From positions 678,252-742,251 of the forward strand of contig NC_090622.1 of assembly GCF_004359215.1 (NCBI RefSeq): a stretch of 64,000 nt of DNA, given 5' to 3'. A program made the position numbers and the translations under genes. The notes below the pieces were generated by a model. It searched no databases. It was not told where the DNA came from and worked only from the letters and a program-made list of their open reading frames with translations. Below are positions 1 to 64,000 of the stretch, piece after piece. The DNA is from Bremia lactucae (taxonomy: Eukaryota; Oomycota; Peronosporomycetes; Peronosporales; Peronosporaceae). Numbering within the stretch: the first letter of the stretch is position 1; each line of letters opens with the position of its first letter.

Positions 1-594
1 AGGTATGTAGACCCAAATGAGGTCATATACCCCCATCCGTCTAAGGAGACCGATGGTGGCGCCGACTGTGAGTCGAGCGTCCTTCGGTTGTGGGAGACAG
101 AGAGGGCGAAAAACTATCAGCCGACCGACTCCTCCCACCACGAACAGGACTCGGAGAGCGAAGGACATCACACTAGTAACTCGGATTACTCAGCATCATC
201 CACTTAAAAATGTTCAAGCGAGTCTTTAGGCGTTCATAACCCTGACGATCTTTCGCTCGATCATCACAAAGATCCAAGGTCAGTCGCGAGACTTGACCCT
301 CGAGATCCGCAATAGGTCGTTCAGCAGCGCGAAACGCATGTACGGACGGAGGTAAGGCAGCCGCAAGAAGGTGGGCGAGATCGCCACTCCTGTCAGACGC
401 CGCATGCTTTATTGGATGCGGGTGAGAGTCAACGCTTTCTTGTTCAAAGGTTGCTTGTTCACCGCTTACTCGTTTAATGGAAAGGTTACCCGAAGAGTTT
501 CGACTCTTGGGAACCGATCGATACCCTACGTATTGATGTGCCCGGCTTAGTGGCTGCCTATGAAAAGGAGCACCAGCTGAGACCTCTTCGCTAG
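1..594 (+). pseudogene. gypsy pol 3' end with chromodomain (A1)
   Basis: Frame 1 opens inside the GPY/F region, just after integrase (starts RYVDPNEV), and stops at 205-207. The chromodomain follows at 412-594, with WKGYP and WEP motifs and a final LRPLR before the stop. A chromodomain at the end of gypsy integrase normally directs insertion toward modified chromatin. The stop and frame changes between the two parts make this a dead copy. The same lesions occur in A2. Confidence 0.75.
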
Positions 595-596
595 TC

Positions 597-1504
597 TTAA
601 TTGGACTGGCAGAAGCAGCGTTGTGAGAAGAAACAGGGGGTTCCAGTACTGCCCATAGTTTCTTTTACACACAAGCGGGCGAAATTAATTTGTTGCGACA
701 GCTGTTTCATTGCATCGGAATGCGGATGAATGCGGCGCAATAAATCCGCCTCGTATTGGTCGGGCGTTTCATTGAACGCAACACGACTGGGATTGGGAAA
801 ATACGCCCAAGCGATTTTCCTTGAGCTTTCCATGACTAAAAGACGCGATAATAATCATGTACGTCAAGAAAAGCGCGCTCTACAAGTGACTCTTTTGGCC
901 CGTTTAAAAAATAAGTTTATTTTGAGTTGCTTTACAAAATTAAAAAATAAAATTTTGATGGAGGGGGCATCATTCATCACATAACCACGTTTTGAACGAC
1001 TAGCTTGTGACACCGACTGAGCACGTTCACGTGTCGCCAGCGGAGCTTTAGACTTATAATACTCTATGTCAGAATTATTATGGATAATAGTTTGAGCATA
1101 AGGCGTCGTGGTTTTACCCAGCGAAGAAGCGGTTGTGCATTTATGGCAGCGCTCTCATTAATAGTCGCTGCGCTATCCAGCGCAGACACCGAGACAGCAT
1201 TGAAAAATGTTGCTGTCTCGATGTTTTTAGCCATGAGAGATGTTCGAATGGGCAATAATGCGCCATCATCCTTTCTCATGAGCTCGTTGTCCGCATCACT
1301 ACTATGAGGTGATGGCAACGGTGTCGACTCATTGTAGTCGGCAATGAGCGACGGATTAGCATCCTCATTGTTAAAGTGGGATGGATCCTTAAGTCCTAAT
1401 AGCGCGACTGCAGCAGTAGCTGTCGGCGTTTCGACTAAGGCATTAGACGCTGCCGGGGTGTTCTCGAGGCGCGTGCGCTTAGTGCGAGGTTGAGTGGGCG
1501 TCTT
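597..1504 (-). pseudogene. family A opposite-strand ORF (A1 copy)
   Basis: Minus-strand translation matches the antisense frame of A2 and A4: an Ala/Ser/Thr-rich N-terminal part (ESTPLPSPHSSDAD), then the DQYEADLLRRIHPHSDAM block at about 690-760. It is broken by frameshifts and by an AT-rich insert of about 45 bp near 905-955 that A2 lacks. The frame runs open across the N at 1505 into unrelated integrase sequence, so its apparent start at 1594 is chimeric. Function is unknown. Confidence 0.6.
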
Positions 1505-1505
1505 N
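1505..1505. other. single-N assembly join
   Basis: One N sits exactly where family A antisense sequence of A1 switches to integrase of A2. The tandem order of A1 and A2 may be an assembly product. Confidence 0.8.
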
Positions 1506-3304
1506 CCATCTAGTGGGCATCTGGGCCGTGAAAAGACATTCTTACGAGTGTCAGAGGAATTTTGGTGGCCACACCTATATAGATGGGTGGCCAACTATAT
1601 TCGCTCTTGCGAACAGTGTCAGCGCATTAAGCCTGCACCGTCCAGCAGTGCGCCACTGAAGCCGCTACCGATTCCAACCAACTGTTGGAAGTCAGTAAGT
1701 CTGGACTTCATGTTTGGCATGCCGCCCGATCATAAGGGTCGGACAGGGCTAGTCGTCTTTGTAGACAGACTGAGCAAGATGGTGCATTTAGCACCATGTA
1801 AGACATCGATCACAGGCAAGGAGGCAGCTCTCTTGTTCCTGGATCATGTTTACCGACTACACGGGGGAGCCCGAGTCCATAGTATCGGACCGGGATCCAC
1901 GTTTTACGTCTGGTTTTTAGCGACATGTGTTCGGGCTGCTAGGTAGCAAGCTCCACATGTCGACCGCAGATCATCCCTAGACTGATGGCCAATCAGAACG
2001 TGCCAATCGGATCGTGGCGGATGCCTTACGCACTATAGCAACTCCCAAAGAATGGAGCAAGCAATTGCCCTTTGTGGAGCTCGCTATAAATAACAGTGTC
2101 CACGCCAGTACGGGTGTGAAACCGTTTTATATTGACTGAGCCATCCTCGGACGCCAGTCTCGTTTCTGCGCAGCCCGAGTCTTAGTGGGGAAAGCCCCTC
2201 ACTATGCCCGGTGCGAAACAGGGGTATAGTTTCGTCAATATGACGATGACCCATGATGGTATCATCTCAACGACAGAAACTTGCCCTAATGACCCTGCCA
2301 GTTTAGCAGTAATCAATAAAATTACGTCTTATGACCGACCTCTCAGCGGTATCATAGGCGCGTTTGATGCTAAAAGCGTGAGCGAGGCTCAATGCTTTGT
2401 GGATGAGCGATTAGCCGTAACACGAAAAGTCCGTGACGCGATGGCAAGCGCGCAGGACAAGCAAAAAAAATATGCAGACCGAAATGGTCGCAAAAATAAT
2501 GAACGCTTTTAAGTGGGTGAAAACGTACTATTAAGTACTGCTAACCTACCTAAGAATGCAATTCCTGTACTACCTGGAGGTACTACGAAGTTGTTGCCGC
2601 GTTTCATTGGGCTCTTTACGGTGGTAGAAAAGGTTGGAGACCTAAATTATAGGCTCGCCCTTCCCAAGTACATGAAGACGCACCCCGTATTTTACGTGGG
2701 TTGTCTTAAAAGGTATGTAGACCCAAATGAGGTCATATACCCCCATCCGTCTAAGGAGACCGATGGTGGCGCCGACTGTGAGTCGAGCGTCCTTCGGTTG
2801 TGGGAGACAGAGAGGGCGAAAAACTATCAGCCGACCGACTCCTCCCACCACGAACAGGACTCGGAGAGCGAAGGACATCACACTAGTAACTCGGATTACT
2901 CAGCATCATCCACTTAAAAATGTTCAAGCGAGTCTTTAGGCGTTCATAACCCTGACGATCTTTCGCTCGATCATCACAAAGATCCAAGGTCAGTCGCGAG
3001 ACTTGACCCTCGAGATCCGCAATAGGTCGTTCAGCAGCGCGAAACGCATGTACGGACGGAGGTAAGGCAGCCGCAAGAAGGTGGGCGAGATCGCCACTCC
3101 TGTCAGACGCCGCATGCTTTATTGGATGCGGGTGAGAGTCAACGCTTTCTTGTTCAAAGGTTGCTTGTTCACCGCTTACTCGTTTAATGGAAAGGTTACC
3201 CGAAGAGTTTCGACTCTTGGGAACCGATCGATACCCTACGTATTGATGTGCCCGGCTTAGTGGCTGCCTATGAAAAGGAGCACCAGCTGAGACCTCTTCG
3301 CTAG
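1506..3304 (+). pseudogene. gypsy integrase to chromodomain (A2)
   Basis: Reads GHLGREKT, then CEQCQRIK (second half of the HHCC finger, about 1600-1630). The integrase core follows with its first Asp in LDFMFGMPPD. The expected second catalytic block (SDRDPRF in relatives) is altered here to GPGSTF. After a frame break, 2204-2512 holds the integrase C-terminal helices and 2513-2917 the GPY/F module (RFIGLFTV, THPVFYVG). A chromodomain closes at 3302-3304 after WKGYP and WEP. Premature stops and the damaged active site mean it is not functional. Confidence 0.85.
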
Positions 3305-4004
3305 TCTTAATTGGACTGGCAGAAGCAGCGTTGTGAGAAGAAACAGGGGTTACAGTACTGCCCAAAGTTTCTTTCACACACAAGCGGGCGAAATTAATTC
3401 GTTGCAACCGCTGCTTCATCGCATCGGAATGCGGATGAATGCGGCGCAATAAATCCGCCTCGTATTGGTCGGACGTTTCATTTGAACGCATCACGACCAA
3501 GATCGGGAAAATACGCCCAAGCGATTTTCTCTGAGCCCTCCATGATTGAAAGACGCCATAATAATCATGTGCGTCTAGAAGAGAGCGCTCTAGGAACGAC
3601 GCTCTTAGCCCGTTTAAACGAGGCCATTTAGATGGAGGGGGCATCTTTGGAATGCCATCCGTCACATAGCCACGTTTAAAACGACTGGCTTGTGACACCG
3701 ACTGAGCACGTTCACGTGTCGCCAGCGGCGCTTTAGGCTCCGAATCCTCTATGTCAGAACCATGATGGATTATGGTCTGAGCATAAGGTGTTGTCGTTTT
3801 ACCCAACGAAGAAGAGGTTGTGCCTTTATGGGCAGCGCTCTCATTAACAGTCGCTGCGCTATCCAGTGCAGACGACGAGACAGCATTCGAAAATGTTGCT
3901 GTCTCCATGTTGTGAGCCATTGGAGAAGTTTGGATGGGCAATAATGCGCCATCATCATTCCTCATGAGCTCGTTGTCCGCATCACTACTATGAGGTGACG
4001 GCAA
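2883..4004 (-). CDS. family A opposite-strand ORF, 373 codons (A2)
   Basis: This is the longest uninterrupted copy of the antisense frame. An upstream ATG at 4226-4228 begins MPPKRG as in A4, but a stop and a one-base deletion near 4140 separate it from this open part. The protein is Ser/Thr/Ala-rich at the N-terminus, then has a conserved central block (WPRLNG, DQYEADLLRRIHPHSDAM, INFARL), and ends in a predicted coiled coil (RPIADLEGQVSRLTLDL) near residues 325-345. About 420 bp overlap pol antisense, including the chromodomain. The remaining 700 bp lie between the pol stop and the LTR and have no other explanation. Homologues occur at 597-1504, 45448-46412 and 62787-64000. No known domain was recognised. 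It could be an accessory or regulatory protein of the element. Confidence 0.55.
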   Translation of the reverse strand: MPSPHSSDADNELMRNDDGALLPIQTSPMAHNMETATFSNAVSSSALDSAATVNESAAHKGTTSSSLGKTTTPYAQTIIHHGSDIEDSEPKAPLATRERAQSVSQASRFKRGYVTDGIPKMPPPSKWPRLNGLRASFLERSLLDAHDYYGVFQSWRAQRKSLGRIFPILVVMRSNETSDQYEADLLRRIHPHSDAMKQRLQRINFARLCVKETLGSTVTPVSSHNAASASPIKTSEEVSAGAPFHRQPLSRAHQYVGYRSVPKSRNSSGNLSIKRVSGEQATFEQESVDSHPHPIKHAASDRSGDLAHLLAAALPPSVHAFRAAERPIADLEGQVSRLTLDLCDDRAKDRQGYERLKTRLNIFKWMMLSNPSY

Positions 4005-4345
4005 CGGTGTCGACTCATTGTTGTCGACAATGAGCGACGGATCAGCATCCTCATTGTTAAAGTGTGATGGATCCTTAAGTCCTAATAGCGCGACAGCAGC
4101 ACTAGCTGTCGGCGTTTCGACTAAGACATTAGACGCTGCGGCGTGTTCTCGAGGCGCGTGCGCTTAGTGCGAGGTTAAGTGGGCGTCTTCGCAGATGACT
4201 TATTAACGTGGCCCCTTTTTGGTGGCATCTTTGGCGCCGTGTATGTTAACACACGTGCGCTAGAGTGATTGAGTGAACTATCGGCGCGTAAAGCTGCTCG
4301 CAGTTCCTCGCTCCTCTTTGAAGAATGTAAAATGTTAATTCGTTC

Positions 4346-4362
4346 TTAAAGGGGGGGGATGG
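4346..4362 (+). promoter_or_regulatory. polypurine tract of A2
   Basis: A run of A and G immediately precedes the TGTAACGG start of the LTR, the expected plus-strand primer site. Equivalent purine tracts border the LTRs of A3 (45316-45335, minus sense) and A4 (62655-62672, minus sense). Confidence 0.7.
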
Positions 4363-4897
4363 TGTAACGGGCTAAAGTTTCCCTAATGTTACACAGTATC
4401 TGTTAAGTACACTTGGTGTACTTAAGGGGATGGTCAATTACTAAATAATAGTAATTAGACCCAGCGCTCGGGTGTGGTGCACATTTGTAACCAACCCTTG
4501 TGTATGTGATGCACATGGGTGCATTCACATTAGGAGGGATGACGCCCAGCGTCAAACGTTACGCGAAGTTTCTAGTAAGGTACGCTTGCAATACATATAT
4601 GGGATATATACAGAGATGACATTTTATGATTGGTTTTAATAGGTAATTTTATTAGACACAATTATATATAAATCAGTCTGAAAACTAAATTTTACTTGGT
4701 AAGTGCGCGCGAGGAGTCAGATAACCGTTCCCGCGACGACACGTTTACCATAGTACTTAGTGCGTTGGGTGAGGTCGCTAAGGCGCCCACCACAACTACA
4801 TCACTGCACGCAAGAGAAGCTGGTTTAACCGCTTCCCCGCTGTGCTAGGGTGTATGTCTAAGTAGAGCGTGGCCGCATTACGACGTCCTTACCTACA
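4363..4897 (+). repeat. LTR of family A (3' LTR of A2)
   Basis: Begins TGTAACGGGC and ends CCTACA, about 535 bp. Matching LTRs lie at 44783-45315 and 62097-62654 (inverse orientation), and split at 33605-33942 plus 59250-59337. It contains a TGACGC..GCGTC palindrome near 4540-4552, whose copy number differs between LTR copies. Confidence 0.85.
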
Positions 4898-4905
4898 GGA
4901 TTTTC

Positions 4906-5434
4906 TGTATGGGGCACACATCGGTTAGAGAATCGTTGTTGTGGTACATTCACTTTATGTGTAAATACCCTTTATCCTATCCTAGAAAAGTTATCTACAT
5001 AAATCCCATTTATGGGTAACAAATGTGGTCACCGCCAGATATAAATCTAGCGGCCGAAATCTAGTTTAATTAAGCTAGGGTAAGGTTTTTAATTTTAAAT
5101 AATTAAATAAAGTGCATTTCCTCTTTTGATCTTAAAGCGTAAACTGCCTTGCTAAGGCTTGCGCATTGATCTGTAAGAGATAGAAGCCTTTCTAAGGTAT
5201 ATCCTCGTGGGCAATAGTTGCCACTTGGTTCTCCGAACCCCTGAATCCCTTGAACATAATCCCTTAAACTAGGATTCCGTAAGCTTTATAAGCTTGTCCC
5301 CGAGTTGTTAAACCCATTAGTTCAATAGAACTAAGCGACTCTCTGAGTCTGATAGTCTTTCTTTGACTTTAGGAGCGAGGTAGCTCCGCTACGCCTGGTA
5401 GCACAGGTAGTCAATCTACGCCTGAGTCGTTACA
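4906..5434 (+). repeat. 5' LTR of family B (B1)
   Basis: About 529 bp, starting TGTATGGGGC and ending GTTACA. The sister copy is at 46944-47469, where the ends are TGTAA/TTACA. Gag follows within about 20 bp. It abuts the LTR of A2 with only 8 bp between. Confidence 0.85.
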
Positions 5435-5453
5435 AGACTAATTTCTCACGAGA

Positions 5454-6460
5454 ATAAAAGAGGTTCCAGAACTGTCAGAAGCGCAGACCAACTCTTATGA
5501 CAAGCTCAAAAGTTTTTTTGGACTTGAACACGTGGAATTCATTATCTCCGAGGGACCAGTGGTCCTGCATGCAAGACTTGAAGCCTTCATGCAATACGAA
5601 GCCTCCCTGATCGGTCAGGTACAGGACCACTTAGCGGTACATATGTCAACCCGGTACGTCTCCATACCTGACTCAGAGCCAAAGGCTCGTCCTATAGCTG
5701 TAAATGTGAAGATATTTGAGGGGCAAGAGGGAGAAAATCTCCCTTTCTGGATTAAGGAGATGGAGATGTCCATTAATTTCACCTTGTTCTTAATAAAATG
5801 GCAAAAGGTGGCTATGGCCATTTTCAAACTCGGAGGTAGAGCTATGGAGTGGGCCCTATCGTGCAGTACGTCCATGAACGACGCTTTTTCCTCATGAGAT
5901 TCGCTGAAACAGCAGATGACTAGCATGTATGCACCGCCTGATCAGGATTTTTGCATGAGAACCTTCATTGCATCTATGCATCAAGACCCGGTGCAAGAAG
6001 CAATTGTCGTAACAATCTTTATGGGGGGGTCTCAATGAGGGCGTTGCCCGGACGAAATTATTCCGATCTCATCCTGCTACTTTCGAAGAGGCAGTTGCCA
6101 TAGTGCTTCGCTCTGAGTTCGACTTTAAGTCTGCTCGCGATAGCACGCCTGTTTATCGAACAAGCTCTTCGAGCACATGGGCTCCGTCTAATCGATCGGA
6201 CCCCATGGATATAAGCCTTGTCGAGGAAGGAGAAGAGGCCATTCAAGCTATGAAATAGCATAAGACCATCCGTAATGTTATACGTGCGGAAGCACGAAAC
6301 ATTTACATCCGGCCTGCCCCCTAGGAAATTCGTGTAAAGCTCGAAAGAGCTCCAACTATCACCTATACCAGAGATCTAGTACGGTGCGGGAAAATGACGA
6401 TATCCAGTAGGTGCGGGGCGCCCTACTGGGGGATACCTAGGCTCTGTTGAACATTTAGGA
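5454..6460 (+). pseudogene. gypsy gag (B1)
   Basis: The frame opens [10 protein letters not shown], preceded by ATA where an ATG would be expected; in B2 the same position is GTG. Capsid-type retrotransposon gag sequence follows (AMEWALSCSTSMNDAF) to a TGA at 5895-5897, where B2 has TGG. A deletion and frameshifts follow. The zinc-knuckle region near 6270-6330 is degraded. Confidence 0.75.
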
Positions 6461-6527
6461 GGTGAGAGTAAATAGAACCTTGTCCCTATCATTGCTTAAT
6501 AGCACGAAGCGATAGTGCAAGCCTGGC

Positions 6528-9500
6528 TTGCTAGCCGCTCAAGCGATAGTAAAGGGCTTTGATAAGCCGTGGTCAATTTTAATTGACTCAGGAGCGTCTT
6601 GCAATTACGCTCGACGCTTTTCCCATGAAGGAAGTCAACAATTTGTTGAGGCGATTAAAGCGCATGAAGGTGATATAAACACTGTTCGCTTAGCGACTGG
6701 GACTCGTGTCACTGTTCCCAATGTTTCATTAAACTTAGGTATAAAGTTTCTGAACTATGATAGTATGGAACGCTGTCTCGTCCTTGATTTGGATTCGAGA
6801 TATGATCTCATCCGTGGTAGGGCCTGGTTGAAACACCACGAGCCATGGATCGATTGAAGGTCGAAGATCTTAGGCGCCATGCGCTATGTTCCTAGCAAAG
6901 TTTTGGAGAGTCATGAACCCACCTTTGCTAGGCAACAAAAGCGCTATTGGCGTGGATCATTGAATGAGTCTGTCATCGTTTTAGACATTGGAATGTCTAA
7001 AGTAATGAACTTTAATGTTAAAAACATTAATTTTGAGCCCGACGCGGTAGAAAGAAGTGGAACGGCACGTACTCCGTCGAGTGACACTCATCGTAATAAC
7101 GATTCACTGAATGCTGAAAGCATTGTTGGCCTAAGGCCGAATCATCAAGGGTGCAATATCCCTGAGATATGTGGAGTGGCGCGTCTAAGCCCACCGAGTA
7201 TGGTCGGCCGAGGTGGCACCATACTGAGTGTCAATAGTGACACTACTGGCGGTTCGCCAGGACATTTTGGGTCATACCCTTTTAATGCACGTGAAGCGAC
7301 ACGTAAACGTTCTTTAGATAAGGAAGTTGAGTTACCTAACTCCTTGTCGGATGACAAATTAGACACTATGTCTGGACATACAATACGACTCTTAGAGGCC
7401 GGGACCTTCACGTCCCCGAATTTTCCAGCCTGTATTGGTTGACATATATACAGGCTGGAAAATTCGGGGACGTGAAGGTCCCGGCCTCTAAGAGTCGTAT
7501 TGTCTCCACTTCAAGACAGAAGGGACACGAAGCGTTTATACCCTCACAAAGTGATACGAGCTAGCAATTACACGCTTGTAAATGGTGTAACCGGTAACAT
7601 TAAGACGGAAGTTAGCCTTGCGGCAATCCCTTCGTTACAAGCTCTTTTAGAGCTAGGCGAAATGTCTATCGATGAGTGCGGTCGAGCCTTAAAGGCTGGC
7701 GACTTTTCTGAGATGGTAGTTATTCGAACAAGAATTGAGTTAAAAACTCATCGTCACTTCTAGACGAAGCTGTCCTGGATGACACAAAAATTGCACTTAG
7801 TGCGCGGAATGGGTCATCGATCCTTTAAGATCCTACGGATCCATTTTGTTCCTTGATTAAAGAATTCCAGGATGTGTTATGTAATAATCCACCTTCTGTT
7901 TTACCTCTGGATAGAGGTGTTCGTCATGAAATTGACTTGGCTCCGGGAGCCAAATACTGTGTCACACGACAATGGCCTTTACCAAGGGAGCAGTGTGACG
8001 TCACTGACGATTACTTCCGAGCTAAGCACGAGGCTAGAATGGTACGAGAGAGCAAATTTCTTGATTCGACACCGACATTTTGTATCAAAAAGCCAAATGG
8101 TAATTAACGCATGGAGAACTATATTGAAGGATTTCGGCCAAATGACTTTGTAACTTCGGGATAAAAAGTACTTAAACGTTTGAAAACATTTAGGTGTCAC
8201 AAAATAGGGGTAACATGCTTATAATAAGCTTAACGCTTTTACTATACCAGCACAAACCCCCATTTCCAGAAAGGATGTTCTTCAGAACAATATGGTGGAT
8301 GTACAATGTACAGTGCACTGAACTTAGTCGCTGGTTACTACTAACTACTCATGCGAGCTAGCAATATCCGGCTTACAGCGGTTAGCACCCCAAGCGGTAT
8401 CTTATAGGAGTGGTTGATTATGCCTCAAGGGGTTTCCGACGCCCTAGCAACATTTAATCGTCTAGTGACGTAACTGTTTCGCCCTCATTTGAGGTTATGC
8501 ACAGACTTATTTCGATGACATTCTTGTCCATAGTCGTGCGGAGCAGGGTCGGTCGGACATGGAAGACCAGTTAGACCATTTGCGAGCAGTGCTCGAGTGA
8601 ATGCGCACAAATAAATTGTATGCTAATGCATCTAAATGAATTTTGGCGCAGACGAAATTTCTTTTATAGGATGCTTCATTGGAAAGCGAGGCCTTAGAGC
8701 AGATCCCGCTAAGGTAAAAGCCATAGTAGATTGGCCGATTCCTAAAAACCAAAAGAATTAGCGTAAGTGGTTGGGTCTCGCCAATTATTTACACAAATAT
8801 AGCGAAAATTACGCTGATATGGCTAGGCCATTATTTAAACTCCTTAAAAAGGATACATAATGTTGCTGGGCTAGCACAGAACATAATGCTTTTCGAGCAG
8901 TTAAGGATAGTCTTATCCATGCCCCGATCCTGGCACTGCCAAACCCAAATTGGCATTTCAGTGTCGTCTGTGACGCATCAGATTTTGCCATTGGCAGTGC
9001 TCTGTTACAAACAGATGTTGAAGGGCGTGAACATGCTATTGCGTTAGAGTCTAGGCAGTTTAAAGCTGCGGAAAACATTTACGCAGTTCATGACAAAGAT
9101 TTACTTGCTATGAAGTATGCTCTAGTCAAATTCAGCGTTCATCTGGTCGGCTCTAAGCCGTATGTGGTATATACAGATCATGCGTCAGTACGCACGGCGA
9201 CTAAGTCGCCCATATCTCTCAGAGAATGAACCGATGGCTATTACAACTTCGAGGTGAAGTATAAGCCTGGTAAGCAGAATGCTTTGGCCGATGCGTTATC
9301 ACGCAGGCCGGATTATGAGCTCTCTCATTTGTTGACTATCTTGTCGCCTATTTCTGTTTGCCAGTAGCAATTGTCTCGTACCGGGACCCCCATTTCACGG
9401 GTTATTCTGGAAAAACAATTTTCCGAGTGCTTGGCACCAGCTTGGATATGTCCACTACGGACCATCCGCAGACCGATGGTCAAACTGAACGTGTTAATCG

Positions 9501-10545
9501 CGTCATTGAAGACGTTTTACGCAGTGTGTGTGCTCAGACACCAAAGCGCTGAAGCTCAATGCTCCCTGTGGTGGGGTTTGCGTTAAATGACGCTGTACAT
9601 GCCTCTACAGGCTATACTCCGTTCTATGTCAACGGTCCCATTCACCCACCCGCGTGTTCCATTAACGATACCACTGCGTGGTTCAGGGCTTGGTGGGGGA
9701 TAATTAGCCGATAGGCTTGCTGATATCAGCCTGTTACCGTTCGGAAAGAAGTAAGTGAGTTTCTCGCGACGCGAATTAGTTTTTTAATACATGTTTCGAA
9801 TACGATAACTGATAGCTAAGACAAACAAAAAAAGCAAGCAGATGCCAAAGGCAGAAGCTGTACTAATTCTTATATGGTGGGAGACCGAGTTTTACTTAAC
9901 GCTTAAAAATCTACCTACCATCCTGGTTTTCCGTGATCCTCAAGACCAAATTGCACCCGCGCTTTATTGGACCATTTACGGTCGTGGCCAAGAAGGCCCT
10001 AGCTTATACGCTAAACCCTCCTAGCAAGCTGCGCACGCATCCAGTGTTTTACGTTGGCTTGCTTAAGCCCTATCGGGACCCTATCCACGTGGACTTGAAG
10101 GCGCTTGAGCCGAGACAGGCGGTCGTGCCGCAGATTATTGCATCCCCACCAGGATATCCAATTGGCCCTCTAAACGAGGCTGCTGACGCTACAGCGTTGA
10201 AAGACGGTCCCAAACCGCCTCTAAAAACTTTCAACCCGAGCAAGGACCTAACGAAAAAGTTGCACCTCGTGCCCTAGAGCATCAAATGCTTCTCCGAACT
10301 TTCGGCTCCCTCCCGCGATGCTTGATGCGCTAGGAAACCTTCAGTTTCATGTAGAGAAACTTTTTAAGGGACGTCATCGTAAGGGCCAATATTAGTATCT
10401 GGTGAATTGGCTAGTGTACCCCTCTTCTGAAAACTTTTGGGAGTTCGAGGTACCTCTTCGGCAAGATTGCCCGTTAGCCGTTGACGTTTTTGAGTGCCAA
10501 GCTCAGAGTCCACTTGCGTCAAACGACGCTTCCCACCACTAGACA
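6528..10545 (+). pseudogene. gypsy protease-RT-RNase H-integrase-chromodomain (B1)
   Basis: Aspartic protease with IDSGASCNYA at about 6576-6610. A long linker (6879-7763) is rearranged by an inverted repeat. RT begins with RGVRHEIDLAPGAKY near 7912 and its catalytic block lies near 8500-8520 (TYFDDI type). RNase H has VCDASDFAIGSALLQTD near 8970. The integrase core C-terminal half (DHPQTDGQTERVNRV) is at 9454, GPY/F (RFIGPFTV, THPVFYVG) at 9960-10060, and a chromodomain-like end (YLVNWLVYP, WEFE) at 10391-10470. Many stops and frameshifts make it inactive. Confidence 0.85.
7380..7503. repeat. perfect 56-bp inverted repeat inside B1 pol
   Basis: Bases 7380-7435 are the exact reverse complement of 7448-7503, with a 12-base loop. 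B2 has only the right-arm orientation (near 49523-49580), so the left arm is an extra inverted copy. It interrupts the protease-RT linker. Confidence 0.9.
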
Positions 10546-11235
10546 TGGGATTAGGAGAATCTATAGCCTCAGTGCGGCTTCGGTCCATGGTTGTACGGTC
10601 AAATGAGCACTGCATATCGGCTAGACATTTCCTCGTTTTGGGGCATGATGCCGAATGTAACTGGCCTTGGGCCTATAGCTTAGCGAAATCGAATCGAAGC
10701 TTCCGTTTCAAACAAACACCACCACTATCCGCAGATTCTCAGATATTCCATTATTACAAAGACGCCGGGCCCGGTGGAACTAGTTCTCAAATTGGACTTC
10801 ATTTTCACTCTTTGTGTCGTTTGGAAACAAAACGATCGGAAATTCCCTTATGGAGGTTGCCGAAGCCTTACGGGTTTGAATACGTAAATGGGTCAGCTTC
10901 TGACTTCGCGTCACAACCTTTGGCAGAAGGTATCGCTCATGAAGAGCGTCGCGAGCAGCGATCTCCTTCGGCGTCCTCGCCGGGTCATCAGAGATCCAGA
11001 TGGCCAAGCTGTGACCCACTATCTGTTTGAGACGCTCGTCCGCACTAAAGCGGGGTGAATCTATATTCACTATGAGCTTTAGCTTTGGCTATCTCGGCAG
11101 CTCGACGACGAGCTTGTTTCTCTATGAGGATTGCTTATTCTTTATCGAGCGGATTCGTAATAATGTTGGACTCAGGGTCCCGTGCCTTATGCTCACTCTT
11201 GATTTGCTCAGCCGGCTCAAAATTGAACCGGCGTG
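10364..11235 (-). pseudogene. family B opposite-strand ORF (B1)
   Basis: Minus-strand frames give an Ala/Arg/Lys-rich helical stretch (EKQARRRAAEIAKAKA, about 11070-11120), then ADERLKQIVGHSLAIWI and DPARTPKEIAARDALHERYL. A Lys/Arg-rich segment (GGKRRLTQVD, near 10540) and NLAEEVPRTPKSF follow. A sister copy on - at 52744-53540 shares these blocks. It overlaps the chromodomain end of pol antisense, as in families A, C and D. At least two frame breaks are present. No known domain was recognised. Confidence 0.55.
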
Positions 11236-11657
11236 AAAGGGCACCACATTCCACGGAGAAGTCATACCCCGCGAAGAAAGGCGACCGTCTCGTATATCTT
11301 TGCGAGATATGAAGACTTATATTCCACGGAGAAGTTATACCCCGCGAAGGAAGGCGACCGTCTCGTATTTCTTTGCGAGAGATGTAGACTGTAACGGCCG
11401 TGCGTAAAGACGCCTGGTCCGTTTAAATAATGAGCAATCTATCTCCGAAGAGATACACCCTAGACTTAGCCAGTGCATACATATTTTTTCATGGCGAGGA
11501 TTTCCTTATCATGCACTAAATAATTGCGTTCAGCTGATTAAATCTGACGCGTTTGATAACAGACAACACGCTCTACGCCGTCTGTGTCATATTACATTAG
11601 CGCACAGCCGATTCAAAAATCGCTGGTGTCACAGACCACAGGAAATAGTCGTTTTGG
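11236..11657 (-). mobile_element. family C RNase H fragment with 73-bp tandem duplication
   Basis: The sequence matches the RNase H/linker region of C2 around 37680-37990 (antisense reading on +). A 73-bp unit starting ATTCCACGGAG is repeated at 11248-11320 and 11321-11393 with a few differences. The fragment stops at an N gap. Confidence 0.7.
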
Positions 11658-11757
11658 NNNNNNNNNNNNNNNNNNNNNNNNNNNNNNNNNNNNNNNNNNN
11701 NNNNNNNNNNNNNNNNNNNNNNNNNNNNNNNNNNNNNNNNNNNNNNNNNNNNNNNNN
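11658..11757. other. assembly gap (100 N)
   Basis: Exactly 100 N, a conventional gap of unknown length between a family C fragment and a copia fragment. Confidence 0.95.
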
Positions 11758-11960
11758 TATTTGCATTATTGATTTTGTTCGAAATCAACATGGCGACAAA
11801 TAAGTCTGGGCGCGTTGTCCGTGAGGCCGCAAAGCTGGCATCTGCACGGATCAGTGTAGCTGTTGTTAATGAAATGGTTTCAGTAGACGCTAATGCGTCA
11901 ACTGTGGGGAATACGTCACCTCCTACTCATATTGCGGTGACGGTGACAAGTCATCTGCTA
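11758..11960 (+). pseudogene. Ty1/copia gag-protease junction fragment
   Basis: The translation (REAAKLASARISVAVV, then VDANASTVGNTSPP) matches the minus-strand copia frame at 23491-23706. There the same block leads into a protease-like GSGSKR motif after a zinc knuckle. Only the linker before protease remains here. Confidence 0.6.
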
Positions 11961-11972
11961 CACCAGTTGTAG

Positions 11973-13359
11973 GTGACTGGTCCAAGTCACCTGCATCGTC
12001 CGACTCAGTGGCCACTGTAAAGGCCGCCGAATTACCTTGGGCCTGTATTTCTATAACACTTGAGTACGAAGGCCGAGTCCGTTAAACCGTTGGGTTATAA
12101 CGTGACAACCAGAGAGGCGATGCCGAGGTTATTCGACCTGTCGGACCTATTTGGTGGGGAGTCATCAACAGATGATTCCGCGGGCGATGGCCACTCTGGT
12201 GTCGTTAGTATGCGTCACCAGGAACAAAGAGGTTGTGAAGGGAAGAGTGCTGGTGGTAGCGCCAATTTACTTTACCAGGAAAGGAGTGATTCTAGGGATC
12301 GCTCGAACGGCCAAGTTAACGTCATAGGTAACATGAGCCAACAGGAGAGGGAACTCATATACGTTACGGTTCGACCCTGAAGAGGCTTTCGACTTTCTCT
12401 AAGGGTAACCTTATTCGCTGGTCTGGTATGGTCAACGGTCGATATTAAATTCCGTTATTCGGCTCATTTAGGCTTCACAGACCTGATGAGAATTAAAAGA
12501 AATTTCATCATTGCATTTCCGGCATCGGTGGTACTCTTGTAAGCAGGCAAAGATGTTAAACCTTTATTTCAACCTTGGACATCCTTTGTACAGAATGTGC
12601 AAAACATAAGTCGTGAGGTCAGGCTTGACAAGCTGAATGGTTCAAGAAACGGACCGTAGTCAGTGCACGCTATAAATTGCGCTGTTGATTTAGAGTGGCA
12701 AGGATTCCTTGCCTCTCTTGGGAAGACTCATGCCCGTGCTGTTTTAAGGGTGCAAGTCATGCCCCCAAGGAATCATATTCCTTCAAAGATCCTCATTGGG
12801 AGACTCTCATCTCTTACGAGATGCGTCAAAAGATTGAGTACCTCCAATTCTTTTACGAGCGCGGAAAGCGCTCGTTCTCCGATAGACCTTCTGTCGAGGA
12901 GGATGAGTCTCGTCTTACTGCAGGACGAGACCAGGACCGTCCAGCATCAGCTGGGGACGAAATTCCAATCCATCTTGCGATGAAGGATACGAGTTTAAAG
13001 TTTTGGTTTAGGGTTTAGGGTTAGGGTTTAGGGTTTAGGGTTTAGGGTTTAGGGTTTAGGGTTTAGGGTTTAGGGTTTATGAATTTGAAGAGGGAGGGAA
13101 AATTGGGCTCGCCTTGTTTGACGAACCCGAATCAACATCGTTATTTGGATCACAATCTGACATTGATCACGAGCGGTCCTGTCGCCACGAAATATCGGTG
13201 ATGGTTGATAATGTTTCTCGTGACCAGTTGAGAAGCTGTACGCAGGTTGCGCCCGATCAACTGGCGTACGAAATATCACATCAGTCATTTCAAAACAAGC
13301 TGGCAGAAGCTCGTCAGGAGATCTCTTCCTTGGAGGAAACTATACCGTCTGGTTCATGA
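11973..13359 (+). pseudogene. family C-type opposite-strand ORF (C1), split by telomeric repeats
   Basis: Several + frames (12060-12380, 12695-13006, 13114-13359) together resemble the C2/C4 opposite-strand protein. There is an acidic/Ser-rich N-terminal part, then RIPCLSWEDSCP, comparable to LPCLTWVDRCP in C2. A segment antisense to the chromodomain follows, and finally a coiled-coil end (NKLAEARQEISSLEE). A 73-bp TTTAGGG tract interrupts it at 13007-13079. Divergence from C2 is high, so this is an old or different subfamily member. Confidence 0.5.
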
Positions 13360-13860
13360 AAACTAGACTCTGTTCCGAAACCATCAGACTTTGGCGGATG
13401 CCCTAGACCATTCTGGTGAAATCAGGAGTAACCTCGTACGGATGATACGGACGGAGATGACCACATAAAGCGTAGGATGCGTACGCAAAGTACGAGGTAG
13501 CTCGATCGTGTACGCATTGGCTTGGCGATGTTGTACACGAAACAAGATGATAATTGGGTAGTGTAATTTAGTACTGCCTACATTCGTCAGTACATGTTTT
13601 GATGGGTTTACCGTAGACAGGAGGACTAAGTCGTTAACATTAAATGAAAGTATGTTTGCTCTACCATTTTGTCCGAGTTCCGTTTCTGTCGGTGCACGAC
13701 ATCGGCGATAAATTCATGTATGAAACGGACCACTGCTCTCTCTGGCGAACAGAAAATCCGTGCTAGCTCGGTTTAAATTTTGTTTTCAGTGCTACTGGCT
13801 CGCACTGAGGAGAAATCAATCTCTTCATTATTGACTAGATAACGATGCTTAAAGACTCAC
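12850..13860 (-). pseudogene. gypsy pol 3' end, family C-type (C1)
   Basis: Minus-strand frames give LVLLSTVN and LRTHPTLYV (GPY/F module, about 13440-13650) and, after the telomeric tract, a chromodomain tail (YDETHPPRQKV type, about 12890-12960), as in C2 and C4. There are numerous frameshifts. Confidence 0.5.
13007..13079 (+). repeat. interstitial telomeric repeat (TTTAGGG)n
   Basis: Ten units (nine TTTAGGG and one TTAGGG at 13021-13026) plus a partial unit, 73 bp with no other mismatch. The G-rich strand is +. It lies inside the C1 retroelement, between blocks that are close together in C2 and C4. Confidence 0.97.
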
Positions 13861-13867
13861 AACGAAC

Positions 13868-13896
13868 TTTAAACCCTATTCCCATAACCCTAAACC
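13868..13896. repeat. degenerate C-rich telomere-like tract
   Basis: Four imperfect CCCTAAA-like units (AAACCCT, ATTCCCA, TAACCCT, AAACCT) lie on +, the orientation opposite to the tract at 13007-13079, about 790 bp away. Confidence 0.45.
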
Positions 13897-13941
13897 TCAC
13901 ACCATAGACCCTTAAGGGTTTATTTTCTATGACTCTCATGA

Positions 13942-14139
13942 TTAAAACGTAAAACGTTCATTCTGAGTCTTCTCATCAAGGACACTTTCATCCATCAATG
14001 AGCTGCTGAGAAACCGTTCGTTCCTAGGAAATACTATTGCCGACCTAATATCGGCCACGTACACTTTCGACGATTTTAGCAGCAATGACAACTTCTTGGT
14101 CATACTTATGAGCTTTTTGTTTGATTGTATCTTCGGCAT
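13942..14139 (-). pseudogene. family C protease-RT linker fragment
   Basis: The minus frame reads VADIRSAIVF, then SSSLMDESVLDEKT. This matches the linker before RT in C2 (38290-38380, +), C5 (31800-31850, +) and C4 (minus, about 56770-56870). Confidence 0.6.
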
Positions 14140-14388
14140 TCGTGACTAGCTCAATTTCCGCCCCAGATCGACTGGTTGTCGCGGTCCTTTGAACGTCGAA
14201 AGGAATTCGACCTCAGCGAAGGGAAGTGTTCGCCCCAAGAGACTGGCCTCACGTCGCCGTGGTAGACGTGCGTTTACGACATAAGAAGTGCACGAAGAGA
14301 GCGATGGACCTCTTTGTGCTGCTTGCACAGTCCTTGAGGCGCCCCATGCGATTTGCGTACTTCGCGTCCCCGCGAAGTTATTGTGACA

Positions 14389-14586
14389 GTGGTCGAGCAG
14401 AGGCTTCCACTTAAAAGTAATGTGGTCAAGTAAGAGCTTCCACAAGAAACTATGGTGGTCGAGCTGAAGCTCCAACAAGAGAGAAACATGGTCAATCAAG
14501 AGCTCCCACACGAGAGAAATGTGGTTGAGCAGGGGCTCCCACTCGTGAGAAACGTGGTCGAGCAGGGGCTCCCACATCATGCGACA
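14389..14586. repeat. 33-bp tandem repeat, six units
   Basis: Six consecutive 33-bp units (consensus GTGGTCGAGCAGGGGCTCCC plus 13 bases) start at 14389, 14422, 14455, 14488, 14521 and 14554. The period is a multiple of three. On - it is open as an 11-residue repeat (EPLLDHVSHEW type) within a 155-codon frame (14146-14613), and on + as VVEQGLPLVRN. Either frame or neither could be meaningful. Confidence 0.9.
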
Positions 14587-14785
14587 ACGGTAAGCCTGCG
14601 ACGCTTCCGTCATATAAGTTCGGTGCGAATGGGCACGGCCTTACATACCTGGGGTCACCACACTCGACCGACTTGGCGTCGATCCACGTGTTGGAATACG
14701 TGGAAGACAGCTCACGACGCCGTCGATTCGTCGACGTCGTGCAACCACCTCGCATTGCATCCTCCATTACACAGTTTCGGGTTGT

Positions 14786-17700
14786 CCTGGAAGCATTTCC
14801 TGCGCGGCCTGAATGCAGGTATAATTGATCAAAAGTGCTTGGTCATAGAGGAGACCACAGACAGCATCTTCTCACTTAAAGCAGCCGAGTCTGCTTTACG
14901 TCTCAAGAGAACTTTACCAAAAGTCAGCGTGGGGAGAGCGATTCGCGGCTTAATCTTTCAAGGCTTTACGCAAATCACGTAACCCGACCTATCAAACCGT
15001 CTACGAATACGCAAACTGTGTCTCTTAACAAAATTCCGGCTAAAATCCCTTCTGATCGGGGAATTGAACACGAGGTTGACCTCGTACCTGGGTTTAAGTA
15101 CTCTGTGACGCGGCAGTGGTCGCTGCTGCGCAATCAAGTCAAGGCGATTGACGACTTCTTCAAGGGTTACCGCCAAGTAAGCCATGTGCGTGACAGTGTT
15201 TCGCCTTATTAAAGTTTACCTTCTGTGCCAAGAAGGCAACTGGCGTATAGCGCATCGTCCACCCCTTAAAAATAGATGAACGATGCCACTATTTCAGCGC
15301 AGAACACCGATACTTAGAAAGGACATGGGGCTGATTTCCTTGGCGGGAAGTGTTATTAACAGTGCCATCGACCAGACCGATGGTTTTTGCCAAATTATAA
15401 TGAGATCGAGTGATATTTTTCTGAGAGCGGTCAGCACGCCTAGTGGTATACTTTGGTATTGGTTGATAATGCCGCAGAGACTGAAGAACGCTCCCGCCAT
15501 ATTAAATCGCATGTGCTGCGACCACTCCGCGAGTTTGCACAGAGTAACTTCGACGACATATAATTTCATAGTCGCTTTGAGGGCGACCTCAGTGAAATTG
15601 ACGTAAATTTGAGGCACTTTAAACAAGTATTTCAAGTGATGAAAGACAGCAAACTTTACGCGAATTAAAAGAAGTGTGCATTTGCGCGCCAAAAATCCGG
15701 TCCTTGACTGCTTCGTGAGTAAATCAGAGGTTCGAGCCGATCTTGAAGAGGTTTCATCTATCTGCTCATGACCAACATCCTACGAACCCCACAAAATTGT
15801 GTCAATGGCTTGATTTAGCAAATTATCTGCACAAGGACACAAGAGATTACGCTGGATCTATTTAGCCATTATCGTCATTCCTTAAGAGAGGCGTCATGAG
15901 ATCTTGGCGTCCCGAATAGTTTGGCTTCGGCTCCAGTCGTGATCTTGCCAGACGAGTCGAAGCCGTTTCATGTCGTATGCGATGCCAGCGATTTCGCGAT
16001 TGGCTTGGATGGCTCGCTGGCTTTCTTTTTTGTATGAGTACAACTTCGTTGTTATCTTGAAGCCAGGCAAGAATAATATGTTTTGCCGATGCCCTGTCGC
16101 GACGCCCTGGCTACGATCTTGGCTTGAACTTTGGTCGTCAGAATACTGATGATAATGACGACAGGTGCGCGGCGTGCGTGTTACTAAATTTAACTCGATT
16201 CGTTCCTCACGATGAAATTGTAGCGGCTTACGACGACGACTCCGAAAACGCTGACACATAATCGCACTTCTACGCTCACCCCAAAGATACTTCAGTGGGT
16301 GATCTTTCCAGTTCGAACCGTGATCACATCACACGTTACACTTAAGACAGAGATACAGCATCGATCGTTTTGATGAGCCACCGCCGGTGGTTGTCAACGA
16401 TCCTGATCTACGAGCTCGGATAATTTAGGAGTTACATGATTTCCCAGCTGAAAGTCATCTGGGCCGCGAAAAGGCTTTCGCAGCTGTTTGCGCAGTTTTT
16501 ACTGGCTTCACTTGTGTTAGTGGGTGTAATTGGTGCAAACCTGTGAAATTTATTAGCGTGTGAAGCCGTCGCCTTCGTCGAAGGCTTCCCTGCGACCACT
16601 TCCTATCGCCTCAGAGGCATGGCACTCAATTGTATGGATTTCTTCTTTGACCTTCCACCTGACGACAGAGGCCGCATGGGCATCTTGGCATTTGTCGACG
16701 GTTTCAATCAAATGAGTCATCTAATTTCTGTAACGGCGCAAATCATTGTGGCGGAGACTGCGGCGCACTTCATCGACGCGGTACACCCCCTTCTTGATCT
16801 TCCGAAGTTGTTTGTGATCGACCGTGATCCACGATTCACTTCCACCTTCTGGTCTAAACTGTTCGAGCTTCTCGGAACAAGATTGCTGATGTCGATGGCA
16901 CCCGATTAGGAGACGGATGGGCAACCTGAACACGTCAACCGCATCTTTGAATACGTTCTTAACAGCTACTCAACATCGTTTCTCAATTAGAGCTCCTTTA
17001 CTGCTTGCTGAACTCGCGCTCAACAGCGCAGAATGCGCGTCGACGGGTTTGACGTCTTTCTTTGCTAATATGCGCGCCACCCTCGCGTTCCCGCTCTTTT
17101 TGCCGTGAGTAGTCCCACGGCGCTTCGTGGCTCCATTCTGGAGGAGGATATAGCCGATGTCGACCATTCAAATTATCGAGTGCACCTCACGCCATGACCA
17201 GCGCTAATTGGGTCACACGGTCGCAGTTGCGGCTACCGATCTCGACGCCACCCAAAGCGGCGTGCCTCTTGGCGAAGTAGACTTCGCAGACATCAAACGA
17301 TCCGTTTTTGAGGGTCGACGTCCGCGGCACTGCCTCATGCGGCTATCGGCGCGTCCGATCGATGACGTTGCTGTGAGCGACTTCATGCTGCAGCGGCAGT
17401 CAATAGCCTGATTTGTCCGGATACACTTTAGGCTTATATGGACAAACAAAAAGAGAGGACGTACAAACGTGAAAGAAAAAATCACGAATATTTTTTTAGG
17501 CAGAGGATCGTGAACATCTGTCAGCCGGATGCATAAGAGTCTCAGCGGTGACAAATTTGGGAGCATGTAACCTCGCTTCGAGATTTATTGGCGTCTTGAA
17601 GGTATTAAAGAAGCCTACACTCCCGACATACCCGCTTATCTACGATTGCACCCGACGTTCAACGTCTGGCGGCTGAAGGCGTATGTTCCAGCTACGATTC

Positions 17701-18240
17701 CCGAGTCTGCTCAGCAGGCTGAGATAGTGGCGCGTTAAGAATCAATCCCGGCGAGCCTGTCACTGAGCCGACATCGAGCAAGGCTGCAATCCAGCTTTCG
17801 GTTAACAGACGATGTGGCGGAATAGATCCTTACACACTCGAGCATCTAGCGATTTGACTGACGAATCTCAGTTGCCGCCCGCCCTGCTTGCGCAGCACAC
17901 TCCGATGCTTCCTCCGCTTCGAGCTGAGTACCAGCAGCCCGGTTTTTCGCGGCGTCCGCATCGTCCGCATCGTCTTGGGCGACCAGGACGAATGTTATAC
18001 CATTGCGATGGTTAAGCTCACCTTGTGGATGCTGAGGGAGAATTTCGCCGGATTGTTGATCGACTTGATCATCACTCGGATCCACCGAGTGAGTTCGGTC
18101 TAATGGCATTTGAGGAGCGCGCGATTTCAATCGCTCGCCGCTATCAGACACGCTGAATGGGTACTTATCCCGAGAAAGATACATGAGGACCTCGCTTCTC
18201 CCTTCTTCGTGACGTTGCCGATGTCGTTTGAGAGTTTGAT
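14786..18240 (+). pseudogene. Ty3/gypsy family D pol, heavily decayed
   Basis: The linker LSWKHFLRGLNAGIIDQKCL is at 14791-14850 and the RT start RGIEHEVDLVPGFKYSVTRQW at 15057. RT blocks follow to about 15740, then RNase H remnants (CDASDFAIGL type, near 15980). The integrase core (FFFDLPPDDRGRMGILAFVD, then VIDRDPRFTSTFW) is at 16619-16909 and GPY/F (LRLHPTFNVW) at 17642-17680. The chromodomain near 18138-18230 reads RRYQTR-stop-MGTYPEKDT-stop-GPR, with two TGA codons at the usual Trp positions. No gag or LTR could be assigned. Confidence 0.75.
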
Positions 18241-18943
18241 GCCAATTCGTTCTTTGCGCTGAGTCCTCGGGAACTTCGAGGCGAGCATATGTCACGACGA
18301 CGTTCCAGCTTGTAGATTCGTCTCCGAGTTGCGAATGCGGTCTCCGCCTTGCGCAAAGAATTTGCAACGACCTTAAGATGACCTGGCGGACTCGACGCTG
18401 TCGGCGGAGTCGACGCGATCTGCGACGAATAGTGGAGGCTTTTTAAAACCAAGGCTAAGCTCCTACTTGCCGACACAAGCCTGCTCGATCTCGCTGAGCG
18501 GTCGCCTAGCGATTTGGGTTCTCCAAGATGCCCTAGTCGGTCTAGGCTTGACGGACACGTGGACGAAGCAGAAGCGGTCCTCGTTTTAAGCGTTCTCACA
18601 CTATGCCGCGTAAAGCGCTGAGGGAATAATCAGCGCGGAGATCTTCCCTGTCGACCAAACCGACAAAGATGGGACCGCTGGACATCGATTTTACTGCCTG
18701 ATAAAGGCACACAACGACGTCTGATGCGCATAATATCCGACGCCGTCAATTATCTTTCCACGCAGGCTGCGGAAGCGTCGGAAATAATCTCGCAGGGTCC
18801 GGAGTATCCGCTCTGGGCAAGTCGTACAGCACCCACAGCTGAATGGCGACGTCCTCTAAATGGATGCATGCACTGCCGCTGATGTTATGGTCTTCTGCGA
18901 GACTGCTTACACTTCGTTCCGTCATAGTTGCCTGAGTCTTCAT
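17846..18943 (-). pseudogene. family D opposite-strand ORF
   Basis: The minus frames start with ATG at 18943 (MKTQATMTERSVSSLAEDHN, then LWVLYDL). They continue through a Ser/Arg-rich part (18165-18599) and a 173-codon frame (17846-18367) with HQTLKRHRQRHEEGRSEVL, ending in an Ala/Glu-rich coiled coil (LEAEEASECAAQAGR). The frame lies downstream of pol and overlaps the chromodomain antisense, as in families A, B and C. Sequence similarity to the other families is not evident by eye; position and layout are. Confidence 0.45.
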
Positions 18944-19029
18944 CGTCTCTTAAAGTTTTCAAAGATAAACTTTACATATATTACGAGCTAACTTAATGCT
19001 TTCTCACGTACACATGTAAGCCAGTAACG

Positions 19030-19190
19030 TCTCTCTAAGCCGTTACAACAACCTTGTTGTGTGATGTCGCCGTAAGCTCCTACCACCTACTGCTGCACGC
19101 GAGAGAAGACGGTTGATCCGCTTTCTCCCGTTGCCAGGATGTGAATGCGAAATCGCTTAAGAAGTGCCCGCCTACACACAGAGTAAACCT
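19030..19190 (+). repeat. LTR-A-like remnant
   Basis: The order of words (GTTACAACAACCTTG, CACGCGAGAGAAG, CCCGCCTACA) parallels the last 160 bp of LTR-A at about 4740-4897, with many differences. It is probably the 3' LTR remnant of family D or a related element. Confidence 0.4.
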
Positions 19191-19799
19191 TTTTGTATTT
19201 ACTGCGTATATACCTGGGACGCTTATGCATCTGACATGTTCCAATGAAAAAGTTGAGGAATACATCTGCTTTGGCCTCAGGTCGCGGGACCGTGCTAATT
19301 GAAGCAACTTTTCATAGCTCTGAAGTTAATAAATCAACGACCGCAAAATTATAATGTTGCTTTTATAAGTTTCTAAGACTTTCTACCGACGCATGCATTG
19401 ATTGACGAGTTCTTTACGCCGTTACACCTCCTCTTTAAGATGATTTTTTTTATTGAGAATAGTAATGAATACGAAGCAATTTGCTATAAATTTATTCTGG
19501 CTGCTCTTCTAAAGACAATATATTCTAATTACATTCCAGAACAAAAAAAGTGGAAGGCTGCATGCATCATCTTTGTTTGGATATTGTCAGATTAAATTGC
19601 CAAATTGCCGTAAGAGAATAGTATTCGTGACAAATTCCCGAGCACCTTGACCATCACAGACGCGACCGCAGAGTCGGCATTTGACGTGGTGACTCCAACA
19701 CTAATCGTTTATGCAATTTGCATGCTAACTGCTCGCTGAGTACTCGCTTAATTTGTAATTGCAACATATTTTTTCTCTCGCCGGGCTTGGCAGGCAGTG
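19191..19799. other. AT-rich stretch without recognised gene
   Basis: Short frames only, with no domain or repeat recognised. Confidence 0.5.
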
Positions 19800-20017
19800 G
19801 TACACCGAGAATGTAACAGGTGTACGTTACATAAATATTATTTACTATATGAGGAATAACAAACATTATTTCCTATGAGAGGGAATAAATAAGAAGTAAA
19901 AAAATATAATCGTTATTAGTTTTGACTTGATAATTTCAATATCACCAAATTTGGTAATATTGACGCAATAAGACATTAATTCTTTTGATGAGTTGATTAA
20001 ACTTTTAATCAACCTCG
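19800..20017 (-). repeat. dispersed AT-rich hairpin repeat, copy 1
   Basis: The reverse complement of this stretch aligns by eye with 42008-42210 over about 200 bp. Shared words include GGTTGATT, GCGTCAATATTACCAAA, TTATTCCTC and AATAATATTTATG. Internal short palindromes (GGTTGATT..AATCAAC and ATTACCAAATTTGGTGAT) suggest a foldback or MITE-like nature. Its class is unknown. Confidence 0.5.
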
Positions 20018-20084
20018 CCAATCGTTATCAGTCACGATTGTGCGGTGCGCAGTGAGGCGCCATACAGAGTTAATTATTAATATA

Positions 20085-23000
20085 ACAAAGTCAGTAGTAG
20101 ATAGAAGACCGTTACGTATTCGTATCGAAGACGTGCTCTACGTTCCTGGTTAGTATGTTGACTTCTTTCGATCCCTGCATTGTATGAAGTGGTACTCAAG
20201 TGAACCAGAAGGGGAAATTGTTTGTTCTCGAATGTGAACAAGTTGTCTGCAAACATGAGTGAAGTGTTCGCGGTGGACGAAACCTGTGAGTCCAACTTTA
20301 TGGCACGCTCAACTAAATATCTGACTTAAAAACCCTAAAGAATTGTGTCGGATGATTTAAATGGAAGATAAGTCGGCCGTTGTGGAAGACCAAGATGACA
20401 TATGTGAAGGTTGTGTGACTGGCAAGTCGTCAATTAAGCCATTTCTTAAGTCAACTTACGGTGAACTTAAGACGACGTCATTACTTCGAGTAGTTCATAA
20501 TGACGTTATGGGTCCCATGGAGACCAAGTCATAGGGTGGAGCGAGATTCGTGGTTACATTTATTGACATTTTATGATATGTCGTCGCGTACTGTATTGCG
20601 CACAAGTTGGACGTGGTCGATAAATTTGTTGAGTACAAGTAGATAATAGAGAATAAATTGGATGCTAGGATTCAATGTACTTGCACCGATAATGGTAGCG
20701 AATATATTAACAATCGCTTTGATCAAGTGTGTCGACAGGCTGAAATTGTACACCAAGCGACAGTTCGTATTCGCCACAGCAAAATTGGAGGATGAACTGG
20801 ACGCTGACGGAAGAGCACGGTCAATGATTAATTACATGCAAGTTGAGAAGAATTGGTGGGCTGAAGCCACAAAACTACGGTATATACTACGAATTCTGTA
20901 CCCTGCGCTTCTTACTCAACCAAGATTCCGTTTGAGGTTTGCTTTGGAGCGAAGCCAGACCTGTCGCATTTGCAAGTTTTCGGCTCGCAAGGGTACGCTT
21001 ACATCGATAAATCTAAACGATAAAAGCTGGATAAATAAGCATTCCGCTGCATGTTTTTGGGCTACGCAGATGGTGTGAAGGGCTACCGTGTTTGGAATTA
21101 CGCCGCCAGTCGATTTTAAACGACTGGAAATTACGAGGTCAGTGCTAATCCAAGAACTACCCAAGTCTAAGTATGCGGAAGTTGGTGGTGGTAGTCGCAC
21201 TCAAAGTGTGCATCATCATGGCGATAAAGGGACGTCTCGGTTTAATTGCCGTGCATTTCAACCAGGAGCGAAAGTGAACTGAAGGTGGTGAATCATATCG
21301 GCACCAATCCGCTTATTTCATCTTTTAGCGAAATTGACTTAATGAGTCCAAGTCATAATACCATTGTCTGTTCTGACATTGCATTTGATATCGACGACAT
21401 TTACATGGAGCCGAGTGATAAGAATGCAGATACGGATTAAGCGTCCAGAGGGGGCTTGGGTACTATCGACGACTGCTCGGATTTGGTGCCATCTCGATAT
21501 GGTGGACACAATGCACCGGCTGCGTTGTTACACGATCAGAATTCTAAAGCATTAATTTTCGTAAATAATTCTGATGTAATTGTACCTGTAAAGAGTGACA
21601 ATGGCGTGGAACTCGCGACAAAACGTAATGCATCGCATATGAGTCAGCGAATACGGCACTGGAAGCCTCATCGACAAATTAAAATGCGATACGTTCTCCT
21701 CAATCTAACATGTGGAGTGACGCGATCAAGACTGAGCAACAAGCATTAAATCAAAAGAGAACATGGAGCGCGGTGAAGAAATTTCCGGTCAAAACGTGAT
21801 CGGAACCAAGTGAATTCGCGATTAAGTGGAATAAAAGTGGAAAAAATCGATCGATTTAAGGCTCGTTTTTTTGCATCGGGTTATAAAGAAACGTATGGTG
21901 TGGATTATTGCGACATGTACTCTCCGGTAGCAAACATGAATTCGATTTGTGTCTTCCTGGCAGTGTGCTGTCATTTCGGTATGACTATTCGCCAGTATGA
22001 TGTTGACACGGCCTTCCTAAATGCAATGTGTTAAGAATATGTATACATCTCTGCGCCGCAAGGTTTTGAAATGGACGCGAGTCCAGTATTGAAGCTCAAT
22101 CGAAGTTTGTACGGACTAAAAAAAATCTGCTGCAACATGGTTCAAGACCATTTCGTGCATTTTTTTGCAAATTGGGCTTTGTTTTATGTGCTTCGGACCC
22201 GTGTGTATTTGTCCGTCATAAGGCAACCATTCGTGGGCTTATGTGACTTTATGTGTCAACGATATACTTATTAGAGATAATTCTGCAGGATCAATTGTCA
22301 AAGTTGCGATTGAATTTGCAGGTCATTTCAAGGTAAAGACGCTAGGCAATGTTAAATTTGTCATTGGCATTGAAGTGACGTACGAGCAGCATACGAAGAA
22401 GCTCAAGATTAGGTAAAGTGCGTGCATTGACATAATGATTGAATAATTTAACCAAGGCGACGAGAAAGTGGTTAGCAACAAGTGTGAAAGGGTCAAGTCA
22501 TGCTCAAGTGCGAGAAAAACGACCCAAACATGGAGAATCGTCTATATTGATCTCTAGTGGGATCACTTCTGTATGTGGCAACAGGAACAATTCCTGAATT
22601 ACGTTTGTAATGAGTTGATTGAGTCTACATTAGGAGAAACCAAGTGAAGAGCACTAAAATGCAGCTGCTTGTGTGCTACGCTATTTGAAGTCGACTGCAA
22701 CGAATCGAATTTGCTGTCATAGCAATTTTGGTGAGCTAAACATGAGTGCATTTGTAATGCAGATTGGGGAAGTGACAAGGATAATCGACGTTCGACATCT
22801 GAAGTCATGGTTATGGTCAATGAGCCTCCTGTCATTTTCAAGTCGAAGCTTCAAAACACTGTCCTTTAAGTACAGCGGAAGCTGAATATGTGGCGCTTTC
22901 GCTGTGCATCCAAGAGGTTTTGTGGACAAAGAGCTTATTGATAGAATGAAAGTCAACATCGACGATCCAGTCATACAATCAGAGTGCGATTGCTATTGCA

Positions 23001-23190
23001 AAGAACGATGGATACCAAAGTCAAGCGAAGCACATTGATATTCGTTATCATTTTGTTCGCAGCCAAGTCAAGGCCAAGATTATTTATTTGAAATTTATCG
23101 ATACTAGTCTCCAACTCGCCGATTTTCTGACCAAGGCAGTTTCGACTAAGAAATTTCAGTTTCTTGTGGCGAAGATAAACGTTGGAAACT
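20085..23190 (+). pseudogene. Ty1/copia protease(end)-integrase-RT-RNase H
   Basis: The order is copia-type, with integrase before RT. The end of protease reads DVLYVPGLVC and NLLSIPAL (frames mixed, 20130-20180). GAG-pre-integrase and integrase core follow (CVTGKSSIKPF, VHNDVMGPME, 20410-20525). Next is the integrase C-terminal block (AYIDKSKR, CMFLGYADGVKGYRVWNY, 20995-21105). RT has RFKARFFASGYKETYGVDYC and YDVDTAFLNAMC (21854-22034), then PQGFEMDASPVLKLNRSLYG. RNase H has EYVALSLCIQE and KHIDIRYHFVR (22885-23060). Stops and frameshifts occur throughout. Gag and the start of protease are absent here but present inverted at 23460-24390. Confidence 0.85.
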
Positions 23191-23208
23191 TCTAGTCAAG
23201 AAAGAGTG

Positions 23209-23455
23209 TTGATGATGGAAACGAAGTGGACGCTCACATATCGTCTGTAAGTTTATTTACACATTTTCGGTTTCAAGCAGTAGCTGAGATGCAGCATTTA
23301 TAAGGCCGATGGACGACCTTCTTATTGCTTCTTTGCGCTAGCTAGCCGAATGCAAGGTAGGTTTTTTAAATGACTAATATACCTTCCAATTTACTTCCTA
23401 CCCGACAAGTTGACTACTCGGTTATATTTACCTCAGTAAAAGACGGAGTCAAAGA
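23209..23455 (+). repeat. copia 3' LTR (partial)
   Basis: Starts TGTTGATGATGG just after the RNase H end and contains a TTTATAAGG box near 23296. It runs to where the inverted gag-protease segment begins. No second copy lies in the window, so the 3' boundary is inferred. Confidence 0.45.
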
Positions 23456-23459
23456 CATG

Positions 23460-24390
23460 TGACTATATTTCACAATCACAATGCAAAAGGTCAATATCGT
23501 TTGGAGCCCGACCCAATACATGATATATTCCAGTCACCCCCAATGGGAGAAGGAGGTGACGTATTCCCCACAGTTGACGCGTTAGCGTCTACTGAAACAT
23601 TTCCATCACCAACAGCTGCACTGGTTCGTGCAGCTGCCAGCTTTGCGGCCTCACGCGTGACGCGCACGGACTTATTTGTCGAGCAACCCTTCAGACTCTT
23701 GGTCACGACAATAGCTTGTTCTCCATTTTATTTCCTGTCAGTATTCTTCCTACAACCTTTTTTCTTCTGACCCTTCTTGCCACATACGAAAAAAGTCCCG
23801 GTAATTATTCCTTATTTACTTTGACCGAAACTTTGCCCTTGCCGCTTCTAGTAGCCTTCAATGCAATCTCGCTCTTGTCTTTACGAACAATGCCTTCCTA
23901 CTTGCGACGAAGCTTGACGTTGGCCTGATACAAATCGATGTCCGTCACGTTTTCGATGATCATGACGATCTGATCGAACGCTTCGAACAGGTTTCCTAGC
24001 AAAATAAAGAGCTGTTGACCCCGCGGCACTTCATCTCCAATGTCTTGCATCGACAAGCAAAGTTCATCAAACTTCAAGAAATGTCTTCTCACACTTCCAC
24101 CCTTCTTCATCTTGAATCCATGCAGCTGCCGAAACGGCTAGACTTCATTATGAACGCTGCGATGAAGAAAGAAGCTCTTCAAAATCTCTATGCCTCAGCA
24201 GTCGACCCTGCCGACCGAATTGTGGATTGAAGACTTGGACTGACCATTGTACACCCATTCGCGAAGGCCTTCATGTCGTTGGCTACGCAATAGTTTTGCC
24301 TTTACTCGAAGCCTTTGTAGCATCGAGATGTTCCAGTAAAACTTTCTTTGCGAGCTGCATTGGAGTATTAAGCTTCCACACAAAATAATT
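23460..24390 (-). pseudogene. Ty1/copia gag and protease start, inverted
   Basis: Minus frames give a copia gag (UBN2-type) segment (SVRRHFLKFDELCLSMQDIG, then LFILLGNLFEAFDQIV, 23898-24110). A zinc knuckle-like FVCGKKGQKKKGCRKN follows near 23775-23820, then the linker VDANASTVGNTSPP, and finally a protease-like GSGSKR with the first Asp lost. It points toward the end of the + strand copia element. The two pieces together make up one gag-to-RNase H set, with the break inside protease. Confidence 0.75.
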
Positions 24391-24409
24391 GTTCTTATTT
24401 AGAACAGTG

Positions 24410-24595
24410 TTTTCCTCAGGCTCGAGGTATATATAACAGAGTAGTCAACTCGCAATGGCTTAGTAATACCCCTGCAACATTTAACAGATGTGAAACTAAT
24501 CTGTTGAGATCGGTGCGGGGTGTTGCACCTAGTTATTTTGATGATGTCTTCGTTCAGAGCAGAGCCATGAATGGAAAGTCGGACATTACGTAACA
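24410..24595 (+). pseudogene. family C RT fragment
   Basis: Reads NTPATFNRCETNLLRSVRG, then SYFDDVFVQSRAMNGKSDI. This is the RT catalytic block (FDD in place of the usual YDD/VDD) matching C2 and C5. Only about 185 bp remain. Confidence 0.75.
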
Positions 24596-24639
24596 TCGCC
24601 GGTGGCTTCCTTTAAGCAAAAAAAATCGGACTCGAAGGG

Positions 24640-25200
24640 GGCGAGATACTCTAGCGAACATGGCCAGCCTTATGGCGGCTCTCAAAAAATCAACAATTGC
24701 GATGACTTGATCAACGGCCGCTGCCGCGCCACGCAATACTTCGACCCGGGCACGAGGTCAACCTCGTGCCGCACACCGCAATCCGCTGAAAGCTCAGCGG
24801 GAATATTCTCCAGAAATATTGGCACGCTCACACGCGAGAAATTAAAAAAGGGCTGCCCGATCCACAAAGAGCATCCCAGGGCTGCGCCGCGCAGCGTTTT
24901 TTCTCGCGCTGAATTAGGCTTAGCGCTCTCTGAGAAACCCTCCAAAACTTATTCACTTGCTGTTTCAACGGCCGAAACGACGCACACTTGCTCGATATCA
25001 CCTGCGTTGAGGTCGTGAAGAAAGTCTTTCCACGATAAGGTTGATATAGATGTGATTTCTTCAGTCTTGCACGGAGAGATCGCCAACGCAACGTAGCGGC
25101 CGCGAAGGCAAGACTTCTCCACATATTCAAGCGCGCAAACGGATTCTGTCACTACAGAATCGACCATAACAGTGGACTGACGAGACGATATCAACGTAGT
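24640..25200 (-). pseudogene. family D-like linker and RT start
   Basis: The minus strand reads LSWKDFLHDLNAGDIEQVCVV (25015-25080), comparable with LSWKHFLRGLNAGIIDQKCL in D. After a frame break it reads CGVRHEVDLVPGSKYCVARQ (24715-24775), the entry of gypsy RT. The rest of pol is missing. Confidence 0.7.
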
Positions 25201-25664
25201 TGTATGCGGGGATCCCTATTTTTCCACCTTGTTCTTCGCGCCATCAGTGTGACCGAACATACCGCGCACAGAGGGTCATTGCTTTCTCTGGCTTCTAGTC
25301 GTGGCGAGTTCGTTCACGACCGTGACGTGACGCTAACCGGACGCCGCAACGAGTAGGTGGGTGAATACTTCTCTCACGTCAGGTTCATTTTGAACAAGCT
25401 CAATTTAAGACCATATCCGCTTCGGCGCTTGACGGACCGATATAGCTAATCGAATTGCGGCTAAAACGTGATTGCCACGGTGTTGATGAAGTATCGCATG
25501 CGTACTTCATCTCGTAAATCAAAAACATATCGTTATTCGCAATGACATCAAACGAATGAGCATATCATGCGGCAGGGACTGAAAGTGGTGGCGGTAAAGT
25601 CTGAAAACTCAGAAGGCTCCTAACACCGGATGTGAATTTCGTCAGTGGACGTACTGCAATTTAA
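25201..25664. other. stretch without recognised gene
   Basis: Only short frames. It may be further linker sequence of the adjacent gypsy fragment, but no motif could be named. Confidence 0.4.
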
Positions 25665-25669
25665 CGGGG

Positions 25670-25970
25670 CACGCTATTGACAAGTGCTAGACGAAGCAAG
25701 AATATGCGAATTGAGGTCCAAGAAGCGGCGGTAACGGCCAAGGAAGCGGGTCCAACAGTATCCAGTGAAGAAACATCGATGATGCCAACAGCTACTATCG
25801 TGTGGCTTTTGCTGTTCACTGGAGCGTGGAATGATGACAAACAAGAACAGGTCCAGAATGTGGACGGTCGACAGCGGCGCAACGCGCCACATATGCAAGG
25901 ACAAGGCTAAATTCGCCAAACTTATTGAGCGTGATAAAGCTGGCGTGTCAGTTGCCGATGTGGCAACATA
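25670..25970 (+). pseudogene. Ty1/copia protease fragment
   Basis: From 25858 the frame reads MWTVDSGATRHICKD, a clear copia aspartic protease motif (DSGA), then FAKLIERDKAGVSVADV. The preceding part is in another frame and probably represents the gag end. It belongs to a different copia family from 20085-24390, as the protease sequence differs. Confidence 0.75.
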
Positions 25971-26099
25971 TCAAATAAATAGCTTTAGGTTTAATACATA
26001 ATTACATTACTACCTATACTCAGTATCCGATTAGCGGATACTGCGACTCATTTATTATCGGTCTATTAACGGGTGTCAGACCGAGTAATATTAGCCAAT

Positions 26100-26265
26100 A
26101 ATAGGTAATTTTATATTTGATTCGTACCCAAGAGCAAGGGAACAATTACGTACTTTGAAAGAAATTAAACCAAAAAATAGAATCTGATTTGATGTTCCCT
26201 TATTAATAGAGCGCTTCCTCAAAGCTTCATAGTGCAAGACGGTAACGGGCTTTCAAGCCGTTACA
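26100..26265 (+). repeat. LTR 3' end of gypsy family E (tentative)
   Basis: The sequence AAGCCGTTACA ends at 26265 and is followed by CCTGGTCGCACTTCG, which could hold a primer-binding site. A gag frame starts 41 bp later. The left end is not defined. Confidence 0.35.
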
Positions 26266-26306
26266 CCTGGTCGCACTTCGTAGTCCTTGCAATAACCAGA
26301 TTTGAG

Positions 26307-27280
26307 ATGAGCATGAACAAGTCTTCGGTGACTCAATCGGCCTCGCTGGAGCATTCCTCACCTCAACTCGGTGAAGTGGCAGGCACTTCACACTCGCGGT
26401 GGTGTCTTGAGAGATCGCCCGACCGACAGATTGCCGCTATCCAAGACTACAAGGTGCGCGAGGTAGCTGAAGCAAATCAACGAGTATCGATTTCCTCGCG
26501 CGCATCGCAGTATACGCTATTAAGATGCGTCGACGTACTCCGCTAATGGTCTAGACCAGCTCCCGCTTAATAGATGGTTCCGCGAGATTGGCATTGCAAT
26601 AGCGTCAAGATTGATAGACGCTCCTACGGCCAAAGTCAACTTTTTATAATCTCAACTCTTAAACAAGGCAAAGGAATAAGCTTTGGGGATACTCATCGCG
26701 AACAAGTTCGCGATTTCCGCGCTGGACGCCATCCAATGTGACTTACGACTGCCGTTTGAGCCTCAACAAGACGAATCTCGCTTGCGTGCAGACTTCTTTT
26801 CCGGTCCAGAGCCAATGGATCACGACGCTATCGAGATCGTTTGTGGTCGCGACAACTCTTTACGCCGCGACATTCGCAGTCAAAACACGATGGAGTGTTT
26901 TCCATGCGGCAAGACAGGCCATCGTGCGGCCGTTTGCCGCGGACGCGCTTTGGTGGCCATGAATACAGCCATCTCACGACGATAGGCTGTCTCGTCGATG
27001 GGCCCGCCAAAAAACGAACAATCCCAGTAGGCGCAGGGCGCCTACTGGGAAGAATGGCCCCAGGTACCCCAGTAGCAGCTTGGGCTTCTAGCCCAAAAGT
27101 GAAATATACTCGTTTCATTGCACCACCATGCGCGACGGGTCAATACTGTCATCAGCAGTCTCTTCGTTGCTGGAGTGAATCGACCACTTCGAGCGTTGTT
27201 GAGCTCTGATGCCTATAATAACTTCATTCGTGCCGGCTGTTTGACCCTCCTTCTGTCCACCATCAAGGTTCGAGAGGGTC
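26307..27280 (+). pseudogene. gypsy family E gag and protease start
   Basis: ATG at 26307 begins MSMNKSSVTQSASLEHSSPQ. A second frame, 26683-26985, ends with a complete CCHC zinc knuckle, CFPCGKTGHRAAVCR (26900-26944). After further breaks, LRALLSSDAYNNFIRAGCL (about 27180-27240) resembles the gypsy protease block LLDSGASxNFI with the catalytic Asp lost. RT and beyond are not found next to it. Confidence 0.6.
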
Positions 27281-28032
27281 CCCCCCCCGGGTGACATCAG
27301 TGTAAAGCTCACCGATGACCAGCCACCGCGCAGAACGATTATTTTGCCATACATGTCTTAAGCACCTTACAACATCTTGCGTACGCAGCATCGCATTGAT
27401 CATCTCCAAATGAGTACGACGCTTTTGTAGCTCTTGGGTAGACTGCGAAGCAAGCAAGTATACGACCTTCATCCTAATGCCGATACTTCTGAGCTTGGCG
27501 CTGATGTTAAAAAAATTGTTGCATGATGCAAGACGATGTCGCCTTCCGCCATCTTGATACTGAGGAGTTGCCTCTTGAGATAGATCTTACCAAACTTCTA
27601 GGATTTGGTTTACGTCGTCTTTAGACGCACCCACACAACCCACGCTTCCTCGCTGTCATCAACCACACGATAATAATTCAGAATTCATCTGAAGCAGTAA
27701 ACGTCCAAATGTAGTTATCCCTGGCACGCACATCCTTTAAGCTTCGCGTCGTCTCACGATATACCGCAGAGAACGTTGAATTGGTCAGGAACACACCACG
27801 TAGTAGCGGTTCCAGGTAACATAGTTGCTACCCTTGAAGCTTAAATGGAGACTCAAGCTGACATATCTTTGGCAGAAAAAACTGTACTTGAGCTCATAAC
27901 TTGTTGAAATGAACGCAGCAAAATAAAAAGAGGCACAGCAAAGGATAGAGAGTCTACGCGAAGGAAAGACCTGAGTGAAGACAAATGATCAAGGAAATAA
28001 ATATTTAGAAGCGAATATATTGAGGTCCTAAG
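27281..28032. other. stretch without recognised gene
   Basis: Contains only short frames (for example DTEELPLEIDLTKLLGFGLR on + near 27560-27620), not assignable to a family. It may be remains of family E after protease. Confidence 0.35.
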
Positions 28033-28480
28033 TGTAAGGGGGTGTATCGTTACATGAAATTAACACTTAAAGGTTGCTAATAAATATATTATCTAAAAGG
28101 TAGATTATATTTAAAGGATATTATTTTAAATAGAAATGTTCAAAAATCTTATCTATGAACAGGTATAGGCCATTATATCTATTTATCCCGCAGACTGTTC
28201 AACTGTAGATGTAAGAAAAAGAGAGAGACAGTTAATATAAAAATTCAGTTGCATGTTTAGTATTAGTTTTTAATTAAGTTAGCAATAACAGATAGAAAGA
28301 AGAAAACTTAATTATATTTATACAGTTTTCACTTAACCCTCTTTAAGCTACTAACATTAAAGAGAAGTCTTCCTCTGCACGTATATAGTGTACGTGAGAT
28401 AACGCAAGGCACCACTCGCAACTAAAGGAGTGCGAAGTGGACTTGTACTGAAGCAGTACAAGTCTTAGTGCCCCGTTACA
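28033..28480 (+). repeat. solo LTR of family C with target-site duplication
   Basis: 448 bp from TGTAAGGGGGTG to CCCCGTTACA, matching in reverse the LTRs of C2 (33943-34377 and 41558-41995). It is flanked by CTAAG at 28028-28032 and again at 28481-28485, a 5-bp duplication. No internal element sequence is next to it, so it is a solo LTR left by LTR-LTR recombination. Confidence 0.9.
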
Positions 28481-28485
28481 CTAAG

Positions 28486-29092
28486 CTCTCAACTGCTTCT
28501 TCAAAGTATTAGGATATATTATTTTCAAGAATATCTGCCTTCGCGTAAATTCTCGTTCAGAAAAGTCGTCGATATTTTTATTCGATGATAAGTATCAAAC
28601 CCTGGTGTTCTTGAACATAAATTAAAACTTACAAAATCAATTCATAATTCTTGAAGTGCCTCTAATTGAATTCGTAAAATTTTAAATATACCTTTAAAAA
28701 TTTAAATGAAATATGAAGGGTTTAAAGTTTAGGATTTAGAAGATAATCAAGTTGCTACCACACAAACTTAAGCTATCCTAAAGCTAGTCTAGAAATTATC
28801 CTGTAAACTAACTTTCGCTATCTTGCTTCATCAGTAGGATGTTATCTTATATTTAGACTTGGTCCTCACGAACATTCGCGTATTATCATAACTTAAATTT
28901 CCGGTAAAGTTTCAAAATATTTTGTTAAGTTTCACAATTTTGTGAATCTCAAAATATTGTCTTGTAACTTGAATTTTTGGTTCCGTAATGAGATATTTTG
29001 AAAACTTTACAAATTTGCGAGATTTCACAATATTGCCGCTAAACTTGAATATTACAATAATTTAAAAATACTTTGAAATATTTCACAAATCT
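28486..29092. other. AT-rich non-coding stretch
   Basis: No gene recognised. Around 28717-28738 there are three degenerate telomere-like units on + (GGGTTTA AAGTTTA GGATTTA). From 28900 to 29090 there are repeated words related to TTTCACAATATTTTGAAA. Confidence 0.45.
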
Positions 29093-29108
29093 TCGGGTTT
29101 AGGGTTTA
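29093..29108 (+). repeat. short telomere-like repeat at the 3' end of the Penelope-like element
   Basis: About two units of CGGGTTTAGGGTTTA lie on +, immediately before sequence that is antisense to the 3' end of the minus-strand Penelope-like element. Confidence 0.7.
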
Positions 29109-29424
29109 CACCCCAGCACCTGTACGGTCTTGTGATGTAGAGCCGCAGGTGACGGGGCAGTTGTAGGGAGTGTCGTAGGACAGAGCAGAGTCTTAAGAGT
29201 TGGAGGCTTTAGGTAACAGATTTTGATCTATGTATTGAGTGCTTGTTCCAACAGATCAGCTTGTAAAAGTGATCTAAGTCTCGCTTGTGAAAGTCCATTT
29301 GGGTCAAATTGGAGCTTGAAGACGATAGGTGCTGTTGAATTCGGCGGCTTCGGTGTCGGGGAGATGTCGAGAACCTTTTCAACAGCGGTTTCAGCGTCGA
29401 AGGGGTGTATCCTCGGTCTAGGAG

Positions 29425-30958
29425 TCAGGCATAAAGTAGCTTGACTATCCGCTTGAAGTCGCGGGGTCTGCTATTTTGTTTGCGAAATTTCCGAACTAGT
29501 CCAAAGATTAGTCCCTTAAGAACGCCTGGCGGGTGAGCACTGTTAGCAGGAATGTACAAGTACAAATTCAGAGCTTTCTGGTATGTACGAGTGTAAACCT
29601 TGTCGTTGTCTCGGATGATGCAGAGGTCTAAAAAGACGGCTTCAGTACTTGATGTAGTGCTTGTAAAGCGTAGACCTGATCGTTGAGAAAACTTGGCTAG
29701 GAAGTGCTTGAAGCTGTAAGGGCTGCTACCGGGGCTCCATAGAAGAAAAATATCATCTATATAACGCTTGTAGTAATTTACATGGGAGGAAAACTCTGGG
29801 AGTAGAGTGTCTTCGACATGAGCTACATAGAGCGAGGCAAAAGCCGGAGCGACCGGTGTACCCATAGCTGTTCCGCGTAATTGTCGCCAGCACGAGTTTC
29901 CGAAGGTGAAATAGTTGTTGTTCATCACTAATCGGAGTCCTGATATGATTACGTCCTTCCATGGGTGTTTTAATAGACGAGCCGAGATAGCTTGAAGTGC
30001 TCTTTCGATTGGGATGTTAGTGTGAAGTGATTCTACACCCACAGTGATAAGCAGCGTATCTGGCGGGAGCGTCTGATTTGGAAGGTCATGTAGGAGCTGG
30101 TCGGAATTGCGTAAGTATGTCTGCGTGGACTGGTAAATAGGCTGGAGCATGTAGTCGAGCCATTTTGAAATACCTTCAAATATGCTTCCGCTATAGGAGA
30201 CAATGGGACGGATACAAAGTAGAGGCTTGTAGATCTTAGCTTAAGCATAGAATACATTAAGCCTAGCAGTTGGTAAACTTGCTACAATGATCCTTGTAGT
30301 ATCCCAGTCAGTATGGTACGCATATGTCTTGGCGACAGTTTGGTACCAGTTCCGAACTCGGGTACGAACGAGTCGGGTAAGAGCTTCAACTGGGGCGCGT
30401 TGGCGCTCGTAGGTGGCCTTATCGGAAAGATGGTCCACACACAGTTGTATGTAATGCTCCGTTGTGAAAAGTGCCGGTCCGAGATTCTTATCGGTAATGA
30501 CAACCTTAAGGTCTGGAAGGCCTTTCAGCAACTGAAATGTGTTGCGTTGCGTCGTATTCAGATTTCTGCACTTTGTAGGAGTCCAGGTTTCATGTTTGAC
30601 AGCGTCACGGACACGTTTCAGGATTTCTTCAACTTTAGCTGATGCTAGTTTAAGTTGAAAAGATGTGTTCGGAACATAGATCTTGCGATTGTATGTTCCG
30701 AGAGTGTTTCCGAATTGAGCGGAGAGTCGTACTCGACGCTCAAAGTCGGGAAGTGCAGCATGAAGATCGGGCGGTTGGATAGGTCGAGGAGTCGGGCAGA
30801 ATTTAAGGTTGAGGCCTATTAAACGATTTAGAGCGGGCGGAATAGGTATAGATTTAGGAACATAGTTATGAAAAGCTAAGTTCCTAGCGTAACTATTTAA
30901 TTCCTTAACATTGCTCCTGGCAAAAAGAGCCAGGGCATTACCGCGATCTGATCGAGTT
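29425..30958 (-). pseudogene. Penelope-like reverse transcriptase
   Basis: About 511 codons with one in-frame TAA at 30241-30243. The frame goes on in the same register on both sides (LNVFYA, stop, AKIYKPLLCIRPIVS), so a single substitution would account for the break. The N-terminal part has LKVVITDKNLGPAL. RT blocks are VGVESLHTNIP, QLRGTAMGTPVAPAFASLYV and YYKRYIDDIFLLW with the YIDD catalytic pair, then AVFLDLCI. These features separate it from LTR-element RTs. It ends with RPRDFKRIVKLLYA and has no following endonuclease domain. Upstream it is open from the end of ORF1 in a frame one base back. Confidence 0.85.
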
Positions 30959-31668
30959 ACTTGGATTGGGTCTTGCCTTTCGCGTTCTTCGCGTTTTTCT
31001 GCTTGGAGTTGCTCCCTGATTTCGACTTGGCGTTTCGCTTTCCGGACTTGTCTGCTCCGGAAGCGCCCGCTTTTCCTTTTGCGTTTTGCTTCTTCTTTTG
31101 CTGTTGGGGCGTTGCAGTCTTCTTGCGCCGATCGGTGCCCCGTGGACGACCGGCGCTGTCGTTTAACGCTACCTTGAGACCAGCGACTTGTTTCTTCAAA
31201 GGTGCTATCTCTTTTTGGATGCGTTGGCGGACGAGCTCCTGAACGGAGGTAGCCATTGGAGTTTCGGAGTCGAGTTCCATGGCTGAGGCTCGTTTGGCTT
31301 CCTTGGCAGCCTTCGTACGATTTATGATGACTTGTTCGAGAGCCATATCGTAGCGTAGTTGCGTCAGGCCTGTGTAGAACATAGCCTTCGCATTAAGGAA
31401 GTCAGTTACTGCCATGGAGGTTTGCCCTGTATGGGAAGCAATTGCATCTTCCCAGGGCGGACCTGTTGGCGCGAGCATTCTGTGAACATCTTTATAGAAA
31501 GAAATTATCTCACTGGTACACGTTGTAGCCAGTGCGTCCTGTTCGCGTTGAAGTAGCTCTAGCTCGACAGCTGTTGCTTCCTTGATGATGGATGCAAGAG
31601 CATTTTCGTTGTCGGCGAGCTGCTTTTTAAACTTGGCGCGGAGGTTGTTTGCACTGTCTGTGTTGTCG
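30957..31668 (-). CDS. ORF1 of the Penelope-like element (5' end in gap)
   Basis: Open from the N gap at 31669 to a TAA at 30957-30959. The visible protein is about 237 residues. Its N-terminal half is acidic and helical (NENALASIIKEATAVELELL), its middle is a coiled coil (QKEIAPLKKQVAGLKVAL), and its C-terminal tail is extremely Lys/Gln/Ala-rich (KKKQNAKGKAGASGADKSGK), typical of nucleic-acid binding. The RT frame starts at its stop, shifted by one base, so a frameshift or re-initiation would join the two. The true start lies in the gap. A nucleic-acid chaperone role is inferred from composition only. Confidence 0.55.
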
Positions 31669-31669
31669 A

Positions 31670-31769
31670 NNNNNNNNNNNNNNNNNNNNNNNNNNNNNNN
31701 NNNNNNNNNNNNNNNNNNNNNNNNNNNNNNNNNNNNNNNNNNNNNNNNNNNNNNNNNNNNNNNNNNNNN
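31670..31769. other. assembly gap (100 N)
   Basis: 100 N between the 5' side of the Penelope-like element and a gypsy family C fragment. Confidence 0.95.
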
Positions 31770-33504
31770 TTCGGTCAGCGGTAAATTTTGCAGTGACGAG
31801 CTGGTTCTCAGCAGCTCATCGATGGACGAAAATGTCCTCGATGTGAAGGCTCGAGTTGGAGGTATACTACTTAATCATGGGAGTTACTTAACGCAAATCC
31901 TTCATACAAAGATTTGATTGAATTCAGGGGTGAATTCCCTGAAACAGTTCAATGCGAGTTGCCTAAGGTAAAAGCACCATGTGATCGAGCTCAAACCGGG
32001 CTCGAAATACTCTGTCATAAAGCAGTGGCTACTGCCTCGTGAACAAGTACTTGCGATCGATAAATTCTTTATCGATCGATTAAAAGCAGGCCGTGTGAGG
32101 GAATCAACCTCCCCACCTCGCTTACCGACCTTCTTTGTGCGAAAGGCCACAGGAGGGTGGCGGATAGTGCACGCATTCAATAAACTGAATGCTGCAACGG
32201 TACCGGCTCAAACACCGATACTAGAAAAGACGTAATCATAGATGATATGTCTAAAAGAACCATTTTTCTGTCAATGGATCTGATGAATGTATTTTATCAG
32301 ATCCTTATGCGTGAATGGGACATCCCGTACACAGCAGTGAGCACTCCCAGTGGGTTGATCTGGTAATGGCTAGTAATGCCACAGGGGCTTAGTAACGCCC
32401 CTGCAACAATCAACAGATGCGTAACAAATCTGTTGAGACCAGTGCGAGAATTCGTACCGAGTTATTACGACGATGTATTCGTCCATAGCCGGGCCATGGA
32501 CCGAAGGACGGACGTAAAGGTTTATGAAATTCACGTTCGTCAGGTTCTTACACTTATGCGAAAGCATAAGTTGCACGCAAAGCTCAAGAAGTGTGTATTC
32601 ATTGCAATCGAAGAATCACTTCTTGGGTGCATCGTCAAATAACACGGCGTGCGCCCTGATCCCGAAAAGATCAAGGCAATTACCGACTGGCCAGTTTCAG
32701 TCGATGTCAAGGGGCTAAGAAAATTTCTTGGGCTAACGGTAGGCTGGGTATTTTCAATTCTCAGCCGCCCCCGGGGGGGGGGTGGTTGTGCCCACAGTAA
32801 CTTTGGGGCTTTTCGAGTCCGGGTCCGAGACAAGGCAGTTTACCTATCGTGTCACGTTCTGCGCACGACGTAGCGGCTCCCTACCCAGTTCCCGGGTCGT
32901 GCATTACACCTCCCGGCGCCGGGCCCAGGGGTGGTACTAGCCGAGGTTTCCATTCATGTTAGACCCGTCACCCACCCAGGCAATGCCCAGATAGGAGGCT
33001 GCTTAACAATCACAGTCGCCTCGACCCCGTAACCCCTAAGCTACCGACGTCGGTTCTAACGGTAGGCTGGGCTAGCAGCGTACTTGCACAATTACTCACG
33101 CAATTATGCCGAGGTGACAGTCCATCTCTCTCGTCTCTTGAAAAGACGAGAAATAGATGTGGAACGCTGATTGTTATCGTTCGTTTGAAGGTATCAAGCA
33201 AAGCTTGATGCAATCCCCCATCTTGACATTGCAGATCAAGACAGACCATTCCATGTGGTCTGTGACGCCAGCGATTTCGCAATCGGCTGTGCGTTAGTGC
33301 AATACGATCCAGATGGCGCGAAGCGCGTCATCGGTTACCAATCGCGTCAGCTTCAACCAGCTGAACGCAACTATCGAGTGCATGACAAGGAACTCCTTTT
33401 CATGAAATATGCACTGGCTATATTTAGGGTATATCTCCGAGGACATAGACCGTTCATCGTTTAAACGGACCGTGCGTCATTACGCAGGGTTGTAATCAGC
33501 TCAG
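31770..33504 (+). pseudogene. gypsy family C linker-RT-RNase H (C5)
   Basis: Begins in the linker (VLSSSSMDENVLDVKARV), then RT with EQVLAIDKFFIDRLKAGRVRE (about 32038-32100), GGWRIVHAFNKLNAATVPAQ, GLSNAPATINRCVTNLLRPV and SYYDDVFVHSRAMDRR (catalytic YDD near 32460-32475). RNase H has VVCDASDFAIGCALVQYDPDG (about 33254-33316) and LQPAERNYRVHDKELLFMKYA. A 332-bp foreign insertion (32736-33067) splits the RT-RNase H connection. Both ends meet N gaps or breaks. A few stops and frameshifts are present. Confidence 0.85.
32736..33067. mobile_element. short GC-rich insertion with target-site duplication (SINE-like candidate)
   Basis: Flanked by TGGGCTA at 32729-32735 and 33068-33074. Removing the insert and one copy restores the expected LGLAAYLH reading of RT. 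The insert starts and ends with ACGGTAGGC. It is far more GC-rich than its surroundings and includes a G run near 32775. On the minus strand it begins near GTAGCTTAGGGGTTA, resembling a pol III A box. A convincing B box at the right spacing was not found. The other strand contains TTCGAGTCC near 32814. Confidence 0.65.
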
Positions 33505-33604
33505 NNNNNNNNNNNNNNNNNNNNNNNNNNNNNNNNNNNNNNNNNNNNNNNNNNNNNNNNNNNNNNNNNNNNNNNNNNNNNNNNNNNNNNNNNNNNNNNN
33601 NNNN
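33505..33604. other. assembly gap (100 N)
   Basis: 100 N between C5 and the left part of an LTR-A. Confidence 0.95.
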
Positions 33605-33942
33605 CAAACTAACTAGACTCACCACTCGGGCGTGGTTCACATTGTGACCCACCCTTAAGTATGTGATGCGCATAGGTGCATTCACATTAGGAGGGATGAC
33701 GCCTAGCATCGTCCGTGATGACGGCTAGCGTCATTTGTTACGCAAGGTATTTAGAAAGATACGCTCGCAATACATATTAGCGTTATCTATAGAGATGACA
33801 TTTTATAATTGGTAAAAAAGTTATTTATATTTAGTGCGATTAAAACAATCAGTCTAAAAACGCCCTCCTACCTGGTTAGTGCGCACGAGGAGTCGGATCA
33901 CCGCTCCCGCGACGACACTTTACTAGAGTACTGAGTGCGTTG
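33605..33942 (+). repeat. LTR-A, left part, interrupted by C2
   Basis: Matches LTR-A (A2) from about 4440 to GTGCGTTG at 4760, in + orientation, then is cut by the LTR of C2. The matching right part of an LTR-A follows the far LTR of C4 at 59250-59337. Confidence 0.8.
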
Positions 33943-34377
33943 TGTAAAGGGGCACTGCCAACTTGTACTGCTTCAGTACAAGTCCACTTCGCACTGCTCA
34001 GTGCGAGTGGTGCCTCACGTCACTTCACGTACACTAGTACGTGCAGAGGATGCCTCTCTTTAGAGCACTTGCTTTAAAGAAAGTGAAGAGATAACTGTAT
34101 TTAGTATAATAAAGTTCTTCTGTTTCTATCTATATAATACTTAATTATAAACTGATACAAACATGAAATTAAGTCTTCTCTGTCTCTCTTTTTGCGCGCG
34201 TTCAGCGCTGACTGGACCGCGAAGCAAGAAGACATAACAGTCTATATGTACCAGTGGATAACCTTTAAAAATATTACCGTGTAAACTAATATTCTCCAAA
34301 TATTAACAACCTTTTAGATCATATATTATTTAGCAACCTTGAAGTGTTAATTTCATGTAGCGATACACCCCGCTACA
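33943..34377 (-). repeat. 3' LTR of C2
   Basis: 435 bp with terminal TGTAAAGG/GCTACA on +. On the minus strand it is preceded by a purine-rich GCGGGAGGGGTGA (34378-34390), the expected polypurine tract. Confidence 0.85.
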
Positions 34378-34472
34378 TCACCCCTCCCGCAAACGAAAAT
34401 CACTCTGACTGTCATTGAAAAGATTGGTCACTATAAGACCATTTGATTAATAACGATGCTAATTGATCACGA

Positions 34473-34488
34473 CCTCATTTTTTAATTC
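34473..34488 (+). promoter_or_regulatory. oomycete-type initiator upstream of the C2 opposite-strand ORF
   Basis: CCTCATTTTTTAATTC matches the published oomycete core promoter consensus GCTCATTYBNNNWTTY at 15 of 16 positions. It sits between the 3' LTR and the first ATGs (34495 and 34509) of the inward-reading frame, with the predicted start A near 34477. Function is inferred from the match and its position. Confidence 0.5.
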
Positions 34489-34494
34489 TATCGC

Positions 34495-36184
34495 ATGGTT
34501 AACAATCCATGTGGTATGCGAATAGTGCAACGCCTTCGGCTGCGGTTCATGCAGTCGCGGGCGACGCAACGTTGACTCTTGCGGCAGACGTTCCGTCTGT
34601 CGTAGCATCGTCTCTCCCGCAACATCTAGATGTTGCGGGTGCACGTGATGATTCACCACGTGAATGCGACCCCTCTTTGGAGGTCGACTACGAATGCGAG
34701 CCGGACGAAATGGTCGACTCGATGAGAACAGAACAGTCGCCTCATAGTCGTCAGTCGGCTGACTATGGCCCTTCAAATGAGGGGGCTCAATATGATAAAC
34801 GTGGTAATAGCGTTCGCTATAGCATATTTGGTTCCGACGATAAGGATGAATCCTCATCACCAGCACCGTCTCCCGTGCCGTCACCCACACATATTTCTGT
34901 GCGTGGTGATAACGATGGCGCAAGCCATCGTAATAAAAGTTCTTGTTGTACCCCTACTTCAGTGGGTACGACTCAGGGGAGCGTAGACAAGAACATAAAA
35001 CGTCTCGTTTTGCTCCTGAGAAGAATCCGTGGCTTTTGCCCGAGCGGCTAATTAAATGCTTGTCTAGAGAGACTACTCCTCACAAATAATATCACTCATT
35101 TATTGCGACATGGCCTTGATCCCACCGCGAAGAATTTTTGCGCTGAAGAAGTTTTTTATCTCGATGCTTTTCTTAAGCATCGATGGTATGGTGGCAACAA
35201 CAAGCGAGATAAAATCTCGCTGATGCAAGCCTGGAGCACTTTTATTTGCAATGTCATAGACATTGGTTGCGCAACCTGGCTTGAAAGACTTAACGCGATT
35301 CGCGTTAAGTTTGAGAAACGAACTGCAACCGGTGCAAGGTATAAATCGCATCGGTTGTCACGTGAGGCAGGACTTCCATGCCTCACGTGGGTTGATCGTT
35401 GTCCTTATTATGTTGACAATACAAAGCGAGTAAAAGGGGATGTCTATTCCCTTTCTTCGCTGTGGGGAAGGGCTCGCATCTCTATCTAGATGCGCGATGC
35501 GATTGACGTTTTGCAATCGATTTACAGGCGCTAGGGGCGCGTGTTTTCCAATGGACTTTCTGATCCATCAGATGGGTCTCGTCATACTGGCGGACGAGAC
35601 CCTCAACGTCAACAATCAGCTGGGAACGGGGCTCCCAGCTTTCATGCGAAGGTGGATAACCGCGCCATCGAACCAATAACTCGTTCGCTGCTTCTTCACA
35701 TCACAATGGTTTTAAATACGTTCCACAAGGAAACGTTGACCACCGTGGGAATCCACCAATGGTTGTGGCGGAGTTGAAAAAGTTAGATCCGAATCGTGTG
35801 TCGAAATTAGAGCCGAAGATCGACAAACTTGATCGCAATCTCCATGTATTGGAAGAGAACCTTGTACAGGAGCGCGGTACGCGTCACTCATTGGAGCAGA
35901 CGGTGTAGGCTCACTATATGGAACGGTTGGAACACCGTTCAAAGAGTGCGTACTTCATAATGAAGAACGAACGGAAAAATCACGCTCTTCGTGATGAGCT
36001 CTCGTCCGCTCGTCGCGGTTTCGAGGATCTTCGGACACGACATGAGAATCTCCAGATTCAACATGAGAATCTGGTTTGTGACTTCAAGAATCTTTTAGAG
36101 ATTCTTGAAAAGGGTGGTCAGATTCGTCCTCGGAGGAAATCGCGTATTGATGTTACGGGCGGATCAGACCAACGTAAGACGTAG
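34495..36184 (+). pseudogene. family C opposite-strand ORF (C2)
   Basis: Frames from ATG 34509 or 34495 to 36184 carry an Asp/Glu/Ser-rich N-terminal part (SSSPAPSPVPSP). A conserved NPWLLPERLIKCLS follows in a shifted frame (near 35020). The 35103-35489 frame then has LDAFLKHRWYGG, QAWSTFICN and LPCLTWVDRCPYY. Next is an RRVFS-like segment antisense to the chromodomain, and finally a coiled coil (NLQIQHENLVCDFKNLLEIL, 36045-36105) with a basic end (IRPRRKSRID). The last part also exists at 53883-54269 with about 70 percent identity. Frame breaks occur near 35050, 35490 and 35780. No known domain was recognised. Confidence 0.55.
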
Positions 36185-38176
36185 GATGCGTTCGCATCCT
36201 ACGTGGCAATTATATTGTGTACGCATTGCCTCTGCGATCCAGTACGCGGAATGGCCCAATGAACTTGAGTAGTAATTTACTTCTACCCACATTAGAGATT
36301 ACACGCTTAGCTAGGTTTACCGTAGAGAGTAGTACTAGGTCATTAATTTTAAATGAAATAATATTTGCTCTTCCATGTTTGTTTGCGTTCCGTTTCTTAC
36401 TGTGTACTGCGTTAGCAATCGAATTCTATACGAAACGGATTACGGATTCTCGAGCCAGCAGAAATTCCGCTGATGACTCATTTGTTTTGTCTTTTCCAGT
36501 GCGTTTTGTGCGCACTACCATGAGATCTTTCTCAACTTCGATTTCGATTGCTTCGATATCGGCATCACTCGCGTCGTTGGTAACTTCGGCGCGTAATGAC
36601 CATGAGCCAGCAATGGTTTTGCTCGTGCGAGCCCCTCAAACTAGAGAATCCCTCTGATTGCGTGAATGGCGTAAGCCATTAACGAAGAACGGTGTATCCG
36701 TTGAAGACGCATGCACCAAATAGTTGATGGCGAATTCGGCCATCGGTAAAAGCTCGCTCAAATTTGGATACAATTGGACGTAAAATCGAAGTATCTCTTC
36801 GAAGACGCGATTTACGCGTTCCGTCCGACCATCTGTCTCTGGACGATCGGAAGTTGACATAGTCAACCGTGTTCCGAAAGATCGGCACACGAATTTCCAA
36901 AATTCCGCCGTGAACCGTTGATCTGTATCCAAGAACAGTTCGCGGAATAAACCGTGGACCTTAAATACCGTGTCGATAAAGACACGGGCACAGCCCGGAG
37001 CCGTGATCGACTCTGTAACTGCAGCAAGATGTACCATCTTGCTGAATCTATCTACAAAAACAAGGATTCCATTGTTTTTGTGATCGTGTCTTGGAAATCC
37101 GAAGACGAATTCCATAGAAACGGACTGCAATCATTCTGCCGGAAGTGGTAGAGGTTGAAATGGTGCACGGGACGAAGTGCTAGGCGCACCCGTTGACATA
37201 CCTCGTAAGCACGAATGTACTTGCACACGAACTGATACTGGCGGAGCCAGTAAAAGTCGCGACTTACTGTGAGATAAGGTTTTTCACGTCGACAATGCCC
37301 ACCTGTTGGTGCATCGAGACACTCATACATGATGCGCAAGCGCAACTCATTGTGAGTTGGGACGATGACACGTGGATGTTGCCGGCAACGGCTGTGTAAT
37401 AATAAGCCGTAGTGTGTTGTGTATCGATCGGATGACGATCGATATAAAGCCAGTAAATCCTTAAAAGATTCATCGGATGGATTTATTTGGTGATTCATTA
37501 AACGCAGAAGGTCCTTATCTTCTTTGTAGGCTTTCTTTATGTCATCAAACAAAGTTGATGACGGAACACTCGAAGTGAGTGCTGCAACAGTGGGAAATTT
37601 CCACTGTTGGAGTGGACTGCCGACTCGAAATCGGGTTGGCGTGATAACGCATCAGTGACGACATTAAGTCGTCCGGGTTTATATTCCACGGGGAAATTAT
37701 ACTCCGCGAAGAAGGATAGCCACCTCGCCATTCTTTGCGAGAGGTGTGGGCTATATACGGCTGTGCGTAATGACGCATGCTCCGTACATACAATGAACGG
37801 ACTATCTCCTATGAGATAGACCCTAAAATTAGCCAGTCTATATTTCATGACAAGGAGATCCTTGTCACGCACTGGGTAACTGCGTTCAGCTGGGTAAATG
37901 CGTCCAGCTGGTTGCAGCTGACGCGGTTGGTAACAGACGATGCACTCCGCGCCGTCTATATCGTAATGCATTAACGCACAGCCGATTGCGAAATCGCTGG
38001 CGTCACAGACCACATGGAATGGTCTGTCATGATTTGCAATCGCCAAGATGGGCGATGGCATGAAGCTTTGCTTGATATCTTCAAAGGAACGCTGACAATT
38101 AGCGTTCCATAGCCATTTCTCGTCCGTTTTTAAGAGACGAGAGAGATGAACTGTCATATCGGCCTAATTACGGGAG
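35482..38176 (-). pseudogene. gypsy RNase H-integrase-chromodomain (C2)
   Basis: From 38157: TVHLSRLLKTDEKWLWNANC, VVCDASDFAIGCALMHYDIDG (RNase H) and FFAEYNFPVEYKPGRLNVVT. Integrase zinc-finger residues follow near 37250-37130 (GHCRREKPYL, CEVCQRVRLA). The core (MEFVFGFPRHDHKNNGILVF, LDTDQRFTAEFWKF, DRPETDGRTERVNRVF) spans 37130-36790. The chromodomain (FLVERI, VRWRGYPPSHESWEPRSQL) ends at 35482. The second catalytic Asp motif reads DTDQRF. Frame breaks and missing pieces are present. Confidence 0.85.
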
Positions 38177-39294
38177 TATGTTGACTTTGAAGATAATTCA
38201 AATACCAAGACTAGATCCTAAACGGTTTTGGGAGATCTGCACCATAGAAGAATCAGGCAGATCTGCGTACTCGTCACAGAGGACGAATACGTAACCGATA
38301 TTCGGTCAGCGGTAATTTTTGCAGAGAACGAAAGCGTCCTCAGCAGCTCATCGATGGACGAAAGTGTCCTCGATGTGAAGACTCGAATTAAGAGATATAC
38401 TACTCAATCCTGGGAGTCACTTAAGACAAATCCTTCATAAAAGAATTTGATTGAAATCAGAGATGAATTTCCTGAAACAGTCCATGCGAGTTGCCTAAGG
38501 ATGAAGGCACTCGAAATGAGATCGAGCTCAAACCGGGCTCAAGGTACTGTGTCTTGATGCAGTGGCCACTGCCTCGTGAGCAAGTACTTGCGATCGATAA
38601 GTTCTTTATCGATCGATTAAAAGCGGGCCATGTAAGGGAGTCAGCCTCCCCACATAGCTCTCCGACCTTCTGTGTGCGAAAGGCCACAGGAGGGTGCCGG
38701 ATAGTGCACGCATTCAATAAACTGAATGCTGCAACGGTACCGGCTCAAACGCCGATACCTAGAAAAGACGTAATCATAGATGGTATGCATAAGAGTACCA
38801 TCTTTTTGGCTATGGTTCTGTTGGATGGATTTGATCCGATCTTTATACGTGAACGGGACATCTTGTACACAGCAGTAAGCACTCCCAGTGGGATGCTCTC
38901 TAGATGGCTAGTAATGCCACAGGGGCTAAGTAACGCCCCTGCAACATTCAACAGATGCGTAACGAATCTTTTGAGACCGTTGCGAGAATTCGGACCGAGT
39001 TATGTTGACGATGTATTCGCCCATAGCCGGGCTATGGATGGAAAGACGGATATTTAAGTTCATAAAACTCACGTTCGTCAGGTTCTTGCACTTATGCGAT
39101 AGCATAAGTTGTACGCAAATCTCAAAAAGTGTATATACGCTGCGAGCGAAATATCACTTTTGGGTACATCGTCGAAAAAATCGGCGTGCGCCCTGATCCC
39201 GAAAAGATCAAGGCAATTACCGATTGGCCAGTTCCAGTCGATGTCAAGGTACTTACTTAAATCCTTGGATTTGTGGCGTACTTGCACAAGTCGG
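38177..39294 (+). pseudogene. inverted linker-RT segment inside C2
   Basis: On + it reads the end of the linker (ICVLVTEDEYVTDIRSAVIF, SSSSMDESVLDVKTRIKR), then RT from ELKPGSRYCVLMQWPLPREQ through VRKATGGCRIVHAFNKLN, GLSNAPATFNRCVTN and SYVDDVFAHSRAMDGK (VDD), to GFVAYLHK just before 39294. The flanking element parts are on -. The left junction resumes with YSRN and TVHLSRLL on -, exactly the next residues after LHK, so this is an in-place inversion without net loss. Confidence 0.85.
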
Positions 39295-41557
39295 AGGCGC
39301 ATACAGATCGAGAGTATAAGGGCCTACTATTGATCAGTCATTAACCAAGACATTTAATGTCTCGGTTTCTTCCCGGGATATATGCACAGGCTGCCAAGAG
39401 ATTAATCCCTCGGGATCTTGAAGTCTAGTCACTTCAGCACTAACTATTTGAGGAGATTTCTCTTCAAGTACGTGGGGACTTATTCCCTCAGCGTCTACTG
39501 ACTATGATTGCGCTATCACAGTCGGGTTCTCTACGGTCGACTCTCTGCTCGACCTAGAATCATCGTTTTGTCCTTTTTGAAAAACCGGTATATCCCATAA
39601 ATGTCACCCGCTCGACGTACATTCATGTCTCAATCCACTGGACTTATTCGAGTGGTGGACCTTTGGCGCTGTCTGTGCATTCGCACAGCCGCCGGCAGCT
39701 GACTCCACATTGTGATTGGTAATCACACTGTGATCTTGTGCAGTCGTACTAACGACCGTACCACAAGTGAGGCCATCGCGCTCACTCGTAGCACATCTAC
39801 ACGATTGTAGACGCTCCAAGACGTTTATCAGATGGCCATCTGATTAACAAGTGGCAGGCATCTTTACGGATCGATGCTGCCAGCTGATTCTTGGTTCATA
39901 TTTTCTGAGCCAAGGTAAACCTAGGATGACATCAAATTTGTCATCCAAATCCAGTACAATAAAATCGTCATCGTACTGTAGATTTTCTAACGTGTAGTGA
40001 AATGTCACTACGCGTTTCATTACTGTTATCGATGCGCCTGTCGCTAGACGCACCATCATCCTCGTTGGAGGGATGTCGCGCTCAACATATTTGAGCCTAC
40101 GATCCTCTAGCGACTAGCGACGAATAAAGCTATTCGACGCTCCACAGTGCACTAGGGCTCTAAGTGACTAACTATTTGTCACTTTTAATTACAAGGTGAT
40201 GAGGAAAACCTCATCGCCAGGTGCAGAGACACATAATGATTGTGTGTCTGGAGCAACTTTAGTCAACAGATTTGCAAATTCTTTTGAGGTTGCTGGATCA
40301 GTAGAAGGTTGCGCCCGTACTGATCCAGACTGTTTTTGGCGGTCCGGCTCGCTGTTGCGATTTCGCAACAACTTTGGACCCGCGACTATTGCCCTTTTGA
40401 CATTCGGTCCATAAGCACGTTCAGTACCTTTCGGTATTGGGCGTGGGGAACTACACACAATAAGATGCGATTGCATAAGATGCGATTGCAGAAATTCAAT
40501 CGCTAGCAAAATTGAGTCATTACGCTTGTCGATCGCTAATACTGTGTCATGAATCAGTGGCAATTGCCTCGTGAACAGTAATAGCGATATACGAGCGTAA
40601 TGAGCCAACTGTTGACAGCGATTGCATTTCTGCAATCGCTATTGCTCGAATAACGAGGTTACTCGCTTTCGACATAAGAGAGTTCCATCAGTTTTGAACC
40701 TCCAAGCTCGTGTCGTCTTGGAGGACGATACAGTGACGAACTAGCTTGAGCCTATCTCAAGCTAAAATCCTTCTATTCCGCAACGGATGTTGCTTCTTGA
40801 AGCGTATCCAGTCCCAAGCGGAACAGGTGGGTCTTTACGGGACCATCCGTAAGACCTTGCATGAACACCGTAATCAACGTGTGTTCTTGGACTATGTTAT
40901 TTGTTATACAACTCGCTAAGAGTCGTATGTGCTGAAAATATGCGTGAACATCACGCTTGCCTTGCTTAAGTTTCAGAAGCTCTGAACGAGCTCTGAACTC
41001 AGCCCTTGGCGGTTCAAACGTCTGTTTGAGCCGGGCTTTAAAAGCCTATAGCGACCCAAAGACGTATGGGTCGCGCAACGTAAGGCTCAATGCCCAAGTT
41101 TTGGAGCGACCTGCCTAATCTGATTGAGCGAATGCGACTTGCATTTGCTCGTCGACGATGTGACGTGCCCTTAATGCATCGTCCAACTCGACAAACCATC
41201 TCAAGAGAGAGTCTTCTTCGACTCCCCTATACTTAGAGATGTCAATCTTTCAGGTTTCCGGACGACGCGTGTGCGTCATCCCAGGTACAGGGTTCTGTAC
41301 TTGTTGTAACCTCAACAATTCTGCCTGTTGAGAGCCTTGCGGATTAAGCAAGGCTACCTTCTCCTTCGCCTCGTCATGTTCATGTGTATGAACTTGGCGA
41401 TGATAAATAGAGGGCATCTTTGTCAAAATCGGACAGCATGGCCAAGATGGCATCGTTCCCTACGGTCGAACTCATTCGTTTGACCGCACTCCTTTCTATG
41501 TCACTTAGAAAGGAGTAGCTATCACGCGAAACGGACGAACTACAAAGTGCTACCAGG
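39295..41557 (-). pseudogene. gypsy gag-protease-linker (C2)
   Basis: On minus: the gag N-terminal region (41634-41250), then capsid remnants in broken frames (about 41000-40680). A zinc-knuckle-like CNRCQQLAHYARI starts the 148-codon frame 40189-40635. The protease end follows at 39844-40059 (LDLDDKFDVILGLPWL, typical of the gypsy flap and C-terminal block), then a Ser/Thr-rich linker to 39604 and on to the inversion. The segment 39622-40767 is almost identical to 57291-58436. Confidence 0.75.
39622..40767. repeat. near-identical tract shared with C4 (copy 1)
   Basis: 1146 bp aligned without indels to 57291-58436 at a constant offset of 17669. Only about four differences were noticed, while sequence on either side is only around 80-85 percent similar. 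Confidence 0.8.
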
Positions 41558-41995
41558 TGTAACGGAGCACTACTGACTTGTACTGTTTCAATAAAAGTCC
41601 ACTTCGCACTGCCTCGGTGCGAGTGGTGCCTCACGTCAGTTCACGCACCTAGTACGTGCAAAGGAAGACTCTCTTTATAGCACTTGCTTAAAAGAGGTTG
41701 ATAAAACCGTATTTAATATAATTAAGTTCTTCTGCTTCTGTCTATTAAGTACTAAATTAATTTTAAACTAATACAAAACATGTAATGAAGTCTTATCTGT
41801 CTTTTTCTTTTGCGTGCGTCCAGCGCTGACTGGACCGCGGAGAAAGTAGATATAATGGTGTATATCTACCAATAGATAAGCTTTTAGGAAATTACCACGT
41901 AAAGATATATTCTCCAAATATTCTCTACCTTTTAGATAATATACAATTAACAACCTTAAAGTGTTAATTTTCTTGTAACGATACACCCCGTTACA
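41558..41995 (-). repeat. 5' LTR of C2
   Basis: 438 bp from TGTAACGGAGC to CCCCGTTACA on +. Next to it on the right is unique DNA starting CGTGT. It differs from the 3' LTR (33943-34377) at many positions. Confidence 0.85.
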
Positions 41996-42007
41996 CGTGT
42001 AGATCGG

Positions 42008-42210
42008 TTGATTCAAACTAAAATCAACCAATTAAAAGAATCACTGTCTTATCGCGTCAATATTACCAAAATTGGTAATATTGGAACTGTTAAGTCGAAT
42101 TTGATAAAAGACCAAAAAATCTATTGATTTTCTCTTAAAGGAAATCGTATTTATTATTCCTCTTACCGAAAATAATATTTATGAAACGGAAACACCATTA
42201 CAATGTACTT
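42008..42210 (+). repeat. dispersed AT-rich hairpin repeat, copy 2
   Basis: Aligns by eye with the reverse complement of 19800-20017. It contains GGTTGATT..AATCAACC and TTACCAAAATTGGTAA palindromes. Its origin is unknown. Confidence 0.5.
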
Positions 42211-42434
42211 ACAGGGCTTTTTAAATATGACCTGAATGCCTTTAAGAAATTACCCCGTATTCACCTAACATATGCTCCAGCGCAATTAACAAATTGACGA
42301 AATTGACAACCAGAAATAATTCGGAGTGTACTACTTCAATAGCTTTTAAATGTCAAGTAAAATTTGACGCTTACAGATTTAATTAATACATCAACATTAA
42401 ATTACGTAGCATCATTGTTGTTTGTATTATCCTT

Positions 42435-42860
42435 TTAGTTGTCATCTGTATTGAGCTTTTCCATGCCATTTTCAAGATCTATTCTCTTTCTTGCATCGGC
42501 TCTTTTTCTTCTTTTTGCTGCCATTGTTTTTTCAACTGGGTCTATCTCTCTTTTTACAGTCTCTGATTTGCTTGTAGCTCCTTTTGCGGTTGAAGCTGTA
42601 TCAGTAATCTCTTTCGCGGCTTCTTGGAACAACTTCTCGTCTTCTTTGGAGAATTTGAATAGTTTGGAGCTGGAAAACATTCTCTCCTCAGATTTCGCAG
42701 ATTTGCGCAGTTCTCCAGCTTTCAGGTATCTAGCAACTGGCGCGACTGGGATTGTGTCACGCATTTCCTGCTCTATATTAGCGGCTACGAGGAAAGCACT
42801 CGAATCTCCGAGGGAAATCGCAGACACAAAAATACTGCTAATCAGGAGCATACGCACCAT
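42435..42860 (-). CDS. putative secreted RxLR-type effector (RYLK-EER variant)
   Basis: 141 residues from ATG at 42860. A longer in-frame start at 42959 exists, but only this one places a signal peptide at the N-terminus: MVRMLLISSIFVSAISL, with cleavage plausible near residues 19-27. RYLK is at residues 44-47 and EER at 58-60, with LRKSAKS between. This is the spacing of the RxLR-dEER translocation region of oomycete host-targeted effectors, with the last Arg replaced by Lys. The mature part is Lys/Glu/Thr-rich and helical. A basic cluster at 116-126 (KRRKRADARKR) could be a nuclear localisation signal. There is no intron or internal stop. It lies alone in unique DNA between two retroelements, the usual setting for such genes. 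Target and activity cannot be told from sequence. Confidence 0.7.
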   Translation of the reverse strand: MVRMLLISSIFVSAISLGDSSAFLVAANIEQEMRDTIPVAPVARYLKAGELRKSAKSEERMFSSSKLFKFSKEDEKLFQEAAKEITDTASTAKGATSKSETVKREIDPVEKTMAAKRRKRADARKRIDLENGMEKLNTDDN

Positions 42861-42901
42861 GTCGCTCGTTGAAATAAGAAAGAAAGAGATCTTACTGAGA
42901 C

Positions 42902-42922
42902 GGAAGCAAAATGATAATGACT
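42902..42922 (-). promoter_or_regulatory. oomycete-type initiator of the effector-like gene
   Basis: On minus it reads GAGTCATTATCATTTTGCTT. TCATT followed by CATTTTGCTT fits the oomycete Inr plus flanking element (TCATTYYNCAWTTTNYY) with one base less in the spacer. The predicted start is about 58 nt before the ATG at 42860, which supports that start over the one at 42959. Confidence 0.55.
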
Positions 42923-43264
42923 CGCTCCAATTAAAACTGTAGCGGTCTCTTGAAAACAAAAATTAAAATTAGACGAGTCATGCAATCGATTGCCACCAAT
43001 GAAGTGGTGGTAGCCTTGTCGCAGTAGACCTAATGCGAAAAAGATTAGATTTTTTATGCAAGTTGTAAGGGATAGTGACGCTAACAATAGCAAGTATGAG
43101 CTAATATAACGAGACTTTCGAAAAACTCCGATCAGGTGGAAGATCCAATACCATTTATCTTGCTTGAAATAGAATGGGGGACCTGACTGTGCGGTGACCA
43201 TAGGCTTTGTTAGTTTGCAGTGGCTATCGGGCAATAAATATCTTATGATAGATAAAGAGTAGAC
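42923..43264. other. intergenic stretch
   Basis: No gene, domain or repeat recognised. The long minus frame here (42842-43297) is antisense to nothing known and shows no motif. Confidence 0.4.
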
Positions 43265-43546
43265 ATGACAGTCCTGTTTATCATACAAGAATGTCACTGT
43301 TTAGCAATTTGTGCCTCCCCCAACCGAAGTTTCTTAAAAAAAGAACGAGCGGATAACGTGATGCGCTGGCATGCGCGAATCCACTTTTATGGACAAGACG
43401 TGAGCGGGACGACATCCTCCCGTTCCTGGACGGAGATAAAGCCTTTTAGCGTAGGACACGTGGAAATCTTGACTTTTTCGTTGCGACAAATAGAGCCGGC
43501 ATCTGATTCATATAAATATGATGGCTTCTTTTTGCACGAAAATTAA
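43265..43546 (+). CDS. hypothetical small protein
   Basis: 93 codons from an ATG. The protein begins MTVLFIIQECHCLAICASPN, a short hydrophobic start that is not a clear signal peptide, and continues with RWHARIHFYGQDVSG. No relative occurs elsewhere in the window and no domain was recognised. It lies in the unique interval right of the effector-like gene. It could be a chance frame. Confidence 0.25.
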   Translation: MTVLFIIQECHCLAICASPNRSFLKKERADNVMRWHARIHFYGQDVSGTTSSRSWTEIKPFSVGHVEILTFSLRQIEPASDSYKYDGFFLHEN

Positions 43547-43859
43547 CGACACGTTTGCTTAACAAATAAGACAAAGCACAACATATTGAATATTTTGCAG
43601 CCAATATCACGTGCTTAGGTATTTAATAGACTCATTGCGCCATTAAGATATAAAGTAATGTCATATCGAACCATTGTACAAGCTCAACAATTGCTGTGGT
43701 CACAATATCGGAAGCAAGCCGACAACTAATCGAGATGCCGTAAAAAAAACTTCCAGCAACTTTCTTGGACTGTTCGGAAATGGATGCGACATTCATGCGT
43801 TATTTCGCATCGCAAGCATTGAGCTGGAAAAAAGTTCAGATTAATTAAGACCATGTTTT

Positions 43860-44320
43860 TACCACCAGCTGCAGAAACGAAATTTCAAATATATACATCA
43901 CGCTCATCGATAATTGAAATCATCTGGAAGAGAAAATTGGGTATTCATGCGACGATTGAGCGACCAGATGACTTAACACCATGCGACAACACCAAAATAT
44001 AGTTAGCCCCGGGAGTGATGACACAGCCATTTTAAAAAGTTGCGTTTTAACCAATATTGTGTCGACACACGCTTCACCACGAGAAATCAAAGCTCCATAT
44101 ATCCTTTTGCAAGGCAAACGATATTTTTACTTGCGCGTAAAGCATGAGATGCAGTTTTGAGGACAAGAAGTATCCTATAATAGCGTCATTGATATTGGAG
44201 ATCCGCAAGGGAATTTTAGATTTATATGCCCGATAAACAATTTAGGCAACAATAAAAGTATTATTTTGTCCCCAATGATGCAGCAAATGAAGTGCAAGCC
44301 ACTAAGTAGGAGTGAAGTAT
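43860..44320 (+). pseudogene. possible decayed host gene
   Basis: One register stays protein-like over about 150 codons and is interrupted only by TGA codons. It includes an ATG at 43981 giving 59 codons (INFSPGS-like start is absent; it begins MRQHQNIVSPGSDD) to a TGA at 44158. It then continues GQEVSYNSVIDIGDPQGNFR to a TGA near 44320. Segments such as APYILLQGKRYFYLRVKHEM look like folded-protein sequence. No family was recognised. Confidence 0.3.
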
Positions 44321-44561
44321 GAAAGTAGAATACCTTCACTCGTCTTTTTGGATCCTTTTGACAAATGATGTGGCTAGATTAAAACTAGACACTGTTTTAT
44401 TCACGTTCGACTAGGGAAATATATTTAAACCAAATGTAATTAAATATAAACTTTATCCAATGATTGGATGCCATCTGTAGATGTGTATTCCTGCATGGCG
44501 AGCTTACTTTTTTAAATCGCAGATGATGTCTTGATCCCCTTAAATGCGAAAGCACATTAAG

Positions 44562-44782
44562 ACACAAGGGTGGGTGTAGACAGGTGCTACTATAGCAGCC
44601 ACGCTCTACTTACGCACACACCTTTAGGCACAGTGAGAAGGCGGTTTGACCGTCTTCTCACACGTGCAGTGAGATTGTTGGTGGGCCCCTAAGCGACCTC
44701 ACCCAACGAGCTAAGTACTTTAGTACAAGTGTCGTCACGGAAGCGGTAATCCGTCTTCACGTGCGCACTTCTTAAGTTGAAA
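44562..44782 (-). repeat. partial LTR-A in tandem with the LTR of A3
   Basis: Repeats the order of words of the first 210 bp of 44783-45315 (CCACGCTCTACTTA, GCACACACC, GCGACCTCACCCAACG, GTGTCGTCACGG), so two LTR ends lie head to tail. Confidence 0.7.
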
Positions 44783-45315
44783 GTTGTAGGTGGGCAAGTC
44801 TTTATGGGGGCACGCTCTACTTAAGCACACACCCTAGCGCAGCGGAGAAGCTGTTTGACCGTCTAATTTCGTGTGCCGTGAGGTAATTGTGGTGGGCGCC
44901 TTAGCGACCTCATCCAACGCACTAGGTACTCTGGTAAACGTGTCGTCACGGGAGCGGTGATTCGACTCCTCGTGCGCACTTGATAAGTAGAAAGTAGTTT
45001 GAGACCGATTTAAATATAATCGCATTAAATATAAATTCCAATTTTTACCAAATTGAACTGTCATCTCTATTGATTACACTAATATGTTTTGCGAGCGTAT
45101 CTCTATATATCTCGCGTAACGGATGACGCTAGGCGACATCCCTCCTAATGTGAATGCACCTATGTGCATCACATACACAAGGGTTGGTCACAAATGTGAA
45201 CCACACTCAAGTGGTGGGTCTAATTACTTTATTTAAGAAATTGACCATCCCCTTGAGTACACCAAGTGTATTTAACGGGGACTGTGTAACATTAGGGCAA
45301 CTTTAGCCAGTTACA
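44783..45315 (-). repeat. 3' LTR of A3
   Basis: 533 bp, + ends GTTGTAGG and CAGTTACA. In minus sense it starts TGTAACTGG after a purine tract (AAGGGAGTGGATAG). Confidence 0.8.
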
Positions 45316-45447
45316 CTATCCACTCCCTTAAAGAACGAAGTTACATTTTAAACTTCGATAAAGTGGAAGGAAGAACTATGCTGCTTGACGCGCCGCTAAG
45401 TCTCTGATTCACTCTAGCGACCTCTGTTTTCATACACGGCGCCAAAG

Positions 45448-46412
45448 GTGCCACCTACATGGGCAACGTTGGAGGGTCGTCTGCGAAGACGCCCACTAAC
45501 TCTTGCATTTAGCGCGCGCGCCGCGTTAACACGCCCTGCAGCGTCCAATGCCTTAGCTGAAACGCCGACCGCTACTGCTGCTGTCGCGTTAACGGGGCTT
45601 AAGGATTCATCCCACTTAATCAGTGAGGATGTTGATCCGTCGCTCATTGTCGACTACAATGAGTCGAGACCGTTGCCGTCACCTCAAAGTAATGATGCGG
45701 ACAAGGATCTCACGAGGAAGGATGATGGCACATTATTGCCCATCCAAACTTCTATCATTGCTCATAACATGGAGACAGCAACACTTACGAATGCTGTCTC
45801 GTCGTCTGCGCTGGATAGCGCAGCGACGGTTATTGCGAGCGCTGCCCATAAAGGCGCAGCCGCTTCTCCGTTGGGTAAAACCACACCGTCTTTTGCTCAG
45901 ACCATTATCCATAATGGTTCTGACATAGAGGATTCTGAGCGTAACGCTCCGCCGACGACGCGTGAATGTGCTTAGTCGCTGTCACAAGCCAGCCGTATTA
46001 AACGTGGCTGTGTGACGGGTGGCATATCACTTATGCTCCCTCTCTCTGAATGGCCTCGTGTAAACGGGACAATAGCGTCGCTCAAAAAACGCGCTTTTCT
46101 AAATGCTCAAAACTATTATGGTGTCATTAAATTATGGAAGACCCGGTCGTGTTGCGTTTAAATGAAACGCCCGACCAATACGAGGCGAAATTCTTGCGCC
46201 GCATTCATCCGCATTCCGATGCGATGATACAGCGGTCGCAGCGAATTAATATCGCCCGCTTGCGTGTGAAAGAAATCATGGGCGGTACTGTACCCCCTGT
46301 TTCTTCTCACTACGCTACTTCTGCTAGTCCATTTGAGACTAGCGAAGAGGCCTCAGCTGGTGCTCCTTTTCATAGGCAGTCACCAAGTAAATTCACCGTC
46401 TCCCTCATCTGA
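45448..46412 (+). pseudogene. family A opposite-strand ORF (A3)
   Basis: The start codon is GTG (45448-45450) where A2 and A4 have ATG, 133 nt from the LTR. The frame is open for 175 codons (ALTGLKDSSHLISEDVDPSL, ERNAPPTTREC) to a TAG. It then continues with frame changes to LRLNETPDQYEAKFLRRIHP and GAPFHRQSPSK at 46412. The coiled-coil end is missing, because the antisense chromodomain region is deleted next to 46412-46474. Confidence 0.55.
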
Positions 46413-46473
46413 TCGCCGCTAGACTCACAGTCGGCGTCACCATCGTCTTCTTCGACGAATGGGGGTATGAGGC

Positions 46474-46920
46474 TCATTTGAGTCTACATACCGTTTCAGA
46501 CGACCCACTTAAAATACGGCGCGTCTTTATATACGAGGGAAGGGTGAGCCTATAATTTGAGTCACCAACCTCTATTACCACCTTAAAGGGCCCAATGAAA
46601 CGGTGCAACAACTTCGTAGTACCTCCAGGTAGTACAAAAATTGCATTTTTAGGTAGGGTAGCAATACTTAATAGTACTTTTTCACCCACTTTAAAGCGTT
46701 CGTTAATTTTGAGACCATTTCGGTCAGCATATTCTTTTTGCTTGTCCTGTGCGCTTGCCATCTCGTCACGGACTTTTCGTGTGATGGCTAATCGCTTAAT
46801 CAAAAAGCGTTGAGCCTCGCTCACGCTTTTAGCATCAAACTCGCCTATGATACCGCCGAGAGGTCGGTCATAGGACGTAGTTTTATTGACCACTGCTAAA
46901 CTGGCAGGGTCACTAGGGAA
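46474..46920 (-). pseudogene. gypsy integrase C-terminal and GPY/F region (A3)
   Basis: 140 open codons matching A2 2300-2700: FDAKSVSEAQRFLIKRLAIT, EYADRNGLKINERFKVGEKV, LLHRFIGPFKVV. The usual THPVFYVG is altered to TRRILSG by a frameshift. The chromodomain is absent. Confidence 0.75.
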
Positions 46921-46943
46921 AGTTCATGTCTTTAAGCTGATAG

Positions 46944-47469
46944 TGTAATGGGGCACACATCGGTTGGAGAACCGTTGTTGTGGTACATTTACTAAATGGG
47001 TAAAATACCCTTTATCTAATTTTAAAATAGTTAGTTGCTTAAATCCCATTAAATATGGGCAATAATTATGTGGTCGCCGCCAGATATAAATCTGGGGCCG
47101 AAATCTATTTTAAATTAGCTAGGGTAAGGTTTTTAGATTTAAATAATTAAATAAAGTGCAGTTCCTCATTGATCTTAAAGCGTTAAGTGCCTTCCTAAGG
47201 CTTGCGCATTGATTTGTAAGAGATAGAAGCCTTTCTAAGGTATATCCTCTTGGGCACTAGTTGCCACTTGGCTTTACGAACCCCTGAATCCCTTGAACTA
47301 GGATTCCTTAAGCTTTAATAGCATGTACGACTCCCAGAGTTGTTAAACCCATAAGCTCAATAGAACTAAGTGACTCTCTGAGTCTGAGAGTCTTTCTCTG
47401 ACTTTAGGAGCGTGATAGCTCCGCTACACCTGGTAGCACTCGTAGTCAACCTACGCCTGAGTCTTTACA
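46944..47469 (+). repeat. 5' LTR of family B (B2)
   Basis: 526 bp, TGTAATGGGG to GTCTTTACA (TGTAA/TTACA ends). It matches 4906-5434, and gag begins 20 bp later. Confidence 0.85.
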
Positions 47470-47488
47470 AGACTTATTTTTTACGACA

Positions 47489-48560
47489 GTGAAAGAGGTT
47501 CCAGAATTGTCAGAAGCGCAACGCGCCGCTTATGACAAGCTCAAAATCTTATTCGGGCTTGAGCACGTGGAATTTATTATTTCCCAGGGACCAGAGGTCC
47601 TGCATGCAAGGCTTGAAGCTTTCATGCGGTACAAAGCCTCCCTGATCGGTCAGGTACAGGACCCTTTAGCGGCATCTATGCCTACCCGGTACATCTCCGT
47701 ACCTGACTCAGAGCCGAGGGCTCGCCCTCTAACTGTAAATGTAAAAAAAAATGAGGGAAAAGAGGGAGAAAATCTCCCTTTTTGAATTGAGCAAATGGAA
47801 ATGTCCATTGATTACGTCTTGTTCTTACCAGAAAGGCAAATGTGGCTATGGCCATGTCCAAACTTGGAGGTAGAGCCATAGAGTGGGCATTAATGTGCAG
47901 CACATCCATAAACGACGCTTTCCCCTCATGGGATTCGCTGAAACAGCAAGTGACCAGCATGTTTGCACCGCCTGATCAGGCTTTTTGCATGCGAGCACGA
48001 CTCCTAGCGACTCGGCAGGGTAAAAGAACCCTGGGGGTCTTTGTCCAGGAGTTGAGAACTCTCATTGCATCTATGCATCAAGACCCGGTGCAAGAGGCAA
48101 TTGTAGTGACCTTTTTTATGGGGGGTCTCAATGAAGGCATTGCCCGGACGGAATTGTTCCGATCTCATCCGGCTACGTTCGAAGAGGCAGTTGCCATAGC
48201 GCTACGCGCCGACTTTGACTTTAAGTCTGCCCGCGTTAGCACGCCTGTTTACCGAACAAGCTCTTCGAGCACATGGGTTCCGTCTAATAGAGCGGAACCT
48301 ATGTTTATAAGCCTCGTTGAGGAAGGAGAAGAGGCTCTTCAAGCTGTGGAACAGCATAAGACCATCCGTAGATGTTATGTGCGCGAATGCACGAAACATT
48401 TACGCCCTGCCTGCCCACTTCGAAATTTGCGTAAAGCCCGAAAGAGCTCCAACTCCGACCTATACCAGAGATCTGGTACGGTGCGGGGAAACGTCGATAC
48501 CCAGTAGATGCGGGGCGCCCTTCTGGGGAAGACCTAGGCTCGGTTAAACCTCAAGGAGGT
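47489..48560 (+). pseudogene. gypsy gag (B2)
   Basis: First frame from GTG (47489), [20 protein letters not shown], to a stop at about 47783. Second frame 47842-48507 (221 codons) holds the retrotransposon gag (capsid-like) block: AFPSWDSLKQQVTSMF, LGVFVQELRTLIASM, FFMGGLNEGIARTELF, ATFEEAVAIAL. A degenerate zinc knuckle CYVRECTKHLRPACP follows near 48376-48420. It would package element RNA if intact, but a frameshift near 47830 and the lost ATG disable it. Confidence 0.8.
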
Positions 48561-48599
48561 GAGAATAAATAGAACCTTGCCCCAATTAGCTTGGTGCTC

Positions 48600-51500
48600 A
48601 TTTCGATTGTAAAGGGCTTTGGTAAGCCGTGGTCAATTTTAATTGACTCAGGAGTGTCTTGCAATTATGCTCGACGCCTTTCTATTGAGGGAAATCAACA
48701 ATACGTGGAGGTACTTAGAGCGCATGGAGATAATACAATAACACTGTTTGCTTAGGGACAGGGACTCGGGTCACTGTTCCCAAAGTTCCATTGAACTTAG
48801 GTATAAAGTTTCTGGACTTTGACAGTATGGAACGCTGTCTCGTCCTTGATTTGGATTCGAGATATGATCTCATTTGTTGCCTAGCAAAGGTGGGTCCATG
48901 ACTCTCCAAAACTTTGCTAGGAATATTGCGCGTGGCGCCTAAGGTCTTAGACTTCCAATTGATCCACGGTCAGGGGAGTGAAGACAGTAAAATGTCTCAT
49001 CTCGCCCCTGAAAAGAAGCCGTGGCTTTTGCCAGAAAGGCTTATCAATAGCTTGTCTGGAGAAGCTACTCCTCACAATAAATATTACTAATTCGGTTCAT
49101 GATGTTCTAGCCAGGCCATACCAAGAATGAGTCTGTCACTGTTTTAGACATTGGCATGTCTGAGTTAATAAACTCTAATGTTAAAAACATTAATTTTGAG
49201 CCCGACTGAGCAGAAATAAGTAAAACGGCACGTACTTCGTCGAGTAACACTCGCTATACTAACGATTCACTAAATGCTGAAAGCAGCGTGCAATATCCCT
49301 GAGATACGTGGAGTGGCACGTCTAAGTCCACCGAGTATGGTCGGCCGAGGTGGCACCATCCTAAGTGTCAATAGTGACACTATTGGCGGTTCGCCAGGGC
49401 ATTTTGGGTCAAATCCTCCTAATGCACGTGAGGCGACACGTAAACGTTCGCTGGATAAGGAAGTTGAGTTTTTTAACTCTTTATCGGATGTCAAATTAGA
49501 CACCATGTCTTGTATAGAACCAATACAGGCTGAAAACCCTGGGGACGTGAATGTCCCGGCCTCTAAAAGGCGTATTGTCTTCATCTTCACTCCAAGACAG
49601 GATGGACACGAAGCGTGTATACCCTCACAAAGTGATACGAGTGAGCAAGTACATACGCTTGTAAATGGCGTAACCGGTAACATTGAGGGGGAAGTAAGCC
49701 TTGCGGCAATCCTCTCGTTACATGCTCTTTTAGAGCTAGACGAAATGTCTATTGATGAGTGCGGTCGAGTCTTAAAAACTGGTGACTTATCTGAAATGAT
49801 GGTCATTCGACCTATGGTTGAGTTAAACTCATCGTCACTTCTAGACGAAGCTGTCCTGGATGACACAAAAGGTGCACTTTGTGCGCGAAATGGGTCACCG
49901 ATCCTGGAAGATCCTACGGATCCTTTTTATTCCTTAATTAAGGAATTCCAAGATAAGGTATGTAATAACCCACCATCTGTTTTAGCTCCGGATAGAAGTG
50001 TTCATCATGAAATTGACTTAGTAATGGGAACCAAATACTGTGTCACAAGAACAATGGCTTTTACCAAAGGAGCAGTGTGACGTCATTGACGATTTCTTCC
50101 ATGCAAAGCACGAGGCTGAAATGTTACGAGAGAACAAATCTCCTCATTCGACACCGACATTTTTGTGTCAAAAAGCCAAATGGTAAATGGCGCATTGTAC
50201 ATGCTTATAATAAGCTTAAGGCTGCCACTATACCAGCCCAAACCCCCATTCCTAGAAAAGATGTTCTTTAGAACAATATGGTGGGATGTACAATGTACAG
50301 TGCATTGGACTTAGTCAATGGTTACTACCAAGTGCTTATGCGAGCTAGTGATATCCCGCTTACAGCGGTTAGCACCCAAAGCGGCATGTAATGGGAGTGG
50401 CTGGTTTTCCACAATGGCTTTCCAACGCCCCGGCAACATTTAATCGTCTAGTGACGCAACTGTTTCGCCCTCATCGAGGTTATGCACAGACTTATTTCGA
50501 TGACATTTTTGTCCATAGTCGTGCGGAGCAGGGTCGGTCGGATATGGAAAACCATTTAGACCATTTGCGAGCAGTGCTCGAATGCATGCGCACAAAAAAA
50601 TTGTATGCCAATGCATCTAAATGCATTTTTGGCGCAGACGAAATTCCTTCTTTAGAAAACTTCATTGGAAAGCGATGCCTTAGAGCGATTCCGCTAAGGT
50701 AAAAGCCATAGTAGATTGGCCGGTTCCTAAAAACCAAAAGGATTTGCTTAAGTGGTTGGGTCTCGCCAATTATTTACACAAATATAGCAAAAATTACGCT
50801 GATATGGCTAGGCCATTATCTAAACTCCTAAAGAAAGATATAGAATGGTGCTGGACTAGCACCGAAAATAATGCTTTTCGAGCAGTTAAGGGTAGTCTTA
50901 TCCATGCCCCGATTCTGGTACTGCCAAACCCAAATTGGCCTTTCAGTATCGTCTTTGACGCATCAGATTTTGCCATTGGCAGTGCTCTGTTACAAACAGA
51001 TGTTGATGGGCATCAACGTGTTATTGCGTTCGAGTCTAAAAAGCTTAAAGCTGCGGAAAAGAACTACCCAGTTCATGACAAAGAGTTCCTTGTTATGAAG
51101 TATGCTCTCGTCAAATTCAGAGGTCATCCACTCGGCTCTAAGCCGTTTGTGATTTTTACAGATCACACATCATTGCGCACGGCGACTAAGTCGCCCCATC
51201 TCTCACAGAAAATGGCCCGATAACTATCTTTTTTTGCGGAATCCAACTTCGTGGTGAAGTATAAGCCCGGCAAGCAAAATGCTTTGGCCGACGCGTTATC
51301 ACGCAGGCCGGATTATGAGATTCTCATTCAACGACTATCTCGTCACCTATTCCTGAATTAATCAGTTCGGCTTACGCCAAGGATAAACAGTGTGCAGCTC
51401 TGCTACGAGCGTTATAGGACTCAAATTGGGTATTAAATTGGCGGCACGTTTGCGTGCAAGGTTACATCGATTTCTATCGATAACAACCTGTTGCACAAAC

Positions 51501-53080
51501 ATCGCGGACCCTCCGCGTGTCATTGTTCCTCATGATGAGGAGGTGAAGTACCGGATCCAATATGAGGCACACGATACTGTCCTTGGTGGTCATCTCGCTT
51601 GAGAAAAGACCTACGGCTTCATAGGCCAGAGTCGGTGGCCCAAACTTTAAAAATGGGTCAGCACATATATTCGCACATGCGAAACGTGCCAACGGATTAA
51701 ACCCTCGACACATGCTGCTGCGCCACTGGCGAGTCTTCCCGTCCCCATAGGATTGTGGGAGTCCATTAGTATGGATTTCGTCTTTGGGCTACCGAAAGAT
51801 TCAGCCGGTAACTCCGGTATAGTGGTCTTTGTTGACCGTTTGAGCAAAATGGCTTACTAAGCAGCCGTGCCAGATTCCATTGATGGAGACGGTACAGCTA
51901 AGCTGTTCATCGATCGCGTGTTTCGAAAACATGGTTTGCCAGTGGCAATTATCTCTGATCGGGATCCCCGATTTTACGGGTAAATCTGGAAATCAATTTT
52001 CCGAGTGCTTATAACCAGATTGGAGATGTCCACTGCGGACCATCCACAGACCGATGGTCGAACTGAACTTGTCAATCGCGTCATTGAAGACGTTTAACGC
52101 AGCGTGTGTGCTCAGACACCAAAGCGCTGGAGCTCAATGCTCCCAGTAGTGGAGTTTGCGTTCAATGACGCTGTTCATGCCTCTACAGGCTATACTGTGT
52201 TCTATGTAAACGGTCTTACCAACCGCGCGTTCCATTAACGATACCACTGCAGGGTTAAGGGCTTGGTGGGGGAGAATCGGCCGATAGGCTTGCTGATATC
52301 AGCCCTGTTACCGTTCGGAAACAAGTAAGCGAGTTTCTCGCGACGCGATTTAGTATCTTAAGACATGTAAGAGATACGATGGCTGATAGCCAAGACAAAC
52401 AAAAACAAGAAGCAGATGCCAAAAGCAGAAACTGTATTAATTCGTATATGGTCGGAGACCGAGTTTTACTAAACGCTAAGAACCTACCTACCAACTTGGT
52501 ATCCGCGGTCTTCAAGACCAAATTTCGCCCGCGCTTTATTGGACCATTTACGTTCGTGGCCAAGAAGGGCCTAGCTTATACGCTAAACCTTCCCAACAAG
52601 CTGCGTACACATCCAGTGTTTTACGTTGGCTTGCTTTAGCCATATCGGGACCCTTCCCACTTGGACTTGAAGGCGCTTGCGCCGAGACAGGCGGTCGTGC
52701 CGCAGATTGTTGCATCCTCACCAGGATATCCAACTGGCCCTCTTTACGTGGTAAAAGCGATTTCGGCGAAAGACGCCCGAACCGCCTCAAAAGAGCTCCC
52801 AACCCGAGCAAGGACCTCACGAAGAAGTTGCACCTCGTGTCGTTGAGCATCAAATGCTTCCGCCGAAATTTCGGCCCCCTCCCGCACCGCTTGATGCGCG
52901 GGGAAACCTTCAGTTTCATGTGGAGAAACTTTTAAAGCGACGTCGTCGTGAGGGTCAATACTAGTATCTGGTGAAGTGGCTAGGGTAACCCTCTTCCAAA
53001 AACTCTTGGGAGTTCGAGGTACCTCTTCGGCAAGATTGCCCGTACAACGTTGACATTTTTGAGCTCCAAGCTGAGGGTCA
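48600..53080 (+). pseudogene. gypsy protease-RT-RNase H-integrase-chromodomain (B2)
   Basis: Protease IDSGVSCNYARR near 48640-48675. The linker is open at 49274-50080 (268 codons), ending with the RT entry (VHHEIDLVMGTKYCVT). RT has WRIVHAYNKLKAATIPAQTP, WLSNAPATFNRLVTQLFRP and TYFDDIFVHSRAEQGRSDM (FDD, about 50490-50505). RNase H at 50744-51223 is fully open (SIVFDASDFAIGSALLQTDV). Integrase finger and core follow near 51590-52090 (CETCQRIKPS, MDFVFGLPKDSAG, DHPQTDGRTELVNRV). GPY/F (RFIGPFTFV, THPVFYVG) is at 52535-52640, and a chromodomain-like end (YLVKWLG, WEFEVP) at 52962-53040. It is broken in several places. Confidence 0.85.
48877..49095. other. local inversion plus family C insert within B2
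   Basis: 48877-48975 is the reverse complement of the sequence that is direct in B1 (about 6858-6935). It is followed by about 120 bp (48976-49095) matching the family C opposite-strand ORF near 34980-35090 (APEKKPWLLPERLI). B sequence then resumes with AATGAGTCTGTCACTG. Confidence 0.75.
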
Positions 53081-53540
53081 ACTCGCGTCAAACGTCGCTT
53101 CCCACTACTAAACGTGGGATTAGGTGGATCTAAAGCCTCAGTGCGGCTTCGATCCTTGGTTGTACGGTCAACCGTAGCACTGAAATATCGGCTAGCCTTA
53201 CTTCGTTTTGTGGCATAAATGCTGAACGTAACTGGCCTTTGGCCTAAAGCTTAGCGAAGTCGAAGCGAAGCTTCACCTTAATCCGCAGACTCTCTGATAT
53301 TCCAGATATTACGGAGTTTGCGGGCCCGGTGAACCCAGTTCTCAAATGAGACTTCGTTTTCACTCCTTGTTTCGTTTGGAAACAAAACGATCAGAATCTT
53401 TCTCATGCAGGTCACCGAAGCCCCACAAGCTTGATCACGTAAACGCGTCAGATACTGGCTTCGCGTCATTACCTTCGGCGTAAGGTAATGCTCATGAAGA
53501 GCGTCGCGGGCAGCGATCTCCTCCGGCGTCCTCGCCGGGT
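52744..53540 (-). pseudogene. family B opposite-strand ORF (B2)
   Basis: The minus frame 52744-53091 (115 codons) has GNLAEEVPRTPKSF, FPAHQAVREGAEISAEAFDA and a heptad-like coiled coil (VQLLREVLARVGSSFEAV). Upstream, in broken frames, VLFPNETRSENEVSFENWV matches B1. About 330 bp overlap the chromodomain end antisense. Confidence 0.5.
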
Positions 53541-53553
53541 CACCAGTGATCCA

Positions 53554-54269
53554 GGGGAAGGGCTCGCATCTCTATCGAGATGCGCGATGAGATTGACGTT
53601 TTGCCATCGATTTACAGGCGCCAGAGGCGCGTGTTTTCTGATAGACCTTATGATCCATTGGATGGGTCTCGTCATACTGACGGACGAGGCTCTCAACGTC
53701 AACAACCAGCTGGGAACGAGGCTCCCTGCTGTCATGTGAAGGTTGTAAACCGCACCAGCGAACAAGATAACTTGTTCGCTACCCCTTCACATCACGGAGT
53801 ATACGTTCCACAAGGAAACGTTGACAGCCTTGGAAATTCACCAATGGTTGTGGCGGAGGAGTGAAAATTAAATCCGACCCATGTGTCGGATCTAGTGTCG
53901 ATGGTCGACAAACTCGATCGCTTCCTCCATGATTTGGAGGAGGGACTTGACCACGAGCGCGGTAAGCGTCGCTCGTTGGAGCAGACGGTGCAGGCTCACC
54001 ATATCGAGCGGTTGGAAGACCGTTCGAAGAGTGCGTACTCCTTGTTGGAGTACGAGCGGAAGTATCATGCTGTCCGCGATGAGCTGTCGTCAGCTCATCG
54101 TAGCTTCGAGGATCTTCGAAACCGGCCTGAGAAACTTCAGGTTCAACATGAAAATCTGGTTCGCGATCACAATAATCTTTTGGGTATTCTTGTAAAGAGT
54201 GGTCAAATCCGTCCTCGGAAGAAGCCGCGTACTGATGGTACGGCCGGAGCCGACCAACGTAAAACGTAG
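53554..54269 (+). pseudogene. family C opposite-strand ORF, C-terminal part (C4)
   Basis: Frames 53580-53864 and 53883-54269 (128 codons). The second is a long coiled coil (VDKLDRFLHDLEEGLDHERG, RSLEQTVQAHHIERLEDRSK, FEDLRNRPEKLQVQHENLV) with a basic tail (IRPRKKPRTDG). The whole segment lies antisense to the end of pol, which is itself open here (53779-54420). Both strands being open and conserved against C2 is unusual. Confidence 0.55.
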
Positions 54270-57200
54270 GATGCGTTCGCATCCTACGTCGCAATTCTAT
54301 TGTGTACGCATTGCCTCTTCGATGCAGTACACGGAAAGGCCCAATGAACTTGGGTAGTAGTTTAATGCTACCCACATTAGTGACTAATCGTTTAGGTAAG
54401 TTTACCGTAGAGAGTAGCACTAGATCATTAATTTGAATGAATTAACATTTGCTCTTCCATGTTTGTCTGCATTCCATTTCTGTCGGTCCACTGCGTTAGC
54501 AATAGAATCCTGAACGAAACGGATAATTGATTCTCGAGTTAGCAGAAACTCTTCCGCTAACTCATTTGTTTTGTCTTTTTCAGTACGCTTAGTGCGTACT
54601 GCCATGAGATCAATCTCATTTTCGATGTCGTTTTCTTCGACATTGACATCACTCGCGTCGTTGTTATTTTCGACGCGTGTTGAGCATGAGCCAGAATTGG
54701 TTTTGCTCCTGCGAGTCCCCCCCCCTTAGACTAGAGGATCCCTCTAATTGGGTCGGTATGCGAGGATGGCGTAAGCCATTCACAAAGAACGGTGTATGCG
54801 TTGTAGACGCATGCACCGAATTATTGATGGCGAATTCGACCATCGGTAAAAACTCGCTCCAATTCGGATACGATTGGACGTAACCTCGAAGTATCTCTTC
54901 GAGGACGCTGTTTGATTATCCGTTTCTGGGTGATCGGATGTTGACATAGTCAGCCGTGTTCCGAGAGATCAGAATACGGATTGCCAAACTCCGCCGATAA
55001 CGGTGGATCTCTATCCGAGACCAGTTCACGGAGTAAACCGTGGAATTTGAATACCGTGTCGATAAAGACACGGGCACAACCCGGAGCCGTAATCGACTCT
55101 GGTACCGCAGCAAGGTGCACCATCTTGCTGAATCTGTCTACAAAAACAAGGATTCCATTATTTTTGTGGTCGTTTTCGGGAAATCCGAAGACGAAGTCCA
55201 CAGATACGGACTGCCAACACTCTGCTGGAAGTTGTAGAGGTTGGAGAGGTGCACGGGATGAAGGGCTGGGCTTCACCCGTTGACATACTTCGCAAGCACG
55301 AACGTACTTGCGCATAAACTGATACTGGCGGGGCCAATAAAAGTCGCGACTTACTGTGAGTTAAGTTTTCTCACGTCCACGATGCCCAGTTATTGGTGCA
55401 TCGTGACGCTCATACATGATGCGCAAGCGCAAATCATTGGGATTTGGGATGGAGTGTCGCCTGCAAGGGCTGTGAAATACAATATGCCGTTGCGTGTTGT
55501 GTATCGATCGGATGACGATCGATATAAAGCCGGTAAATATTAAAAAAGTATTATCGGATGCATTTATCTGATAATCCAATAAACGCAACGGACCCTTATC
55601 TTCTTCGTAGGCTTTTTTTTAAGTCATCAAACAAGGTTGATGACAGAACACTTGAAATGAGTGTTGCAACAGTGGGATTATTTTCACTGTTGGAACGCGC
55701 AGCCGGCTCGAAATCGGGTCGGCATGGAATGGTCTGTCTTGATCTGCAATCGCGAAGATGGGCGATTGCATCAAGCTTTGCTTGATACCTTCGAAGGAAT
55801 GCCGACAATCGGCGATCCATAGCGTTTTATCGTCTTTTTTTCAAAGACAAGAGAGATGAACTGTCATCTCGGCATAATTGCGGAAGTACTTATGCAAATA
55901 CGCAGGAACTTTCCAAGTCCCTTGACATCGACTGGAACTGACCATCGGTAAATGCCTTGATCTTTTCGGGATCAGGGCGCACGCCGTGTTTACCGACGTT
56001 GCACCCAAGAAGTGGTATTTCGCTTGCAGCGAATATGAACTTCTTGAGATTTGCGTACAACTTATGCTTTAGAATAAACGTGACTTTAAGGAACTCCCAC
56101 GTCCGTCTTTCCGTCATAAGTCCGGCTATAGACGAATACACCGTTAATAACTCAGAGCGAATTCTCGCACCGGTCTCAACAGATTCGTTACGCATCTATC
56201 GAATGTTGCACTAAGCCCCATATGGCATTACTAGCCATTCCCAGAGCATCCCACTGGGAGTGCTCACTGCTGTGTACGGGATGTCTTGTTCTCGCATAAG
56301 GATCTGATAAAATCCATCCATCAGATCCATAAACGATAAGATGGTACTCTTAGACATGCCATCTATGATTCCGTATTTTCTAGGTATCGGTGTTTAAGCC
56401 GGTACCGTTGCAGCATTCAGTTTATTGAATGCGTGGACTATCCGCCACCCTCCTGTGGCCTTTCGCACACAGAAGGTCAGAGAGCTATGTGGGGAGGTTA
56501 ACTTCCTCACATATCCCGCTTTCAATCGATCGATAAATTCTTTATCGATCGCAAGTACTTGTTCACGAGGCAGTGACCACTGCTTCATGACACAGTACTT
56601 CGAGTCCATATTGAGCTTGATCTCATGTCGAGTGCCTTTATCCTTAGGGAACTCGCATGGAACTGTTTCAGGGAATACATCCTTAAATTCAATCAAATCC
56701 GTGTATAAAGGATTTGTCTTACGATACTCCCAGTATTGACTAATATATATCTCGATCCGAGTCTTCACATCGGGGACACTTTCGTCCATCGATGAGCTGC
56801 TGAGAACCCGTTCGTTCTCTGCAATAATAATCGCTGACCAAATATCGTTCACGTATTCGTCCTCTGTGACGAGAACGCAGATTTGCTTGATTTTACCACT
56901 ATGCAGATCTCTCAAGAACCGCTTAACTTCTAGGGTTGGTACTTGAGTTATCTCCGAAGTTAACTTCGGAGGCGCATACAGATCAAAAGTATAAGCGCCT
57001 ACTCTTGAACCGTTATTATCCAAGACATTTAATGTCTCGGTTTCTTCATGGGATTTATCCACAGGCTGCCGGGGGATTAATCCCTCGGGATTTAGAAGTC
57101 TAGTAACTTCTACCGCTTGAGGGGATTTCTCCTCAAATACGTGGGGACCTCTTCCCTCAACGTCTTCCGGGTGTGATTGCGCTATCACAGTTGGGTCCTC

Positions 57201-58640
57201 TACGGTCGACTCTCTACTCGACCTAGGATCATCGTGTTGTACCTTTATGGTAACCGGCATACTCCTTGAATGTCGCCCGCCAGGCGTCAATTCATGTCTC
57301 AATCCACTGGACTTATTCGAGTGGTGGACCTTTGGCGCTGTCTGTGCATTCGCACAGCCGCCGGCAGCTGACTCCACAGTGTGATAAGTAATCACACTGT
57401 GATCTTGTGCAGTCGTACTAACGACCGTACCACAAGTGAGGCCATCGCGCTCACTCGTAGCACATCTACACGATTGTAGACGCTCCAAGACGTTTATCAG
57501 ATGGCCATCTGATTAACAAGTGGCAGGCATCTTTACGGATCGATGCTGCCAGCTGATTCTTGGTTCATATTTTCTAAGCCAAGGTAAACCTAGGATGACA
57601 TCAAATTTGTCATCCAAATCCAGTACAATAAAATCGTCATCGTACTGTAGATTTTCTAACGTGTAGTGAAATGTCACTACGCGTTTCATTACTGTTATCG
57701 ATGCGCCTGTCGCTAGACGCACCATCATCCTCGTTGGAGGGATGTCGCGCTCAACATATTTGAGCCTACGATCCTCTAGCGACTAGCGACGAATAAAGCT
57801 ATTCGACGCTCCACAGTGCACTAGGGCTCTAAGTGACTAACTATTTGTCACTTTTAATTACAAGGTGATGAGGAAAACCTCATCGCCAGGTGCAGAGACA
57901 CATAATGATTGTGTGTCTGGAGCAACTTTAGTCAACAGATTTGCAAATTCTTTTGAGGTTGCTGGATCAGTAGAAGGTTGCGCCCGTACTGATCCAGACT
58001 GTTTTTGGCGGTCCGGCTCGCTGTTGCGATTTCGCAACAACTTTGGACCCGCGACTATTGCCCTTTTGACATTCGGTCCATAAGCACGTTCAGTACCTTT
58101 CGGTATTGGGCGTGGGGAACTACACACAATAAGATGCGATTGCATAAGATGCGATTGCAGAAATTCAATCGCTAGCAAAATTGAGTCATTACGCTTGTCG
58201 ATCGCTAATACTGTGTCATGAATCAGTGGCAATTGCCTCGTGAACAGTAATAGCGATATACGAGCGTAATGAGCCAACTGTTGACAGCGATTGCATTTCT
58301 GCAATCGCTATTGCTCGAATAACGAGGTTACTCGCTTTCGACATAAGAGAGTTCCATCAGTTTTGAACCTCCAAGCTCGTGTCGTCTTGGAGGACGATAC
58401 AGTGACGAACTAGCTTGAGCCTATCTCAAGCTAAAACTCTCCTGACCCACAACGGAACAGGTGGGTCTTCACGGGACCATCAGTAAGATCTTGCATAAAC
58501 ACCGTAATCAACGTGTGTTCATGGACTAGATTGTTTGTGATACAACTCGCTAAGAGTCGTATGTGCTGGGCATATGCATGAACATCACGCTTGCCTTGCT
58601 TGAGCTTCACAAGCTCTGAACTCAGCCTTAGGCGATTCAA
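53572..58640 (-). pseudogene. gypsy gag-pol (C4)
   Basis: Gag remnants (58431-58640, HAYAQHIRLLASCITNNL), zinc-knuckle frame (57858-58304) and protease end (57513-57728, VILGLPWL). A 364-codon frame (56394-57488) runs from linker into RT (EIKLNMDSKYCVMKQWSLPR, WRIVHAFNKLNAATVPA). The RT finger-palm remainder is at 55890-56195, RNase H at about 55600-55900 and integrase at 54950-55315 (CEVCQRVKPSPSS, DFVFGFPENDHKNNG). The GPY/F module is within 53779-54420 (LLPKFIGPFRVL, THPTFYVGRL), and the chromodomain tail ends at 53572-53574. Several stops, frameshifts and small deletions are present. Confidence 0.85.
57291..58436. repeat. near-identical tract shared with C2 (copy 2)
   Basis: Partner of 39622-40767. 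Both edges are sharp: identity collapses within a few bases at 57290 and 58437. Confidence 0.8.
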
Positions 58641-58922
58641 ACGTCTGTTTGAGCCGGGCTTTAAAAGCCTCTAGCGACCCATATACATATGGGTCGCCAA
58701 TTTAAGGCCTAGTGCTCAAGTTTTGGCACGACCTGCCAAATTTGACTGAGCAATTCCGACTTGCATTTGCTCGTCGACGATGTGACGAGCCCTTATGGCA
58801 TCGTCTAACTCGACAAACTATCTTAAGAGAGAGCCTTCTTCGACACCCCTATACTTAGAGATGCCGATCTTTAAGGTTTCGGGACGACGCGTGTGCGATA
58901 TCCCAGGAACAGGGGTCTGTAC

Positions 58923-59249
58923 CGCCTCACGTCACTTCACGAACACAAGTAGTGCAGAGGAAGACTCTCTTAAATCACTTGCTTTAAGAGGGTTAGAAGA
59001 TAAATTTAATTTATAAAGTAAAGTTCTTCTGTTTCTATCTATTGAATACTAACTTTATTATAAACTAATACAAATCACGTAATTAAGTCTTATCTGTCTC
59101 TCATTTTGTGCGCGTCCAGCGCTGACTGGACCGCGGGGCAAGTATATTCAATGGTCTATATCTACCAATGGATAAGCTTTTAGAATATTACCATATAAAG
59201 TAATATTCTCTACCTTTTAGATCATATATTAATTAACAACCCTGTTACA
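58923..59249 (-). repeat. truncated 5' LTR of C4
   Basis: Matches LTR-C from GCCTCACGTCAC to the terminal GTTACA. It lacks the first 85 bp or so next to the internal region and about 35 bp near the other end. Confidence 0.75.
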
Positions 59250-59337
59250 CATTGGGTGAGCTCGCTAAGGCGCCCACTACAACGGTCTAACCGCTTCCTA
59301 TGTAGAGCGTGGCCGCATTAAGACGTGCCCGCCTACA
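59250..59337 (+). repeat. LTR-A, right part
   Basis: CATTGGGTGAGCTCGCTAAG to GCCCGCCTACA matches LTR-A of A2 from 4758 to 4897 with an internal deletion. Read with 33605-33942 it completes one LTR-A interrupted by family C. Confidence 0.75.
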
Positions 59338-59501
59338 TAAGCTCTTTACAATATTGTGGCATTACTTATAAGTTGCCTTCATTAAACACAAAATATGAAT
59401 AAATAAATCACGCAGCTGAGTTTAGAAATGAAGTACCTCCTTTGCGCCTTTATTATGGCCACGCGCTTTCTAATATACCACCTTACTAGAGCACTTTTTT
59501 G

Positions 59502-61412
59502 TTATATCCGTGGTGTTCCATTTCTGGTCATTTTTGACGACGACATGGTCATCAAGGGTGCGTCTTTGACAAAAATTTTGAGCGTATCTTGATCATCCGG
59601 CACTCCTTCATTACAAACTCCTGACACATCAGGACCTAAAGTCCCGTATTGAGCGCCAGCAACTGGCTGCCACTCTGTCTTCAGCTCAATGTCTGGTCGC
59701 AATCGCGTCAGAAGCTCTCGTAGTAGTCGCGTGAATTCGCTACGAACAATTGAAGGAACGTGTGCAACCTCTAGCGCCCTTGCGCGTAAATCCGACGTGC
59801 GATGGCATTGAAGCAAGTCTGCTATCCATGTAAGGCAAAAACTGAATTTTTTCACATTAGCTTTGCAAATGCCTATGCGCAATAAAGAAAGCAAATTCGT
59901 CTCGCTTTCTAGTTGAGGACACTTTCGGATTACAATGGCCTCCACACGGGCAAATAATGCGTCCTCATGCTCCTTACCATGAATTCCTTGGCTGTAGCAC
60001 TTTTCACAAAGTTCGTAAAGTTGGTCTTCTCGCAATAAACAAGTGCGACAAACCCATTTGGCATTACTGAGCGGACCACGTCCACAACCGTTGCAGATTG
60101 AATTATCGTCAATTCCACCACTTACGCTAGAATCAATGGACCCGCTAAGTGAAACCGGAGATGCTTGAGATGAAGAGATCATCTTTATTGTGGAAGCTTG
60201 TGGTGACTGCGATTTGTGTCGGCTCAAACGATCAAAGACGCTGCCTACAATTTTTTTAATCTTGCCGTCTTTTTCTCGCGGAACCAAAGGCAACACTTCA
60301 CCATCGAATGCCAAAGGGATCGCGCCTGTAGACGATGGTGATTGAGCTGGAGATGGCAAAGCGCCTATCGTCATTGTATGTGGTCGTCTTGTTTCCACAG
60401 CAAATGTTGGGCCGGAGCGTTTAGGGGTCAGTGTGTAGCGTCGAGTTGCTGGTTTTTCTTTAGCTTTTTTCACTGAAAGAGCAACAGCTGAAGCTGCAGT
60501 GAGTGCATTCATTGGCCGTGAAACAAGAATTGCCTTGGTTGAGTGCAGCTCACGGGGGCCATGGGACACACTTTGACAAGCAATACCACGCCGGTCTAGC
60601 TCCACACAGTCAAAGAGGTGCGAAGCCTCCGTTTCCATTATTTCTTCTGCTCTTTGAGAGGCTAAATTTAACTTTGCTCCACATGTTCCAGCTATAAAGG
60701 ATATTAAAGTAGGCGACTCCATAGGTGGCGATGTCGCGTCAAAATCTGCCCTTGAAGCAGTGAACTTCTCTGTCATACCTGATACTGTCGCCAGCTGCAC
60801 TGGCTGTCGCATTCCAACTTTGAAATCCATCGTCTGCTTATAGTACGTCCGACTGAAGCACTGCAGCTGATTTTGAGTGCCTTCGATCACCGTCAGTAGT
60901 GCCGGTAGCAGATAAAGCAGCAGAATGCGACTTAGTTCTTCAGATACGTCAGTGAACACAAAATCCTCCAATTTTTCAATCCTGTCCTGCTCAATTGCCA
61001 TCAAAAGCGGCTGCAGCTTATTCCTATCCGTTTGAGATAGTTTTTCCAGCTTGACGACGGCTTGAGCCACCGCCTTCGTTCGATTGGCAGTCCCTGATTT
61101 GCACTTCCAAGATACCCATTTGGCGTCCTCAAATCGATCCATCTCCCTATCATCCGCATTGTCATTACTACACTTCGCGCTCTTGATTTTGGCTTGCTGC
61201 GCATTCTTGATTTGAAGCCACCGATCCTTCCACTGGGCGGCGGCTCCCTCAATCTCCTCCAAACGTCTTTGCATTTCGCAAAGGTGCTGGTCTTTGAGTT
61301 CAATGTAATTTTCTTTGAGACACAAATCACGTGTCAGCGCGCTATTTTTTAATTGCAATGTCTCAAGTTGGGCTTGGAGCGCCGCAAAATTGTGCTGCAG
61401 CGCCGTGGTCAT
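59502..61412 (-). CDS. ZZ-type zinc finger and coiled-coil protein
   Basis: A single uninterrupted frame of 636 codons, the largest in the window, unlike all neighbours. Residues 5-75 form a coiled coil (LQAQLETLQLKNSALTRDL, LCEMQRRLEEIEGAA). Residues 105-180 are helical, with a hydrophobic stretch (LSRILLLYLLPALLTVI). The middle (280-430) is Ser/Pro-rich and basic, probably disordered. A ZZ-type finger is at about 440-483: CNGC, then WVCRTC, YELCEKC and an HGKEH pair, all ligands present. The C-terminal 150 residues are helical. ZZ fingers bind peptides or histone tails in adaptor proteins; the partner here is unknown. The start is the first ATG. An initiator-like GCATTCCGTGCGTT lies about 10-25 nt upstream. 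It is probably a real single-exon host gene. Confidence 0.8.
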   Translation of the reverse strand: MTTALQHNFAALQAQLETLQLKNSALTRDLCLKENYIELKDQHLCEMQRRLEEIEGAAAQWKDRWLQIKNAQQAKIKSAKCSNDNADDREMDRFEDAKWVSWKCKSGTANRTKAVAQAVVKLEKLSQTDRNKLQPLLMAIEQDRIEKLEDFVFTDVSEELSRILLLYLLPALLTVIEGTQNQLQCFSRTYYKQTMDFKVGMRQPVQLATVSGMTEKFTASRADFDATSPPMESPTLISFIAGTCGAKLNLASQRAEEIMETEASHLFDCVELDRRGIACQSVSHGPRELHSTKAILVSRPMNALTAASAVALSVKKAKEKPATRRYTLTPKRSGPTFAVETRRPHTMTIGALPSPAQSPSSTGAIPLAFDGEVLPLVPREKDGKIKKIVGSVFDRLSRHKSQSPQASTIKMISSSQASPVSLSGSIDSSVSGGIDDNSICNGCGRGPLSNAKWVCRTCLLREDQLYELCEKCYSQGIHGKEHEDALFARVEAIVIRKCPQLESETNLLSLLRIGICKANVKKFSFCLTWIADLLQCHRTSDLRARALEVAHVPSIVRSEFTRLLRELLTRLRPDIELKTEWQPVAGAQYGTLGPDVSGVCNEGVPDDQDTLKIFVKDAPLMTMSSSKMTRNGTPRI

Positions 61413-61831
61413 CTTGATAACGCACGGAATGCTTGTTGTTAAATTGCAAATTATTCAGTTAAAAAATCATGTGAACAATTACATTACATTCTGGTGATGT
61501 GATGGTCATGGTTTTGGATGATTAACTGTTATTTATTTTAATTCTATATTAAAAAATATAATTATGAAAAGTAAAGATAAATAAGGTTAAGAGGAAAAAA
61601 GTTATTCTAAACATATCCACAATTAAATATAATTCAATTAGAAGAGGCGAAACGTCTAATAATTAGGCAAATCGAACAAAAATTTCCAGAAATTGGTCAA
61701 TATATTATTGCAGAGAAAAGACAAAAATTGACGTCCTATCATTAATTTTCTATTTAGTTCTCTAACATTAATACTAAATTAGCAACTCACAAAAAGGGCT
61801 GCGCTCGTTAAAGGATTAAGCCAAACATTTC
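61413..61831. other. AT-rich intergenic stretch
   Basis: Upstream region of the ZZ-finger gene. No other gene or repeat recognised. Confidence 0.5.
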
Positions 61832-61904
61832 TTAGCACGAAATTTATATTAAAAAGGTGTTGCAATACCTTTTTAATATAAGTTTTTTACAAAAATTAGC
61901 ACGA
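61832..61904. repeat. short hairpin insertion flanked by a 9-bp duplication
   Basis: TTAGCACGA at 61832-61840 recurs at 61896-61904. Between them is a perfect 15-bp inverted repeat (61844-61858 with 61867-61881) around an 8-base loop. It could be a tiny MITE-like insertion or a transcription terminator-like hairpin. Confidence 0.5.
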
Positions 61905-62096
61905 GTTGGTAAGCAAAACACTTCGGTTGGTGAACCGTTGTTATAATATTTTTTTAGTTTATGGGTAAAATACCCTTTTGTTCTATCTAAGATAATAAAT
62001 CGCAAAAATCCCATTTATATGGGTTACATACGTGTGGCCAAAATATATTTTAATTTAGCTAGCAGTCAATCTTCGCCTGAGTCTTTATAAGACTAG
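61905..62096 (+). repeat. LTR-B remnant
   Basis: Matches LTR-B1 in pieces (CGGTTGGTGAACCGTTGTT, TGGGTAAAATACCCTTT, CGCCTGAGTCTTTATAAGAC) with a large internal deletion. It directly adjoins an LTR-A, as at 4898-4906. Confidence 0.7.
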
Positions 62097-62654
62097 TGTT
62101 GTAGGCTGGCACGTCGTAATACGGCCACGCTCTACTTAGGCATACACCCTAGCACAGCGAGGAAGCGGTTAAACCTGCTTCTCTTGCGTGCAGTGAGGCA
62201 AATGTGGTGGGCGCGTTAGCGACCTCACCCAACACACTAAGAACTCTGGTTAAGTGTCGTCACGGGAGCGGTAATCCGTCTCATCGTGCGCACTTACCAA
62301 GTAGGAAGTAGTTTTCAGACTTATTTATATTTAATAGAATTAAATACAAATACCTATTTTTACCAATTAAAATTTTATCTCTATAGATATCATTTAATAT
62401 GCATTGCGAGCGTATCTTTATAAATACCTCGCGTAACTGATGACGCTGGGCGTCATCACGGATGACGCTGGGCGTCATCCCTCCTAATGTGAATGCACCC
62501 ATGTGCATCACATCCACAAGGGTTGGTCACAAATGTGCACCACACCCGAGTGTTGGGTCTAATTACTATTTCTTAGTAATTGACCATCCCCTTAAGTACA
62601 ACAAATGTACTTAATGGGGACTGTGTAACTTTAGGGCAACTTTAGCCCGTTACA
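62097..62654 (-). repeat. 3' LTR of A4
   Basis: 558 bp, + ends TGTTGTAGG and CCGTTACA. It contains two tandem copies of a GATGACGCTGGGCGTCATC palindrome (about 62438-62480). Confidence 0.85.
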
Positions 62655-62786
62655 CCATCCCCCTCTTTAAGAACGAATTTACATTTTTAAATTCGACAAA
62701 GAGGAGAGAGGAACTGCGAGCAGCTTTACGCGCCGCTAGTTAACTTGATCACTCTAGCGCACGTGTTTCCATACACGGCGCCCAAG

Positions 62787-64000
62787 ATGCCACCTAAAAG
62801 GGGCCACGTTGGTGGGTCGTCTGCGAAGACGCCCACTCGACCTCGCACTAAGCGCACGCGCCGCGTTAATTCGCCGGCCGCATCTAATGCCTTAGTCGGA
62901 ACGCAGACAGCCACTGCGGCTGTCGCGTTAACAGGGCTAAAGGATCCATCCCACTTTAACAGTGAGGATGTTGATCCGTCGCTCATTGTCGACTACAATG
63001 AGTCGACACCGTTGCCGTCACCTCACAGTAGTGATGCGGACAACAAGCTCATGAGGAGTGATGATGCGGCATTATTGACCATCCAAACTTCTCTCATCGC
63101 TCACAATATGGAGACAGCATCGTTTACGAATGCTGCCCATCGACAGGTAATGAGAGTGCTGCCCATAAAGGCGCAGCTGCTTCTCCGTTGGGTATAAACA
63201 CAACGCCCTATGCTCAGACCATAATCCATAATGGTTCTGACATAGAGGATTCGGAGCCTAAAGCTCCGCCGACGACACGTGAACGTGCTCAGTCGGTGTC
63301 ACAAGCCAGTCGTTTAGAACGCGGCTATGTGACGGGTGGCATTCCAAAGATGCCCCCTCCATCTAAATGGCCTCGTTTAGACGGGCCAAGAGCGTCGCTC
63401 CTAGAGCGCGCTCTTGTAGACGCACATAATTATTATGGCTTTCAATCATGGAGGGCTCAGGGAAAATCGCTTGGGCATATTTTCCCGATCCCGGTCGTGT
63501 TGCGTTCAAATGAAACGCCCGACCAATACAAGGTGGAATTCTTGCGCCGCATTCAACCACATTCCGATGTGATGAAACAGCGGTCGCAGCGAATTAATTT
63601 CGCCCGTTTGCGTGTGAAAGAAATCATGAATGGTACTGTACCCCCTGTTTCTTCTCACTCCGCTGCTTCCGCTAGTCCATTTGAGACTAGCGAAGTGGCC
63701 TCAGCTGGTGCTCCTTTTCATAGGCAGCAACCAAGCCGGGCACATCAATACGTAGGGTATCGATCGGTTCCCAAGAGTCAAAACTCTTCGGGTAACCTTT
63801 CCATTGGACGAGGATCTGGTACCCTTGCGTCACGGAGCGGTGGGCAAGCAACCTTCCAACAAGGAAGCGTTGATTCCCACCCGCATCCATTAGTGCCGGT
63901 GGCGCCCGATAGGAGCGGCGATCTCGCCCACCTAATCGCGGCTGCCTTACCTTCGTCCGTTCAGTCGCATGCTGCTGAACGACGTATTGCGGATCTCGAG
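62787..64000 (+). pseudogene. family A opposite-strand ORF (A4, best preserved start)
   Basis: ATG at 62787, 133 nt from the LTR, begins MPPKRGHVGGSSAKTPTRPR, a basic N-terminus that could act as a nuclear signal. It then has SNALVGTQTATAAVALTGLK and DVDPSLIVDYNESTPLPSPH. After a deletion near 63135 the frame changes, and the conserved centre follows: HKGAAASPLG, NGSDIEDSEPKAPPTTRERA, GGIPKMPPPSKWPRLDGPRA, DQYKVEFLRRIQPHSDVM, APFHRQQPSRAHQYVGYR. It runs past the window edge at AERRIADLE. Only one clear frame break is seen. It is convergent with, and antisense to, the chromodomain at 63687-63890. Confidence 0.6.
63687..63890 (-). pseudogene. gypsy chromodomain end of pol (A4)
   Basis: 67 open codons: QRFLVGRLLAHR, YQILVQWKGYPKSFDSWEPI, then VPGLVAAYEKEH and a stop. 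The aromatic residues expected of a chromodomain (Y, W, W) are in place. This is the clearest chromodomain in the window. The upstream pol lies outside, so whether the whole gene is intact is unknown. Confidence 0.75.

What the first reader, a model, noticed from the sequence alone, without database searches (positions are those of the whole stretch)
34495..36184. A conserved opposite-strand gene overlapping the chromodomain in four gypsy families
Families A (597-1504, 2883-4228, 45448-46412, 62787-64000), B (10364-11235, 52744-53540), C (11973-13359, 34495-36184, 53554-54269) and D (17846-18943) all carry a long frame on the strand opposite to pol. In each it occupies the roughly 0.5-1.1 kb between the pol stop and the 3' LTR and runs back antisense across the chromodomain. 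Within each of families A, B and C the protein sequence is conserved between divergent copies. In A to D alike the encoded protein ends in a coiled coil. Antisense ORFs are known in a few plant gypsy elements, but I know of no description in oomycetes. It could be a silencing, packaging or targeting accessory protein.
Basis: partly seen in the sequence, partly recalled or inferred. Interest (0 to 1): 0.87.

Follow-up and report, generated by a model that had tools for sequence, protein, structure and literature searches.

The report
Antisense gene in oomycete gypsy elements
Several families of virus-like jumping genes in this water-mould genome carry an extra protein gene written backwards over the end of their main gene; it is conserved like a working gene, has relatives in other water moulds, and resembles in layout the backward-encoded proteins of some plant jumping genes and of a human retrovirus.

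Summary
Confirmed and extended. Families A-D of chromodomain Ty3/gypsy elements each carry a long frame on the strand opposite pol. It starts about 0.13 kb from the 3' LTR (A, C), crosses the stretch beyond the pol stop, then runs antisense over the chromodomain and the linker before it. Beyond pol its dN/dS is 0.70, 0.67, 0.53 and 0.47 (A, B, C, D); non-mirror control frames give 0.84-1.37, and pol itself 0.67 in A copies. In C the third-position excess sits on internal branches (16/15/49), not on decaying tips; in A and B that test is not significant. Relatives occur in Peronospora, Hyaloperonospora, Phytophthora and Albugo. A and B cores are homologous (hhalign E 2.5e-9); C and D are not detectably related. 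All four use one overlap phase. In A and C the antisense signal vanishes opposite the chromodomain and is clear opposite its linker, where the coiled coil is encoded. Architecture: acidic disordered N-terminus, helical core, coiled coil (A-C), NLS-like signals, no membrane segment. Best reading: a nuclear self-associating regulator read from the 3' LTR, working like HTLV-1 HBZ or plant Retand antisense proteins, without detected homology. Transcription and function were not tested.

The parts
33942..34377 (-). 3' LTR of the family C copy (pol on - strand); the antisense transcript would start in or next to it (inferred)
   Evidence: 81.5% direct repeat with 41557-41995; polypurine-like tract and TGTAAC read at its inner edge
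34509..36184 (+). family C antisense gene, decayed copy: N-terminus and core to about 35481, then overlap with pol
   Evidence: pieces; ATG aligned by eye with the start of P0001; overlap start 35481 by alignment
35481..36182 (+). part of the C antisense gene that overlaps pol: opposite the chromodomain, then opposite the SH3-chromodomain linker (coiled coil)
   Evidence: Pfam Chromo and SH3_Tf2-1 on the pol strand in L031
36636..38157 (-). pol fragments of the same C copy: RNase H-like, integrase zinc-binding, integrase core (the last below Pfam's cut-off)
41557..41995 (-). 5' LTR of the family C copy
2883..4228 (-). family A antisense gene, best preserved window copy; overlap with pol from about 3305 downward; early stop at 2883
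597..1504 (-). family A antisense gene, broken copy ending at a single N (1505)
45448..46412 (+). family A antisense gene, broken copy
62787..64000 (+). family A antisense gene, cut by the window end
10232..11204 (-). family B antisense gene, broken copy
52747..53555 (-). family B antisense gene, N-terminus lost at the 53554 junction
53554..54269 (+). family C antisense gene, N-terminus lost at the 53554 junction
11973..13359 (+). family C-like antisense gene, strongly decayed; not used in any count
17846..18943 (-). family D antisense gene, frameshifted copy; not used in the dN/dS counts
   Evidence: related copies

Best explanation
Chromodomain gypsy elements of this oomycete carry a true protein gene on the antisense strand between pol and the 3' LTR. 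Inferred: it is transcribed from a promoter in or next to the 3' LTR, giving a separate mRNA. Shown by sequence or model: the protein has an acidic disordered N-terminus, a small mostly helical core encoded almost wholly beyond the pol stop, a disordered stretch opposite the chromodomain, a coiled coil opposite the pol linker (A, B, C), and short NLS-like signals, with an RS/SP-rich tail in A. Inferred mechanism: it acts in the nucleus as a self-associating regulator of its own element, binding host factors through the acidic region and tuning sense transcription from the LTRs or integration by the chromodomain integrase, so it works like HTLV-1 HBZ or the plant Retand antisense proteins. My estimate is 0.93 that it is a real selected protein gene and about 0.45 for the nuclear-regulator mechanism.
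For: Constraint in the part free of pol: dN/dS A 0.70 (0.59-0.85), B 0.67 (0.56-0.84), C 0.53 (0.41-0.65), D 0.47 (0.36-0.60) with 7 loci; the pol frame in 16 of 20 A loci gives 0.67 (0.55-0.82). Changes at codon positions 1/2/3 in C beyond pol: internal branches 16/15/49, p 8e-7; tips 147/129/159. Long-range conservation: C 215 proteins, the 120 listed at 39-93% identity, named sources mostly Peronospora matthiolae, also P. effusa and one Hyaloperonospora; A 17, named sources P. effusa and P. farinosa; B 20, including Albugo laibachii (41% over 85% of the query) and Phytophthora sojae (34-37% over 41-60%). A-B cores homologous, 0 of 120 shuffles as good. Same overlap phase in A-D (coordinates; frame 2 for A, B, C). 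Coil: helix 429-536, pLDDT mostly above 90, in C, 370-422 in B, heptads in A, B, C. NLS-like motifs in 16 of 18 proteins and no 19-residue mean hydropathy above 1.61. A TCACTCT or TCACTCC motif lies 37-43 bases before the ATG in 13 of the 15 A loci (of 20) where the start pattern was found; that it is an oomycete initiator is recalled.
Against: No transcript, protein or localisation evidence. No Pfam, PDB-sequence or Foldseek match to any regulator. Codon-position excess on internal branches beyond pol is not significant in A and B (p 0.11, 0.14). In A the mirror frame scores as low as the gene (0.69) and intervals of control frames overlap its own. For D the 4 close loci alone give 0.94 (0.55-2.29), no power. 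In A 89 of 113 matched stretches hold at least one stop (hand count). C and D cores show no detectable homology to A/B or to each other, so one gene of common origin in all four is not shown. NLS-like and acidic stretches are weak predictors.
Confidence: 0.55

Rival explanations
1. Integration or targeting partner: the protein rides with the integrase-chromodomain complex, lending NLS and coiled-coil contacts for nuclear entry or chromatin choice, rather than regulating transcription.
For: Opposite a chromodomain in the one copy scanned per family; NLS-like signals and coiled coil.
Against: Plant Retand elements have antisense genes and are described as non-chromovirus (PMC11963269, abstract), so the pairing may be only positional; no interaction evidence.
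Confidence: 0.25
2. Self-limiting or silencing-related factor: the antisense transcript and its protein restrain the element (copy control, as with Ty1 p22 or antisense RNA; recalled) or counter host small-RNA silencing.
For: Sense and antisense transcripts would overlap (inferred); sense and antisense small RNAs map to gypsy elements in Phytophthora infestans (PMC3522703, passages read).
Against: Those small RNAs map throughout the elements, with hotspots not located here; protein-level conservation shows that RNA alone is not the whole function.
Confidence: 0.2
3. Spurious antisense frame: open by codon bias of pol and conserved only because pol is conserved.
For: Overlap with pol over 0.3-0.8 kb in the reference copies; many copies broken; the B overlap shows no signal of its own; in the A and D overlaps the antisense and pol frames score alike (0.73 and 0.80; 0.77 and 0.77).
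Against: The conserved core lies almost wholly beyond pol and is constrained there; the opening was matched in 0 of 3000 draws in C; in the C overlap the antisense frame scores 0.55 and the pol frame 1.04; relatives such as P0009 (44% identity over 98%) and P0144 (41% over 85%) keep most of the length.
Confidence: 0.04
4. Env-like or gag-like structural protein placed antisense.
For: Position between pol and 3' LTR is where env-like genes sit (recalled).
Against: Wrong strand, no membrane segment, no gag, capsid or zinc-knuckle match in the proteins scanned; C has only a conserved C..C pair.
Confidence: 0.04

Closest known systems
Plant Retand-lineage antisense ORFs with the TRP28 domain (PMC11963269; abstract, passages and section 11 part 1 read)
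   Same: Ty3/gypsy; antisense protein gene between pol and 3' LTR as a regular feature; some encode Smc-type matches; a regulatory role is proposed there
   Different: Retand is described as non-chromovirus with a 2.9-6.6 kb pol-to-LTR region; here about 1 kb, chromodomain pol, deep overlap with pol, no TRP28 match
HTLV-1 HBZ (features recalled; named in passages of PMC11963269)
   Same: antisense gene near the 3' LTR; acidic N-terminus; C-terminal coiled coil; nuclear in HBZ, inferred here
   Different: HBZ has a bZIP region; none matched here; transcription from the LTR not shown here
Oomycete Chronos elements (PMC5348765; passages read)
   Same: oomycete Ty3/gypsy with a chromodomain at the end of pol
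   Different: no antisense ORF mentioned there (0 occurrences of 'antisense' in the main text); whether A-D carry the archaeal-type RNase H of Chronos was not settled

Membership tests
Plant Retand antisense TRP28 proteins | TRP28 domain (PF04195) in the antisense product | tested here: not met
   no PF04195 match in 10 proteins of A-D at E up to 1; none in the own genome, though the control genomes did not ring either
Plant Retand antisense TRP28 proteins | antisense ORF between pol and 3' LTR | tested here: met
   LTR position seen for A, B, C only
HTLV-1 HBZ-type antisense regulators | C-terminal coiled coil (zipper) | tested here: met
   A, B, C; D did not pass
HTLV-1 HBZ-type antisense regulators | bZIP DNA-binding region | tested here: not met
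   no bZIP family among the matches at E up to 1 in 10 proteins
HTLV-1 HBZ-type antisense regulators | transcription from the 3' LTR | not testable with these tools
   no RNA data; only a motif near -38 in A
Chromodomain Ty3/gypsy elements | chromodomain at the C-terminus of pol | tested here: met
   PF00385 in one copy each of A, B, C, D
Chronos | additional archaeal-type RNase H | tested here: inconclusive
   only RT_RNaseH families in the open window fragments of B and C scanned; pol is broken in the window and withheld (N) over long stretches in 18 of 20 A loci

The most novel reading that the evidence does not exclude
An antisense gene older than the split of Albugo from the downy mildews and Phytophthora has been kept by chromodomain gypsy elements, and the two strands have divided the overlap: where pol is folded (chromodomain) the antisense protein is disordered, and where the antisense protein is folded (coiled coil) it, not pol, dictates the sequence, so the pol linker is a by-product of the opposite gene.
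Probability: 0.42. Interest if true: 0.75.

Novelty: new variant of a known kind. Interest (0 to 1): 0.64.

Why it matters
Antisense accessory genes are known from deltaretroviruses and HIV (recalled) and from plant Retand elements (PMC11963269). Finding conserved ones, alike in build but mostly without detectable homology, in oomycete gypsy elements suggests that a nuclear antisense protein is a recurrent solution in LTR elements. The overlap gives a natural test of how two genes share one stretch of DNA. It also means that oomycete protein sets hold many uncharacterised entries that are probably element genes (one family C cluster alone stands for 1335 sequences).

Full report
OBSERVATION. 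The window (C13:678252-742251 of a 115.9 Mb genome) is dense in repeated, nested and decayed LTR elements. The same genome holds many copies: family A 113 matched stretches (110 of 5310 candidates scored), C 150 (150 of 3692 scored; 57 at 100%), B 152 (150 of 2462 scored; 60 at 100%), D 76 (96 of 96 scored). I fetched 20 loci of A, 12 of C, 8 of B and 7 of D. Single open frames of 462-525 aa in 5 of 20 A loci, 399-440 aa in 3 of 8 B loci, 363-427 aa in 6 of 6 C loci scanned and 490 aa in 1 of 4 D loci scanned occur.

ANATOMY. On the pol strand the end of pol carries an SH3-like domain (Tf2-1 type; C and B fragments) and a chromodomain (one copy scanned in each of the four families). The opposite gene starts 131-133 bp from the 3' LTR in C and A (coordinates), is free of pol for 301 codons in A, 285 in B, at least 193 in C and 180 in D, and then overlaps pol for 192, at least 103, 234 and 280 codons in the reference copies. 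The two frames stand in one phase in all four families: antisense third positions face pol second positions (arithmetic on coordinates). The conserved core is encoded before the overlap, in C but for its last helix turns; the coiled coil is encoded opposite the linker between SH3 and chromodomain.

IS IT SELECTED? In pairwise Nei-Gojobori comparisons of 24 A, 10 B and 14 C copies, the antisense frame beyond pol scores 0.70, 0.67 and 0.53; the four non-mirror control frames score 0.84-1.03, and the mirror frame, which shares its wobble base, 0.69, 0.82 and 0.59. In A the intervals of gene and controls overlap. In D, 7 loci give 0.47 (0.36-0.60) against 0.90-1.37 (mirror 0.63); the 4 close loci alone give 0.94 (0.55-2.29), without power. 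The pol frame before the overlap in 16 of 20 A loci gives 0.67 (0.55-0.82), so the antisense gene is about as constrained as pol in the same family. As expected for a mobile element, the C signal is on internal branches: 16/15/49 changes at codon positions 1/2/3 (p 8e-7) against 147/129/159 on tips; A 40/34/53 (p 0.11) and B 52/41/61 (p 0.14) lean the same way without significance.

WHO OWNS THE OVERLAP? In C the antisense frame of the overlap scores 0.55 and the pol frame 1.04; in A 0.73 and 0.80, in B 0.75 and 0.93 with wide intervals; in D 0.77 and 0.77. By segment, opposite the linker the antisense third-position excess is present in C (13/12/29 on internal branches; position 2 against 3 over all branches p 0.0002) and A (37/28/63; p 0.006), absent in B (p 0.86); opposite the chromodomain it is gone (C 3/8/3, p 1; A 2/6/5, p 0.65). 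So the antisense protein shapes the linker in C and probably A; that pol dictates the chromodomain part fits the few changes there but is not shown by them. The AlphaFold model of a C relative mirrors this: residues 345-427, which include the part opposite the chromodomain, are below pLDDT 50, and one helix, 429-536, is mostly above 90.

RELATIVES. C: 215 proteins, 120 listed, at 39-93% identity, named sources Peronospora matthiolae, P. effusa and Hyaloperonospora arabidopsidis, others unnamed ENA rows. A: 17, named sources P. effusa and P. farinosa. B: 20, with Albugo laibachii and Phytophthora sojae. That these relatives also lie antisense to pol was not checked. A and B cores align with hhalign E 2.5e-9, 96% probability, score 58 against at most 20.8 in 120 shuffles. 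C and D stand apart.

ARCHITECTURE AND MECHANISM. Of 18 proteins examined, the first 30% is net acidic in 16, NLS-like motifs occur in 16, and no 19-residue stretch exceeds 1.61 mean hydropathy; the last 60 residues of the 4 A proteins hold 7-16 RS/SR/SP dipeptides. D has an RS-rich middle, read from its translation. Coiled coil: AlphaFold helices in C and B, heptad test passed by A, B and C proteins (0 of 500 local shuffles for 5 of 6, 9 of 500 for one) and failed by D (125 of 500). None matches a Pfam family above its cut-off, the PDB or viral folds. The layout, antisense near the 3' LTR, acidic start and coiled-coil end, is that of a nuclear self-associating regulator; this step is inference.

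COMPARISON. The nearest kind is the plant Retand antisense gene (PMC11963269: abstract, passages and section 11 part 1 read), which sits in a much longer pol-to-LTR region and carries TRP28; no TRP28 was found here. The oomycete Chronos paper (PMC5348765, passages) describes chromodomain gypsy elements and does not use the word antisense in its main text. The listings of searches showed no description of an antisense gene in oomycete LTR elements; they cover open-licence papers only and short ranked lists.

Noticed in passing
As its genes are broken, it is either a very recent amplification of a dead composite or an assembly gap-filling artefact.
   Followed up: partly
window 59502-61412, - strand: 636-aa open frame with a ZZ zinc finger just above the Pfam cut-off (21.5 against 21.4 bits, E 2.1e-4); its searched part (to 60800) showed no second copy.
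   Followed up: no
window about 12990-13080: Run of TTTAGGG-like heptamers (inferred from the repeated GLGFRV* translation) inside the decayed C-like copy.
   Followed up: no
window 29425-30150, - strand: Reverse-transcriptase-like frame with GTAMGTPVAPAFASLY; resembles Penelope-like elements from recall, not tested.
   Followed up: no
window 1505: A single N lies where the first A copy ends and an integrase-like frame on the + strand begins, so that pairing of antisense frame and pol may be an assembly join.
   Followed up: no
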